A stretch of 55,410 nt of DNA, from contig CAIWUU010000059.1 in the NCBI GenBank assembly GCA_903915955.1, forward strand, positions 1 through 55,410, read 5' to 3'. Source of the stretch: an uncultured Chlorobiaceae bacterium (GTDB lineage Bacteria; Bacteroidota; Chlorobiia; Chlorobiales; Chlorobiaceae). The translations under genes and the position numbers were made by a program. The notes under the pieces were generated by a model that was not told where the DNA came from, did no database searches, and saw only the letters and a program-made list of their open reading frames with translations. This document shows positions 1 to 55,410 of this stretch, piece by piece (position 1 is the stretch's first letter; each line of letters begins with the position of its first letter).

Positions 1-253
1 CACCTTCGAGCAACGCATCAGCTCGAGCAATGGAAGGGGTAACACGGAGGGCACTCTGCGACTCTACTCTATTGACAAGAGCTTTGGTCAGTTCCGCCCG
101 AAACGGGGCAATACCAGCGCCTGAACGATCCTCAAAAACAGGAATTGCAATGGTTTTGAGGTTAACAGGAAGTGACGCACCATGAAAACTGTAACAACCC
201 TGAAGCAGAGCCAGAACAAGCAAAATAAGTAAGGATGCGCCAGCTTTACGCAT
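1..253 (-). CDS. lptE: LptE-like LPS-assembly lipoprotein, 3' part outside the window
   Basis: The reading frame opens at an ATG at 253 and runs off the left edge, so only about 84 N-terminal residues are visible. It starts with a lipoprotein signal peptide (basic MRKAG, a hydrophobic run, then a lipobox ending LLQGC). The mature part contains IAIPVFEDRSG followed by an amphipathic stretch, which is the usual start of LptE-family proteins of the Bacteroidetes/Chlorobi group. LptE partners LptD in placing lipopolysaccharide in the outer leaflet of the outer membrane. The gene starts 13 bp after the SDR gene, so it probably is the last part of the same transcript. The family call rests on the N-terminus only. 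Confidence 0.75.
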   Translation of the reverse strand, partial: MRKAGASLLILLVLALLQGCYSFHGASLPVNLKTIAIPVFEDRSGAGIAPFRAELTKALVNRVESQSALRVTPSIARADALLEG

Positions 254-266
254 GACAATCCCCGGA

Positions 267-1091
267 TTAATAGGTTCGACGGTCAATTCTGTTCAACAGT
301 TTACGGAAGGGATAGGTCAGAAGCAATCCTTTTTTTCTAAGGCCACTCAACGCTGAAAGGTAAATACCAGTTTTAGAGTCGCTCCAATTCGAGGCCAGTT
401 TCACTGCAAGCCGTGCAGCAACCGAGGGCGGCTGGGCAAAAATATCAAGAATCGTATTGAACGTGGCTAACTGATGTGACAGTTCGGGCGTTGGATTTTC
501 TGCACTGACCATGCCGGTACGTACCAGACCTGGATGCAGCAACATGACGGAGATGCCTGTATGCCTGTACTCAGCAGCAACAGCATAGGTAAACCTGGCA
601 ATAGCCGCCTTGGTAGAGCCATAGGCGCTGATCCAGGGGGTATTTGAGTCTCTGTCGGTACCAGAACCAGCCATATTGATGACTTTTCCTTTTATGTTTT
701 TCCTGATAAAATAGCTGATTGCCACACGGCAACCGTTGTAAGTCCCTTTAATGTTAGTATCAATGACCTTTCCCCACTCATCAGGATCACTATCGGTAAT
801 ACTTCTGAAGGAATCAGAAATCCCGGCATTATTGATAAAGCAGTCAACTGTTCCGAATCGCGCGGCGGCAACGGCAAAGAGCCTCTCCACATCAGCAATG
901 GAAATGACGTTGCAGAGACAGCCATGAACGGTACCAGACGGAAATTCCGCAACTGCTGCCTCAATATTGGCATTCGAGGAGGATGTTATAACCACTTTCG
1001 CACCTTCTCTGACAAACTCATGTGCTATAGCTTTACCAATCCCCCTGGTAGATCCAGTAATGATGGCAACCTTGTGATCAAGCTTACCCAT
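267..1091 (-). CDS. Short-chain dehydrogenase/reductase next to the RLP gene
   Basis: A 274-residue classical SDR with a Rossmann fold. The nucleotide-binding motif is GSTRGIGKAI near residue 13, the NNAG motif is INNAGIS, and the catalytic pair is in YGSTKAA (Tyr and Lys). It should reduce or oxidise a carbonyl/alcohol group using NAD(P). The substrate cannot be read from the sequence. The C-terminus is basic (RKLLNRIDRR) and longer than the minimal SDR. The gene starts 6 bp after the stop codon of the RuBisCO-like protein gene, so the two are almost certainly co-transcribed and may share a pathway. Confidence 0.88.
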   Translation of the reverse strand: MGKLDHKVAIITGSTRGIGKAIAHEFVREGAKVVITSSSNANIEAAVAEFPSGTVHGCLCNVISIADVERLFAVAAARFGTVDCFINNAGISDSFRSITDSDPDEWGKVIDTNIKGTYNGCRVAISYFIRKNIKGKVINMAGSGTDRDSNTPWISAYGSTKAAIARFTYAVAAEYRHTGISVMLLHPGLVRTGMVSAENPTPELSHQLATFNTILDIFAQPPSVAARLAVKLASNWSDSKTGIYLSALSGLRKKGLLLTYPFRKLLNRIDRRTY

Positions 1092-1097
1092 GAAAAA

Positions 1098-2399
1098 CTA
1101 CTTTTTCCCCTTGGCACCCTCAACCATTGCCTGAAGTTCAGGTCGACCAACGGCATAAGTCTCAAGCAGAATCCCCTGCTCAATTGCCTCCCAAGCCTGA
1201 CGGATACTGGCTGCCCCAGCTTTTGGGCCCATAGGATGACCAAAAACACCCCGACCTGGCACAAAGCCAAAATCAACACTACCGACCTTGCGGTACACAC
1301 CTTCGAGCGTCAGCGCCGAATCGCTTCCTCCCGGCACCGGAAGTGAACGCCGGATATGTCCGAAATCCTGCAGACACTCCTGTATATTCTCTTTGACCTC
1401 ATCTTCCGGAGTCATCATTCTACTGCCAAATCCAGGCATGATGATGGAGTCAAGCCCGGCAAGGCGTTGCAGTTTGGTCATGACTCTTGAGTGAACGCCA
1501 TATTTTTCCATCCGGCTGAAAGCAGCAATAAAAGGAAAATGACCGATAAGGGGTACTTTCGTATGTTTTGCCAACATCCTGACAGCGCTGAGACCAACCG
1601 GAAGAGCATTAATAAGCAGCGCGTTAGCCCCGTTGCTGACGGCAATATCGTGCTGCTCAATCAGCCGATCAACCTCATCGGTCACATTGGCAAGATAAAT
1701 TTTTGGTTCTCCGGTCTCCCGTTCTGCGCTCATTCTGGCATTTCCTAAAGCATAAGAGCGTCCAACAAGAGTTGACCAGTCAACATCTGCCAGCATCTCA
1801 TCATCTTTGGCAATATCAAGACCACCAAGCCAGCTTTGGCGTGCAATTTCTGCAAAATCATCAGGACTGAGACCGATATTGGGTTTCACCACGCCAAAAA
1901 AAATGGGGCGATTATAAGCCTTCAGAATATCACGGATACCATCAATACCAAATTTCGGGCCATCAAAAGCAAGAAGATAAGACTCCGGAAAACCGATATC
2001 AAGCAATTTGACCACTGGCACTCCCGGAGTAAAAAATGCTCCTTCGCCACAGACTGCGGAGAGAAGATTCGGAATTTTTGTCCCGAAATTACCATAAGGA
2101 TGCGCAATCGTGACACGGCAAGCGTGAATGGGACCGCTTGTGGCATGATTAATGGGATAAGTCAGCTCCTGAAGCTCCCCCTCTATCGTCAGATTGATAA
2201 CTTTCGCCGCATACTTTGGCCGAAAGTCTTCATCATGACCAACACGTTTCCACTGTGCCGTAGATTGTTCACTGCAGAAATGGGCAAGGGCTATTTCGAT
2301 GTCTCCCACACACTCCAGGTAGTAATCAAGCGTCAGGTAGTCTGCCATGTCAAGCTGCTCCCTTGAGGCAAAAAAACCTTTAATATCCTCTCTGTTCAT
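1098..2399 (-). CDS. RuBisCO-like protein (form IV, photosynthetic-bacterial type)
   Basis: This 433-residue protein has the RuBisCO large-subunit fold: an N-terminal alpha/beta domain and a TIM barrel. It keeps the Lys of the carbamylation motif in [12 protein letters not shown] and the first Lys of the KPK motif, but that motif reads KPNIGL, so the second catalytic Lys is Asn. The loop 6 Lys position reads FGSRMM, with Arg at the place of the CO2-reaction Lys. It therefore is not expected to fix CO2. This matches the green-sulfur-bacterial RLP, whose loss in Chlorobaculum tepidum gave an oxidative-stress response and a sulfur-oxidation defect; its natural substrate is unsettled. It lies between an LsrF-like gene (137 bp upstream) and an SDR gene (6 bp downstream). 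The 137-bp gap could hold its own promoter. Confidence 0.95.
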
Positions 2400-2536
2400 A
2401 GAAAAACACTATACTCCCCTGTCTGCTGTCCTGCCACAAGTTGCTCAAGGGTATTTTATTAATAAAACGAACTCTAATATATATACGACTGCGGCAGACA
2501 ATCCATGCTGCCATGGCATCGCCCTCTCTTAAAACC

Positions 2537-3418
2537 TTATCCTTCTGCCTTGATGGAATTGAAATAGTCAAAAGCCTGTTGTGGATCAAGGTGCTCATGC
2601 ACAACCTTGTTGACCGCTTTCATCATGGCAAGCGGGAAATCACTCTGAAAAATATTCCGCCCCATATCAACTCCCGAAGCCCCTTCATTAATGGCTTTCC
2701 ATGACATCGTCAGCGCCTCAAGTTCAGGAAGTTTTTTGCCTCCAGCCATGACAATCGGCACAGGGCATGAAGCTGTAATTGTATCGAAATCTTCCGGAAC
2801 ATAATAGGTTTTAACAATCTGTGCTCCAAGCTCGGCAGCCATCCGGCATGCAAGCCTGAAATATTTGGCATCGCGCACCATATCCTTGCCAACTGCGGTA
2901 ACTGCCATGGTAGGAATACCATAACGAAGACCCATATCAACAAGTCTGGTCATGTTATGAATGGAACGGGTCTCATATTCGCCACCAACAAAGATCTGGA
3001 GAGTTATGGCTGCTACATTCATTCGAATGGCATCTTCAATATCAACCGCGAGCTCTTCATCAGAGAGCTCCTTGAGAATACTTGGGCCACCGCTGCAGCG
3101 CATCACAACTGCCTTGGTAAGAGTTGGAGGAACCGTCGTACGCAAAATACCACGAGTCAACATGATAGCATCTGCATAAGGCATGAGTGGCACAATGTTG
3201 ACATCCGGACGCTCAAGACCAGTCGTCGGGCCCTGAAAGTAGCCGTGATCGATGGCAAGCATCACTGTTTTGCCTGTATCTGGTCGAAATATTCTTGAGA
3301 GACGATTCTTCATTCCCCAGTCAAGAGAGTGCGCTCCCTTAAGAAAGAATCCGTAGTTATTGACAGGGGTGTCCAGGTAATACTCTTTTGCCTGTTTGTC
3401 TTTATCGTATTCAGCCAT
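2537..3418 (-). CDS. LsrF-like class I aldolase/thiolase
   Basis: The 293-residue product closely resembles Escherichia coli LsrF over its whole length, with shared blocks such as [44 protein letters not shown] (Schiff-base Lys) and [14 protein letters not shown]. LsrF is a DhnA-type TIM-barrel enzyme that passes an acetyl group from 3-hydroxy-2,4-pentadione-5-phosphate to CoA at the end of AI-2 breakdown. No lsr transporter, kinase or LsrG is nearby, so an AI-2 role is doubtful and another phosphorylated diketone or ketose is possible. The ATG at 3418 is preferred because AGAGGAG sits about 10 bases upstream; a TTG at 3427 lies too close to it. It is 58 bp after the aldolase/dehydrogenase gene. 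Confidence 0.9.
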
Positions 3419-3476
3419 TGCGTTCAATCTCCTCTGTTTCAGTTGTAATTGTTTATCTGGTAAAGCTCACTCTCTC

Positions 3477-5594
3477 TCAACGGAGTGCGGCTGCAATGTT
3501 GCCGCCATCTACCGTGGTAATTGAACCTGTTGTCCTGGTTTCAAGTGCAAGATGCACAAATGCTTCCGCAACATCTTCAGCGGTCACCTCAAGCTGTAAC
3601 AGGTTTCCGGCCATATACTCCCTCTCACTCAATCCACGAGCTGCAGAACGAGTTTTGATCATCTCTTCAGTAAGCAGGCCGGTGCGAATGCGATCGGCAT
3701 TAATGCCGTTTGAACGGATACCATCTCGTCCATGATCAAGCGCATATTGACGCACAAGAAAAAGCGTAGCGGCTTTTGCCAGACCATAAGGGCCAAAATC
3801 CGGGCCGGGGTTGACGGCCTGTTTTGAGACATTGAAAAGCAGTACACCGCCCGTCCCCTGCAGTTTCATTATTTTTACCGCCGCCTGGGCTATAGACTGA
3901 TGTGAAAAAAAGTTGATATCAAAACTTTTGCGGAGCAGTTCGTCGGAAACTTCGCCAATACGACCCTGAATGGCAACACCAACATTTGAAACAAGAATAT
4001 CAACTCCACCGAATTTGCGGCAGATTGCATCAAATGCCAAGCGAATGTCCGCTCGTGAGGTAACATCACAGGTGAGAGCAAGCACATTGCCGCCAAGCTC
4101 CTCAACAGCCCGATCAAGCGCTTCTCGGCTAAGGTCGAGAATAACAAGCTCTGCCCCTCTCTGACGGAATGCTTTGGCTGTAGCAAGACCGATACCACTC
4201 GCGCCCCCGGTTACCGTCACAACTTTACCGGCAAAAACATCATGATGAACCTTGTTCACCTTCGCCTGCTCCATGTCCCAATACTCAATTTCAAACGCTT
4301 CACGGTCAGTAATGGTCTCAAAAGTACCCAGCGATTCGGCATCAAGAAAAGCCGAAGCGGTACGTGTTGCTATATCAGCATTAACTGCAGCAGATTCAGC
4401 GGTTTTACCAAGCCCGAAAAGCCCTAAACCAGGAACGAGTACAACTCTTGGAAGAGCATCGAGCATGGCTACCGCCATACCGGAAGCCTGCTGCTGGGTG
4501 TTAAAGTATTCAGTATACTCTTGACGATATCGTTGTACAGCCTCATGCACCGTAGCCTTGAAAGAAGGAATATCTCCGGCATCCGGAGCGGAGAGCACAA
4601 GTGGCTTATTCTTTGTCCGTATAATAAAGTCGGGCGTCATGGCGCCCTTTTGACTTGTACGAAGAAGATCTGCACTATTAACAAAATCAAGAATATCGGC
4701 AGAGGTACGAAAATCAAGAATGAATTGATAATACTCACGTGTACCTGGTGCCTTTTCGTCGACGCAGGCACCTCTGATAACAGGAGCTGCCACTTCAACC
4801 GAAGCAATTGATGTTGGCAAGGATACCGGTGTAAAGCTCTTCCTGCCAGCCACCGCTATACGCTGTTCAAGCAAAGTAACCGCCTCAATCATCCTGCTGT
4901 ATGCTTCTTGAGCTGTTGACCCAAAGGTCACGAGACCATGTTTCTGTAACACCAGCCCTTTTATATCCATGTTTGCCTCGTACACACTGGCGGCTGAACG
5001 GGCAAGGCCAAGGCCTGGCTTGATATAGGGCACAGAACCAAAACTCTCTCCGAGTGTTTCGCTGCAAAGTCTGACTCCATCCGGCTGATTACTGAGTGTG
5101 AGGAGTGCAAAGGAATGGGTATGAAGAATAAACCTGTGCGGCAGAAACGCATGAAGGAGCGTCTCAATTGACGGTGTCAATCTCTTCTCCGCCATATGAT
5201 CAGTCAGGCTGAACATATTCAGCACCAAAAGGTGTTTAAACTCTTTCGTTGAAAAGCGCTGAAGCGACTCTTCGCTTATAGTGTCGTTGTGCGTAAAAAG
5301 CTCAACGAGTTTACAAAGAGGCCCCAATCTGAGGGGAGTATAGTCGCGAGCTGTAACCCGGCTCAAATCAACCCCACTTCCCTTGATCAGCAACACCTCA
5401 GCGCGATTACCAACCATATCGACCAGTTCACATTTGACCGAGGTATTGCCTCCACCATGCATCACCAACGAACTTTCTCGACCAAGAAGACGAGATGCAT
5501 AAACCAGCTCAGCAAGTTCGGCCTGAATCTCCGGCGTACTGCACTGCTCCTGTACGGAGCGTTGAAAATCAGCGTCATTCCAAAGGTTCTGCAT
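3477..5594 (-). CDS. Class II aldolase/short-chain dehydrogenase fusion protein
   Basis: A 705-residue two-domain enzyme. Residues about 25-260 are a class II aldolase/adducin domain with metal-ligand motifs HGGGNTSVK, HTHSFALL and HGLVTFG. Residues about 455-705 are an SDR domain with TGGASGIGLA, a VSNVGVA segment in place of NNAG, and YGLAKAA (catalytic Tyr and Lys). The layout is that of rhamnulose-1-phosphate aldolase/lactaldehyde dehydrogenase fusions. Such enzymes cleave a ketose 1-phosphate to dihydroxyacetone phosphate plus an aldehyde, and oxidise the aldehyde. There is no rhamnose isomerase or kinase in the window, so the true substrate may be another deoxy-sugar phosphate. It is the first gene of the cluster with the LsrF-like and RLP genes, placed just after a terminator. 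Confidence 0.9.
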   Translation of the reverse strand: MQNLWNDADFQRSVQEQCSTPEIQAELAELVYASRLLGRESSLVMHGGGNTSVKCELVDMVGNRAEVLLIKGSGVDLSRVTARDYTPLRLGPLCKLVELFTHNDTISEESLQRFSTKEFKHLLVLNMFSLTDHMAEKRLTPSIETLLHAFLPHRFILHTHSFALLTLSNQPDGVRLCSETLGESFGSVPYIKPGLGLARSAASVYEANMDIKGLVLQKHGLVTFGSTAQEAYSRMIEAVTLLEQRIAVAGRKSFTPVSLPTSIASVEVAAPVIRGACVDEKAPGTREYYQFILDFRTSADILDFVNSADLLRTSQKGAMTPDFIIRTKNKPLVLSAPDAGDIPSFKATVHEAVQRYRQEYTEYFNTQQQASGMAVAMLDALPRVVLVPGLGLFGLGKTAESAAVNADIATRTASAFLDAESLGTFETITDREAFEIEYWDMEQAKVNKVHHDVFAGKVVTVTGGASGIGLATAKAFRQRGAELVILDLSREALDRAVEELGGNVLALTCDVTSRADIRLAFDAICRKFGGVDILVSNVGVAIQGRIGEVSDELLRKSFDINFFSHQSIAQAAVKIMKLQGTGGVLLFNVSKQAVNPGPDFGPYGLAKAATLFLVRQYALDHGRDGIRSNGINADRIRTGLLTEEMIKTRSAARGLSEREYMAGNLLQLEVTAEDVAEAFVHLALETRTTGSITTVDGGNIAAALR

Positions 5595-5655
5595 AACAGA
5601 TCATACTTCTCATACCGAAAAACGGTATGTAATTATTAAAAAATAACGACATGCA

Positions 5656-5692
5656 AAAAAGAAAGGCCAACTCAACTCCGGCCTCTTTTTTT
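5656..5692 (-). terminator. Intrinsic terminator after the bchV/small membrane protein pair
   Basis: Read on the minus strand there is a GAGGCC...GGCCTTTC hairpin with an 11-base loop followed by a run of T. The left arm lies within the last codons of the small membrane protein gene. It separates the bchV pair from the aldolase/RLP cluster. Confidence 0.7.
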
Positions 5693-5890
5693 CTTTTCAT
5701 GCCACCCCTCAATAAAAAATCCGGTACTATAGACAATAAGAAAACCAGGGATTACTATGCCGATAAAAGTAATCTTGTCGGCTACTGTAATCAATTGACC
5801 CGAAGACCATATCATCCATACAAGCAGAAACCAGGCTGGACCAACAAAGAGAAATGCCCGGTTCCAAAGTCTTTTAAAACTGTAGTTCAT
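5672..5890 (-). CDS. Small membrane protein with two predicted spans, coupled to bchV
   Basis: A 72-residue protein with two hydrophobic segments (around residues 12-30 and 38-58) and a basic tail (EKKKRGRS). Its ATG overlaps the bchV stop codon by 4 bp (ATGA), so translation is likely coupled. The family is not recognised. Context suggests a membrane protein linked to bacteriochlorophyll synthesis or chlorosome assembly, but this is inference. The last codons overlap the terminator hairpin. Confidence 0.65.
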
Positions 5891-6360
5891 AACTGGCCAT
5901 CCATCCTGAGATTGCGTTCATTGATTTTTTCAAGAATAATCCGTACCAGATATTGCAGCGCATTGAGCACGTATGTAAAATATGCCAGAAATGCATCCCA
6001 GAGAAGTACCTCTTGTGAAGCACCAAACCAGGCCAGAAAGAAATAGAGCAGATGAAAAAAAGCAGCAATAGTACTACCAATATCCTCCCACAAAAATTCT
6101 TTGGAGTAAACCCACTGATTAAAAATCTCTTTTTCAAAAAACATACCTGTGATGAAAAGAAGAGCAAAAAAGAGAGTTTTAAAGAGAATTGCTACACTGA
6201 CCCAGTAAAATCCAGAGAGGAAAAGATTATTGGCATAGAGTGTCGTAATAGTCAGGCCTGCAATAAAAAAGAGAAACTGAATGGGTGCAAGAATAATCTG
6301 GATATCTGTCCAGATAGAGGCATTTCGTTTGACAAGCTGTTCTGGGGTATAGCGAGGCAT
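5887..6360 (-). CDS. bchV: C-3(1) vinyl bacteriochlorophyllide hydratase, BchF/BchV family
   Basis: A 157-residue integral membrane protein starting [15 protein letters not shown], the standard BchF/BchV N-terminus, then [22 protein letters not shown] and [10 protein letters not shown], with about four hydrophobic spans. The family adds water to the 3-vinyl group of (bacterio)chlorophyllides to give the hydroxyethyl group of bacteriochlorophylls c/d/e. Green sulfur bacteria have two paralogues, BchF and BchV; the location next to the RLP cluster resembles that of bchV in C. tepidum, so that symbol is used. An upstream ATG at 6408 would add 16 residues that the family does not have, so the start at 6360 is preferred. 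Upstream to the recX start (6361-6637) I see no gene, only likely promoter DNA. Confidence 0.87.
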
Positions 6361-6637
6361 ATTACTTTTACGCTTGACTAATAGAAAAAAGGTTGCAGAG
6401 ATCCCCATACCATACCAGTACGGTCACCATTGAACTGCAGGGAATATAATAAAAATGAAGAGAGAGAAAAAGTAAGAGCTATCTTCTGGACTTATCTAAA
6501 GAAAATAGTGAGATTATATCCTGAGAAAGTGATATTTATTTTTGGATCAGATATTGATTGAACGTTAATTAGCAGTAATGCAAAGTATAAAGCTGCTCCG
6601 GATCTGAATACTCTTTCTGACACCAACCCTTCAGATA

Positions 6638-7135
6638 ATGCTGAACAACACGCCCAACTCCGCCATGACATTTTCCCTCAAAATGCTCAGTCTGCGCAAT
6701 CACAGCCAGGATGAGCTTGAGCGAAAACTCCTGAAAAAGGGATATACATCGGAGAGCATCAAGCCGGTACTTGAGAAGCTGACAAAAGAGGGGGTGCTGA
6801 ACGACAAGGTGTTCAGTATGGAGCTGATCAGAAGTCGATCAAGACGAAAACCATCGGGGAAATTGTTGCTCTGTGCGGAGCTCAGAAAAAGAGGAGTTGC
6901 CGACACCATCATCCAGGAGCTTCTTAAAGAGTATGAGAGCGTGGAGCTATGTCATAAAGCCGCAGAAAAAAAATTCGGCTCTCTGCGTGAAGCAACTGAA
7001 AACGACAGAAGAAAGAAGCTTGAAATTTTTCTGCGTAACCGTGGATTTGGATGGCAAGAGATTCAAACCGTTCTCAAACGTTTCTTTGAGTCACATTCGG
7101 AATATGAGGAGCCCTGTCAAGAGAGTTCCCCATGA
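6638..7135 (+). CDS. recX: Regulatory protein RecX
   Basis: A 165-residue, highly charged helical protein with repeated three-helix units typical of RecX, including [35 protein letters not shown] and [12 protein letters not shown]. RecX binds RecA filaments and limits their activity in recombination and SOS. A second ATG nine codons in (6665) is an equally plausible start. The gene stands alone, not beside recA, and its 3' end overlaps the convergent pyrH gene by 19 bp. Confidence 0.88.
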
Positions 7136-7836
7136 ACAAGTGAACCAATCTTTTCGCCCCGAAGTAGCTTGGTAAAATTCCCTTTTTCATTCATATTCAT
7201 GATCATAATCGGCAATGAATTTTCACGGCAAAGTGTTATTGCCGTCATATCCATAACACGAAGATTTTTCCGAATCACATCAAGGTAGGAGATATCCGAA
7301 AAAAAGTGTGCATTTGAATTTTTTTCAGGATCAGAATCATAGATACCATCAACCCGAGTCCCTTTCACAATAATATCAGCCTCAATCTCAATAGCCCTTA
7401 AAGAGGCTGCCGTATCAGTCGTAAAATAGGGGTTACCTGTACCTGCCCCGAAAATAACAACGCGTCCCTTTTCAAGATGACGGACAGCGCGACGCCGAAT
7501 AAACGGCTCAGCCATCTGCTCCATTTTTATTGCCGTCTGAAGACGAGTAAAGACACCTTTACGTTCAAGTGCATCCTGAAAGGCCAAAGCGTTAATCACC
7601 GTAGCGAGCATCCCCATGTAGTCTGCCTGCACACGATCCATGTTAGCAGCAGCCTCTGACATACCCCTGAAAATATTCCCCCCCCCAATGACCAAAGCAA
7701 TTTGAGCACCCATATCACGCGCCTCTTTTATCTCCTCTGCATAACGTTCAAGCATTTCAGGATTAATGCCATAACCGTCCTCACCGGCAAGTGCTTCACC
7801 ACTCAATTTCAGCAAGACGCGCTTGTACTGGAGCAT
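7117..7836 (-). CDS. pyrH: UMP kinase
   Basis: A 239-residue amino-acid-kinase-fold enzyme phosphorylating UMP to UDP in pyrimidine nucleotide synthesis. Diagnostic blocks are [12 protein letters not shown], the GGGNIFRG loop, [35 protein letters not shown] and the [13 protein letters not shown] segment. The length is normal. It follows tsf in the common order rpsB-tsf-pyrH, but an intrinsic terminator lies between tsf and pyrH, so it needs read-through or its own promoter. The last codons overlap the convergent recX gene. Confidence 0.97.
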
Positions 7837-7891
7837 ATCCTTATCCTTATGAAGAAATGGTTAACAAAAAAACTCAGCCACAAATTGTATC

Positions 7892-7924
7892 AAAAAAAAA
7901 GCCTCGAATAACGAGGCTTTTTTT
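7892..7924 (-). terminator. Intrinsic terminator after tsf
   Basis: A perfect 9-bp stem, AAAGCCTCG / CGAGGCTTT, with a 5-base loop, flanked by A and T runs on both sides. It lies a few bases after the tsf stop codon and ends the rpsB-tsf transcript ahead of pyrH. The flanking runs would let it act in both directions. Confidence 0.88.
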
Positions 7925-7928
7925 CTGC

Positions 7929-8795
7929 TTATACTCCCAACTGATAGCGAACAAAACCAATTACATCTACCTTCGCCTGATGCTTTTTTCGACAATCGCT
8001 GAGCACGCCTGATACCTTTGCCTTGTCATCCTTGATAAAGGTCTGCTCACCAAGCACGACATCCTGATAGTACTTTTCAAGCCTGCCAAGAACAATTTTG
8101 TCGACAAATTCCTCTTTTTTACCCTGTTCAAGAGCCTGCTGGCGATAGATTTCAGACTCTCTTGCTATATAGTCGGCAGGCACACAGGAGCGGTCAACAA
8201 CCACTGGCGAGGCAGCGGCAACCTGCATGGCAAGATCTCTGGCCAACTCCCTGACAACATCAGGTTTGTCGGTATCAACATGAATGATAGCGCCAAGTTT
8301 TGCACCGGGATGAATATAACCCTCCACAAGCCCATTAGGCGCATCAAAAAAAGCAAGTCGCTTGAGATTTATCTTTTCACCCAATTTGCCGGTCATCGTC
8401 TTCATGGCGTCATCCACAGTTTCGCCACCATACGTTTCTCCGAGTGTGAGTGCCATAAGAGCTTCAGGCGAAGTTGTACGGTTTGCCAGGGCAAGATCAC
8501 CAAGCGCTGCAACAAAACCAGTAAAGTCCTCACCGCGAGCAACAAAATCGGTCTCGCAGTTCAGTTCGAGAATAACGCCACTCTTGTGGTCCGGGGTTAT
8601 CTTGATGCTCACCATACCCTCATTCGCATCCCTGTCCGCACGTTTCGCGGCAAGAGCTGCTCCTTTCTTGCGCAGAAAGTCAATAGCCTGCTGCACATCC
8701 CCACCTGTTTCATCAAGGGCTTTCTTGCAGTCCATCATCCCTGCACCTGTTATATCACGAAGATTTTTTACATCTTTTGCTGAAGTCTGGCTCAT
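7929..8795 (-). CDS. tsf: Translation elongation factor Ts
   Basis: A 288-residue EF-Ts, the nucleotide exchange factor that recycles EF-Tu-GDP. The N-terminal UBA-like module carries [16 protein letters not shown], and the core has the TDF segment in [15 protein letters not shown], with [23 protein letters not shown] later on. Length and order are standard. It follows rpsB after 33 bp as a two-gene unit closed by a terminator. Confidence 0.98.
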
Positions 8796-8828
8796 TGAAA
8801 TTTTACTCTTAATATTATATAACGTTGA

Positions 8829-9590
8829 TTATTCGCTGATCTCTTCTTTTTCAACATCGACATCAACTTCCACTTCATCCATCTCGGCCAGAACCTCATT
8901 TTCGACTTTCAGCTCACGTGCCTTGATAACGGTATCAGCAACAGCCTTAACCATAAGCTGAATAGAGCGAATGGCATCATCATTGGCCGGAATGACATAA
9001 TCGACCAGTTCAGGATCGCAGTTGGTGTCAACCATAGCAAAAATGGGAATACCGAGCGAACGAGCCTCCTTGATAGCAATATGCTCTTTCTTGATGTCAA
9101 CGATAAAGAGTGCAGCAGGAAGCCTTGTCATGGTAGCAATACCACCAAGAATTCTCATAAGCTTCTCTTTCTCGCGACCAAGCATGAGGCGCTCTTTCTT
9201 TGTAATCATATCATAAGTACCGTCAGTGGCCATCCTGTCAATGGAGTTCATACGCCTGATGCTCTGACGGATAGTCTGGAAGTTGGTGAGCATACCGCCC
9301 AGCCAGCGCTCGCAGACATAAGGCATTCCAGCACGTCCCGCCTGTTCGGCAATAATGTGCTTGGCCTGTTTTTTTGTTCCTACAAACATAATCTCCCTGC
9401 CAGTCTGCGCAATAGCGTCAAGAGCCTTGAGCGCATCATCAGCAAGGACAACGGTTTTCTGCAAATCAATAATATGAACACCGTTTTTTTCCATGAAAAT
9501 GTACGGTTTCATTTTCGGACACCAACGACGTGCAAGGTGACCGAAGTGGACTCCTGCGCGGAGCATCTCTTCAAGCTGAAAATGTGACAT
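8829..9590 (-). CDS. rpsB: 30S ribosomal protein S2
   Basis: A 253-residue S2 protein of the small subunit, with [19 protein letters not shown] at the start, [25 protein letters not shown] and [14 protein letters not shown]. The C-terminal tail is strongly acidic (a [13 protein letters not shown]-type run), as in some Bacteroidetes/Chlorobi S2 proteins. It heads the rpsB-tsf unit. A GC-rich hairpin in the upstream DNA may be part of its leader. Confidence 0.98.
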
Positions 9591-9637
9591 AGCGACCTTT
9601 TTTGTGATTTAGTTATTCCTCTACCATGTCGTTACTG

Positions 9638-9673
9638 TCCGGTATCCGGCGCAAGGCGCCAGACACTTCCGGA
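9638..9673 (-). promoter_or_regulatory. Candidate structured leader of rpsB
   Basis: Nested inverted repeats lie 48-83 bases upstream of the rpsB start: outer arms TCCGG/CCGGA, inner arms GGCGC/GCGCC closed by a 3-base loop. No T run follows, so it is not a simple terminator for rpsI. S2 binds the leader of its own mRNA in several bacteria, so autogenous control is possible here. This is inference from position and pairing only. Confidence 0.35.
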
Positions 9674-9760
9674 AAGCTTCGTCTGAACTGCAATATTCAG
9701 ACTGTCATGATATGCGAAGTTGTGTTCTGAAATTGTACAATACAACAAGACTGCGCCAGA

Positions 9761-10150
9761 TTAACGTTTTGAGAACTGGAAACGTTTGCGTGCTTTTTTA
9801 CGTCCAAATTTCTTGCGTTCAACCATGCGGGGATCTCTGGTCAACAGCTTCTCAGTTTTAAGAATGGCGCGAGCCGCCTCGTCAAACTCGGTAAGCGCAC
9901 GGGCAATAGCAAGGCTCACTGCACCTGACTGGCCGGTAACACCGCCACCCTGAACATTGACCTTGATATCAAACTCTTCCATTTTTTCAGTAATCACAAG
10001 AGGCCGGAGAGCCTGCTGGCGTTTGAATTCGTCTTTAAAATACTCCTCAACCGGCAGCTTGTTGATAATAACCCGACCTTTGCCTGGAGTTAAAAAAGCT
10101 CGAGCCACCGAGGTCTTACGGCGTCCAACTGTATCGATAACCTCTTTCAT
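9761..10150 (-). CDS. rpsI: 30S ribosomal protein S9
   Basis: A 129-residue S9 protein, starting [19 protein letters not shown] and ending in the basic tail [17 protein letters not shown], whose last residues reach the P-site tRNA in the ribosome. [19 protein letters not shown] is the conserved core. The ATG at 10150 is preferred over the one two codons upstream because the family starts with this shorter form. It follows rplM by 18 bp in the conserved rplM-rpsI operon. Confidence 0.97.
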
Positions 10151-10168
10151 TCCCAATTCTTTAATAAT

Positions 10169-10618
10169 TTAGTTTACTTTCATTTCAACTGGTGACTGCG
10201 AAACATGCGGGTGAGTTGCGCCAGGGTAGACTTTAAGTTTTCTGAAGAGCTGACGACCAAGATTATTGTGCGGCAACATTCCCCAAACCGCATTTTCAAC
10301 AATTCTTTCCGGTTTTTTCTTCAGCAAATCTTTAACATGGTCGATCTTGACACCACCTGGGTAATGAGAGTGTGAAAAGTAGCTTTTCTGCTCCTCTTTT
10401 TTGCCGGTAAGTAAAACTTTTTCAGCATTGGTTACTACAATAAAGTCGCCAGTGTCGATGTGTGGAGTGAACTGTGGCTTGTGCTTGCCCCGAAGGACTT
10501 GTGCAATTTCGGAAGCCATTCTGCCCAACACCTGACCATCGGCATCAATAACATACCATTTGCGCTCAACTTCTGCCGGCTTTGCCGAATATGTTTTAAA
10601 ACTTAACGTCTTGCTCAT
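10169..10618 (-). CDS. rplM: 50S ribosomal protein L13
   Basis: A 149-residue L13 protein with [34 protein letters not shown], the [12 protein letters not shown] block and [15 protein letters not shown]. It is an early-assembly protein of the large subunit. It leads the rplM-rpsI operon and is divergent from der. Confidence 0.98.
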
Positions 10619-10770
10619 GCTCTTACTATAGATTAACTGGACTTTTCCGAAAAATAAAGTTCAGCAATGTAAATTATTCCAGTTAATTCTACAAATTATA
10701 CATTATATCTTAACAGGAATTCCCTACAGACCCTGTAGTAACTTTTTTTACCAAGACTGCACCTGTTCTT
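10619..10770. promoter_or_regulatory. Divergent promoter region between rplM and der
   Basis: A 152-bp AT-rich gap between two divergent genes, including the stretch around 10670-10712 with several TATA-like words. It must hold promoters for rplM-rpsI (minus) and probably der (plus). I cannot assign exact -35/-10 boxes. Confidence 0.4.
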
Positions 10771-12084
10771 ATGAAGCCTTTAATTGCACTGGTGGGCCGG
10801 CCAAACGTCGGAAAATCTACCCTCTTCAACCGAATTTTGCGCCAACGAAGCGCCATAGTCGACCCTACCCCCGGTGTTACCAGGGACCGGCATATTGCGG
10901 AAGGCGAATGGCAAGGCAAACAGTTTCTCCTTATGGATACCGGAGGCTATAACGCCGATGGCGACATCATCAGCATGGCAATGCTTGAGCAGACACTGAT
11001 GGCCATCCGGGATGCTGACATTATCATCTTTCTGACTGATGTGCGCGCAGGCCTCTCTTACGAAGATCTCGAACTCGGAAGACTCCTGCAACGCACCTTC
11101 CAGCACAAGCAGCTCTTCTTTGCTGTCAACAAGGTTGAGTCTCCGCAGCTCACCCTTGATGCTGAGTCGTTTATCAGCACTGGATTTACGAAACCCTATT
11201 TCCTCTCGGCAAGAGATGGCAGCGGTGTAGCCGATATGCTTGACGACATTCTTGAGTCACTGCCTGAAACGGAAAAAGAGCCTGTTGAAGAGAGTGCTGC
11301 CATCCAGCTTGCCGTGGTTGGGCGACCAAATGTGGGGAAATCAAGTTTTGTCAACGCTCTGCTTGGCTCAAACCGGCTGATTGTTTCCAACATACCAGGA
11401 ACTACCCGTGACGCTATCGACAGCCGCTTTATCCGCAAACAGCAGGAGTTCACGCTGATTGATACCGCCGGGCTGAGAAAACGGACAAAAATTGATGCCG
11501 GTATCGAATATTACAGCTCTCTGAGAACAGAAAAGGCCATTGAGCGCTGCGATGTTGCTCTGGTGATGCTTGATGCCGCACCGGGCATAGAAAAGCAGGA
11601 TATGAGAATTATCAATATGGCTGTTGAGCGCAAAAAAGGGGCGCTTCTCCTTATCAATAAATGGGATTTGATCGAAAAAGATTCAAAAACCAGCAAAATT
11701 TACGAAGAGAATCTGAGGATGAACATGGGCAACCTCTCTTATGTTCCTGTCGTCTTTATTTCAGCGCTGACCAAAAAGAACCTCTACCGGGCAATCGACA
11801 TGGCGCATGAGGTGAGCCGCAACCGCTCGCGTAAAATCAGCACCAGCGTGCTCAATAAATTCCTTGAAGAGGCGCTTACACAAACGCACGTCTCCACAAA
11901 AACGGGAAAAGAGCTGAAGATTAAATACGTCACACAAATCAATGCAGCTTGGCCGGTCTTCGCTTTTTTCTGCAACGACCCTTTGCTGGTACAGAACAAT
12001 TTCAGGAAGTTTCTGGAAAAGAAGCTGCGGGAACATTTCAGCCTGGAAGGCGTTCCAATTTCAATGCGTTTCATGCAGAAATAG
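10771..12084 (+). CDS. der: Ribosome-associated GTPase Der (EngA)
   Basis: A 437-residue protein with two tandem G domains and a C-terminal KH-like domain. Both G1 motifs are present: GRPNVGKST near residue 8 and GRPNVGKSS near residue 187. The G3 motifs are DTGGY and DTAGL, and the G4 motifs are NKVE and NKWD. Der works in late assembly of the 50S subunit. Length and layout are standard for this family. It is followed after 60 bp by mrp. Confidence 0.97.
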
Positions 12085-12144
12085 ATCTTTTGCCAATTCA
12101 TTCACTCTTTTTAACTTTTCGCAACACTAAACTTTCTGAATACT

Positions 12145-12999
12145 ATGTCTACAATACATGATGAATCAAAGCATTCATCCTGCGGCCATCATCATGGTAA
12201 CGGCGAATCCTGCGGCCATTCTGAACGTCCCCTCAAAGAGGTCAAAAACATCATTGCCGTCGCATCAGGAAAAGGCGGTGTCGGCAAATCAACCATTGCG
12301 GTTAACCTTGCCATCAGCCTTGCCCAATCTGGCGCCAAAGTGGGATTGATAGATGCAGACCTCTACGGGCCAAGCATTCCCACCATGTTCGGGATCACCA
12401 ATGCCCAACCCGAAGTGGTGGGGAAAAATCTTCTCCCGCTTGAAAAGTACGGGGTAAAACTGATGTCTATCGGATTTCTCATTGAACTCGATACTCCAGT
12501 GATATGGCGAGGTCCGATGCTCTCCGGCGCTATCAAGCAGTTTATCAACGAGGTGGAATGGCAGGAGCTTGATTACCTGATTTTTGATTTTCCACCAGGT
12601 ACCGGTGATATCCAGCTTACTATTGCACAGACTATCCCGCTGACCGGAGCAGTTATTGTCACAACACCACAGGATGTTGCCATAGCCGATGTCACCAAAG
12701 CGCTCAGCATGTTCCGCAAGGTCAATGTCCCTATTCTCGGGCTTGTGGAGAACATGAGCCACTATGAACTTCCGGATGGAACCAAAGACTTTATTTTCGG
12801 CAGTCACGGAGGAGAAAAATTTGCGAAAATCCAGGGCATTCAGTTCCTTGGTTCAATTCCAATCGATCGTGCGGTACGTGAAGGTGGCGACAGTGGAGCC
12901 CCCTGTATTCTCACTCATCCCGATTCAGCAACATCAAAAGCCATCAAACAGGTCGCAACAGAGGTTGCCCGAAACGTTTCAATAAAAAATGCAGGCTGA
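12145..12999 (+). CDS. mrp: Mrp/ApbC-type iron-sulfur carrier ATPase
   Basis: A 284-residue P-loop ATPase with the deviant Walker A motif SGKGGVGKST near residue 43, DADLYGPSIP and FDFPPGTGDIQLT. The family binds and passes on Fe-S clusters. Two features are unusual: there is no N-terminal MIP18/DUF59 domain, and the place after ENMSH where many homologues have the cluster-binding CxxC reads YELPDGTKDFIFG with no cysteine. The first 30 residues are rich in Cys and His instead (two CGH groups). The Nfu-like gene begins 112 bp downstream, which supports a role in cluster transfer. Confidence 0.93.
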   Translation: MSTIHDESKHSSCGHHHGNGESCGHSERPLKEVKNIIAVASGKGGVGKSTIAVNLAISLAQSGAKVGLIDADLYGPSIPTMFGITNAQPEVVGKNLLPLEKYGVKLMSIGFLIELDTPVIWRGPMLSGAIKQFINEVEWQELDYLIFDFPPGTGDIQLTIAQTIPLTGAVIVTTPQDVAIADVTKALSMFRKVNVPILGLVENMSHYELPDGTKDFIFGSHGGEKFAKIQGIQFLGSIPIDRAVREGGDSGAPCILTHPDSATSKAIKQVATEVARNVSIKNAG

Positions 13000-13111
13000 T
13001 AAAAGGAACTATCATAACTTTCATATTGTTTTTTTGCGCTGGAGGTTTGATATTACGACCTCTGAATGCAGAAACAATCACTATTTTCAACCATTGTAAA
13101 CCAATTATACC

Positions 13112-13372
13112 ATGAGCACCAGCAAGGATTATCTGCCGAAAAGCGATGCGCTCTACGACAGGGTTATTGCCTCCCTTGAAACCGTACGCCCTTACCTGCA
13201 AGTTGACGGAGGAGACTGTCAGCTCGTCGGCATTTCCAAAGATATGGTCGTGGATGTAAAACTACTTGGCGCTTGCGGCTCATGCCCAATGAGCACCCTG
13301 ACCCTGCGGGCGGGCGTCGAGCAGGCCATCAAAAAAGCAAACCCGGAAATTATGCGCGTTGAGTCTGTGTAA
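13112..13372 (+). CDS. Nfu-type Fe-S scaffold protein (NifU C-terminal domain)
   Basis: An 86-residue protein made only of the NifU C-terminal domain, with VRPYLQVDGGDCQLV and the cluster-binding CxxC in GACGSCPMSTLTLR. It can hold a labile [4Fe-4S] cluster between two monomers and hand it to apoproteins. It lies downstream of mrp on the same strand. The 3' end meets the convergent ftsK gene 8 bp away. Confidence 0.93.
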   Translation: MSTSKDYLPKSDALYDRVIASLETVRPYLQVDGGDCQLVGISKDMVVDVKLLGACGSCPMSTLTLRAGVEQAIKKANPEIMRVESV

Positions 13373-13380
13373 CAGGCGCA

Positions 13381-15828
13381 TCAGTCAAGATTTCTCATAA
13401 GAAGTTCCAGGGAGTCCTCATTTTTTATGAGGACTTCCCTTGCTTTACTCCCGTCAGCCATACCGACTATACCACTGGCATGAAGCTGATCCATAACTCT
13501 TCCTGCACGGCTGAATCCCAACCGGAGACGCCGCTGCAAAAGTGACACACTGGCCTGCTGATGTATCACCACCAATCTGGCTGCCTCCTCAAACATAGTG
13601 TCGCGACCCTCTCTGTCCTGATTCCCCGAAGCTGGCATCCCATTGTTACTTCTCGGTGCATCAGGCGCAGGCAACATGTATATCGTCTTCAGAGAGTGCT
13701 GTGAACCGATAAAAGAGGTAATCTCCTCAACCTCACTCGAAGAGACATAAGGACACTGGATTCGTAACGATTTTGGCTGATTTGACGGCTGATAGAGCAT
13801 ATCACCGTTGCCCAGAAGCTGCTCAGCCCCTGATCCATCAAGAATCGTGCGAGAATCAACCCTGCTCGCCACCTGAAACGCAATCCTGGCTGGAAAGTTG
13901 GCCTTGATAATACCGGTAATTACATCAACCGAAGGACGCTGGGTGGCGACAATCAGGTGAATACCGACGGCACGAGCAAGCTGGGCGATGCGAATAATCG
14001 GCTCTTCAACCTCCCTGCCAGCGGTAATCATAAGATCAGCAAGTTCATCGATGACCACAACGAGATAGGGCATAGCCTCTTCAGGAAGACGCTTGTTATG
14101 ATCGCCGATATTGCGGCATCCTGCCTTTTCGAGAGTTTCATAGCGAAACTCCATCTCCTTGACCACGCAGCGCAACGCATAGACCGCTTTCTGGGGGTCT
14201 GTAATGATCTGCTCCTCAATGCCGGGAAAACGCATCAGAAAATGGTTTTTCAGATGCTGGTACTGAAATAGCTCAACCCTTTTAGGATCAATCATCACAA
14301 ACTTGACCTTGTCGGGGCTGCACGCATAGAGCAGACTGGAGATAATGACGTTGATACAGACCGACTTCCCCGCCCCGGTAGCCCCGGCAATCAGCAGATG
14401 GGGCATGGTTGCCAGATCGGCAATACAGACCTCATTAGCAATGGTTTTGCCGAGCACAATCGGCAGCGTCATGGTGCTGTTCTTGAATTTTTCAACTTGC
14501 AGCACCGAGCGCAACCAGACCGTCTTCGGTTTACTGTTGGGAATTTCAACACCAACCGCATTTTTTCCTGGAATAGGGGCAATGATACGGATTCCTCTGG
14601 CCGAGAGGGCCATGGCGAGGTCATTTTCAAGGGAGGTTATCCGGCTAACCTTGACATCCGGCTCAAGCTCCAGCTCAAACAAGGTGACACGAGGACCTAC
14701 CGTGGTCGAGATTTTTTTAACCTCTACTTTGTAGATCTTCAGCTTTTCAAGCAGTTTTCGCTTGCTGTCCGCCAAATGCTGCTCATCAATGCGATCATCA
14801 TCCTCAGGAACTTTCTCCAGAAGATCAATCGACGGGAAGCGGTATGCATCCCTGTCCTTGGTCTGCACTTTCAGCTTGCGCTCATCAAGGTCAGCCTCCT
14901 TTTCGCGAATACCCTTGTGAATAACCATCTCAGGCTCTCCGGGAAGAGAAGGCAACTTCGTCATCACCGAAGAGACTGAAAAAGCATCAGGAATGACCGG
15001 AGTTGGCTGAAACGACTCATCTTTCGGTGAAACCTCCAGTATTGGCGCTGGCGGAGGAGGCATATTTTCAGGCATCTGAGCCAACAAGGCCTCATCCCGC
15101 TTGCTCTTCTCCGCCTTTTTCAGCTCCAGCGCTCTCTCTTTCAGCTTCAGCTTTTGATTTTTTTTTTTTCGAATTGCATCCTGTTTTGCTGCAATAATCG
15201 CAAATGGCTTGCTCATGCTGCTCTTAAAGCCAACAGCGCCTTGCAAGGCTCCCACGATCACGCCTCTTCCCATATAGACAATCAAGGCCACAGCGATAAC
15301 AAGAAGAAGCACCAATGCGCCAGTAACACCAATAACCGTTGAAAGACGCTCTGCAAGCATTCTGCCGACAGCACCGGCCATCACATCACTGAACCCCGCC
15401 GAGGTAAGGCCAAACAGCGTTGCAATATCGGTGGAGATAAAAACACTGAACAGAAAAAAGAGGATCGCCGGTTTCAGGCTTTTGGCACGCAACAGCGACC
15501 AGCCGAGGGTAAAGATTGAACTTATCGGCAGAATAACTGAATAACCGATAAATGAGCCAACAAAAAATGCTGAAAGTCTTGCTCCGAATAAACCGAAATG
15601 GTTATGGATCGTATCAGCCGTATCCTTTGCCGCCTTGCTGAAAATATCATGCCAGGGAAGAGCTCTGAACATCGCTTCATCATCAGGATGAAAACTCAAA
15701 ATAGCACTGATCAAATAAAGAGAACCAAACATAAGCATAATGCCTATGATCTCTTTTTTCAGCGCTGTTGCATCAATAGCACTCCCAAAGGTACCATTCC
15801 CCGCTCTTTTCATAGCCACCGTGTGCAC
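13381..15828 (-). CDS. ftsK: DNA translocase FtsK/SpoIIIE
   Basis: An 815-residue septal DNA pump. The N-terminal 190 residues carry about four membrane spans, followed by a charged linker (residues about 215-350) with a Pro-rich patch. The RecA-like motor has Walker A GATGAGKS near residue 480 and Walker B VVVIDELADLM near 590, with IAQLARAVGIHLIVATQRPS after it. The C-terminal winged helix (gamma domain) is present from about residue 740, with ASVSLLQRRLRLGFSRAGR. It moves and resolves the chromosome terminus at division. Confidence 0.96.
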   Translation of the reverse strand: MHTVAMKRAGNGTFGSAIDATALKKEIIGIMLMFGSLYLISAILSFHPDDEAMFRALPWHDIFSKAAKDTADTIHNHFGLFGARLSAFFVGSFIGYSVILPISSIFTLGWSLLRAKSLKPAILFFLFSVFISTDIATLFGLTSAGFSDVMAGAVGRMLAERLSTVIGVTGALVLLLVIAVALIVYMGRGVIVGALQGAVGFKSSMSKPFAIIAAKQDAIRKKKNQKLKLKERALELKKAEKSKRDEALLAQMPENMPPPPAPILEVSPKDESFQPTPVIPDAFSVSSVMTKLPSLPGEPEMVIHKGIREKEADLDERKLKVQTKDRDAYRFPSIDLLEKVPEDDDRIDEQHLADSKRKLLEKLKIYKVEVKKISTTVGPRVTLFELELEPDVKVSRITSLENDLAMALSARGIRIIAPIPGKNAVGVEIPNSKPKTVWLRSVLQVEKFKNSTMTLPIVLGKTIANEVCIADLATMPHLLIAGATGAGKSVCINVIISSLLYACSPDKVKFVMIDPKRVELFQYQHLKNHFLMRFPGIEEQIITDPQKAVYALRCVVKEMEFRYETLEKAGCRNIGDHNKRLPEEAMPYLVVVIDELADLMITAGREVEEPIIRIAQLARAVGIHLIVATQRPSVDVITGIIKANFPARIAFQVASRVDSRTILDGSGAEQLLGNGDMLYQPSNQPKSLRIQCPYVSSSEVEEITSFIGSQHSLKTIYMLPAPDAPRSNNGMPASGNQDREGRDTMFEEAARLVVIHQQASVSLLQRRLRLGFSRAGRVMDQLHASGIVGMADGSKAREVLIKNEDSLELLMRNLD

Positions 15829-15851
15829 TCTCCTCTCATACCTTGTTGGTG

Positions 15852-16952
15852 TCAGCCCAAAGATGTTGTTGTAAGAAAAGGCAGGGCACGGATAACGCCA
15901 GCATGAAGCGCCCCACGAACCTCAACCAGAATGGGCGTCCCCAACTTGCTATACTCACGCACAATGGTACAGGTACCAACAGGCTCCTGGAGTGTTGGCG
16001 AAAGCGTTCCACTGCAGACCCGCCCGATCTCCTGATGATCACTGTTAAAAACCTTGAAATGCTGACGAGGAAGAATACGACCATCAAGAGAGAAACCTGC
16101 AACTCCTCTTTGAAGATTGCTCTCAACCTGCTGACAAGCCTCTTTACCGATAAAGTGGCCTTTGTTCATTTTAACCACCCATTTCAGGCGAGCTTCAAGT
16201 GGATTGGTATCCTGATCAATCTCATGACCATAGAGCGAGTACCCCATCTCAAGCCGTAGCGTGTCGCGAGCACCAAGCCCGACAGGCTGAATGCCCACAT
16301 CTTTTCCAGCTTCAATGATCGCTTCCCATAACGGTATCGCGGCCTCATTGGGCAGACATATTTCCACACCCTTCTCGCCAGTATAGCCTGTTCGGGCTAT
16401 GATGACCTCTACACCCTGAAAAAGTGTCTTGCAGAAAGAGAATGAGCCAAGTGCATTAAGATCAATCGAAGGAAAAACAGTTGCAAGAATATCCATGGCC
16501 AGCGGACCCTGCAGAGCAATCAGCGAAAGACGATCGGTGTGATCCTCAAGCACAACCCCGTCAAACGCTCCGATATGCTGCTGCAACCACTCAAAATCCT
16601 TCGTTGCATTGCTTGCGTTGACAATAAGGAAAAAGGTTTCGCTGTCGATACGATAGATAATCAGATCGTCAACAATGCCACCACTGGGATAGAGCATGAG
16701 GTTATACTGCGCCTGACCATCTTTAGCCTTATCAAGATCGTTGGTGGTCATATACTGAAGAAAATCTTTGGCAAGATGCCCCCTCACATAAAAGTTGCCC
16801 ATGTGCGAAACATCAAAAAGTCCGGCAGCACTCCTGACAGCCTTATGTTCAGCAATAATACCGGCATACTGTACCGGCATCAGATAGCCGCCAAAATCGA
16901 TAATTTTCGCTCCGGCCTGCTCGTGCCAGGAGTACAATGCTGTTTTTTTCAT
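15852..16952 (-). CDS. gcvT: Aminomethyltransferase, glycine cleavage system T protein
   Basis: A 366-residue T protein that moves the methylene group from the aminomethyl-lipoyl H protein to tetrahydrofolate. It begins [20 protein letters not shown] and has [25 protein letters not shown] and [19 protein letters not shown]. The length is normal. The other glycine cleavage genes are not in the window. No glycine riboswitch pattern was seen in the upstream 83 bases. It lies 23 bp before ftsK on the same strand. Confidence 0.97.
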
Positions 16953-17035
16953 GAAGACCCTATACTAAAGTTATTTGAGCGGAGTTACAACGGACTGTAA
17001 AAAAGCATTTAAACAGGAAAATCAAAATGATTTTT

Positions 17036-17680
17036 TCACTTTCCCCTGCCAATAATAACCTCATTCCGAAGCTCATTACGATCACCCTGTTTCAGCGGAA
17101 AATGGGTAGAGAGTATCTCGGCACATCGATCAACAGCATCAGCAATTGCCCTGGCTTGTGATTTGGCATGAATACCCTTGACAATAATATTGACAATCTC
17201 CTGCCACACATCCTGGGCAACTTTTTCGTTGATGCCTCTATCGGCAACCACGCGAACTTTGCGTTCGAAAAGTGAGATGTAGATAAGAATACCTGTGTGA
17301 TCAACAGTATTATTGATATTTCTGCGATAAAAGGAGTGAATGGCTGCCTCTTCAACCTCCTCCTTCATGTCGGAGGCTGTAACAAAAAAACGTCTGAGCA
17401 AATGGAGGCGTTTGAAAAGCTCATGAAGCACGATAAACGAGATACTGAACGCGACCAGAAAAAACCACATACTCTCATTGTTGGCGACAAGCGACACCAC
17501 AATGCCAAGAAGGATCGAAAGAAGAGAGCTGCCAAGCAAAGAGGCAAGCGGATAGTGGTAACTGGATGAAACCACCTTCACCACAATCTCGCCTGCGGTT
17601 CGCTTTTCAGCCTCTGCTATATGCGCTTCAATCTGAAGCCGCTCCGCCGCCGTAAGGAATTTTGCTGCCGGATCACTCAT
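17036..17680 (-). CDS. TPM-domain membrane protein
   Basis: A 214-residue protein with the TPM (DUF477) fold. The visible motif is TAAERLQIEAHIAEAEKRTAGEIVV, then two hydrophobic spans (about residues 50-100), then VDHTGILIYISLFERKVRVVADRGI. The domain family is linked to membrane-associated phosphatase or stress roles without one settled function. The ATG at 17680 has AGAGGT about 6 bases upstream; an upstream in-frame start at 17854 would run through the Gly-rich tail of the neighbouring gene and is rejected. It is the third gene of a LemA-TPM-TPM cluster. Confidence 0.85.
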   Translation of the reverse strand: MSDPAAKFLTAAERLQIEAHIAEAEKRTAGEIVVKVVSSSYHYPLASLLGSSLLSILLGIVVSLVANNESMWFFLVAFSISFIVLHELFKRLHLLRRFFVTASDMKEEVEEAAIHSFYRRNINNTVDHTGILIYISLFERKVRVVADRGINEKVAQDVWQEIVNIIVKGIHAKSQARAIADAVDRCAEILSTHFPLKQGDRNELRNEVIIGRGK

Positions 17681-17705
17681 CTTGAACCTCTTTTTTATAT
17701 GGCAT

Positions 17706-18467
17706 TTACCAATCCCCTGATGCTCCGCCGCCGCCAAAACCGCCGCCACCTCCACCAAAGCCGCCTCCTCCCCCACTGCCGAAGCCTCCGCCGCCACCAT
17801 AAAATCCACCACCAGGGCCACCATACACCATTGGCCCGCCGCCTCGATGGCCACGGAAAATCTGGCTCATAAAGTAGAAAAGCAACAAAATAATGGCAAG
17901 CAGAGGCATCGAAGGCTTACTGTTTCTTTTTGCCTGTGGTTTGGCCTTGTACTCGCCCTGAGCCACAGCAATGAGCACATCAACCGCTCGAACAAAGCCG
18001 GCATCAAACTGGCCAGCCTTGAATGCCGGCGAAATTTCATCACGGATAATTCGTCCTGAAAGAAGATCGGTCAGCTTGCCTTCCAGCCCGTAACCCACCT
18101 CAATGCGCACCTTGCGATCATCGCGTGATACAATAAGCAACACACCGTTGTCGGAACCTTTGTGACCAATCTTCCACGCATCGGCAACCCGTATCGAAAA
18201 ATCTTCGATGGGGTCACCCTCAAGCGAGGGAACCGTTAAAATAACAATCTGCGTTGACTCAGTGGCTTCAAATTGCTGAAGCTTCGCCTCAATATCCGCC
18301 CTTGCCTGCGCGGATATCATGGCACCATAGTCGTTCACCCGCCCTGAAAGAGCTGGCACAGGGATTGCCAAAAGGTTGCTGAATGGCGCAACCACAAAAA
18401 GCATTAAAAAAAATAAGGCAACCCCAATCCTATGCTTTATAAGCCGATGCAAAAAAATCGGCAGCAT
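17706..18467 (-). CDS. TPM-domain protein with Gly-rich tail (YgcG type)
   Basis: A 253-residue exported protein. A signal peptide (residues about 1-35) precedes the TPM domain, which carries RVNDYGAMIS, TVPSLEGDPIEDFSIRVADAW and VLLIVSRDDRKVRIEVGYGLEG. A membrane span follows (near residue 190), then a tail of about 45 residues that is nearly all Gly with scattered Phe. This layout is the YgcG/BPSL-type partner of LemA. Its start overlaps the LemA stop codon by one base, so the two are translationally linked. Confidence 0.88.
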   Translation of the reverse strand: MLPIFLHRLIKHRIGVALFFLMLFVVAPFSNLLAIPVPALSGRVNDYGAMISAQARADIEAKLQQFEATESTQIVILTVPSLEGDPIEDFSIRVADAWKIGHKGSDNGVLLIVSRDDRKVRIEVGYGLEGKLTDLLSGRIIRDEISPAFKAGQFDAGFVRAVDVLIAVAQGEYKAKPQAKRNSKPSMPLLAIILLLFYFMSQIFRGHRGGGPMVYGGPGGGFYGGGGGFGSGGGGGFGGGGGGFGGGGASGDW

Positions 18468-19054
18468 CAGAATTTAACCGTCGGTAATGCTTTGGCAGCC
18501 TCATCTGCCTTGAAATACTCCTTGGCTCTCAGTTTCAGCAGAATATTGTTCGTCAAAGAGTTGGGAAACTGTCTGATTGAAACATTAAAGATCTCCACCG
18601 CACCATTATAACGCTGACGGGCAACACTGATTCGATTTTCAGTTCCCTCAAGCTGATTCTGCAAATCGCGGAAGTTCTGGTTCGCCTTGAGTTCTGGATA
18701 ACGCTCAACCGCCACCATCAAACGCGACAGGCTCGAGGTGAGACCACCCTGGGCTTCCCGGAACTTTGCCATAGCTGCCGGATCGCTAAGCATTTGCGGA
18801 GTAAGCTGAATGGAGGTGGCTTTTGCCCTTGCTTCAATAACTGCCGTCAATGTCTCCTTTTCAAAGTTCGCCGCACCCTTCACCGTTGCCACAAGATTGG
18901 GAACAAGATCGGCCCTTCGCTGCAACTGCGACTCAAGATCGCCCCATGAGCGGTTGACAGTCTCTTCATTCTGCTGGATACTGTTGTATCCGCATCCATA
19001 AAAGGTGCTGAAAAAAAGAAAAACCGCAATAAGCCTTGCCATTGAATATTTCAT
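18467..19054 (-). CDS. LemA family lipoprotein
   Basis: A 195-residue LemA protein. The N-terminus is a lipoprotein signal with the lipobox region [11 protein letters not shown]. The mature part is a helical bundle with [27 protein letters not shown]-type heptads, [18 protein letters not shown] and [10 protein letters not shown]. LemA proteins often sit with TPM proteins, as here, and have been tied to envelope stress. It is the first gene of the three-gene unit. Confidence 0.92.
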
Positions 19055-19128
19055 AATTGTCTCCTTACTGTTGGGTTATATCATCACTATAAGTAAATAC
19101 ATCTTTTTTCACAGAGTTTACACACTTA

Positions 19129-21327
19129 TCAGCTTATAAGCCGCTCAACCGTAAACACTCCAGGTACTCTCTTCAGCTTGTCCATCAGCGTGGTAAGCTT
19201 TTCAGCATTGGGAACATAAATCATCATCGTACCAACAAAAAGTCCATCGCGTGCGTTCAGTGAGATTGTACGAATATTGGTATCAAATTTGGAAATAACC
19301 GTTGTGATCTGAGTCATGATTCCAAGCCGATCTTCTCCCTCAATCTTTATGCCAGCAAGAAAATTGGTATCGACTTTCCGATTCCATGCAACAGAGACAA
19401 CACGTTCGCTTTTAAGCAGATTTTCATTGCTGACATTAACACAATTCTTGCGGTGAATCTTGGCACCATCCGCAGTAACAAAACCAATAACATCATCACC
19501 GGGAACCGGCTGGCAACACTTTGCATAAGAGTATGCAATATTACTCATACCAGCAATAATGACCTCATCTTTTTTTAAGGGAACACCTTGCTGCTCCTGA
19601 TCCTGCCTGGCAGTCTGCAAATACTCATCAAGCTCCCGAGCTTCATCAAAAGCACTTTTCGCAGCATGTTCCTCTTTTTTGAAACTGTTCGCCCGCTCAA
19701 TCACCTCCTCACCATTAATTTGCTGATTGGCAAGAGCGCTGAAAAAATCAGCCGGTGTTTTAAGACCATTCTTTTTAACCTGCTGAATGATCTCACTATC
19801 CGAAAAAAGCTTTTTGGTACCTGTAAGCAGTTTTTCCCATATTCCCCGCCCTTTCTCAATCTGCAGACGACGATCCTCGTTGATGGCAGATCGTATCTTC
19901 AGTTTGGCTCGCTGGGTGACTACTATCTTGAGCCAGTCCGATTTCGGTTTCTGGTTTTTGGAGGTGATAATCTCGACCCGATCACCCGATTTGAGCTGCG
20001 CATTGAGACGCACAATCTTGCCATTGACCTTGGCGCCGATACAGCCATGACCCACTTCGGTATGAATGGCATAAGCGAAATCTATGGGAGTCGCACCCGC
20101 AGGCATGGTTTTCATGTCTCCCTTGGGCGTGAAAACATAGATCTCCTCATGATAAAGATTGAGCTTGAACCCCTCCATAAAAGAGGCTGCCGAGTCCGCA
20201 TCCTTGATCAGCTCCCTTGCCCAGCGAAGAAAGGAGTCAACATTGGCATCGTCCCTTGAAATTTTCTCCTTGTATCGCCAATGAGCTGCAACACCAAGCT
20301 CCGCAAACTCATGCATACGCTTCGTGCGAATCTGCAATTCAACCATGTGCCCTTTCGGGCCGATAATAGCCGAATGAAGAGACTGATAGCCGTTATGCTT
20401 TGGTATTGATACATAGTCCTTGAAGTACAGCGGAATTGGAGGATATTGCTGCGTAATAAAACCATAGACTGAAAAACAGTCGGCAATACGCTCCGTATCA
20501 ATAATGACCCTGAGACCATAAAGATCGCGAATATCCTCAAAGCTCTTGTTCTTGCTGCGCATCTTGTTGTAGATCGAGAACAGATGCTTTGCCCGCCCCT
20601 GTACGTCAACCTTGAAACCCTGTTTTTCCAGATCCGCCTTGATCGGAATAATCATTTTGCTCAGATAGTTGACACGGTCCTCCTTGTTCGTCCGAAGTTT
20701 CTGTTGAAGAAAATCGTGCATTTCCGGATCTATAAACCTGAGCGCCAGGTTTTCAAACTCAACCTTCATTTTCCCAAGACCGAAGCGGTGCGCAAGAGGG
20801 GCATAGATATCCCTCGTTTCAAGCGCAATCTTCAGACGCCGGTGCTCAGGAAGCGACTCGAGCGTCCTCATGTTGTGCAGACGATCACAAAACTTGATGA
20901 GAATCACCCTGATATCCTTGACCATGGAGAGAAGCATCTTTCGAAATCCCTCCGCCTGGGTCGTCTCACGGTTGATCGTGATTCCTGATATTTTGGTAAG
21001 GCCTTCAACAATATCGGCTACTTCAACACCCAATTCGGCTACAATATCTTCATAGGTATATCCGCTATCTTCAATGACATCATGCAGTAACGCCGCTGCC
21101 ACGGAAACACCATCAAGGGGAAGTTCATTGAGCAGAATAGTGGCAACCTCAACCGGATGGAAGAAAAATGGCTCCCCTGAAGCTCTTTTTTCCCCTTCGT
21201 GCGCCCGGTAGCACATAAAAAATGCCCTCTGAATCAGCGACTCATCAAAATGCTTGAGATTCTTGCGTGAAAGCTGAAGTATCTCGTGGAGTTTATTGTA
21301 ATGATCCTTCTCGATCTGTGCTAACAT
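19129..21327 (-). CDS. Bifunctional (p)ppGpp synthetase/hydrolase
   Basis: A 732-residue RelA/SpoT homologue. The HD hydrolase domain (residues about 40-190) keeps the HD pair in ALLHDVIED, and the synthetase domain (about 230-350) has LFSIYNKMRSK and IRDLYGLRVI. A TGS domain follows (about 390-455), then a helical part and a C-terminal ACT domain. With both catalytic domains intact it is likely the single enzyme that makes and breaks (p)ppGpp in the stringent response. It lies alone between LemA and uvrB. Confidence 0.96.
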   Translation of the reverse strand: MLAQIEKDHYNKLHEILQLSRKNLKHFDESLIQRAFFMCYRAHEGEKRASGEPFFFHPVEVATILLNELPLDGVSVAAALLHDVIEDSGYTYEDIVAELGVEVADIVEGLTKISGITINRETTQAEGFRKMLLSMVKDIRVILIKFCDRLHNMRTLESLPEHRRLKIALETRDIYAPLAHRFGLGKMKVEFENLALRFIDPEMHDFLQQKLRTNKEDRVNYLSKMIIPIKADLEKQGFKVDVQGRAKHLFSIYNKMRSKNKSFEDIRDLYGLRVIIDTERIADCFSVYGFITQQYPPIPLYFKDYVSIPKHNGYQSLHSAIIGPKGHMVELQIRTKRMHEFAELGVAAHWRYKEKISRDDANVDSFLRWARELIKDADSAASFMEGFKLNLYHEEIYVFTPKGDMKTMPAGATPIDFAYAIHTEVGHGCIGAKVNGKIVRLNAQLKSGDRVEIITSKNQKPKSDWLKIVVTQRAKLKIRSAINEDRRLQIEKGRGIWEKLLTGTKKLFSDSEIIQQVKKNGLKTPADFFSALANQQINGEEVIERANSFKKEEHAAKSAFDEARELDEYLQTARQDQEQQGVPLKKDEVIIAGMSNIAYSYAKCCQPVPGDDVIGFVTADGAKIHRKNCVNVSNENLLKSERVVSVAWNRKVDTNFLAGIKIEGEDRLGIMTQITTVISKFDTNIRTISLNARDGLFVGTMMIYVPNAEKLTTLMDKLKRVPGVFTVERLIS

Positions 21328-21526
21328 TGCAAACGAACTGGAGTGAATGGCATTTCAAAAACGGACAGGGTACGATGCGCTCTTGTTCTCACCAACATAC
21401 AAAAAAGCCTGCATATAGACACAAAAAAAGGGGGGCGTTACTTTTGAATCCACTGGCTTATGTTGGCTCAGCCGGTCTGATCACAAACCAGACAAAAGTA
21501 TTTGATGGAAATCGTTCATCATGCTT

Positions 21527-23599
21527 TTACGGCATACTTTTCTTTTCATCACCACCCTGCGGCCGCTTCAAAACCTGTTCAAGTTTGCTGATCTCATCAC
21601 GCAGATAAGCTGCTTTTTCATACTCCATCTGGACGGCTGCTTCCTGCATTTCAAGTCGGAGCTCTGCGGCCATAGCGTAACCCTGCTCTGGTGTCAAGGT
21701 GTCAACAAGACCCGAAAACACACGCTCCGGTTTGGCTTCAAGCCCAAAACGCCTTCTCCTGTAGCGCTCTTCGGCATCGGCCACTCCTGTGGTATCAAGG
21801 ATCTGATCAACTGACTTGATGATTGAACGAGGAGTTATGCCGTGCTCTTCGTTGTATCGCCGCTGGATTGTCCGTCGCCTTGCAGTTTCGTCGAGCACCT
21901 CCTGAATTGAGCGGGTGATCACATCAGCGTAGAGCACAACAAATCCGTCGAGATTACGGGCTGCCCTGCCGGCAATCTGCATCAGCGAACGGGTGTTGCG
22001 CAAAAAGCCCTCCTTGTCGGCATCAAGAATTGCCACGAGGGAGACTTCCGGAAGATCAAGCCCTTCCCGCAGCAGGTTGACTCCGACCAGCACATCAATA
22101 TCTCCCGTCCTGAGTTCTCTGAGAATCTGGATTCGCTCCAGACTCTTGATCTCTGAATGGAGGTAGCGTGAACGAATACCAGCCTTTCTGAAAAAGTCGT
22201 GCAGATCCTCCGACATTCTTTTGGTGAGCGTCATCACCAGAACCTTGTGCCCTTTGCCGGTATGGATACGGATTTCGGCCATCAGGTTGTCGATCTGCCC
22301 GTTGACCGGACGAACCTCAACTGGCGGATCAAGCAGGCCGGTAGGACGAACAAGCAGCTCAACCACCTCGCCTCCAGAACGGAGCAGCTCATGGTCACCG
22401 GGAGTGGCGCTGACACAGATCACCTGCTTCACCATCTCCTCAAACTCCTCAAACCGGAGTGGTCGATTGTCGAGCGCTGAGGGAAGCCTGAAGCCATGTT
22501 CGACCAGAATGGTTTTGCGTGACCGGTCGCCACCGTACATGCCACGTATCTGCGGCAACGTCACATGCGACTCATCAATCACCACAAGATAGTCCTCTGG
22601 AAAATAGTCGAGGAGACAGATGGGGCGCTCCCCGGCAGGACGTCCTGAAAGATGGCGAGAGTAATTCTCAATACCGGAGCAGTAGCCAAGCTCCTTCATC
22701 ATCTCAAGATCGTAGCGGGTGCGCTCTTCAATTCTGCGAGCTTCGAGAAAGCGGTTTTCTGCGCGATAATAGTTCAACCGCTCCGCAAGTTCGTTTTCGA
22801 TGGCAAACATTGCCACCTTGAGCTTCTCCTCATCGGCAACAAACTGCCGGGCCGGATAGATGAAAGCATAATCATCAACTCCAAGCACCTCCCCGGTATG
22901 AATATCAAAGGTCTGGATACTCTCTATCTCGGAGCCGAAAAACTCGATTCTGAGGGCAAGCTCGTCATGCGCAGGCACCAGATCAATGCTGTCTCCCCTG
23001 ACCCGGAACTTGCCGGAGGTTGGCTGAACATCATCACGAATATAGTGGAGCGCGATCAGCTCTTTAAGAAAAACATCGCGATCCTTCTCCATGCCGGAAC
23101 GGAGTTCGATAATCTGCGCTTTCCAGTCTTCAGGAGAGCCCAAGCCATAAATACAACTGACCGAGCTGACCACAATCACATCTTTCCGGCCACTGAGAAG
23201 AGAACTTGTAGCCTTCAGTCGAAGACGTTCAATCTCATCGTTGATGCGAAGATCTTTGGCGATATACTTGTCAAGCGAGGGCAGGTAGGCCTCCGGCTGG
23301 TAAAAATCGTAGTAGCTGATAAAGTACTCGACGGCATTATCCGGGAAAAATTGCTTGAGCTCCCCGTAGAGCTGGGCCGCAAGCGTCTTGTTGTGGCTCA
23401 TCACCAGCACCGGCTTGTTGACCTGCGTGATGACGTTGGAGATGGTAAAGGTTTTTCCGGAACCGGTCACCCCAAGGAGCGTCTGGTAGGGATTCCCCGA
23501 CAACACGCCATCACAGAGCGCCTCAATGGCTCTCGGCTGGTCACCTGCCGGACTGTAAGGACTGACCAGCCTGTATGTTCCGCCAACAATCTCTGCCAT
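21527..23599 (-). CDS. uvrB: Excinuclease ABC subunit B
   Basis: A 690-residue UvrB. It has Walker A GVTGSGKT near residue 43, the beta-hairpin segment [29 protein letters not shown], and helicase motifs through AGRAARN. The C-terminal UVR motif ([14 protein letters not shown]) that binds UvrC is present. It verifies damage and loads UvrC in nucleotide excision repair. The ATG at 23599 (MAEIVGGTY) is chosen because it matches the family start and has AGAGGGAG upstream; an ATG at 23641 would add 14 extra residues. Its upstream gap holds a broken umuD, another DNA-damage gene. Confidence 0.97.
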
Positions 23600-24254
23600 A
23601 CCTGACGCTCCCTCTTGATGTTTTTTTCGTTTCCCCCCCAAAGGCTTGCGCCCTGCTCTACCGATACGTCGCCACTACCTGGCTCGAAAATGATTCGCCA
23701 CCCCGACATTTTCCGTAAAGAGCACATCAGACATCTCATCGACAGACTTATAAAATATCATGGGCGATTCTCAACAAAGAGGAGGCACCAAGAAGATAAG
23801 AAAAATCGCAAGGCTTACAATTTGGCAAAGTGCGCGGCACGAATACCCCAAAAGATTCGTGTTGTCGTGTTTATCGCTGAGAGATGTTCTGTACCCTGCT
23901 TGATCTATCCGTTGTGGCTCTTCATTCTCTTTTTCGCATATTGTGATGGTACCCTGATTTTGAGAACTGTCACCATTGCTGATGCGTCTTTCCCGAATAC
24001 ATACCGATCCGGTGCTGGACTTTTATACTGCGGATGTGGCGACCTCGCTTGAGTTGCCGCTTTTTGCTGCGGCTGTTTTGGCTGGATTTCTTTCTCCGGC
24101 GTTGTGAATAAATAATCCTGCGCTTAAACGGGATGTGCCTTCGACGTGGCGGAAAAGTTACGCATATATGTTTGAATGTATCAAGCTATCAAACTCATGG
24201 GATTTCTGTTGCTTATGGGAATAATTTTGGTAAAGCATTTCATAAGACATTCGC
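23600..24254. other. Gap between uvrB and hsdR
   Basis: This 655-bp stretch has no intact recognised gene. It should hold the uvrB promoter on the minus strand and the hsdR promoter on the plus strand. A 47-codon open frame (23760-23903, plus) has no clear ribosome site or family and may be chance or debris. The umuD remnant at 23982-24107 is listed separately. The last 150 bases before hsdR show nothing I can name. Confidence 0.6.
23982..24107 (+). pseudogene. Truncated umuD remnant
   Basis: A 41-codon frame opens with an ATG, reads MRLSRIHTDP, and continues to ELPLFAAAVLAGFLSPA before a stop. The second part resembles the start of UmuD proteins, which read like PLFxxxVxCGFPSPAxDY. The frame ends just where family members continue into the peptidase domain, so everything after the SPA motif is missing and replaced by unrelated DNA before hsdR. 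UmuD is the self-cleaving subunit of DNA polymerase V. The loss point (about 24101) is probably the left junction of the restriction island. The call rests on a short match. Confidence 0.6.
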
Positions 24255-27254
24255 ATGACTACTGAAAACAAGATCGAACTGAGCCTGATAGCCAAGCTCA
24301 GGGATCTCAAATACATCTATCGGGAAGATATACGGGATCGTGCCGGGCTGGAGAAGAACTTCCGCGAAAAGTTTGAATCGCTCAACAGGGTTCATCTGAC
24401 CGATGCAGAGTTCGCTCGACTGCTGGATCAGATTGTCACCCCGGATGTCTTTGCTGCAGCCCGCCATCTGCGCGAACGCAACAGCTTCGACCGTGACGAC
24501 GGCACACCGCTCTTCTACACCCTGGTCAACATCAAGGAGTGGTGCAAAAACAGCTTTGAGGTGGTGAACCAGCTCCGCATTAACACTGATAACAGCCATC
24601 ATCGTTATGACGTGCTGCTCCTTATCAACGGCGTACCGGTGGTACAAATTGAGCTGAAAACCCTCGCCATCAGCCCGCGCACAGCCATGCAGCAGATCGT
24701 CGATTACAAAAACGACCCCGGCAACGGCTACACCAAAACCCTCCTCTGCTTTCTGCAACTCTTCATCGTCAGCAACCGCACCGATACCTGGTACTTCGCC
24801 AACAACAACAGCCGCCACTTCAGCTTCAACGCTGATGAGCGTTTTCTGCCGCTCTACCAGTTTGCCGGAGAAGACAACAAGAAGATTACTCATCTCGACA
24901 GTTTTGCCGAGAAGTTCCTCGCCAAATGCACCTTGGGCGAAATGATAAGCCGATACATGGTGCTGGTGGCCAGCGAGCAGAAGCTGATGATGATGCGCCC
25001 TTACCAGATTTATGCTGTCAAGGCAATCGTGGAGTGTATTCATCAGAACTCCGGCAACGGCTACGTCTGGCACACCACCGGCAGTGGCAAGACGCTCACC
25101 TCCTTCAAGGCATCCACCCTGCTCAAGGATAACCCCGATATTGACAAATGCCTCTTTGTGGTAGACCGCAAAGACCTCGACCGACAGACGCGGGAAGAGT
25201 TCAACCGCTTTCAGGAGAACTGCGTCGAAGAGAACACCAACACCGAAACCCTGGTGCAGCGGCTGCTCTCCAATGATTATGCCAACAAGGTGATTGTTAC
25301 CACCATCCAGAAGCTCGGTCTTGCCCTTGATGGCAGCAATAAACGCAACTACAAGGAACGGCTGGAACCGCTGCGTAAAAAGCGCATGGTCTTCATCTTC
25401 GACGAATGCCACCGCTCCCAATTCGGCGACAACCACAAGGCCATCAAGGAATTTTTCCCCAACGCCCAGCTCTTCGGCTTCACCGGTACGCCAATCTTTT
25501 CAGAAAATGCCAGTTATCAACAGATTGAGGGGCAGCAGGGCTCTTTTATCACCACAGCAGAGATCTTTCAGCAGCAACTGCACGCCTACACTATCACGCA
25601 CGCCATTGAAGACCGCAACGTCCTGCGCTTCCACGTCGACTATTTCAGGCCCGAAGGCAAGAACAGGCCAAAGCCGGGGGAGGCGCTTACCAAGAGAGCC
25701 ATTGTTGAGGCCATTCTCGAAAAACACGACACTGCCACCTACGGGCGCAAGTTCAACGCCATTCTGGCTACGGCCTCCATCAACGATGCCATTGCCTATC
25801 ATGAGCTGTTCAAGAGCATTCAGGCCGAAAAGCAAGCCAAAGAGAGCAACTTTCAGCCACTGAACATCGCCTGTGTCTTTTCGCCTCCCGCGCAGGCTAT
25901 TGCTGGTGATGCCGGGAATCGAAACGAAAAGAATGTGGCAGACATCAAGCAGCTCCAGGAAGATCTGCCGCAGGAGAAGGCCGACAACCAGGTTGCCCCG
26001 GATGAAAAAAAGGTGGCCCTCAAAGCCATCATTGCCGACTACAACACCAACTACGGCGCCAACCACCGCATCGACGAATTCGACCTCTACTATTCGGATG
26101 TGCAAAAGCGCATCAAAGATCAGCAATACCCCAATCAGGACTTGCCGCATGCGCAGAAGATCGACATCGTGATTGTGGTGGATATGCTGCTTACCGGTTT
26201 TGACTCCAAATTCCTGAACACCATCTACGTCGATAAAAACCTGAAGTACCACGGGCTGATTCAGGCCTTCTCACGCACCAACCGTGTACTGAACGATACC
26301 AAGCCCTACGGCAGCATTCTCGACTTCCGCCAGCAGCAAAGCGCGGTCAACGATGCCATCGCCCTCTTTTCCGGTGAGCAAGCCGACCGCGCCCGCGAAA
26401 TCTGGCTGGTTGATTCCGCCCCGGTGGTCATCAACAAACTGGAAAGTGCGGTTAAAAAGCTGGCCGAATTCATGCAATCCCAGGGGCTGGCAAGCGCCCC
26501 GGAAGAGGTGGCAAACCTTAAGGGCGATGCAGCACGCGGCCAGTTCATCAACCTCTTCAAGGAGGTGCAGCGCCTCAAAACCCAGCTTGACCAATACACC
26601 GACCTGACGGCGGAAAACGCCCTCAGCATCGCGCAGGTCATACCGCCGGAGCAGTTGCAGGCCTTCCGTGGAGTCTATCTCGAAACCGCCCAGCGGCTGA
26701 AAGAAAAAAAGAGCAAAAGCAACGACGGCCCGGAAGAGGAGCAACTCGATTTTGAATTCGTGCTCTTTGCCTCCGCCATGATTGATTACGACTACATCAT
26801 GGGCCTCATTACAAGCTACTCGCAGCAGACACCCGGCAAGCAAAAGATGAGCCGCACCGAACTTATCGGTTTGATTGCATCCGAGGCCAACCTTCTTGAG
26901 GTGCGCGAAGAGATCGCCGACTATATCGGCACCCTCAAGTCAGGCGAAGGGTTGAAAGAGAGTGAGGTTCGTCAGGGTTACGAAACCTTCAGGGCCGAAA
27001 AAAACGCCCGTCAACTGGCTGACATTGCCGAAAAGCACGGGCTGGAAACCTCCGCGCTTCAAGCCTTTGTAGATACCATCATGCAGCGGATGATCTTCGA
27101 CGGCGAACGGTTGACCGATCTACTCGCTCCGCTGGGGCTGAACTGGAAAAGCAGAAGACAAAAAGAGCTGGCATTGATGGAGGAGCTGATTCCGTTGCTG
27201 CACAAACTTGCGCAAGGGCGGGAAATTTCGGGGTTGGAGGGGTATGAGCAATAA
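24255..27254 (+). CDS. hsdR: Type I restriction enzyme R subunit
   Basis: A 999-residue HsdR. The N-terminal nuclease domain shows the PD-(D/E)xK pattern (RYDVLLLI near residue 117 and QIELK near 131). The motor has Walker A TTGSGKT near 274, DECHRSQFG near 383, FGFTGTPIF, and later DMLLTGFDSKFL and QAFSRTNRV. The C-terminal helical region that contacts the HsdM/HsdS core is present. It cuts unmodified DNA after ATP-driven translocation. The length is normal and no break is visible. Its stop overlaps the next small frame, so the R gene leads the operon. Confidence 0.96.
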   Translation: MTTENKIELSLIAKLRDLKYIYREDIRDRAGLEKNFREKFESLNRVHLTDAEFARLLDQIVTPDVFAAARHLRERNSFDRDDGTPLFYTLVNIKEWCKNSFEVVNQLRINTDNSHHRYDVLLLINGVPVVQIELKTLAISPRTAMQQIVDYKNDPGNGYTKTLLCFLQLFIVSNRTDTWYFANNNSRHFSFNADERFLPLYQFAGEDNKKITHLDSFAEKFLAKCTLGEMISRYMVLVASEQKLMMMRPYQIYAVKAIVECIHQNSGNGYVWHTTGSGKTLTSFKASTLLKDNPDIDKCLFVVDRKDLDRQTREEFNRFQENCVEENTNTETLVQRLLSNDYANKVIVTTIQKLGLALDGSNKRNYKERLEPLRKKRMVFIFDECHRSQFGDNHKAIKEFFPNAQLFGFTGTPIFSENASYQQIEGQQGSFITTAEIFQQQLHAYTITHAIEDRNVLRFHVDYFRPEGKNRPKPGEALTKRAIVEAILEKHDTATYGRKFNAILATASINDAIAYHELFKSIQAEKQAKESNFQPLNIACVFSPPAQAIAGDAGNRNEKNVADIKQLQEDLPQEKADNQVAPDEKKVALKAIIADYNTNYGANHRIDEFDLYYSDVQKRIKDQQYPNQDLPHAQKIDIVIVVDMLLTGFDSKFLNTIYVDKNLKYHGLIQAFSRTNRVLNDTKPYGSILDFRQQQSAVNDAIALFSGEQADRAREIWLVDSAPVVINKLESAVKKLAEFMQSQGLASAPEEVANLKGDAARGQFINLFKEVQRLKTQLDQYTDLTAENALSIAQVIPPEQLQAFRGVYLETAQRLKEKKSKSNDGPEEEQLDFEFVLFASAMIDYDYIMGLITSYSQQTPGKQKMSRTELIGLIASEANLLEVREEIADYIGTLKSGEGLKESEVRQGYETFRAEKNARQLADIAEKHGLETSALQAFVDTIMQRMIFDGERLTDLLAPLGLNWKSRRQKELALMEELIPLLHKLAQGREISGLEGYEQ

Positions 27255-27501
27255 TAAACTACAAGGGAATGAGGTGAACACACTCGCGACACAACAAGAG
27301 TTTTGCAATAAAAACCGGTGGCGCATGAAGCAATGTTATGAAATATGGCAGGCGGATGAAAAACTCTCACCACTGGTGAGAGAATTGCACTGGACACACA
27401 ACACCCTCATTTTTTGGCGATGCAAGAGTTCTAAACTGCATGAGTTTTATGCCAATGAAGATGCTTTGGATTGGGAAACGCAACAAGGGTGTGAATTATG
27501 A
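27244..27501 (+). pseudogene. DUF1016 (YhcG-type) nuclease N-terminal fragment
   Basis: An 85-codon frame that begins inside the hsdR end and ends in a 4-bp ATGA overlap with hsdS. It holds FCNKNRWRMKQCYEIW, LSPLVRELHWTHNTLIFWRCK and LHEFYANE, which match part of the DUF1016 N-terminal domain of YhcG-type proteins. Full family members are around 330-360 residues and have a C-terminal PD-(D/E)xK nuclease, which is absent here. It may still be translated as a coupling peptide between hsdR and hsdS. Confidence 0.75.
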
Positions 27502-28655
27502 ATGTGCCCAAGCTGCGGTTTCCTGAGTTTCAGGAAAAGTGGAAAGAAGATAGGTTGGGAGTAATTTGTGATAGTATCTCATCAGGGAAAGACAAAAGTG
27601 ATCCTGATGGCGCATACGATTTATTTGGCTCAACAGGAGTTATCGGAAAAACGTCAAGTGATACTTTTGATGGTAAATTTCTTTTGGTTGCCAGAGTTGG
27701 AGCAAATGCCGGACTTTTAACAATAGCAATTGGGAAATTTGGTGTAACCGATAACACGCTGGTTATTTACCTTAAAAAGCCAGCCTGTATTGATTTCGTT
27801 TTCTATTATCTGGAAAGCTTGAGATTAAATAGACTTGTTTTTGGTTCAGGTCAGCCTTTGATCACAGGCGGACAATTAAAAGCACTACCCCTTTTTCTTC
27901 CAAACAACTCTGAGCAACAAAAAATCGCCGACAGCCTTTCATCCATCGATGACCTGATCACCGCCCAAACCCAAAAGCTCGTCACGCTCAAAACCCATAA
28001 AAAAGGGCTGATGCAGCAGCTTTTCCCGGCAGAAGGCGAAACCCTGCCCAAGCTGCGCTTTCCTGAATTTCAGGATGATTGGGTAATTAAAAAACTGGGC
28101 GAGCTTGGCAAGCTAATTGGCGGTGGAACGCCAGACAAATCAGTGGCAGAATATTGGCAGGGCGAGATTCCTTGGGTTTCAAGCTCTGACATATACGAAG
28201 ATGATATCAATACTATTTCAGTCACAAGATTTATCAATGAGAAATCAATATCGGAATCTGCAACAAAAAAAGTTCCAAAGGGAAGTGTTTTGTTTGTTTC
28301 AAGAGTTGGTACCGGGAAGTTGGCTATAAATGATAATGATGTGTGTACAAGCCAAGACTTTATGAACTTCATGCCTAAGAAAATTTACAACTATTACCTT
28401 GGGTATTTTTTTATTGTAAATAAATCAGCTCTGATATCTTTAGGTCAAGGCACATCAATCAAAGGATTTTCTAAAGGTGATTTAGAGAAACTTGAAGTAA
28501 GTTACCCCGGGGATCTCGAGCAACAAAAAATCGCCGACTGCCTTTCATCCATCGACGACTTGATCACCGCACAAAGCCAAAAGATCGACATACTCAAAGC
28601 CCATAAAAAAGGGCTCATGCAGCAGCTCTTCCCGGCAATTGACAGCAAGGAGTAA
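27498..28655 (+). CDS. hsdS: Type I restriction-modification specificity subunit
   Basis: A 385-residue HsdS with two target-recognition domains (residues about 5-135 and 185-335), each followed by a long helix of the conserved type. Both helices share QQKIADSLSSIDDLITAQ-like and HKKGLMQQLFPA segments, and each half opens with PKLRFPEFQ. The subunit sets the methylation and cleavage sequence for the HsdM/HsdR complex; the sequence recognised cannot be deduced. It overlaps the DUF1016 fragment by 4 bp. Its 3' end is partly copied elsewhere in the island. Confidence 0.95.
   Translation: MNVPKLRFPEFQEKWKEDRLGVICDSISSGKDKSDPDGAYDLFGSTGVIGKTSSDTFDGKFLLVARVGANAGLLTIAIGKFGVTDNTLVIYLKKPACIDFVFYYLESLRLNRLVFGSGQPLITGGQLKALPLFLPNNSEQQKIADSLSSIDDLITAQTQKLVTLKTHKKGLMQQLFPAEGETLPKLRFPEFQDDWVIKKLGELGKLIGGGTPDKSVAEYWQGEIPWVSSSDIYEDDINTISVTRFINEKSISESATKKVPKGSVLFVSRVGTGKLAINDNDVCTSQDFMNFMPKKIYNYYLGYFFIVNKSALISLGQGTSIKGFSKGDLEKLEVSYPGDLEQQKIADCLSSIDDLITAQSQKIDILKAHKKGLMQQLFPAIDSKE
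27505..27534 (+). repeat. Short direct repeat, hsdS first half (copy 1)
   Basis: This 30-base stretch encoding PKLRFPEFQ is repeated at 28045-28074 with two mismatches. Each copy comes just before a target-recognition domain, so recombination between copies could swap or delete one domain. Confidence 0.85.
27912..28031 (+). repeat. hsdS conserved-helix repeat, copy A
   Basis: A 120-base stretch encoding the first conserved helix of HsdS. A matching 120-base copy lies at 28518-28637, and its last 75 bases appear again at 29413-29487. The copies are highly similar at the DNA level. Confidence 0.9.
28045..28074 (+). repeat. Short direct repeat, hsdS second half (copy 2)
   Basis: This is the second copy of the PKLRFPEFQ-coding 30-base repeat, placed in front of the second target-recognition domain. 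Confidence 0.85.
28518..28637 (+). repeat. hsdS conserved-helix repeat, copy B
   Basis: This 120-base copy encodes the second conserved helix at the HsdS C-terminus and has the same length as copy A. Most differences fall in the middle (AQSQKIDILKAH against AQTQKLVTLKTH). Confidence 0.9.
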
Positions 28656-28697
28656 TTCCATTTCTAAATCTATAATGACATCATAAAGCAAGGTCGA

Positions 28698-28740
28698 TTG
28701 ACGATATTATGCAATTATGGAACATTATACACCATTAGGA
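28698..28740 (+). promoter_or_regulatory. Candidate promoter before the PIN toxin gene
   Basis: A TTGACG word at 28698 followed by AT-rich DNA with CATTATAC about 18 bases on lies in the 129-bp gap between hsdS and the PIN gene. It could start the toxin transcript. Green sulfur promoters are poorly defined, so this is a weak call. Confidence 0.3.
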
Positions 28741-28784
28741 AGCTTGAATATTATAACACTTTTGTTGTAGAAATGGAATAACCA

Positions 28785-29213
28785 ATGAAACTCTATCTTG
28801 ATAACTGCGTTTTTAACCGGCCTTTTGATGTACAATCCAACATCAAAACATTGCTGGAAACAGAAGCCAAGCTGAACATTCAGGAAAACATCCGCAGAGG
28901 AAACCATGAACTGGTTTGGTCATACATCCTTGATTATGAAAATCTGAAAAACCCTTTTCAGGAAAGACAGGAGCAAATTGCAAAATGGAAGCATTATGCA
29001 AAAATTCAGATTGAAGCAGAGGATAGTCTTATTCAACGGGCAAAGTCACTCAAGGAATCAGGGTTGAAATCCTTTGATGCTTTGCATGTTGCTTGCGCGA
29101 TTACGGCAGGCGCAGAGTATTTTTTGACGACAGACATGGGAATTCTTAAAAAAGCAGCAATCATTCGTGATATTCAGATCAAAAACCCTATAGACTTCAT
29201 CAGAGAGGTATAA
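28785..29213 (+). CDS. PIN-domain ribonuclease, probable toxin
   Basis: A 142-residue PIN-fold protein. The acidic residues expected for metal binding appear in LYLDNCVF (near residue 5), SFDALHVACA (near 97) and TTDMGILKK (near 116). PIN toxins of the VapC group cut RNA, often tRNA. The gene is followed after 2 bp by a 66-residue frame that looks like its antitoxin, so the toxin comes first, reversed from the common vapBC order. It sits inside a restriction operon, between hsdS and hsdM. Confidence 0.85.
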   Translation: MKLYLDNCVFNRPFDVQSNIKTLLETEAKLNIQENIRRGNHELVWSYILDYENLKNPFQERQEQIAKWKHYAKIQIEAEDSLIQRAKSLKESGLKSFDALHVACAITAGAEYFLTTDMGILKKAAIIRDIQIKNPIDFIREV

Positions 29214-29215
29214 AC

Positions 29216-29416
29216 ATGATTACCGACACAGAAATCAGGGTAAAAGGCATTCAAATTCTTGCCCAATATCTGGGTGATATTGAAATGGAGCGTTTTATCG
29301 CGCTGATTCAACGAGAACCTTTTGACTATACCCAGTGGCGAGAGAGCATGGAGCAAGAGGAGAGCGTTGAAGAGATCAGCCGAAAAGCAATGGCGCACAC
29401 TAAAAATCAGTCATGA
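29216..29416 (+). CDS. Small protein, probable antitoxin of the PIN toxin
   Basis: A 66-residue acidic protein whose ATG lies 2 bp after the PIN stop. It has no recognised DNA-binding motif. The sequence includes GIQILAQYLGDIEMERFIALI and QWRESMEQEESVEEISRKA. Size, spacing and pairing suggest an antitoxin; this is inference. Its last 80 or so bases are copied at 31265-31361 upstream of hsdM. Confidence 0.65.
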   Translation: MITDTEIRVKGIQILAQYLGDIEMERFIALIQREPFDYTQWRESMEQEESVEEISRKAMAHTKNQS

Positions 29417-29508
29417 CCGCACAAACGCAAAAGCTCGCCACGCTCAAGACCCATAAAAAAGGGCTGATGCAGCAGCTTTTCCCGGCAATTGAGGAGGTAT
29501 CAAGCTGA
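29413..29508 (+). pseudogene. Orphan copy of the hsdS 3' end (31 codons)
   Basis: The first 75 bases match the hsdS conserved-helix repeat from ITAQTQKL to QLFPA, and the frame stays open to a stop. The Ile codon of hsdS is an ATG here, and this ATG overlaps the antitoxin stop by 4 bp. The stop in turn overlaps the ATG of the zeta-like gene by one base. The fragment is therefore placed as a coupled mini-gene between two toxin modules. It marks a recombination in which cassettes were inserted behind hsdS. Whether it makes a peptide is unknown. Confidence 0.85.
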
Positions 29509-30026
29509 TGGGTAAAAAAATCATCATTATCGCCGGACCCAATGGAGCAGGAAAAACCTCTTTTGCCCGCACGTTTCTGCCAAAAGAAGCTCAATGCCTG
29601 CGCTTTGTCAATGCCGATCTCATTGCAGCCGGACTGTCACCCTTTGCCCCTGATGTGGCCGCCATCAAAGCAGGGCGCGTCATGTTGGAAGAGATTGCCG
29701 ATTGCGTTCGACGTGAAGAAAGTTTTGCATTTGAAACTACACTATCCGGAATGGGTTATCTGATGCATATCCAGCAATGGCGTACTCAAGGCTTTTTGGT
29801 TAGCCTCTATTTTCTGGCGTTACCCAATGTCGAAGCGGCCATTGCCCGTGTAGCGGAGCGCGTTCGCCAAGGAGGACATAACATTCCTGAACCAGTTATT
29901 CGTCGCCGTTTTATAGCGGGATTGCGTAACTTTGAGCAACACTACAAAGCCGAGGTAGATGATTGGACTAAATACAACAACGCCGGAGAGAGACCGGTTT
30001 TATTAGAATGGGGAGAAAACCTGTGA
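29508..30026 (+). CDS. Zeta-toxin-like P-loop kinase
   Basis: A 172-residue protein with Walker A GPNGAGKTSFA near residue 8, FVNADLIAAGLSPF, and FAFETTLSGMGYL, then AIARVAERVRQGGHNIPEPVIRRRF. This is the ATPase family that includes zeta toxins, which phosphorylate UDP-N-acetylglucosamine and block peptidoglycan synthesis. It is shorter than plasmid zeta proteins, as are most chromosomal relatives. An epsilon antitoxin is not present. The next gene overlaps it by 4 bp and could be the partner. Confidence 0.85.
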   Translation: MGKKIIIIAGPNGAGKTSFARTFLPKEAQCLRFVNADLIAAGLSPFAPDVAAIKAGRVMLEEIADCVRREESFAFETTLSGMGYLMHIQQWRTQGFLVSLYFLALPNVEAAIARVAERVRQGGHNIPEPVIRRRFIAGLRNFEQHYKAEVDDWTKYNNAGERPVLLEWGENL

Positions 30027-30250
30027 ACGCAAAAGATATTTCAAAGGCTAAAAACCCTGACCAGCGTGGTTCATTAGCCGCTCTGCAACGAGCCGCCGCA
30101 TTGGCCCGTGAAACCGCTATTCAAACGAATACCAATATCGTGATTGAAAAAGATGGGAAATTGGTGTGGATTTCAGCGGAAGAACTGCGCCGCCAAGCAT
30201 CAGAGGCAAAAGAATCTATAAATCCCCAGCCTTCCGGCCTGGTATTGTGA
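30023..30250 (+). CDS. Small protein overlapping the zeta-like gene, possible antitoxin
   Basis: A 75-residue protein starting with a GTG that overlaps the zeta-like stop (GTGA). GGGAG lies about 9 bases upstream of this GTG, which favours it over the ATG at 30008. The sequence is helical with RGSLAALQRAAALARETA and then VIEKDGKLVWISAEELRRQ. Small genes of this type often follow chromosomal zeta-like kinases, so a partner or antitoxin role is plausible but unproven. Confidence 0.65.
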   Translation: MNAKDISKAKNPDQRGSLAALQRAAALARETAIQTNTNIVIEKDGKLVWISAEELRRQASEAKESINPQPSGLVL

Positions 30251-30332
30251 TTCATTGCAGGATACCCCTGAGTGCCTATATTAACAGAAAACAGTGGTCT
30301 CATTGAAATTCAGTTCGAAAAGGTACTGCACT

Positions 30333-31211
30333 ATGCTTTTAAAAGATCGTTACATAAACCCCTTTACCGACTTTGGTTTCAAGAAAATCTTTGGCTCTGA
30401 GGTCAACAAAGACCTGCTGATAGCGTTTTTGAATACGCTCTTGCCTGCCGAAGCGGGAACAGTTTCCGATCTTTCATTTTTGCCCAATGAACAGGTTGGG
30501 CGGAGTGAGTACGACCGCAGGGCAATTTTTGACCTTTATTGTGAAAATGAAAAGGGCGAAAAATTCATTGTTGAGATGCAGCGGGCGAAGCAGAACTACT
30601 TCAAAGATCGATCGATTTTTTATGCCACCTTTCCGGTTCAACAGCAGGCACAGAGCGGCTCGTGGAATTTCTGTCTGAAGGCGGTCTACATGGTCGGTAT
30701 TCTTGATTTCGTGTTTGATGAAGATAAAGCTGATAATGAGGTCGTTCACCATGAAGTAAAACTGGTTGATCGTTCCACGGGCGCAGTTTTCTCCGACAAG
30801 CTCACCTTTATTTACCTCGAACTTCCCAAGTTCACGAAAACGATTGATGAGCTTGTTACTGACTTCGACAAATGGTGCTTCCTTCTTCGCCATCTCCCTG
30901 AGCTGACTGACCGACCGGCCTCTCTTCAGGCAAGGGTTTTCCTCAAGGTATTTGAACTGGCAGAAATTGCAAAGTATTCGAGTGTGGAAGCGGCAGCTTA
31001 TGAAGAGAGTCTCAAGGTCTATCGTGACCTGAAGAATGTTGTCGATACCGCTTATGATGAGGGCAAGGTTGAAGGCAAGGCAGAGGGTATTGTTGAGGGA
31101 AGTCAGCAAAAGGCAATGGAAGTTGCAAAAAGCCTTAAAGATGCTGGTCTTGATATCGAAACGATTTCACGTTGTACTGGTCTGCCGATTACTCTTGTGG
31201 ATGGGTTGTAG
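30333..31211 (+). CDS. Rpn-family PD-(D/E)xK nuclease (recombination-promoting type)
   Basis: A 292-residue protein starting MLLKDRYINPFTDFGFKKIFG, the standard opening of Rpn/transposase-31-like proteins. The nuclease core shows RRAIFDLYCEN followed by FIVEMQRAK (Asp, then Glu-x-Gln). A helical tail contains GKVEGKAEGIVEG repeats and ends in a small domain (DIETISRCTGLPITLVDGL). Rpn proteins raise RecA-independent recombination and some act in phage defence. The ATG at 30333 is preferred to that at 30294 because the family begins here. The nearby copied gene ends fit a recombination-active neighbourhood, though a causal link is only inference. Confidence 0.9.
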   Translation: MLLKDRYINPFTDFGFKKIFGSEVNKDLLIAFLNTLLPAEAGTVSDLSFLPNEQVGRSEYDRRAIFDLYCENEKGEKFIVEMQRAKQNYFKDRSIFYATFPVQQQAQSGSWNFCLKAVYMVGILDFVFDEDKADNEVVHHEVKLVDRSTGAVFSDKLTFIYLELPKFTKTIDELVTDFDKWCFLLRHLPELTDRPASLQARVFLKVFELAEIAKYSSVEAAAYEESLKVYRDLKNVVDTAYDEGKVEGKAEGIVEGSQQKAMEVAKSLKDAGLDIETISRCTGLPITLVDGL

Positions 31212-31264
31212 TCAGGGTTTGTGCTCCTTCACTTGGATAGATCAGTGATACGTAGGCTTGCGCT

Positions 31265-31361
31265 GCCCTTTTTTATATCCCAGTGGCGAGAGAGCATGGA
31301 GCAAGGAGAGAGCGTCGAAGAGATCAGCAGAAAAGCGGTGGCGCACAATAAAAATCAGTCA
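31265..31361 (+). repeat. Degenerate copy of the antitoxin 3' end
   Basis: The stretch encodes QWRESMEQGESVEEISRKA and the NKNQS end with its stop, nearly matching 29334-29416. Similarity upstream fades with indels near 31265-31280. It has no start codon of its own and is a dead copy. Confidence 0.85.
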
Positions 31362-31549
31362 TGACCGAACAAGAACAGAACCAACTGCGCAAAGCCATGA
31401 ACGCCGACAACTACGAATTGGCTGCAGAGCAAGAGCTGATGCAGCAGCTTTTTCCATTCGCTGGCGAGGGGGGGCATGGACGCATTGACCTCTTTTCACG
31501 CCGATATCAAAAACATCCTCGAACAGGCGATTCTCTACACAGTGTGTAG
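31361..31549 (+). pseudogene. Chimeric scar: hsdM head joined to hsdS tail
   Basis: A 62-codon frame. Codons 1-25 read MTEQEQNQLRKAMNADNYE and match pieces of the start of HsdM with about three internal deletions. They are followed by ELMQQLFP, which is the end of the HsdS helix, then unrelated codons. Its ATG follows the copied antitoxin stop by the same TCATGA overlap as at 29413. It therefore records several joins between R-M and toxin genes. Confidence 0.8.
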
Positions 31550-31601
31550 AGATTTGAGCTGGAGCCATCTGCGCCCGATCATGCGCCTGGATTTGTCGTA
31601 A
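31476..31601 (+). pseudogene. Second DUF1016 fragment, internally deleted
   Basis: A 41-codon frame begins MDALTSFHADIKNILEQA, a typical DUF1016/YhcG start, and jumps directly to VCRDLSWSHLRPIMRLD, which lies about 80-90 residues later in full proteins. A stop follows. The middle of the domain and the entire nuclease part are missing. It overlaps the chimeric scar in another frame. Confidence 0.75.
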
Positions 31602-31727
31602 GCCATTGACTGTTATTTATTATTGCCACGAAGCCAGCGTGCCCATGTCGATCAACTGGAGAGCGATTTCGACAGGGGCAGTGAAGCAGTTGCCATCGAC
31701 ACTGGGAAAATCAAAAAAGAAGAACCG

Positions 31728-33344
31728 ATGACCGAACAAAACCAGAAACAAATGGGCACTACCCTCTGGGGCATTGCCGACCAACTGCGTGGAGCCATGA
31801 ATGCGGACGACTTCCGCGACTACATGCTCTCGTTCCTTTTCCTGCGCTACCTCTCCGACAACTACGAAACTGCGGCTAAAAAAGAGCTGGGCAGAGATTT
31901 CCCTGACAAGCAAGGGCAGTCCGGCATCACACCGCTGCAACTCTGGTATGACAATAATCCCGACGATTGTGCTGAATTTGAAAAGCAGATGCGCCTCAAG
32001 GTGCATTATGTGATCAAGCCGCAATTCCTTTGGGGCAGCATTGCGGAGATGGCCCGCACGCTAAATGGGGAGTTGCTGCATACCCTGCAAAAAGCCTTCG
32101 ATTACATCGAGAACGAATCTTTTGCCAGTACCTTTCAGGGCTTGTTCTCGGAAATCAACTTGAACTCGGAAAAGCTTGGCAAGCAGTATACCGATCGCAA
32201 TGGCAAGCTTTGCACCATCATCACCAAAATTGCCGAGGGGCTGAAGGAGTTTTCAACAGACAGCGACACCTTGGGCGATGCCTACGAATACCTGATTGGC
32301 CAGTTTGCCGCTGGTTCAGGAAAAAAGGCGGGCGAGTTCTACACGCCGCAGCAGATCTCCAGCATTCTCTCTGCCATTGTCACGCTCGACAGTCAGGAGC
32401 CAGCCACCGGCAAGAAAAAATATCTTGAAAATGTGCTCGACTTTGCCTGCGGATCCGGCTCATTGCTGCTCAATGTGCGCCATCGGATGGGCTCCCACGG
32501 CATCGGCAAAATCTACGGGCAGGAAAAAAACATCACCACCTACAACCTGGCGCGCATGAACATGCTGCTGCACGGGGTGAAAGATTCCGAATTCGAGATT
32601 TTCCACGGCGACACCCTGCTGAACGACTGGGAGATGCTGCGCGAAGCCAACCCGGCCAAAAAGAGACAGTTTGATGCCGTAGTGGCCAATCCCCCCTTCA
32701 GCTATCGCTGGGAACTCACGGACGCGTTGGGCGACGACGTGCGATTCAAGAACTATGGTCTGGCCCCAAAATCCGCCGCCGACTTTGCCTTTCTCCTCCA
32801 CGGTTTCCAATTTCTCGCCAAAGAGGGCACCATGGCCATCATCCTTCCCCACGGTGTGCTCTTCCGTGGCGGTGTGGAGGAGCGTATCCGGACCAAACTG
32901 CTCAAGGACGGCCATATCGACACTGTCATCGGCCTGCCCGCCAACCTCTTTTTTTCCACCGGTATTCCGGTCTGCATTCTGGTGCTGAAAAAATGCAAAA
33001 AGCCCGACGATGTCCTCTTCATCAACGCCAGCGAACACTTTGAGAAAGGGAAACGGCAGAACCGGTTGCGGGAGGATGATATCGAGAAAATTGTTGACAC
33101 CTATCAATTCCGCTGTGAGGAGTTGCGTTACTCTCGACGTGTAACGATGGAAGAGATTGAAAGCAACGGCTACAACCTCAATATTTCACGCTATATCAGC
33201 ACTGCTCAGGAAGAGGTAGAAGTTGACCTTCAAGCTGTCAATAGTGAGCTGGTTGAGATTGAACAGAAAATTGTTGATGCCACCCGGAAGCATAATGAGT
33301 TTCTGAAGGAGCTTGGGCTACCGTTTTTGCCGATGGGCAATTAG
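31728..33344 (+). CDS. hsdM: Type I restriction-modification methyltransferase subunit
   Basis: A 538-residue N6-adenine methyltransferase. The N-terminal helical domain starts MTEQNQKQMGTTLWGIAD. The catalytic domain has the AdoMet loop DFACGSGSLLL near residue 238 and NPPF near 321. A C-terminal coiled coil (ELVEIEQKIVDATRKHNEFL) would join HsdS. The ATG at 31728 is preferred over the TTG at 31623 because it fits the family and has AGAAGAA upstream. It lies about 3.1 kb after hsdS, separated by toxin genes and a scar. With HsdR and HsdS the system looks complete. Confidence 0.96.
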   Translation: MTEQNQKQMGTTLWGIADQLRGAMNADDFRDYMLSFLFLRYLSDNYETAAKKELGRDFPDKQGQSGITPLQLWYDNNPDDCAEFEKQMRLKVHYVIKPQFLWGSIAEMARTLNGELLHTLQKAFDYIENESFASTFQGLFSEINLNSEKLGKQYTDRNGKLCTIITKIAEGLKEFSTDSDTLGDAYEYLIGQFAAGSGKKAGEFYTPQQISSILSAIVTLDSQEPATGKKKYLENVLDFACGSGSLLLNVRHRMGSHGIGKIYGQEKNITTYNLARMNMLLHGVKDSEFEIFHGDTLLNDWEMLREANPAKKRQFDAVVANPPFSYRWELTDALGDDVRFKNYGLAPKSAADFAFLLHGFQFLAKEGTMAIILPHGVLFRGGVEERIRTKLLKDGHIDTVIGLPANLFFSTGIPVCILVLKKCKKPDDVLFINASEHFEKGKRQNRLREDDIEKIVDTYQFRCEELRYSRRVTMEEIESNGYNLNISRYISTAQEEVEVDLQAVNSELVEIEQKIVDATRKHNEFLKELGLPFLPMGN

Positions 33345-33349
33345 GGAAC

Positions 33350-33377
33350 TTTAGTGTCCCGGGACCGGGACACTAAA
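33350..33377. repeat. 28-bp perfect palindrome
   Basis: Two 13-base arms (TTTAGTGTCCCGG and its complement) flank a GA centre, 6 bp after the hsdM stop and 15 bp before the stop of the convergent autotransporter gene. No T run follows on either strand, so it does not look like a standard intrinsic terminator. It could still stop transcription as a stable hairpin, or be a repeated genomic palindrome or recombination junction. Confidence 0.85.
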
Positions 33378-33391
33378 AAGAATGTGTTTAA

Positions 33392-35350
33392 TCAGAAAGA
33401 GATTTTCAGGCCACCCGTGCAGAAAAAGTCATTTCCACCCGGTTGCCCAATCGTCTGCGACAGGTTCAGCATGATGGAGATTGCGCTCGTAAGATTGGCA
33501 TTGGAGCCAGTAGCGAGCCGGACGAAAGCGTGGTTCGGTGCGCCCGTCGCCGTCCATGAATTGACGATCAGCGGTGCAGAGGTAGCGCTGTATTGGATGA
33601 CACGGTCTGAACCCTCGAAATTGTTTTCGACGGTGAAGTTCAGATAGGAGTCGAGCCTCGTGCTTCCCAGGTCGAAAGCGCAGCGAGCCTGTGCACCCAC
33701 ACTACCGAGCACGGTTTTGGCGGTTTGCTCATTCAGATTGAGAGTGAGAACCGGATCACCATTTTCGCTATAACCGTTAACATGCGCCTGAACATAGGTG
33801 AGCCCTGCAATTGGGCCGAATTTCACTGATGGCGCAACGTCAAAAAGATAGCCACCTTTCAACGCCGCCGCGAAAGTCTCACCGTCCGGCTTGGCGGTGA
33901 TTTTACTGACGATGCCCGAACGGCTGTTGGAATAATTCAGCAAGCCGTAAGACAACAGGCTCTGAAGGAAGAGGTTTTTCTGTGTACAGGTAGCGTAGAG
34001 TCCAAGCTGGTTGGCATCTGCGCTTGTGGTTCCGGCATTCTGGCTCAGGTTCTGAGAGGGATTGTTAAAACTATAGGCCGTGCCAACCATGGCGTCGGAG
34101 GTCAGGCGGTATTCGATGCCGAGCGTTGTGCCAAGGCCGTCCGAATGATACCCTTGCGAATTGTCGCTGGAGGAACGATTGGATACAACGCCATTGCCCT
34201 GCACGAACACGGACCATGAGTTTGACCCGATTCCTGATGCGCCGGAGCTTTTCGCGGTCGCGACGTTGAACAGATCAAGCCGGTCGAACATGGTGCCGAC
34301 AAAGGCATCCGCTACAGTAAACCCAAGCTCGCAGCTTGAGGCGAAAGTCTCAGGGGCGTTGAGGCGATTGGCGATGTAATCCGCCACAATGGCAAAGCCG
34401 GCCGAAGTCAGATGCAACTGATCGACGTAGAATAAATATTCGTTCACCAGGGCTGAATTACCCGGTATCGGGCTTGCTGTAGCGTATGTCAGGCCGTAAA
34501 GCGACGGATTGGCCTTGATATTCGACTCGATCATGGCAAGGTCGACATATTCGACCCGCACGCCTGAGGTGGCTACTTTCGACAGATTTTGCTGCATCAG
34601 GTTATTATAGGTCTGGCTATAGGCCAACCCAACAGCGACCGCCGAACTGGGGTAGTTTGCTGCCTCGGGGAGGCCAGCGACATCGCCTGCGGTGAAAACA
34701 AGCGTTTTGGCACCCGCGCCGACAAGTGCGTTAATTCCAGCTATTGCGTTGTCTGCCGAAGTCGCAGCGAAAGATGAGACGGTCGCCATTGGGCCGCTGG
34801 ATTGATAATAATTGCGCGCGTCATTACCACCGATGTTGAGAGTCACCAACGCATTCGGCGCGATGACATTACCTAAAGCCAGAAAATTTTGCCACTCATA
34901 GGTGAAGCCCGGCAGACCAGGAAATTCATTAGTTGCCCCGGTCTGCGCGCCACCGAGAGCATAATTGTCTTGTGAGATTCCATAAAGGCTCGACAATGTG
35001 TCGACATAATTGGTTCCACCGCTGAACGTTCCAGTTGGATAGATCGAGTTGAGATAAGCGAGTGTGGGTGTACCTGCGTAGCCAGGGGTCGTCGCCATGA
35101 TGTTCAGGATGTTACCATTATCGGCATAGCTATCGCCGAAAGCAACGATCGAGGAAAATTGCCGGGCATTGGCGCAAGCGAAAGGCGCGACGTTCAGGGC
35201 GAGAGCGGTCATCAAGGCGTATCGAACCTTTTTGGGCAACAAATGGCGGAAAAAAAGCGAGACGAAATTGTGATGGCTCATGCCATTCTTTAAAAATCTC
35301 GCCGAATGTTCCAAGAAGAACTCTTTATTGTCCCGTTGAGCCAACTTCAT
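33392..35350 (-). CDS. GDSL-family esterase autotransporter
   Basis: A 652-residue outer-membrane protein. After an extended N-terminus and a signal peptide (MTALALNVAPFACANA region, residues about 45-62) comes an SGNH hydrolase domain: FGDSYADNGN with the nucleophile Ser, then GGNDARN, then DQLHLTSAGF with the catalytic Asp and His. Residues about 370-652 form an autotransporter beta-barrel ending in Phe. Such proteins display a lipase/esterase on the cell surface. Starts at 35350 or 35281 are both possible. The GC-rich, alphaproteobacterial-looking codon choice differs from its neighbours and suggests transfer. I know no standard role for it in green sulfur bacteria. Confidence 0.92.
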   Translation of the reverse strand: MKLAQRDNKEFFLEHSARFLKNGMSHHNFVSLFFRHLLPKKVRYALMTALALNVAPFACANARQFSSIVAFGDSYADNGNILNIMATTPGYAGTPTLAYLNSIYPTGTFSGGTNYVDTLSSLYGISQDNYALGGAQTGATNEFPGLPGFTYEWQNFLALGNVIAPNALVTLNIGGNDARNYYQSSGPMATVSSFAATSADNAIAGINALVGAGAKTLVFTAGDVAGLPEAANYPSSAVAVGLAYSQTYNNLMQQNLSKVATSGVRVEYVDLAMIESNIKANPSLYGLTYATASPIPGNSALVNEYLFYVDQLHLTSAGFAIVADYIANRLNAPETFASSCELGFTVADAFVGTMFDRLDLFNVATAKSSGASGIGSNSWSVFVQGNGVVSNRSSSDNSQGYHSDGLGTTLGIEYRLTSDAMVGTAYSFNNPSQNLSQNAGTTSADANQLGLYATCTQKNLFLQSLLSYGLLNYSNSRSGIVSKITAKPDGETFAAALKGGYLFDVAPSVKFGPIAGLTYVQAHVNGYSENGDPVLTLNLNEQTAKTVLGSVGAQARCAFDLGSTRLDSYLNFTVENNFEGSDRVIQYSATSAPLIVNSWTATGAPNHAFVRLATGSNANLTSAISIMLNLSQTIGQPGGNDFFCTGGLKISF

Positions 35351-35715
35351 CTTTTTGTTTGATTTTCTGTTCCCAATGAGTCTCTTTCATGTGCCGCCAA
35401 GTTATCGAAAATATGGGAAGAAAAGTACCGTTAATGAGCGAATTTAGTAAAGTGGCCCCTTCCAAGTCATAATTTGTTCGGGAAATCAGGATTCTTCTCT
35501 CTATCGACAAATAGTTGTTATATGTGAATGATTTGCCATATACTTTAGAATGCTGAGAACAGGATCCCTTACCGCCTGGAAATAGATTTAAAAATAAAGA
35601 CCGGGGTGTATGAAACCTTCTCTTTAAAAAAAAGTTCTTGCCATGGTTGCAATTATCTGCTTTTAATCCCATTATTATCTTTTTGATGCCGGATAATCTT
35701 CAATTTGTTTTACCA
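35351..35715. other. Gap between the autotransporter and the M16 protease gene
   Basis: This 365-bp AT-rich stretch lies between two divergent genes and should hold both promoters. No gene, repeat or hairpin of note was seen. Confidence 0.55.
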
Positions 35716-38643
35716 ATGAAACGCGGTGTCCCCATGCTCATCGTCGGGATACTTTTTTTGCATTTAATCTCCTGTACGACCATTATGAACAAGAACGAAA
35801 CCAGCCCATACCCATACACCACAGTTCCAGGAGACTCTCTTCACACCAGAATCTATACTCTCAAAAATGGGCTGACCGTTTACATGAGCCCTTATCATGA
35901 CGAGCCGAGGATATACACCTCTATTGCCGTCCGGGCGGGGAGCAAAAATGATCCCGCCGAAACAACTGGTCTTGCACACTATCTGGAACACATGCTTTTT
36001 AAGGGAACAGATTCCCTCGGCTCTCTTGATTATGAAAAGGAGCATATTGAGCTTGAAAAGATTACTGATCTCTATGAAGAGTACCGTTCAACGGCCAGCA
36101 TTGAAAAACGGGCGGCAATTTACAAGAAGATCGATTCACTCTCCAATGCTGCGGCTGGTTTTACAGTCCCCAATGAGTATGACAAGCTGCTCAGCTCAAT
36201 CGGTGCCCAGGGCACCAATGCCTACACATGGGTCGAACAGACCGTCTATGTCAACGATATTCCGTCTAATAAATTTGACCAGTGGCTGACCATTGAGGCA
36301 GAGCGATTCCGCAATCCGGTCATGCGCCTCTTTCATACCGAACTTGAAACCGTGTATGAAGAGAAAAACATGACCATGGATAGTGACAGTCGTAAAATAT
36401 GGGAGAATCTCTTTGCCGGGCTCTTCAAAAAACACACCTATGGAACACAGACCACCATTGGCAAGGCGGAACATCTGAAAAATCCTTCAATTAAAAATGT
36501 TATCGATTACTACCGCAGCCATTATGTGCCAAACAACATGGCACTCTGTATCGCCGGGGATTTTGAGCCGGATGCGATGATCAAGCTGATTGATGAGAAG
36601 TTTTCGGCACTGGAACCAAAAGAGGTGCCCCTTTTTACCCCTGCGGTTGAAGATGAGATCACCAAACCATTGATCACAAAGGTAAAAGGGCCTGAATCCG
36701 AAGAGCTGGTCATTGGGTTTCGCTTCAATGGTGTCAACACCTCTGATGCCGATTACCTGACCCTTGTCGACAAAATCTTGTTCAACCACACCGCAGGTCT
36801 GATTGATCTCAACCTGAACCAGCAACAGAGAGTGCTTGATGCCGGATCAACGCTGGTCATGATGAAGGATTACTCCACGCATATTCTGACCGGAAAACCG
36901 AGAGAAGGGCAAAGCCTTGATAAAGTAAAAACCGAGCTGCTGGGCCAGCTTGAACTGCTGAAGGAGGGGAAATTTCCTGACTGGCTGATCGAAGCTGCCA
37001 TCAATGATCTGAAAATTGAGCAACTGAAACTCTACGAAACCAACCGCGGACGGGTTGAAGCTTATGTTGATGCCTTTATTTGGGGAATGCCCTGGCCGGA
37101 GTATATCAATCAGATAGAACGTCTCCAGAAGATTACCAAGCCGGAGTTGGTGGCCTTCGCCAAAAAGCATTACAGCGAAAATTATGTCGCAATCTTCAAA
37201 GAGCACGGCACGCCAGAGAGTGAAGTTAAGATACAAAAACCACCGATCACCCCACTCACGGTGAATCGGAACACTTCATCGCATTTTGCAGAGAATATTC
37301 TGGCAAAAAAATCTGAGGCGGCCAGCCCATCGTTTCTCGACTATAAAAAGGATATCGGCTTTTTCGATATCAACCCTTCGGTAAAGCTGCACTATCTGCA
37401 CAACAGTGAAAACGAGCTCTTCTCACTCTACTATGTCTTTGATATTGGAAAAAATAACAGCAAAAAAATTGATCTTGCGCTCGACTACCTCTCCTATCTC
37501 GGCACCTCGGAACTTACCCCAAAAGAGTTCAGCCAGGAGTTGTACAAGGCGGGTGCAAGCTTCTCGGCATTTACCTCCGACAACTATGTCTATCTGAAGC
37601 TTTCCGGACTCCAGAAGAACTCTGCTGCGGCAATCAGACTGCTTGAAAACCTTCTGGTTGATACCCGTCCTGACAAAGAGGCACTGGAGAAGCTGAAAGA
37701 GGGACTGATAAAAGAGCGAGCTGATGACAAGCTCTCCAAAAAGAAGATACTCTTTGAGGCCATGACAAGTTATGGCAAGTATGGCCCAGTGTCGCCGTTC
37801 ACGAACGTCCTCAGCAACAGTGAGCTTGAGAAGGTGACATCGAAAGAGTTGCTTGAAGAGATAGAGTCGCTCATGCAGTACAGCCATCGGGTGCTCTACT
37901 ATGGCCCGGCCTCTTCACAAGAGCTGCTCGGTGAGCTGCATTCAGTCCGGCACTATCCGGAATCATTCAAGACCCCTCCTGCAAACGATCCATACAAAGA
38001 TCTTGAGCAGAACGACAATCTTGTCTATGTCGTTGACTACGATATGACACAGGCTGAGGTGATCCTGCTGACAAGAGACGAACTCTATAATCAATCCATC
38101 GTCCCGCTGGCAACGCTGTTCAACGAATACTACGGTGGAGGAATGTCATCAGTGGTATTCCAGGAGCTGCGCGAAGCAAAGGCGCTTGCATACTCGGTCT
38201 TTTCAGTGTTCAAAACTCCGAAACAGAAGAAAGAGCACAACTACATTGTCAGCTATATCGGCACCCAGGCGGACAAGCTGCCGGAAGCGCTCGAAGGGAT
38301 CAGCAACCTGATGAGGGAACTGCCAAAATCGCCACAACTCTTTGCATCGGCGCAAAATGGCATGTTGCAGAAAATTTCCACCGAACGACTGACAAAAACT
38401 GAAATTCTCTTCTCTTACGAGGAGGCGCTTCGGCTTGGGCATGACCACGATATCAGAAAAGATATCTATCAAGGTACTGGAAAGATGAACCTCAACGATA
38501 TTGAACAGTTCCACAAAAGCCATTTCAACAACAAGAAACATGTCATGCTGGTGCTTGGCAACAAAAAAAATCTTGACATTGCAACTCTTCGGAAATATGG
38601 AACCGTCAAAGAGCTGAAGGTTGATGATATTTTTGGCTACTAA
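35716..38643 (+). CDS. M16 family zinc protease, lipoprotein with two repeats
   Basis: A 975-residue two-module pitrilysin-type peptidase. The lipobox is HLISC after a hydrophobic signal starting [13 protein letters not shown]. The zinc motif HYLEH is near residue 86 and the third ligand Glu is in [10 protein letters not shown]. The second M16 repeat (about residues 540-960) lacks HxxEH, as usual, but has an RLxxEExxA-like helix. The protein should be attached to a periplasmic membrane face and degrade peptides or process envelope proteins. An upstream in-frame ATG at 35638 would spoil the lipoprotein signal and is rejected. Confidence 0.92.
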
Positions 38644-38673
38644 TTTACCCACTGACGACATTTCTGCCTGGAT

Positions 38674-39759
38674 ATGACTATGAGAATTCTTGACAAGTAC
38701 ATATTCGGGCAGTTTGCCAAGGCTTTCTTTTTCTCCTCTCTTGTTTTTCTTTGCCTGTTCGTTCTTATCAACATGGTTGAAAAACTTGACAAGTTCATTG
38801 ACAACAATCTGAGCCTGCAGGAGATTGCCCAGTATTACCTGCTCTCAATACCCTCAATCCTGCTGGTAACCTCTCCAATCAGCGCTCTCCTCTCCTCGAT
38901 ACTTGTCTCAGGAAGACTCTCAATGTCAAGTGAACTTCCCGCAATTCGATCGGCAGGTGTCAGTATGCGCCAACTGCTCCAACCATTTCTGCTTGGAGGA
39001 GTACTCATTCTTGTCGTCAATATTGTCAACGCATGGTGGATAGCTCCGGTGAGCTTCAGCGTAACACGCTCGTTTGAGCAGCATCATTTCAGCAAAAATG
39101 AGTCTGATTTAAAAGAAAACCGTAATATCCATCTTCTCGAACCAGGGAATCAAATGGTTTCAATAGGAGCGTTTGACCCCGAACGCTTAACCCTGAACAC
39201 TGTCTCCATAGCAAAACTCAGTGGAGCACAACTCATCTCCCGAATCGATGCCGACTCAATGCGTTATGATGCAAGAAAGCGGGAGTGGATCATGCAGAAC
39301 GTTTCAACCCGCCTCTTTACCAACGAGAATGAAATGTTTCGTTTTGAGCCATCACAGGTGATTAAACTTGCCCTTTCACCAGAGGTGCTGAAAGAGCTTG
39401 ATCTCCAGCCAGACGAAATGAACATCGTCCGACACTACCTCTATCTCACAGAAAAACAGAGAGCCGGTTTTGCAGGGCTTGAACGCTCAATGGTAAAATT
39501 TCACAATAAAACCGCAATACCATTCGCATCACTCATCATCATGCTCATCGGTGTGCCACTTTCCGCGAAAAAAAAACGGGGAGGACTTGCCTCTGAAATC
39601 ACCATAGCACTCTTTGCTGGCTTCCTCTATATCGGGCTGCAAAGGACTGTCGCAATGGCAGGATATCAGGGTGCGATAAACCCTCTCCTCGCAGCATGGC
39701 TGCCGAACCTGCTTTTTCTCAGCATTGGCTATGTGATTTATAAAACTGCTATTGACTGA
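38674..39759 (+). CDS. LptF/LptG-type LPS export permease
   Basis: A 361-residue inner-membrane protein of the YjgP/YjgQ family. It begins with MRILDKYIFGQFAKAF and has three N-terminal spans, a periplasmic beta domain (residues about 125-270), then three more spans with AIPFASLIIMLIGVPLSAKK. It moves lipopolysaccharide out of the inner membrane with LptB and a second permease. The ATG two codons in (38680) is equally good. It follows the M16 gene by 30 bp and could share its transcript. I cannot choose between LptF and LptG. Confidence 0.9.
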   Translation: MTMRILDKYIFGQFAKAFFFSSLVFLCLFVLINMVEKLDKFIDNNLSLQEIAQYYLLSIPSILLVTSPISALLSSILVSGRLSMSSELPAIRSAGVSMRQLLQPFLLGGVLILVVNIVNAWWIAPVSFSVTRSFEQHHFSKNESDLKENRNIHLLEPGNQMVSIGAFDPERLTLNTVSIAKLSGAQLISRIDADSMRYDARKREWIMQNVSTRLFTNENEMFRFEPSQVIKLALSPEVLKELDLQPDEMNIVRHYLYLTEKQRAGFAGLERSMVKFHNKTAIPFASLIIMLIGVPLSAKKKRGGLASEITIALFAGFLYIGLQRTVAMAGYQGAINPLLAAWLPNLLFLSIGYVIYKTAID

Positions 39760-39839
39760 TTGTTATGCGTGCGCAACGGCAATGCTGCAAAGCTGCCTGG
39801 GCTGCGGGATGGGGAACGGATGTGGATGTTGGGAGTATA

Positions 39840-39887
39840 ATAAAAATGGAGAGCTGGCAAACCAATTACCATGCTCTCCATTAATTG
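39840..39887 (-). terminator. Intrinsic terminator after the sigma factor gene
   Basis: A 9-bp stem ATGGAGAGC / GCTCTCCAT with an 18-base loop. On the minus strand it is followed by TTTTTATTAT, so it ends the sigma factor transcript; it may also stop the convergent LptF/G transcript. Confidence 0.8.
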
Positions 39888-39907
39888 TCAATGATACTGG
39901 AACAATC

Positions 39908-40807
39908 TCAGCTCCCGATATACTCCTTGAGAACTTTACTGTACGCAGACTGCCTCAGTCTTCGAATTGCTTTCTCCTTGATCTGGCGGACACGCTCGCG
40001 GGTCAATCTGAACTTCTCTCCTATCTCTTCGAGCGTCAGGGGGTTATCCATGCCAATACCGAAATAGGACTTGATAACATCAGCCTCTCTCGGCGCAAGA
40101 ACTGAGAGTGAGCGCTCCACCTCAAGGGTAAGTGAGTCGCGGTTAAGACCATAATCAGGCAGATGGCCATCGTTCTGCAGCACATCAAGCAGACGGTTAT
40201 CGTCGCCCTGGGCAAATGGCGCATCAACTGATACATGGCGTCCGGCAATTTTCAGTGTGTCGGCAACATCCTGTGAGTCCATCTCCAGAAGGGCTGCAAG
40301 CTCCCTGGTATTGGGGTCGCGTTCAAACTCCTGCTCAAGCTGGCTATACGCCTTGCTGATTTTATTGAGGGTACCAACACGGTTCAATGGCAGCCTGACA
40401 ATTCTGGACTGCTCGGCCAGAGCCTGAAGAATGGACTGGCGAATCCACCATACCGCATAAGAGATAAACTTGAATCCACGGGTCTCATCGAACCGCTTTG
40501 CCGCCTTGATGAGTCCAAGATTTCCTTCATTGATCAAATCACCAAGGGTAAGCCCCTGGTTCTGGTACTGCTTGGCTACAGAGACGACAAATCGAAGATT
40601 ACCCTTGATCAGCTTGTCGAGGGCACGCTTGGCACGCTTGTATTCGGTTGTATCAACCGGCATATCAAAACCCTCTTTGATCGCTTTGGTCAACCGTACC
40701 TCATCTTCTGCGGTCAAAAGATCATACTTGCCTATCTCTTGCAGATAACGATCAAGAGATAGGCTTTCACGATTGGTTATCTGTTTGCTTATTTTGAGTT
40801 GCCTCAT
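39908..40807 (-). CDS. rpoD: Primary RNA polymerase sigma factor, short type
   Basis: A 299-residue sigma-70 protein without region 1.1 or the long non-conserved part, as in Bacteroidetes and Chlorobi housekeeping sigma factors. Region 1.2/2.1 has [19 protein letters not shown]. Region 2 holds [18 protein letters not shown] and the -10 recognition helix [14 protein letters not shown]. Region 4.2 ends with [29 protein letters not shown]. It is likely the main sigma factor. It stands alone, closed by a terminator. Confidence 0.93.
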
Positions 40808-40963
40808 GTAAAACGTCTCCTTAAGAACTTAGGCGATTGAGACCAGCCGAGCCAGCCTCCCTGATAAACCAGAAAAGTCGGAATGTACCACTTTCGGCTG
40901 ATTTAACCTAACAAATATACTTGTATACGGTCCACACCTTCACCAGAAACTGAAACAGCGGCA

Positions 40964-43675
40964 TCATTCGCTGAGAACGGCAAGATTGCCTTTGAGTTTT
41001 TCAAGATTATCCTCCGCCTCACTCAGTTTTTCACGCTCTTTTTCAATAACATCGGGAGGAGCATTATCAACAAAACCACTGTTGGAAAGCTTCCTGCGAA
41101 CAGAGACAACGTAAGAGTCGATATTGTCAATCTCTTTCTGAAGACGTGCTCGCTCCTTGTCAAAGGATATTAAACCCTCAAGCAGCACAAAGAGTTCATT
41201 TCCTTCAATAACTGAGCCTGCTGCGTGATGCGGGCGCTCTGCGCTCTCCATAAACGCCGGGATACATTGGCCAAGCGCAGCAATAAGTGGAAAAGTAGCC
41301 TCAATCACCTGTCGATCTCCCTCATTGGCTGTCCTGAACAGAATCCTGGCCTCACTCTTGTGTGGCACGCCGAATAAAGAACGAAGACTTCTGATTTCGT
41401 TAACCAGCTTCTGGATCAGAGAGAAGCCCCGACGATCAACTCCTGCGATGGCCGCATCCGCAAGGGGCATCGACGACAGGGCAATACTCTCCTCTCGGGC
41501 ATGAGGCAGAACATGATGCCATATCTCATCGGTAATAAAGGGCATCACTGGATGCAGCGCTTTAAGAGTACCCTCAAGAATAGACACCGCAAGGCATACC
41601 GCGTTGCGAGCCTCTTCTTTGGTCAACTCCCCAGCAAGTTTCACCTTCAGCGCCTCAAGATACCAGTCGCAGTAATCGCCCCAGAAGAAGTCATGAAGCA
41701 GCTTGACAATGTCGTTGACTCTGAACTGGCTGAAGCCATAATGATAGCGCTCAAGCATGGCATGATAGCCAGCAAGAAGCCACTGTTCCGCAAAATCAAG
41801 AGTGACTGAACGAGTATCAAACGTTGTATAACACGAGGAAAAATCATCCTGATCACTGAAATACTTCTCGCGCTGCATGAAGACAAGACGTGTGGCATTC
41901 CAGATTTTCGTGGCAAAATTGCGGCCAAGCTCACACTTTTCCTCGCCGAAAAGCACATCCTGACCAAGAGGCGCAATATAGATAATGGTAAAACGAAGGG
42001 CATCGGTACCATAGGTATCAATCACCTTGAGTGGATCAGGCGAATTACCAAGCGACTTTGAGAGTTTCCTCCCCTTCATGTCGCGGATAATGCTGGTAAA
42101 ATAGACATCACGAAAAGGCACATCCCCTTTGAAATAGAGACCCGCCATAATCATTCTGGCTACCCAGAAGAAGATAATGTCCGGGCCTGTCACCAGCGTA
42201 CTGGTGGGGTAAAACGACTTGAGATCATCATTGTCGCTCTGCTTCTCTGTCCAGCCAAGCGTTGTCAATGGCCAGAGCCATGACGAGAACCAGGTATCCA
42301 AAACATCTTCATCCTGCACCAGCTTGTCGGTGCCAGCGAGATGACATGCCTCTTCGTACGAAGCAGCAACCCACACCCGGCCCTCAGTGTCATACCAGGC
42401 GGGAATACGATGCCCCCACCAGATCTGGCGCGAAATGCACCAGTCCTGGATGTTCTCCATCCAGTGGCGGTAGGTATTAATCCATTGCTGGGGATGAAAT
42501 TGAATCTTGCCATCATTGACCACCTTCAGGGCTGGCTCCGCAAGAGGTTTCATCTTGACGAACCACTGCTCGGAGAGATAGGGTTCAACAACCACATCTG
42601 CCCGCTCGGAGTAACCAACATTGTGCTCATACTCCTCAACACGCACAAGATTGCCAAGCTCTTCCAGATCCTTGAGAATTTTGTCGCGAGCATCAAATCG
42701 GTCCATACCGCCATAACCAAAATCATCAGTCATCCTGCCATCTTTACCGATAACGGAGAGAATCGGGAGATTGTGTCGCCGGGCAACCTGATAGTCGTTG
42801 GGATCATGCGCCGGAGTAATTTTCAGCGCTCCGGTTCCGAACTCAATGTCAACATAATCATCAGCAATAACGGGAATATGGCGTCCTGCAACAGGAACAA
42901 TGGCATGTCCTCCAACCAGATGACGATACCGTGGATCGTCGGGGTTAACGGCAATAGCAACGTCTGCCAGAATCGTTTCAGGCCTGACGGTCGCAATGGT
43001 GATATATTCTCCTGGATGGTTGACCAGTGCATACTGTACATAGACCAGCTTGTCGCGACGCGGCTTCATGATCACCTCTTCATCGGAGAGCGCAGTCTGC
43101 GACACCGGGCACCAGTTGATAATACGGGCGCCCCTATAGATCAATCCATCACGATAGAGTTCGACAAATGAGTTGATGACCGCTTTTGAAGCGCCTTCAT
43201 CCATGGTAAAAAGGTTGCGACGCCAGTCGCAGGAGATACCAAGTTTGCGAAGCTGCTTGAGAATGAGGCCACCGTACTCATCCCTCCACTGCCAGACATG
43301 ATCAAGAAACTCCTTACGGCCCAGGTCGTGGCGAGTTATGCCCTCTTTTTTCAGCTTTCGCTCCACCACGGTCTGCGTGGCAATACCGGCATGATCGGTA
43401 CCAGGAAGCCACAAGGCCTCTTTACCGGTCATACGATTGTAGCGTATAAAAATATCCTGCAGGGTATGGTTCAACACATGACCCAGCGTCAGACTTCCGG
43501 TAACGTTGGGTGGCGGCATAAGCACCGTATAGGGTTCTTTGCCCTTATTCAGAACACGGGAACTCTGGGCATGAAAACTCCCGACCTTTTCCCAGTGTTC
43601 ACTTCTCCATCGCTCCTCAACATCGTGATGGTTATAACTTTTTTCAAGATTAAATGCTTCGGTATGATCGCTCAT
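40964..43675 (-). CDS. valS: Valyl-tRNA synthetase
   Basis: A 903-residue class I synthetase that charges tRNA-Val. The HIGH-type motif is in [13 protein letters not shown] near residue 57, the KMSKS motif is KLSKSLGNS, and the editing domain has [16 protein letters not shown]. The C-terminal coiled-coil arm ([21 protein letters not shown]) is present. The ATG at 43675 is preferred over that at 43747, which would add 24 residues not shared by the family. It ends a unit with clpP, 16 bp upstream. Confidence 0.97.
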
Positions 43676-43691
43676 GATATACTGGCTCGGG

Positions 43692-44369
43692 TTAGTCCTT
43701 TTTTTCAAGTGCGGGACGTTTCTCAAAAATAGCGTCGATAATGCCATAATCCAGCGCTTCCTGTGCGTTCATCCAGCGATCTCTTTCCGAATCTTCCCTT
43801 ACCTGCTGCACATCCTTGCCGGTATGCTTGGCAAGCAGTTCGTCAAGCAACGTCCGAATCTTCTCAATTTCCCTCGCCTGGATAACAATATCTGTCTCCT
43901 GTCCATGCGCTCCACCGGATGGCTGATGAATCATGATTCTTGAATGGGGAAGCGAAGCTCTCTTGCCTTTTGCTCCGCTTGCAAGAAGAAATGCGCCCAT
44001 GCTTGCCGCCATACCGACACAGACCGTCGAAACCTCCGGACGGATGTACTGCATAGTATCGTATATACCGAGACCGGCAGAAACGCTCCCTCCTGGAGAG
44101 TTGACATAGATATAAATGTCACGTTCAGGATCTTCAGATTCGAGAAAAATAAGCTGGGCCATAATCAGACCGGCGACATGCTCGTCAATTCCACTGCCGA
44201 GAAAGATAATGCGTTCACGCAGCAGCCTTGAAAAAATATCGAATGCCCTCTCCCCTCTTCCTGAAGTCTCGATAACCATGGGTACAAGAGAGTTGGTAAT
44301 CCCCTGCTCTATTGCGCCTGAGTACATTTTTTTGGCATGGTGCTCAAAACCAAAATTAATATTTGCCAT
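43692..44369 (-). CDS. clpP: ATP-dependent Clp protease proteolytic subunit
   Basis: A 225-residue ClpP serine protease. The nucleophile Ser is in [14 protein letters not shown], the catalytic His in [11 protein letters not shown], and the Asp follows near the end of the fold. The segment [18 protein letters not shown] forms the oxyanion loop. It assembles into a barrel that degrades unfolded proteins delivered by ClpX or ClpA/C. The ATG at 44369 (MANINFGF) gives the usual length. No clpX is nearby. Confidence 0.96.
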
Positions 44370-44632
44370 AGTTGCTCTGTTGTTTGATTGTAGTACATCG
44401 TTAAAAAAACAGATCGGCGCCAAAAGCGCCACGTCCAACAAACTGAATATCTCCCTCTTCCAGGCTCCTGAACATTGACCTGCAAAATACGCAGTGACAA
44501 GAATAAATCAAGAGTTCCCGTTCCAATCTGCAAAAAAAAGAGAACTCTCTTACCTTTAGCGCATAAGATGGAAAATGGAGCCATTTCCGCTATATTCAGC
44601 GAAGTCAGACAACCCCCAAAACATCGAGGAAC

Positions 44633-45283
44633 ATGCAGGTACGCCTCATAGCTGTCACCGCTCCACTTATCCAGGTTGACAACCAGACACTCACACCCGA
44701 AGGTCTGATTGCCTACTGTGCAAGAGTATCCAGCCCTCATCAGGAAACAGTTGATTATCAGAAGCTGCTCGCCTACTGCATTGAGCACAAGCACTGGAGC
44801 ATTTTTGAGATGGTTGATATGAGTGTGGAAATTATCACCTCACGGGCAATTTCCCCGCAGATTTTGCGCCATAAAAGCTTTCAATTTCAGGAGTTCAGCC
44901 AACGCTATGCCAAGGCGCAGGAAATTGAACGCTATCAGCCGCGCCGACAAGACAACAAAAACCGCCAGAACTCTCTTGACGATTTGGATGGTGCCACAAA
45001 GCTGTGGTTTGCTGAAGCACAAGAGCGGATGGCCAGCACTGCACTTGAGCAATACAACCTGGCGCTTGAAAAGGGCATCGCCAAAGAGTGCGCAAGAGTA
45101 TTATTGCCACTCGGCACGCAAACGAAGCTCTACATGAAAGGCTCGGTCAGAAGCTGGATTCACTACCTTGAGGTACGAACCGACAAAAGCACGCAGCAGG
45201 AGCATCGCGAGATTGCGTTGGAGATCCAGAAAATATTCATGACACAATTTCCTGTAACGGCTGCTGCGCTGGGGTGGATTTGA
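44633..45283 (+). CDS. thyX: FAD-dependent thymidylate synthase
   Basis: A 216-residue ThyX, which methylates dUMP to dTMP using methylene-tetrahydrofolate and FAD. The ThyX signature appears as [14 protein letters not shown], with Lys in place of the usual third Arg. The C-terminus includes [19 protein letters not shown], the usual dUMP/flavin-binding part. GAGGAAC lies before the ATG. It sits alone between divergent clpP and convergent accD, 1 bp from the latter. Confidence 0.95.
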
Positions 45284-45284
45284 A

Positions 45285-46130
45285 CTACACTTTCAGCATA
45301 CTGAGCAGACTTACCAGCTCACGCTTCAATTCGCGACGAGGAATAATGCGGTCAAGAAAACCGTGTTCGATGAGAAATTCTGCACGCTGAAACCCTTCGG
45401 GCAGGTCTCTTTTGATGGTATCTCTGATAACGCGAGGGCCTGCAAAACCGATGAGCGCTTTGGGCTCGCTGATGTTAATATCGCCAAGCATGGCAAAGGA
45501 GGCGGTAATTCCTCCCATAGTGGGATCTGTAAGAAGAGAGATATAGGGCAGTTTTCTTTCGTGAAGTCGGGTAAGGCGGGCTGCTGTTTTAGCCATCTGC
45601 ATGAGGCTGAACGCACCCTCCATCATCCTTGCTCCTCCTGACTGGGAAATAACAAGAAGCGGAGCATTCAGTTCAAGCGACTTGTCAACCGCACGTGCTA
45701 TTTTTTCACCAACAACGGAACCCATGGAGCCACCGATAAAGCCAAAATCCATCGCACAAATGACAAGCGGCGCTCCTCCACACTCTCCATAAGCATTGCG
45801 GCAAGCTTCTGTTTTCCCATGCTTTTCAATGGTATCATGAACTCTGTCCAGATATTTTTTGGTATCGGTAAACACAAGAGGATCGGCAGCACGAAGCGTG
45901 TCACCAAACTCGGTATACTTGTCGCCGTCAAAAAGAATGGAAAAATATTTATAGGGAGATATCCTGAAGTGATGGCCACATTGCTGACAGGTAAACTGAT
46001 GATCGGCAAGCTGAATTTTGTGAAGCGCTGCTCCGCACTCTTCACATTTCGCCCATAACCCCTCCGGTACATCACGTTTGTCGGTAGGATATATTGATGG
46101 TTTTACCCGATTGAACCAGCCCATTTTCAC
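45285..46130 (-). CDS. accD: Acetyl-CoA carboxylase carboxyltransferase beta subunit
   Basis: A 281-residue AccD with an N-terminal zinc ribbon (CEECGAAL and CQQCGHHF, four Cys) and the crotonase-like core ([34 protein letters not shown] and [16 protein letters not shown]). With AccA it forms malonyl-CoA for fatty acid synthesis. The ATG two codons in, at 46124, is also possible. accA is not in the window. Confidence 0.96.
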
Positions 46131-46222
46131 AATGAAGAGTAAAGGTTATACATTAAGGCTCAAGATAAAAAGTCTGCTTGAGTTCTCAAAAACAGACTCA
46201 ATATAACTTTTATTGCAGGAGA

Positions 46223-48970
46223 ATGAACAAGGAGAATCACCAGTTGAACATCAGACGTGCTCTCTCAATAGCGGCACTGCTCATCGTCGCACTCTTCATA
46301 GAAATATGGACGATGCCCGATGCAGTAGCATCATCAGCCACACTTGTCTATCCCGATACGCTGAAACTTCCCCAGCGCCGCTATACGCTCTTCAATGCCA
46401 TGAGAGCTGCAAGAAAAACCGTTGGTCTTGCACTCTCGGGCGGTGGGGCAAACGGTCTTGCTCAAATCGGTATTCTCAAGGCGTTTGAGGAGGAGGGTAT
46501 TCCTGTTGATTGTATTGCAGGCACAAGCATGGGGGCCATTATAGGAGGTCTCTATAGTTGCGGATACAGTCCGGTGGAACTTGAAAAGATCGTACAAACC
46601 TTCCCGTGGGAATCAATTATTTCGCTCAATGCCGATTATACACGATCAAATATTTTTCTCGAACAACAACGAATCCGGGACCGTGCATCCATAGCGATAC
46701 GCTTTAAACAATTAAAACTGCTCATTCCGAAATCGCTGAATTCCGCCCAAAAGATGACAGGAAAAATCGACCTCCTGACACTTAATGCACTGTATCACTC
46801 TTCAGGAGATTTCTCAACACTTCCAATCAATTTCAGGGCAGTAGCCACCGATCTTGTCTCAGGAATGCGGATACCGCTCTTTTCAGGCTCACTCTCAGAG
46901 GCAATTCGAGCAAGCAGCACCATTCCTATTCTGTATGAACCAATCATCCAGAACAACTACCATCTGGTTGATGGCGGACTTGTTGCAAATCTTCCGGTCG
47001 ATGAACTTGAAAGCTTCAACACCGACTACAAAATCGCAGTCGATACACACGGAAGCATGTATACAACCGGTGAAGAGCTTGATCTCCCATGGAAAGCTGC
47101 AGATCAAGCCATGACCATTCTCACAAAATTACAATATCCGGCACAGCTTGCAAAAGCTGATATCATTATAACTCCTGATCTTGGCAACCATAAAGCCACC
47201 GATTTTTCCAATATCAGAGCGCTGATTGATGCCGGTTATGCCAAGGGGAAATTTGAAGCGAAAAAGATAAAGCTCGATATCGAAAAAAAGAGTATCGGAG
47301 GTGCGGCGATTGGAGACTATGCAAAAAACGCTCTTTTGCAGCACGATAACCCAAAAGTTAAGCAAGTTGTTTCTTCAATTCTCCTCAATGCCACCGACCT
47401 GAACAAAACCTGTCAGGAGTTGCTGGCAACGGATCTCTTTACCAGAGTCTTTGCTGAACTCAATAAAGGCCATAAAACTGTTCTCTTTCATCTTGAACCA
47501 CTTCCAGCCATAAAAAAGGTATCGGTCTTGGGAGGGCCCCCTGATGTATTGTCGGACGAAGATATTAAAGACTGTTTCAAACCATTAACTGGAGAACTCT
47601 ACACAAACGCTACAGGCACCAAGGTACTTGAATCACTGATAAAAGAATATCGAAAAAAAGGATACAGCCTGGTTACCATTACAAATATCACCATCAACAG
47701 CGGTTTGCTTGAAGTCACACTCTCCTCTGGAAAACCAAAGAGTATCGAGATCCGCAGAGACAAAAACATGACAAAAATCACTCCGATAACGCGAGAGATA
47801 AAAATTGATACTACTCGGGCACTTAATCTCCTCAAGGCCGAAGAATCGGTTGAAAATCTCTACGGAACAGGAGTCTTTAATCGGGTATCCATCTCCGCAG
47901 AAACTCCTTACAGCTCCAACAGAAACCCTCTCCTCTGGTTTTCTCTCGAAGAAAAACCAGCATCAGTGCTTCGATTTGGATTGCGCTATGATGAAACAAA
48001 CGATGCACAATTCCTTGTCGATATCAGAAACGAAAATTTTGGAGGAACTACCAGCTCTGTCGGTGGTTGGTTGACAACAGGACGAAACAGCTTACTTGCA
48101 AACATTGAGCTCTCCATGCCACGCATAGGCGCATCACATTTCACCATGTCATCACGCATTTTCTATGACCAGCATGTATTCAATCATCTTGAAACAACAG
48201 GCAACACCGCCCAATACGGAATCCAGAAATATGGTTTCAACCACGCTTTCGGGACAAGAATCAGAAAAAATGGACAGTTTATTGCAGATATAACTCTCCA
48301 AAATGCACAATCATACGCCAAAGACAACACATCACCGACACTGAACACCGCAAACAGCAGCATGTTTTCTATCGGCACACAGTTTACCCGAGACTCGAGG
48401 AACAACGCTCTCATACCAACATCTGGAAGCTATACAAATCTCAGATATTCAATCACGACAGCCCTGCTTGACAATCATGATCTGTTCTGGCAGGTGTCGG
48501 GTAACTACGAAGAAAATATCCACCTCATGAGCAGAGTGTCGTTTCAGCTCTCAGGGCTTTTGGGATTAAGCAGCAACAATATGCTTCTGTCAGAGAAATT
48601 TTTCCTCGGGGGCCCTGGAACAACATACAGTCAGCGCTTCATCGGACTGAAAGAGAACGCTCTTGCCTGCAATAATATGGCTGCGATAGGAATGCAACTC
48701 GGCTATAAACCCTCGTTTGAAATTCTCTTTCCAGCCTCGCTGCTTCTTCATTACAACATCGGAAATGCATGGGAACAGATGGACGACATCTCTACAGCCT
48801 CACTCCTTCAAGGCATTGGAACAAGTATAATATGGGATACTCCTGTCGGCCCGGCAAGGCTCGCAGTCTCAAAATTGCTGCCGTTACCGGAACACGAACG
48901 TACAGCAGGCGCTCTTTCGTCAAGATTTTCAGACGTAATCTGGTATTTCAGTATTGGGCATAGCTTTTGA
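46223..48970 (+). CDS. Patatin-like phospholipase with BamA-type barrel
   Basis: A 915-residue exported protein. After a signal sequence comes a patatin domain: GGGANGLAQIG for the oxyanion hole, GTSMGA with the nucleophile Ser, and LVDGGL with the catalytic Asp. Next is a POTRA-like region (about 440-570), then a 16-strand-type surface-antigen barrel ending IGHSF. This is the layout of PlpD-like type Vd autotransporters. It should place a lipid hydrolase on the outer surface, or keep it in the periplasm. The start at 46223 has AGGAGA just upstream; the spacing is short, so it is a best guess. Confidence 0.92.
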   Translation: MNKENHQLNIRRALSIAALLIVALFIEIWTMPDAVASSATLVYPDTLKLPQRRYTLFNAMRAARKTVGLALSGGGANGLAQIGILKAFEEEGIPVDCIAGTSMGAIIGGLYSCGYSPVELEKIVQTFPWESIISLNADYTRSNIFLEQQRIRDRASIAIRFKQLKLLIPKSLNSAQKMTGKIDLLTLNALYHSSGDFSTLPINFRAVATDLVSGMRIPLFSGSLSEAIRASSTIPILYEPIIQNNYHLVDGGLVANLPVDELESFNTDYKIAVDTHGSMYTTGEELDLPWKAADQAMTILTKLQYPAQLAKADIIITPDLGNHKATDFSNIRALIDAGYAKGKFEAKKIKLDIEKKSIGGAAIGDYAKNALLQHDNPKVKQVVSSILLNATDLNKTCQELLATDLFTRVFAELNKGHKTVLFHLEPLPAIKKVSVLGGPPDVLSDEDIKDCFKPLTGELYTNATGTKVLESLIKEYRKKGYSLVTITNITINSGLLEVTLSSGKPKSIEIRRDKNMTKITPITREIKIDTTRALNLLKAEESVENLYGTGVFNRVSISAETPYSSNRNPLLWFSLEEKPASVLRFGLRYDETNDAQFLVDIRNENFGGTTSSVGGWLTTGRNSLLANIELSMPRIGASHFTMSSRIFYDQHVFNHLETTGNTAQYGIQKYGFNHAFGTRIRKNGQFIADITLQNAQSYAKDNTSPTLNTANSSMFSIGTQFTRDSRNNALIPTSGSYTNLRYSITTALLDNHDLFWQVSGNYEENIHLMSRVSFQLSGLLGLSSNNMLLSEKFFLGGPGTTYSQRFIGLKENALACNNMAAIGMQLGYKPSFEILFPASLLLHYNIGNAWEQMDDISTASLLQGIGTSIIWDTPVGPARLAVSKLLPLPEHERTAGALSSRFSDVIWYFSIGHSF

Positions 48971-49005
48971 GTGTAATTTTTTTTGACGGATTGAACAAGT
49001 ACCAA

Positions 49006-49037
49006 TAAAATAGCCCCCACTACTGGAGGCTATTTGT
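49006..49037 (-). terminator. Intrinsic terminator after the small lipoprotein gene
   Basis: An 8-bp stem AAATAGCC / GGCTATTT with a 12-base loop. On the minus strand it is followed by TTTTATTGG. It lies between the convergent patatin and small lipoprotein genes. Confidence 0.6.
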
Positions 49038-49099
49038 GCATCTGAACATGCATGCAAGGTTTTCTGAATCATGAAATGTACCGGCAATGGAATCAAACC

Positions 49100-49288
49100 C
49101 TACGGGATAACATGAAGCTTCCGCTCCCCATCAGGAGAAATAAACCATACCTGCCCTGAATCACGATCCATTTTATACGCACAGGAGTTTCCTGCGCCAA
49201 CAATCTCGTATCGCACCTGTCGCTCACCAACACATCCCGCCAACGAAGCCGATAGAACCGCCATAACCACAATGAATTTGAGCCTCAT
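49100..49288 (-). CDS. Small lipoprotein of unknown function
   Basis: A 62-residue protein with a lipobox (SASLAGC) after a hydrophobic signal beginning MRLKFIVV. The mature part is only about 42 residues and includes YEIVGAGNSCAYKMDRDSGQVWFISP, with a second Cys. I do not recognise the family. It is a monocistronic gene with a plausible terminator, so it is probably expressed. Confidence 0.75.
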   Translation of the reverse strand: MRLKFIVVMAVLSASLAGCVGERQVRYEIVGAGNSCAYKMDRDSGQVWFISPDGERKLHVIP

Positions 49289-49601
49289 ACTACATCACTG
49301 ATTTAATGGTTAAAAACGAAAATACACAAACTGCGCATATTCTCGCACTCTTCACGAGATTGAGCAACAGAACAAGAAGTTCACGATATCGAATTTCTCT
49401 AAAAAATCACGCAACACCACCTGCAATAAAACGACATCAATGACACGAAAAATGGGTAGGAACTCTTCCAAAAAACAATACGCGGATGAGTGAATTTCTT
49501 TTATTATTGTTAGTTGATGGTTTGAGGAGAAGTTTTTTATATTTTTAACATCCGAAGCTACCTCCCTGAGTAACTGAGACAACTGACACAGAAACACGCT
49601 C
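49289..49601. other. Gap upstream of surE
   Basis: A 313-bp stretch between divergent genes. It is AT-rich near 49495-49545 and may carry the surE promoter. No gene or hairpin of note was seen. Confidence 0.5.
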
Positions 49602-50399
49602 ATGATAGCAGAACAGAACGCATTGCATACTCCGAACAAACCCCATATACTGGTCTGCAATGATGATGGCATTGAAGGCGAGGGAATCCACGCGCTGGCG
49701 GCTGCGATGAAAAAAATCGGACGAGTCACCGTTGTTGCTCCGGCAGAGCCCCATAGCGGCATGAGCCATGCCATGACCCTCGGCACACCTTTGAGGATCA
49801 AGAAGTTCCTTAAAAACGGCCATTTTTTCGGCTACACTGTCTCAGGAACCCCGGTCGACTGCATCAAGGTTGCCTTGAGTCATATCCTGCCATCAAAACC
49901 CGATCTTATTGTTTCGGGTATCAACTATGGCAGCAACACCGCCATCAACACCATCTATTCCGGCACCATCGCGGCTGCACTTGAAGGTGCGATACAAGGC
50001 ATTACCTCTCTGGCATTTTCGCTGACAACCTACAATAATGCCGACTTTACATACGCAGCAAAATTTGCCCGCAAACTGGCAAAAAAGGTGCTGCGCGAGG
50101 GACTTCCGCCAGACACCATTCTCTCCTCCAATATTCCAAATATAGCGGAATCACAAATTGCCGGAATCGTGATCACCGAACAGGGACGTTCGCGCTGGGA
50201 GGAGGATACCATAGAGCGACACGATATGTTCGGAAACCCTTATTACTGGCTCAGCGGCACCCTGCGGCTGCTTGATGATACGTTGAAAAAAGATGAATTT
50301 GCTGTCCGCCACAACTATGTCACCGTAACACCGGTATCGTGCGATCTGACCAACCACAGCTATATCAGTACCCTCGAACAATGGAACCTGCAAAAATAA
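49602..50399 (+). CDS. surE: 5'/3'-nucleotidase SurE
   Basis: A 265-residue survival protein E. The metal site is in [14 protein letters not shown], with [27 protein letters not shown] and [26 protein letters not shown]. It removes phosphate from nucleoside monophosphates. The length is standard. It overlaps closely with bshC, 4 bp downstream, so they form a pair. Confidence 0.96.
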
Positions 50400-50403
50400 A
50401 AAC

Positions 50404-52095
50404 GTGAACACCTTTCTGCTCGACTATAAACAGATCCTGACACCAAAAAAAGGATTTTCAAAGCTGTTCCGTGACTATACATCAGAGAGTCCGGAACGTG
50501 AAGAGTTGATGACCGGAAGTTTTCACCTTGATTATCAACGAGAAGCCGATTATTACCGCCAGCTTGGGCTGCTGAGTTCGAGAACCTATGATCGGGAGAC
50601 TCTGGTTCGGCTTCTTTCGCGGCAAAACAGCCGCTGGGGAGGCACTGCGCGCCAACTCAGAGAGATTGAAAAGCTCCGCTCACCTCGATGTATGGCCATT
50701 GTTACCGGCCAGCAACTCGGCCTCTTTACCGGGCCACTCTACACCATCTATAAAGCGCTGACTGCCATTATTTTTGCTGAACGCCAGAAAGCGCTCTTTC
50801 CCGAATACGATTTTGTTCCGATCTTCTGGCTCGAGGGTGAAGACCACGACTATGAGGAGTCGGCACATACAGCAATTTTTTCGGAAAATCAGGTTGTACA
50901 CTTTGGGCAGGAGCCCTATAGACGAATGCCGGATCAGATGGTTGCAAACTCCTGCTTCGGCGAAGAGATTAGCCGAACAGTCGAAGAGTTTCTGCGCCTC
51001 CTGCCCGACTCTGCCTACAAGCAGAGCATTTCGGATATCCTGACGGAGTGCTATTATCCGGGCAGTACCTTTGAAATCAGTTTTGCCAGCACCATGATGC
51101 GGCTCTTCAGTGAGCAGCCACTGATTCTGCTGTCGAGCCAGGATCCCGAGTTCAAGAAGCTTTCATCAAAAATTTTTCTGCATGAGCTCTCATCCGCGCC
51201 AGCCTCATCCTATAACGTGATTGCACAAAGCACCCGACTTGAAAATCTCGGCTACTCGGCACAGACAAAACCTCGGGCGGTCAATCTCTACTTTATCAAC
51301 CAGCATGGACAACGCCAAAAAATAGAGCAACCTTCAGATGATACCTTCACCATTGTACCCGACAAACAGCGCTATTCAAGACATCAGATACTTGAGCTGT
51401 GCCAGGATCATCCAGAGCGATTCAGCCCAAACGTTGTACTGAGACCGATTGTCCAGGATTATGTGTTGCCCACCTTTGCCTGCATTGCTGGCCCGGGAGA
51501 GATAAGCTACCTGGCACAATACCGCACAAATTACGAGCACTTCGGCATCACCATGCCCTTTATTATTCCAAGAGGGAGCTTTACCCTGGTGGAGCCGAAA
51601 ATAAGTCGGATCATGGACAAACTTCTTCATGTCACGGGAAGACCAGGCTTTTCGCGCAAACAAATTTACAACGCAATATTCGCAAATCTGCAAGAACTGA
51701 AAAAAAATGCCGTCGGCATCTCTGAAAACCCTGAACTGGAGACGCTGTTCGAAGAGACCAAAGAGGAGATCCGCAAAGCTTTTGCCGCCCTTGTACCAGT
51801 ACTTGCAAAAATAGACCCTACGCTTGAACCACTTCTTGCAGCCTCATCAGTCCAGTCAGCAAAAATTGTCGAAGGCATTGAACAGAAAGTATGGAAAGCA
51901 AGCCGACGGAAACATGAAGAGCTGCTTGAACAGATCCTGAAAGCAGAAACCGCACTTTTTCCTGAGGGAGTGCCCCAGGAACGGCTCATCAATATTTTTT
52001 ATTATCTCAACAAATACGGCATGGAACTGATCGACACCCTGAAAAACCTGCTGAACGGGCATTCCACTGAAGCACATATCATTGTTGAGCTTTAG
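50404..52095 (+). CDS. bshC: Bacillithiol biosynthesis cysteine-adding enzyme
   Basis: A 563-residue BshC, which adds Cys to glucosaminyl-malate to finish bacillithiol. The family blocks are [34 protein letters not shown] and [20 protein letters not shown], with a C-terminal coiled coil. Green sulfur bacteria are known to make a methylated bacillithiol. The start codon is GTG. bshA and bshB are not nearby. Its end overlaps the convergent HTH gene by 17 bp. Confidence 0.95.
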
Positions 52096-52411
52096 AACAG
52101 AGCACACCATTTTCCTCTCCCTCCTTTTGCATCAGACGACAGCAGTTACAAACAAGTTGAAGAAGCTCATCCATAGAGACCCTTTCGCAGATTTTTTCAA
52201 CTGCAACCGCAATCTCAGCATGATACGCCACACTCTTCAGGGATTGCATACCCCGTTTTTTATGAATATACTGCGAGACAGCCGCAGGAGTAACGCCGAG
52301 TTTTTTTGCCGCCTGCGTTTGCGTCATACCAGTTTTCACAAGTCCAAGAGCAAGATCGGCCCTTATTTGGGGGAGATAGTGCCACACAGCGTGCTCGCAG
52401 GGAAATATCAC
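52079..52411 (-). CDS. Predicted helix-turn-helix transcriptional regulator
   Basis: A 110-residue protein with an XRE-like HTH at about residues 25-55 ([22 protein letters not shown]). After it come a helical part and three Cys (VCNCC, later VLCSK) that could sense redox state or metal. It is divergent from the haem-domain gene with only 60 bp between, so it may control that gene; this is inference. Targets are unknown. Confidence 0.82.
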
Positions 52412-52471
52412 AAAAATGATTTTTTAAGCGTTTACAAATAAAAAAATAACCGTTCGAAGCTTCAGAAATTA

Positions 52472-52888
52472 ATGACATTATCAATAAAATCCATTGCAAG
52501 CTGGTCGATCGTCGTCTTGATACTTATGCAGTTTGTACCACTTAACCGCATCAACCCGCCTGTACCTTCACAAATTCAGATCCCGTACACGATAAAAAGT
52601 TCACTGAAAAAGGCTTGTTATGACTGTCACTCATACGAAACCAAATGGACACAGATTGCCTACATAGCCCCAGCCTCATGGCTGGCCTGCGGCATCGTCT
52701 CTTCAGGCAGAACTGCCCTCAATTTTTCAACATTGAAAAAAAATGAGACAAGAGCACCTTTATTAACAACAAAACTCAGACATACTGTGAAAAAAGGGTC
52801 TGCTCATCAGCAACTCTATTACCTTTTGAAACCAGAAGCACAACTCAGCATCAGTGAAACAAACTCACTTCTGCAATGGATGAATTAA
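52472..52888 (+). CDS. Haem-binding-domain (c-type) small protein
   Basis: A 138-residue protein with an N-terminal signal/anchor (residues about 10-30) and a CYDCH haem-attachment motif near 51, followed by SYETKWTQIAYIAPASWL. It matches the haem_bd family of small periplasmic cytochromes. The domain usually ends near residue 130, as here. Its partner in electron transfer is unknown. Confidence 0.85.
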   Translation: MTLSIKSIASWSIVVLILMQFVPLNRINPPVPSQIQIPYTIKSSLKKACYDCHSYETKWTQIAYIAPASWLACGIVSSGRTALNFSTLKKNETRAPLLTTKLRHTVKKGSAHQQLYYLLKPEAQLSISETNSLLQWMN

Positions 52889-52911
52889 ATTTAAACAACA
52901 GCAATACCGAA

Positions 52912-53634
52912 TTAAAAATTCAGGGAATATCCGTCAGGATAAAAATTTTTGATAATGGCTATAACCTCTTCCGGGCTATCTTCGATGGAGACAAAGTCAA
53001 AATCAACGGCGCTGATATAGCCCTTCTCGTTCTGCATGGTCTCCTTGATCCAGCGGTAAAAACCTTCCCAATAGCTTTTTCCCACGAGAATCACAGGAAA
53101 CCGTTCGCTTTTCCTTGTATAGATAAGCGTAATAGCTTCCGTTAACTCATCCAGCGTACCAAACCCTCCCGGAAGCGCAATAAATGCCTGTGCGTATTTC
53201 AGGAACATCACCTTGCGCACAAAAAAATAATCAAAACTGACCAGCTTATCCTGATCAATATATTGATTGGGCTGCTGTTGATTTGGAAGTTTTATATTGA
53301 AACCGATAGATACCCCTCCCGCCTTTTGGGCCCCCTTGTTTGCGCCTTCCATCACGCCGGGCCCACCCCCCGTTATCACTGAAAACCCTTCAGCGACCAA
53401 AAGCTCTCCAATTCTTTCGGCAAGAAGGTACTCCGGGCTTCCTGCTGGCACTCTTGTAGAGCCAAAAACAGTAACAGCCGGACCAACATCAGACATCATC
53501 TCAAAACCACTCACAAACTCTGCCATGATCTTGAACACTCGCCATCCATCAGCCATGAAATCACTTTCCCGCTTTGAGCCGGGATGTTGCGGCACACTTT
53601 TTTCTGTTCCTCCTGGACGACAATAAATATCCAT
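52912..53634 (-). CDS. LOG-family (TIGR00730-type) Rossmann-fold protein
   Basis: A 240-residue protein with GGGPGVMEGANKGA and PGGFGTLDELTEAITLIYT, the paired motifs of LOG phosphoribohydrolases. Such proteins release cytokinin-like bases or cleave nucleoside monophosphates; many bacterial members are misnamed lysine decarboxylases. The length suits the longer subgroup. It is 30 bp after the trpG-like gene. Confidence 0.93.
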   Translation of the reverse strand: MDIYCRPGGTEKSVPQHPGSKRESDFMADGWRVFKIMAEFVSGFEMMSDVGPAVTVFGSTRVPAGSPEYLLAERIGELLVAEGFSVITGGGPGVMEGANKGAQKAGGVSIGFNIKLPNQQQPNQYIDQDKLVSFDYFFVRKVMFLKYAQAFIALPGGFGTLDELTEAITLIYTRKSERFPVILVGKSYWEGFYRWIKETMQNEKGYISAVDFDFVSIEDSPEEVIAIIKNFYPDGYSLNF

Positions 53635-53664
53635 ATACTAAGGTAGTGTAAATAAAAAAAGTAC

Positions 53665-54228
53665 TTACAACTCAAGAAAATTCCTGATAATTTTTTTACC
53701 CTCAGTGGTCATGATAGATTCGGGATGAAACTGAACCCCATAAAGCTTGAGCTGCTCGGAATCCATCCCCATAATCACCCCATCATCAGTCCATGCCCGA
53801 ATAACAAGTGATGCCGGCAGCGATTCTCTTTCAACAATGAGCGAATGATAGCGTGTTGCAACAAAAGGATTTTCTATTCCACTGAAAATACCGCAATCGT
53901 CATGATAAACCAATGAGGTCTTGCCATGCATGATACTGGCCGCCCTCACCACCGCACCACCAAGAGCCATACCAATTGACTGATGACCCAGACAAACCCC
54001 AAGTAATGGAATCCTCCCCTTTACCGCTCGAATCAGCGGCACAGAGACTCCTGCATCGTCAGGAGTACCAGGCCCGGGAGAGATAACAATCTTTGCCGGA
54101 TTTTTTGCAACAATCGCAGCCACTGAAAGTTCATCGTTACGGTACACTTCAACACTCTCTCCTGACTCGCCAATATACTGCACCAGGTTATATGTAAAAG
54201 AATCGTAGTTATCAACAACCAAAATCAT
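53665..54228 (-). CDS. trpG: Glutamine amidotransferase of anthranilate/aminodeoxychorismate synthase
   Basis: A 187-residue class I amidotransferase. It starts ILVVDNYDSFTYNLVQYI, the nucleophile Cys is in LGVCLGHQSIG, and the His-Glu pair is in VQFHPESIMTTEG. It supplies ammonia for tryptophan (TrpG) or folate (PabA) synthesis; many bacteria use one subunit for both. No trpE or pabB is next to it, so the choice is open. It lies 24 bp after the GlmU-like gene. Confidence 0.92.
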   Translation of the reverse strand: MILVVDNYDSFTYNLVQYIGESGESVEVYRNDELSVAAIVAKNPAKIVISPGPGTPDDAGVSVPLIRAVKGRIPLLGVCLGHQSIGMALGGAVVRAASIMHGKTSLVYHDDCGIFSGIENPFVATRYHSLIVERESLPASLVIRAWTDDGVIMGMDSEQLKLYGVQFHPESIMTTEGKKIIRNFLEL

Positions 54229-54252
54229 ACGATGGTCCTGCTTAATAATGAT

Positions 54253-55410
54253 TTATAGATAGGACTGACAAACGCCCTCCGCTCGGGCAACAAAACGAAA
54301 CATGGACTCATAAGCGATACTCATCGTAACCTTGCGGCGCTCCATCACCTTCATTGCTGTTTCAACCGCTTTCTCCACATCATAATTCTCAAAACCTTCA
54401 CTGCCACCCCATGAAAAAGAGGGTACCTCTTTCGGTGGAAATCCCCCACCAAAAATATTAGCCCCAGTTCCAACAACCGTACCGGTATTGAACATTGAAT
54501 TAATGGAACTCTTGCTGTGGTCACCCATCAAAAGGCCAAGAAACTGCAACCCCGTCTTATGCAACTGGCCATGAATGCTCAATTTTATCGGGCTGTAGTT
54601 ATTCTTAAGATCGCTTGTATTGGTTCCGGCGCCAAGGTTACACCATGAAGAGAGATAGGAGTGGCCAAGAAAACCGTCATGCTGCTTATTGGCGAACGGC
54701 TCAATAAGAGAGTCCTCAACCTCACCTCCAACTTTGGAGGCCATACCAATGGTAACATTGCTGAATACCTTGGCGCCTATTTTGACCCTCGACCAGGGGG
54801 CAAGAAAAACATTCTGCATCAGCACAGCCTGAGACTCAACAATCGCACCGGAACCGACGGCCACAAATCCCTCCTCAGCGTCAAGCACTGCCCCAGCACG
54901 AATCACGGCACCCGGGCCAACATAGATATTTGAACGATTGATGATGGCAACAGAGGGATGAACATCCCCCTCAATATGACCAAGTTCAAGCGTTTCAGCA
55001 TCACGCAAAAGTTCATCCGGATGAAAAGCAATAACATCCCAGAGATTGTCGATAACCCGAAACCCTGTTACCGTTTCAACAACAAGTTCTTCGGCAAGAC
55101 GAGATGTATCAAAAAGATCTGGCATCAGACCTCCGTCAGCAGTAAGCAACAGAGAGCTGTCAACTCTTGCAAAGAGAAGAGTCTCGCCCTGCATATAGGC
55201 CTTGCCTGAATCAAAGGCACCTTCACTGATCGCTCTGGCGGCAGCTTCATCACAGACAACACGACCATTAACCAGCAACACATCCCTCTCTTCAAGACGG
55301 TTGACCAGGCATTCTGGATGCTGTTCAGCAAAAAAAGGAGCCAGATATCGGCGTAAGTGATAGGTAAGCTTCACATTCCCTCTTGTCAAATACTCAAACT
55401 TCTCCTGAAG
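54253..55410 (-). CDS. GlmU-like sugar-nucleotide enzyme, N-terminus outside the window
   Basis: The frame stays open to the right edge, so the true start lies beyond it. The visible 385 residues hold part of an N-terminal nucleotidyltransferase-like domain and then a left-handed beta-helix of hexapeptide repeats (IINRSNIYVGPGAVIRAGAVL onward), with NNYSPIKLSIHG and GDHSKSSINSMFNTGTVVG. This is the alternative GlmU of Bacteroidetes/Chlorobi, predicted to make UDP-N-acetylglucosamine for the cell wall. A TTG at 55389 is not the start, since in-frame codons precede it. Confidence 0.85.
   Translation of the reverse strand, partial: LQEKFEYLTRGNVKLTYHLRRYLAPFFAEQHPECLVNRLEERDVLLVNGRVVCDEAAARAISEGAFDSGKAYMQGETLLFARVDSSLLLTADGGLMPDLFDTSRLAEELVVETVTGFRVIDNLWDVIAFHPDELLRDAETLELGHIEGDVHPSVAIINRSNIYVGPGAVIRAGAVLDAEEGFVAVGSGAIVESQAVLMQNVFLAPWSRVKIGAKVFSNVTIGMASKVGGEVEDSLIEPFANKQHDGFLGHSYLSSWCNLGAGTNTSDLKNNYSPIKLSIHGQLHKTGLQFLGLLMGDHSKSSINSMFNTGTVVGTGANIFGGGFPPKEVPSFSWGGSEGFENYDVEKAVETAMKVMERRKVTMSIAYESMFRFVARAEGVCQSYL

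Follow-up and report, generated by a model that had tools for sequence, protein, structure and literature searches.

A truncated umuD gene between uvrB and a type I restriction locus in an uncultured Chlorobiaceae bacterium

Introduction

What is the short open reading frame between uvrB and hsdR in an uncultured Chlorobiaceae bacterium, and how did it come to lie there? The frame is located on contig CAIWUU010000059.1 of assembly GCA_903915955.1, of which positions 1 to 55,410 of the forward strand were analysed; this stretch of 55,410 nucleotides is referred to as the window. A sequence-only reading had taken the frame for the start of UmuD, ending at the SPA motif and followed by unrelated DNA leading into hsdR, and had suggested that a restriction island, with its left edge at this point, replaced the rest of a umuDC locus beside uvrB. 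We compared the locus with related genomes, including 24 congeners; the whole comparison rests on draft assemblies.

Results

The frame at 23982..24107 (forward strand) comprises 41 codons plus a stop codon, and its product reads MRLSRIHTDPVLDFYTADVATSLELPLFAAAVLAGFLSPAL*. By sequence comparison, its match to UmuD is far above chance level. Residues 1-40 were 88% identical to those of the full UmuD (150 residues) of the congener G019 (E 6.9e-18), and 63% identical to those of the UmuD encoded on contig C161 of the same genome, G000 (E 2.6e-11); identity to the UmuD of G003:C12 was 85%. These residues correspond to the N-terminal arm of UmuD with the cleavage-site region, in which the motif reads FLSPA instead of FPSPA, a single change. 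At the DNA level, G019 matched the window at 23706-24088 with 90% identity. The identity within umuD reached 24088 (versus G019) or 24101 (versus G003:C12), ending just past the SPA motif, and homology to umuD was over by 24101. The frame is thus the start of a umuD gene, as the sequence-only reading had claimed.

No Pfam family was found in the fragment at E values up to 10, and the fragment therefore lacks the Peptidase_S24 domain required of a UmuD. This domain was present in the full UmuD proteins of G019 and C161 (8.1e-31 and 1.9e-28, respectively). The C161 protein matched solved UmuD chains at 1e-32 and aligned with solved UmuD through the region of the catalytic serine and lysine. These two residues, which we take to lie downstream of codon 41, are absent from the fragment. 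No umuC follows directly 3' of the fragment, hsdR being located there instead, and the umuC DNA of G019 had no match in window positions 23500-35800. Judged from the sequence and known UmuD biology, the 41-residue product would contain the cleavage-site region without the peptidase core and therefore should have neither self-cleavage nor a role in polymerase V.

The left core flank of the locus is uvrB (21527..23599, reverse strand; Pfam UvrB_inter, UvrB and UVR), which is present in 23 of the 24 congeners and was not found in G019. The leader of the umuDC module occupies 23831..23981 (forward strand), with its left edge between 23830 and about 23911: G006, which possesses uvrB and has no umuD match on that contig, is homologous to the window only up to 23830, and the umuD leaders of G041:C1 and G014:C36 align from about 23911. 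The frame consequently marks the left edge of the island only roughly, the inserted DNA starting somewhat farther to the left, by about 23911 at the latest.

To the right, the fragment is followed by a junction stretch of 68 bases (24102..24169, forward strand), for which nothing significant was found in 41 genomes and which, when queried alone, matched only itself in 7 genomes. Five short direct repeat pairs of 10-19 bases and no inverted repeats were found at the junction. The stretch from 24170 to 24254 (forward strand) is homologous to DNA that precedes hsdR in other genomes, the homology starting at 24170 (L112), 24182 (G018:C173), 24184 (L111, G003:C4) or 24188 (L108) and later in others; L112 and G013:C79 are apparently one contig of 6138 bases. 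The hsdR gene (24255..27254, forward strand) encodes a type I restriction subunit of 999 residues (Pfam HSDR_N, SWI2_SNF2 and EcoR124_C). The succession of umuD start, unmatched DNA and hsdR therefore agrees with the earlier description. Further genes in this direction are hsdS for the specificity subunit (27498..28655, forward strand; two stretches of Methylase_S), genes of the PIN, zeta-like and PDDEXK_2 types, hsdM for the methylase subunit (31623..33344, forward strand; N6_Mtase and HsdM_N), an autotransporter lipase gene, the M16 peptidase gene (35668..38643, forward strand; Peptidase_M16, start codon uncertain), which forms the right core flank, and lptF. By their predicted domains, hsdR, hsdS and hsdM make up a complete type I restriction-modification set. 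The window contains three stretches (27912-28033, 28517-28637 and 29331-29487) that all matched one end of the G019 hsdS. Together with a match of 29331-29425 to DNA at the start of the G019 hsdM gene, this hints at a past rearrangement of specificity genes.

In 21 of the 24 congeners, uvrB and the M16 gene are direct neighbours, and umuDC is missing from the site. The spacing between the uvrB and lptF matches was 3.17-3.44 kb in 12 congeners, which leaves room for the M16 gene only; its 5' end was seen inside the uvrB locus in nine of these and its position was deduced from the distance in the other three (G001, G004, G011). In nine further congeners, the uvrB and M16 matches were 174-292 bases apart. 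The exceptions were G006, with uvrB and M16 on different contigs, G008, where M16 was matched in part 0.35 kb from uvrB and also elsewhere, and G019, where uvrB was not found in an assembly that is 81% complete. None of the 21 congeners with an empty site had a umuD match at this position, and the short frame, which the sequence-only reading had proposed to look for in relatives lacking the island, was likewise not seen there. Since most congeners have nothing between uvrB and M16, umuDC came in with inserted DNA and is not a long-standing resident next to uvrB.

The most informative relative is G019. On its contig C19, the leader, which matches the window from 23706, precedes intact umuD and umuC genes; these are followed by the 3' part of hsdS, a PDDEXK_2 gene and hsdM split over two frames, and then by the same flank of M16, lptF and sigma factor as in the window. 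Its longer restriction stretches were about 93% identical in DNA to the window, and its leader-umuD region 90%. No hsdR was seen in G019 and hsdS is mostly gone, so its restriction system is itself a ruin. Because the contig ends within the leader and uvrB was not found, the umuDC genes of G019 are tied to the uvrB site only by the shared leader and right flank. An element of about 130-186 bases occurs in four copies around the umuDC/restriction remnant of G019 (L033 5798-5927, 9212-9346, 9747-9930 and 9945-10129).

Taken together, the fragment is very probably the nonfunctional 5' end of a umuDC operon that had been inserted and was later cut by a deletion. An ancestor common to G019 and the window lineage would have carried umuDC followed by the type I restriction module between uvrB and M16. 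In the window lineage, a deletion would then have removed umuD from about codon 41 and umuC as far as the hsdR upstream region; of umuD, the leader and 40 codons would remain, closed by a stop codon that arose by chance. The G019 lineage would have lost hsdR and most of hsdS; the order of these events is one that we infer. A deletion after such a side-by-side stage is simpler than a replacement, because in G019 an intact umuDC stands next to restriction genes akin to those of the window, with the right flank shared as well. It is further supported by the confinement of the UmuD match to the first 40 codons, and no umuD match was seen around hsdR at nine loci that carry this type of hsdR. The ends of the deletion are not proven, because 24102-24169 is of no traced origin. 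Thus, the broken umuD beside uvrB stands as first described, whereas its replacement is not supported: umuDC itself was inserted, as indicated by the 21 empty sites, and G019 holds both modules, so that the island need not have displaced a resident umuDC.

It is unlikely that the island instead inserted in or beside umuDC and truncated umuD on arrival, with the arrangement in G019 resulting from a separate arrival. The presence of hsdR-associated DNA within 70 bases after the fragment and the occurrence of the restriction module elsewhere without umuD would fit such a course; the G019 locus argues against it, as it combines intact umuDC with restriction genes of related type and the right flank seen in the window. 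So does the part of umuD and umuC that is present in G019 and was lost here: it has no match at 23500-35800, which makes a plain insertion without deletion unlikely.

Could the leader and short frame have been maintained because hsdR is now transcribed from the umuD promoter? In favour, the leader and start have survived and are similar to the leaders of other type-B copies. The hsdR upstream region, however, is common to genomes that have no umuD there, promoter-like sites showed no excess (two found versus 1.4 expected), and terminator-like sites were found three times versus 0.7 expected, one of them (24145-24162) between the fragment and hsdR. We regard promoter capture as highly improbable.

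The fragment looks like a pseudogene remnant, which is the best reading of its sequence. It was compared with type-B copies in seven rows representing six distinct copies, G014 and G042 being identical (zero differences over 120 bases of umuD) and, with a contig C36 of 32742 bases in each, apparently one assembly; the set includes a broken umuD (G018:C82), a broken umuC (G041:C1) and a cut umuC (G014:C36). Residues 33 and 37 of the fragment were private relative to the six, residue 37 being the first proline of FPSPA. Differences from G019 at the three codon positions numbered 3, 3 and 13 (13 synonymous and five nonsynonymous codons). As these differences fall mostly on third positions and other copies differ much alike, decay is only weakly shown. 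That the short peptide functions as a UmuD N-terminal arm binding partners is barely credible, given the two private changes and the seven other remnants that break or shift elsewhere, at about codons 20 to 101, even though a similar 42-codon frame exists at G021:C10.

Matches to umuD with E values of 1e-3 or better were found in 22 of the 24 congeners, the two without being G004 and G022. At this threshold, the 25 genomes of the genus contained 32 umuD places, 22 of them full (147 or more residues), nine broken and one (G005:C10) not read. The broken copies are those of the window, G003:C11, G009:C88, G010:C91, G018:C82, G018:C83, G018:C175, G019:C6 and G021:C10. Remnants of the 3' part are under-counted, because only the 5' end of umuD served as query. 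Since broken umuD is this common, the window case is an ordinary one. Even among the 22 places with full UmuD, umuC was cut at G014:C36 and G013:C190, and the UmuC of G006:C133 had one internal stop. Drafts may hold errors, and at G003:C11 the only damage to umuD consists of internal frame shifts; the other eight broken copies end in, or join, DNA unmatched to umuD there. At G021:C10, a type A umuD ends at 42 codons, within a few bases of the window break, and the DNA following the two breaks is mutually unmatched. Independent random breaks do not predict this near-identity; by our own estimate, a single coincidence of this kind in eight other remnants is not particularly rare. The 42-codon copy is flanked by an AbiEii-like gene on one side and cas3 on the other (L048, 1563-6015). 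At G018:C82 (L038, around 924-1204), the truncated umuD continues in frame into other sequence, forming a 277-residue open frame and a possible fusion. The motif TGYATATT precedes 19 of 42 umuD rows, a raw count that has no background rate and includes duplicate loci and genomes, and from which no claim is drawn.

The neighbours of the broken copies were scanned, leaving out G010:C91 and G019:C6. Families of defence or mobile type occur near broken umuD at G003:C11 (AAA_21 and an integrase piece), G018:C82 (AAA_21), G021:C10 (Cas3, AbiEii) and in the window (hsdR); of the copies with a cut umuC, G014:C36 neighbours HsdM and G041:C1 has a transposase two genes downstream. Non-defence neighbours were found at G018:C175 (RtcB, leucyl-tRNA synthetase) and G009:C88 (lyase, DUF169), and for G018:C83 the entries are second neighbours only (DUF1848, PRiA4_ORF3). 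The nearest genes of eight intact copies (15 neighbours; G003:C12, G000:C161, G023, G012, G001, G016, G021:C33 and G020:C280) included no defence family. Two intact copies lie near restriction genes: that of G019:C19, adjoined by the hsdS piece, and that of G000:C161. The latter locus (L040, 1201-6184) has an hsdM-like gene about 1.8 kb from umuDC whose product is 35% identical to the HsdM of the window. As the copies were picked after the fact, the link between broken copies and defence genes is a lead and not a test.

The search of the genome for an intact umuDC was successful: contig C161 carries at 4432-6184 intact umuD (150 residues) and umuC (425 residues, with impB/mucB/samB domains), and the UmuC encoded there shares 97% identity with the one of G018:C1. 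The idea that C161 is a contaminant was dropped; its first 18,000 bases showed a tetranucleotide correlation of 0.951 with the left core of the window (right core likewise 0.951), an argument that is weak because within the same assembly the correlation falls to 0.768 for C133, while for the island it is 0.895. The loss of polymerase V genes at uvrB, which had been expected to lower SOS mutagenesis unless another copy exists, is therefore buffered, and the wording in terms of SOS assumes LexA. LexA (PF01726) was above the cut-off in none of the 25 genomes of the genus, with one weak match below it in G013, compared with 11 of 16 genomes outside the genus and nine of 12 from other families of the order. 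PF00717 matched only the UmuD on C161 within the own genome. LexA control of umuDC here is thus unsupported and doubtful. According to its title, a publication deals with non-canonical LexA proteins in Bacteroidetes (PMC8565304), and PF01726 alone could therefore miss an unusual LexA.

Discussion

As a single feature, the fragment is of little weight: it is what remains of a gene at a variable site, and the genome has an intact copy on another contig. Taken more broadly, many broken umuDC copies and no detectable LexA may make it worthwhile to survey the regulation and retention of mutagenic repair in green sulfur bacteria; among the literature matches listed, nothing concerned umuDC breakage in this group. 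A broader and rather unlikely idea would be that umuDC, in a genus seemingly without LexA, is a mobile and often broken passenger of regions with defence genes and mobile elements, whose turnover repeatedly leaves 5' umuD stubs with leaders that possibly serve their neighbours.

The window copy shares with UmuD in general, and with the G019:C19 gene over the 40 residues compared (88%), the same start, the cleavage-site region and SPA, and differs in having 41 codons, no Peptidase_S24 core and no umuC behind it. Like the window copy, the other eight broken copies keep the 5' part, with the rest lost or damaged; the break points mostly differ, and the DNA after the window break matches none of them beyond umuD itself. 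The Chlorobiaceae type I restriction module (L108-L114) has hsdR 86-96% identical to that of the window and in four of seven cases is accompanied by genes of the zeta-like, PIN or PDDEXK type. In contrast to the window, it shows no umuD in the DNA around hsdR, and only L111 shows a umuC end; about 4.6 kb upstream of hsdR, the L111 contig contains umuD and a umuC that has lost an internal part. A further comparison is offered by Acinetobacter, for which two publications describe several umuDC alleles under the regulator UmuDAb and report no LexA (PMC7273328, PMC11332147). The likeness lies in the seeming absence of LexA and in the presence of several umuDC copies.

Follow-up and report, generated by a model that had tools for sequence, protein, structure and literature searches.

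A probable decayed seam between accessory gene cassettes in the hsdS-hsdM gap of a Chlorobiaceae type I restriction-modification operon

Why should a few hundred nucleotides immediately upstream of an intact hsdM hold what look like pieces of an antitoxin-like gene, of hsdM itself, of hsdS, and of a DUF1016 gene, one behind the other? The question arises at positions 31265 to 31601 of a 55,410-nucleotide contig from an uncultured Chlorobiaceae bacterium (GenBank CAIWUU010000059.1, assembly GCA_903915955.1; the whole stretch is called the window here), whose draft genome comprises 2.5 Mb over 201 contigs. Defense genes cluster, and the entry of extra genes into an intact restriction operon is poorly documented. 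We consider it probable (roughly 0.8) that two accessory cassettes once met here, within the gap that separates hsdS from hsdM, and that the segment is their decayed seam, formed by incoming DNA that carried an hsdS end, a DUF1016 gene, and hsdM, in that order.

The operon and its variable slot

By gene content, hsdR, hsdS, and hsdM, all of which carry the respective family domains, constitute a type I restriction-modification (R-M) operon (Table 1). The order hsdR-hsdS-variable genes-hsdM is common to the relatives, in which the gap between hsdS and hsdM (the slot) measures about 0.2 to 5 kb. The PIN toxin of the window adjoins a small partner gene, and the same pair is found in the slot of genomes G018 and G024; the partner matched no Pfam, NCBIfam, or PADLOC family, and NCBIfam assigned none of the small genes to a family. 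Positions 31150-31800 showed no site resembling a promoter or terminator. On the minus strand 3' of hsdM, a large frame (33392-35350) reads like a putative GDSL-type autotransporter esterase.

Table 1. Features of the hsd operon and of the segment upstream of hsdM (window coordinates)
Feature	Position	Strand	Remarks
hsdR	24255-27254	+	HSDR_N, SWI2_SNF2, EcoR124_C domains
hsdS, intact	27498-28655	+	Methylase_S, E = 1.1e-46; 3' end is left edge of cassette slot
PIN-domain toxin (cassette 1: 28785-29416)	28785-29213	+	PIN, E = 3.9e-5
Antitoxin-like small gene (cassette 1)	29216-29416	+	Without family match
Boundary scar A, hsdM-start::hsdS-end hybrid mini-frame, 31 aa	29413-29508	+	
Zeta-type toxin (cassette 2: 29508-30250)	29508-30026	+	Zeta_toxin, E = 5.1e-7
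Small zeta partner gene (cassette 2)	30008-30250	+	Adjoins hsdM in relatives
PDDEXK_2/Rpn-family recombination-promoting nuclease gene	30333-31211	+	PF12784, E = 2.2e-72; TIGR01784
Scar part 1, antitoxin-like 3' tail ending TCATGA at old hsdM start	31270-31363	+	
Scar part 2, old hsdM start lacking internal stretches of 33 bp and 51 bp that G018 retains	31361-31430	+	
Scar part 3, hsdS 3' end (LMQQLFPF...) adjoining DUF1016 start	31431-31475	+	
Scar part 4, DUF1016 (YhcG-type) start and LSWSH segment, lacking 225 bp internally	31476-31601	+	
Remainder of eroded DUF1016 cassette, reaching live hsdM start	31602-31727	+	95-96% identity in G018/G080
hsdM, intact, right edge of slot	31728-33344	+	TIGR00497, E = 2.5e-119

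Four parts that exceed shuffled sequence

An earlier note on this DNA had described the segment as a mosaic of an antitoxin tail, a deleted hsdM head, an hsdS end, and a deleted DUF1016 start. All four parts are present in that order, and each of them beats shuffled sequence (1,000 shuffles). The antitoxin-like tail (31279-31372, 91% identical to 29331-29424; z = 38), the hsdM head (31361-31440, resembling the beginning of the intact gene at 31728; z = 7.9), and the DUF1016 remnant (z = 44 to 49) were each equaled by 0 of 1,000 shuffles, and the hsdS end by 0 to 1 of 1,000. The repeat finder alone recovers three of the parts, namely, the antitoxin-like tail, the hsdM start, and the hsdS end: it resolves the hsdM head into three colinear pieces (31361-31391, 31380-31412, and 31404-31438, against sequence beginning at 31728, 31780, and 31855) and matches the hsdS tail at 31431-31455 to the hsdS repeats at 28003 and 28609, with 92% identity to the reference copy. 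Taken alone, the hsdS tail, at only about 25 to 45 nt, is the weakest part; z was 7.7 (0/1,000) against the central hsdS repeat and 5.5 (1/1,000) against the true 3' end. The motif TCATGA is found, as the note had pointed out, at both 29413 and 31361.

The fourth part is indeed a DUF1016 remnant, but it is not merely a start: the LSWSH region is present as well, and sequence of the cassette extends as far as 31727. Its open frame at 31476-31601 (MDALTSFHADIKNILEQA plus ILYTVCRDLSWSHLRPIMRLDLS) is weak in Pfam by itself (E = 0.079) and aligns to the DUF1016_N gene of G018 with a single internal 225-bp deletion. Only 126 bp separate the end of this frame from hsdM, and the first 36 nt or so of that interval (31602-31727) still match Nitrosomonas DUF1016.

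With the hsdS end contributing, at its shortest, only about 25 nt, one might ask whether chance similarity or an assembly error could account for the mosaic. The shuffle tests refute this, as do the graded forms in independent assemblies and the position-specific recurrence in other bacteria described below, and we regard the probability of either as negligible. Since the scar is carried by three separate assemblies (G000, G018, and G080), it is not an assembly chimera. A search of the bacterium's own genome for a second donor locus found none.

Both outer junctions are native elsewhere

The note had also proposed an ancestral arrangement in which the antitoxin gene was followed by R-M genes, and such an arrangement exists: a search of the relatives for intact ancestral orders recovered the antitoxin-hsdM junction, along with scars both less and more decayed than that of the window (G018 and G080, respectively). 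An antitoxin-like gene or its tail abuts hsdM in eight genomes of the same genus. It lies directly on hsdM (AAAAATCAGT, then C or T, then ATGACC, or close to this) in G010, G012, G019, G024, G061, G068, and G078, and in G003 it abuts, at the same place, an hsdM that is now truncated. The order Rpn gene-antitoxin-like tail-hsdM is common to seven relatives; in G068 (locus L071, reverse strand, 7895-9958), the Rpn-type PDDEXK_2 gene and the antitoxin-like tail are tandemly doubled upstream of hsdM. The gene that adjoins hsdM in G013, G014, and G052 is instead the zeta partner. Different cassettes therefore share one slot and one right-hand junction.

The other junction was found by scanning the genome contigs with the DUF1016 protein of G018. 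This returned 42 loci; most of those from Nitrosomonas, Methylococcales, Acidithiobacillus, and others read hsdR-hsdS-DUF1016-hsdM, an intact native order in Proteobacteria. At least nine of them (L085-L090, L094, L098, and L109) have an hsdS stop that meets or overlaps the start of DUF1016, and the junction between hsdS end and DUF1016 in the scar is the native junction of such loci.

Because both junctions are native elsewhere, the scar is two native junctions connected by one deletion or illegitimate join inside hsdM/hsdS. The earlier interpretation is supported, with one refinement: the hsdM, hsdS, and DUF1016 pieces are not several independent insertions. They are instead the two halves of one cassette boundary, in which an antitoxin-hsdM start was joined to an hsdS end-DUF1016. 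The hsdS end of the scar reads QQLFPFADEG in G018, unlike the resident QQLFPAIDSKE, so it probably came in with DUF1016.

Graded decay in relatives

Genome G018 carries, in order, an antitoxin-like gene, an hsdM start of about 50 codons fused to an hsdS end, a DUF1016 N-domain, and hsdM. Neither its 160 bp of hsdM (L016:2720-2880) nor its DUF1016 N-domain is deleted, and the hsdM start is 95% identical over 146 nt to the hsdM of the same locus. Its DUF1016 product matches PF17761 (E = 3.8e-37) and thereby shares the N-terminal domain of the DUF1016/YhcG family (PF17761 plus PF06250; PADLOC PDC-S02); the C-terminal PDDEXK nuclease domain (PF06250) was not found in this protein. Unlike the family, all three scar carriers are without the nuclease domain, and the window has also lost an internal part of the N-domain. 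An insert in the last codons of the antitoxin-like gene of G018 (L016:1397-2705) bears a transposase and is flanked by an apparent TA duplication (IS630/Tc1-like by eye).

The three scars were compared by pairwise alignment. Compared with G018, the window lacks 33 bp and 51 bp from the hsdM start, and its DUF1016 is shorter by 225 bp. G080 is a more deleted form that shares the 33-bp and 225-bp deletions, and an extra loss of 57 bp relative to the window removed its remaining hsdM piece and the hsdS end. The seam measures 658 bp in the G018-like form, 367 bp in the window, and 303 bp in G080. Short similar motifs lie at the deletion ends, such as the CGA-CA-GC that flanks the deletion of 225 bp. 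In the whole series, the five larger deletions (33, 51, 225, 57, and 12 bp) are all divisible by three, which pure neutral decay does not predict, despite the decaying look of the region; indels of 1 bp and 7 bp are also present. Elsewhere in G080 (L069:11376-11430), another hsdM-start::hsdS-end fusion stands behind the zeta partner gene and is followed by an apparent small-gene remnant.

Similar fusions between other cassettes

The window contains a second such boundary, the hybrid at 29413-29508, which overlaps the antitoxin-like stop (ATGA) and the zeta start (TGATG) and has a close copy in G024 (L021:11808-11905). Independent hsdM-start::hsdS-end fusions of similar form stand between cassettes in Proteobacteria (L138, L141, and L150). 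In L150, an antitoxin-like homolog (80%) precedes the fusion, which is the same structure as at 29413. The hsdM start and the hsdS end contain a similar stretch of about 20 nt (ATGACCGAACAAAACCAGAA and ATCACCGCACAAAGCCAAAA, 16/20), and the joints at window 29413, in G080, and in L138 fall within it. Antitoxin-like homologs (69 to 80% identity) occupy the same hsdS-hsdM slot in the proteobacterial loci L089, L150, L160, and L165, which suggests an exchange of cassettes between phyla.

Could the seams have been kept for a function? Short overlapping frames might couple translation between cassettes, with selection holding the frames open. The five multiples of three would fit this idea, as would the stop/start overlaps of the 29413-29508 hybrid with both of its neighbors and the in-frame hybrids of L021, L138, and L141. 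Nevertheless, the hybrid frame of the 31361 scar has been shifted by the loss of 1 bp, the DUF1016 frame ends at 31601 with 126 bp uncoupled to hsdM behind it, the L150 hybrid is out of frame, and hsdM start and hsdS end share a register that favors in-frame joins without any selection. We therefore find retention for such a function improbable overall: coupling via hybrid frames is possible at 29413 and poorly supported at 31361, where the scar is probably nonfunctional apart from its position upstream of hsdM.

A possible route of formation

We infer a one-sided recombination step and the following order of events. A cassette normally extends from the hsdS stop codon to the hsdM start codon, often with an overlapping ATGA, and at the outset a cassette ending in the antitoxin-like gene would already have adjoined hsdM. 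Foreign DNA of the order hsdS end-DUF1016-hsdM would then have recombined in, with the right crossover within shared hsdM sequence; on the left side, an illegitimate join, or one at a short similarity, would have connected the resident hsdM start with the hsdS end of the foreign DNA, giving antitoxin-hsdM start::hsdS end-DUF1016-hsdM. Loss of the DUF1016 nuclease domain would have come later, together with short deletions between similar few-base motifs that shrank the seam. The left join appears illegitimate, and the similarity of the two partners within hsdM hides the position of the right one. No fresh complete product, with a second hsdM of full length or with more of hsdS, was seen in the loci examined, so we infer the left-hand join rather than observe it as an event.

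Such a route corresponds to homology-facilitated illegitimate recombination as defined in PMC3240628, which predicts that one end, in hsdM, is homologous and that the other, from hsdM start to hsdS end, is illegitimate. The process is known from experiments with introduced DNA, whereas in the present seam it is read from sequence alone. The same boundary might also have resulted if two operons, R-S-antitoxin-M and R-S-DUF1016-M, had stood side by side and a deletion had removed everything between hsdM of the first and the hsdS end of the second. A collapse of this kind predicts identical junctions, the joints within the 20-nt similarity would suit it, and the doubled unit of G068 shows that tandem units do form. 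Yet none of the loci examined showed complete operons in tandem, almost every genome had one hsdM of this family, and an hsdS end unlike the resident one makes a simple local duplication unlikely. Illegitimate recombination yields the join in one step and collapse in two, and the similarity of about 20 nt could guide either. The absence of tandem intermediates mildly favors homology-facilitated illegitimate recombination, and we see the collapse of tandem operons as a possible but somewhat doubtful origin.

Footprints across the slot

A census covered 78 related loci, in each of which the locus's own hsdM was cut into 120-nt segments and searched for in its own slot. The first 120 nt were found in the slots of 10 of the 78 loci, the second 120 nt in 1, and later segments in none; this amounts to 1 match in about 811 tests for the other hsdM segments (Fisher P = 1.6e-10 versus the hsdM start). 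There were no antisense hsdM-start footprints and none in 518 kb outside the slots. The hsdS end was present in the slots of 12 of 57 loci before filtering and 8 of 57 after, and the only other hsdS segment with matches was the central repeat, which is homologous to the hsdS end. The matches in L072, L102, L123, and L126 were rejected as a C-rich palindromic repeat that is not hsdS, and an hsdM-head match in L105 was left out because it represents another hsdM family and is located 5' of hsdS.

Four loci have an hsdM head without a body, and in the three whose downstream DNA was covered no second intact hsdM was found there. Footprints occurred in 14 of the 48 slots that hold two reading frames or more versus 0 of the 18 that hold one. 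Some of the loci share ancestry (the three Chlorobiaceae scars, and likewise window 29413 and G024), and the independent count is therefore lower than the raw one; separate cases are a Nitrosovibrio-labelled MAG, Nitrosomonas, Acidithiobacillus, and several gammaproteobacterial loci.

Taken more broadly, the gap between hsdS and hsdM in this widespread type I R-M family may be a site of cassette accretion, a proposition that we judge to be evenly balanced. New defense or toxin cassettes would be added behind old ones, anchored in conserved hsdM, with the other end guided by the similarity between the first codons of hsdM and the last repeat of hsdS, and every boundary would carry a datable footprint. 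If this is true, accretion would be a route of gene-cassette stacking that needs no integrase and works across phyla. The seams directly record the order of additions, the shared sequence used, and the erosion of leftovers, and seams of hsdM start and hsdS end in unrelated bacteria document how defense operons gather extra genes. For annotation, short frames 5' of hsdM may be seams and not genes.

Accessory genes embedded in R-M operons or their neighborhoods, such as prrC (EcoprrI), RhuM, Fic/Doc, and HEPN, are already known (PMC3874165, PMC12707154, PMC3710099), and the present operon resembles embedded-gene type I R-M operons in having defense or toxin-like genes inside the hsd operon; across the loci, the slot holds DUF1016/YhcG, AAA_13 (PrrC/RloC-like), RhuM, Fic, PIN, and zeta genes. 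The portions of those papers that were consulted cover the genes, and no hsdM-start/hsdS-end footprints between stacked cassettes were found in them; nor was any description of such seams found in the literature searched. The 104 slot proteins gave 24 matches to DUF1016_N, 22 to YhcG_C, 22 to AAA_13, 11 to RhuM, 6 to PIN, 6 to DUF559, 5 to zeta, 5 to Bro-N, and 4 to Fic, in a sample skewed to DUF1016 because many loci were found using DUF1016. The C-rich palindromic repeat (CACCCCGCCCCTTCGGGGCACCCCTCC...), which lies after hsdS and beside small genes in L017, L072, L102, L123, and L126, occurs in both Chlorobiaceae and Proteobacteria and is possibly mobile.
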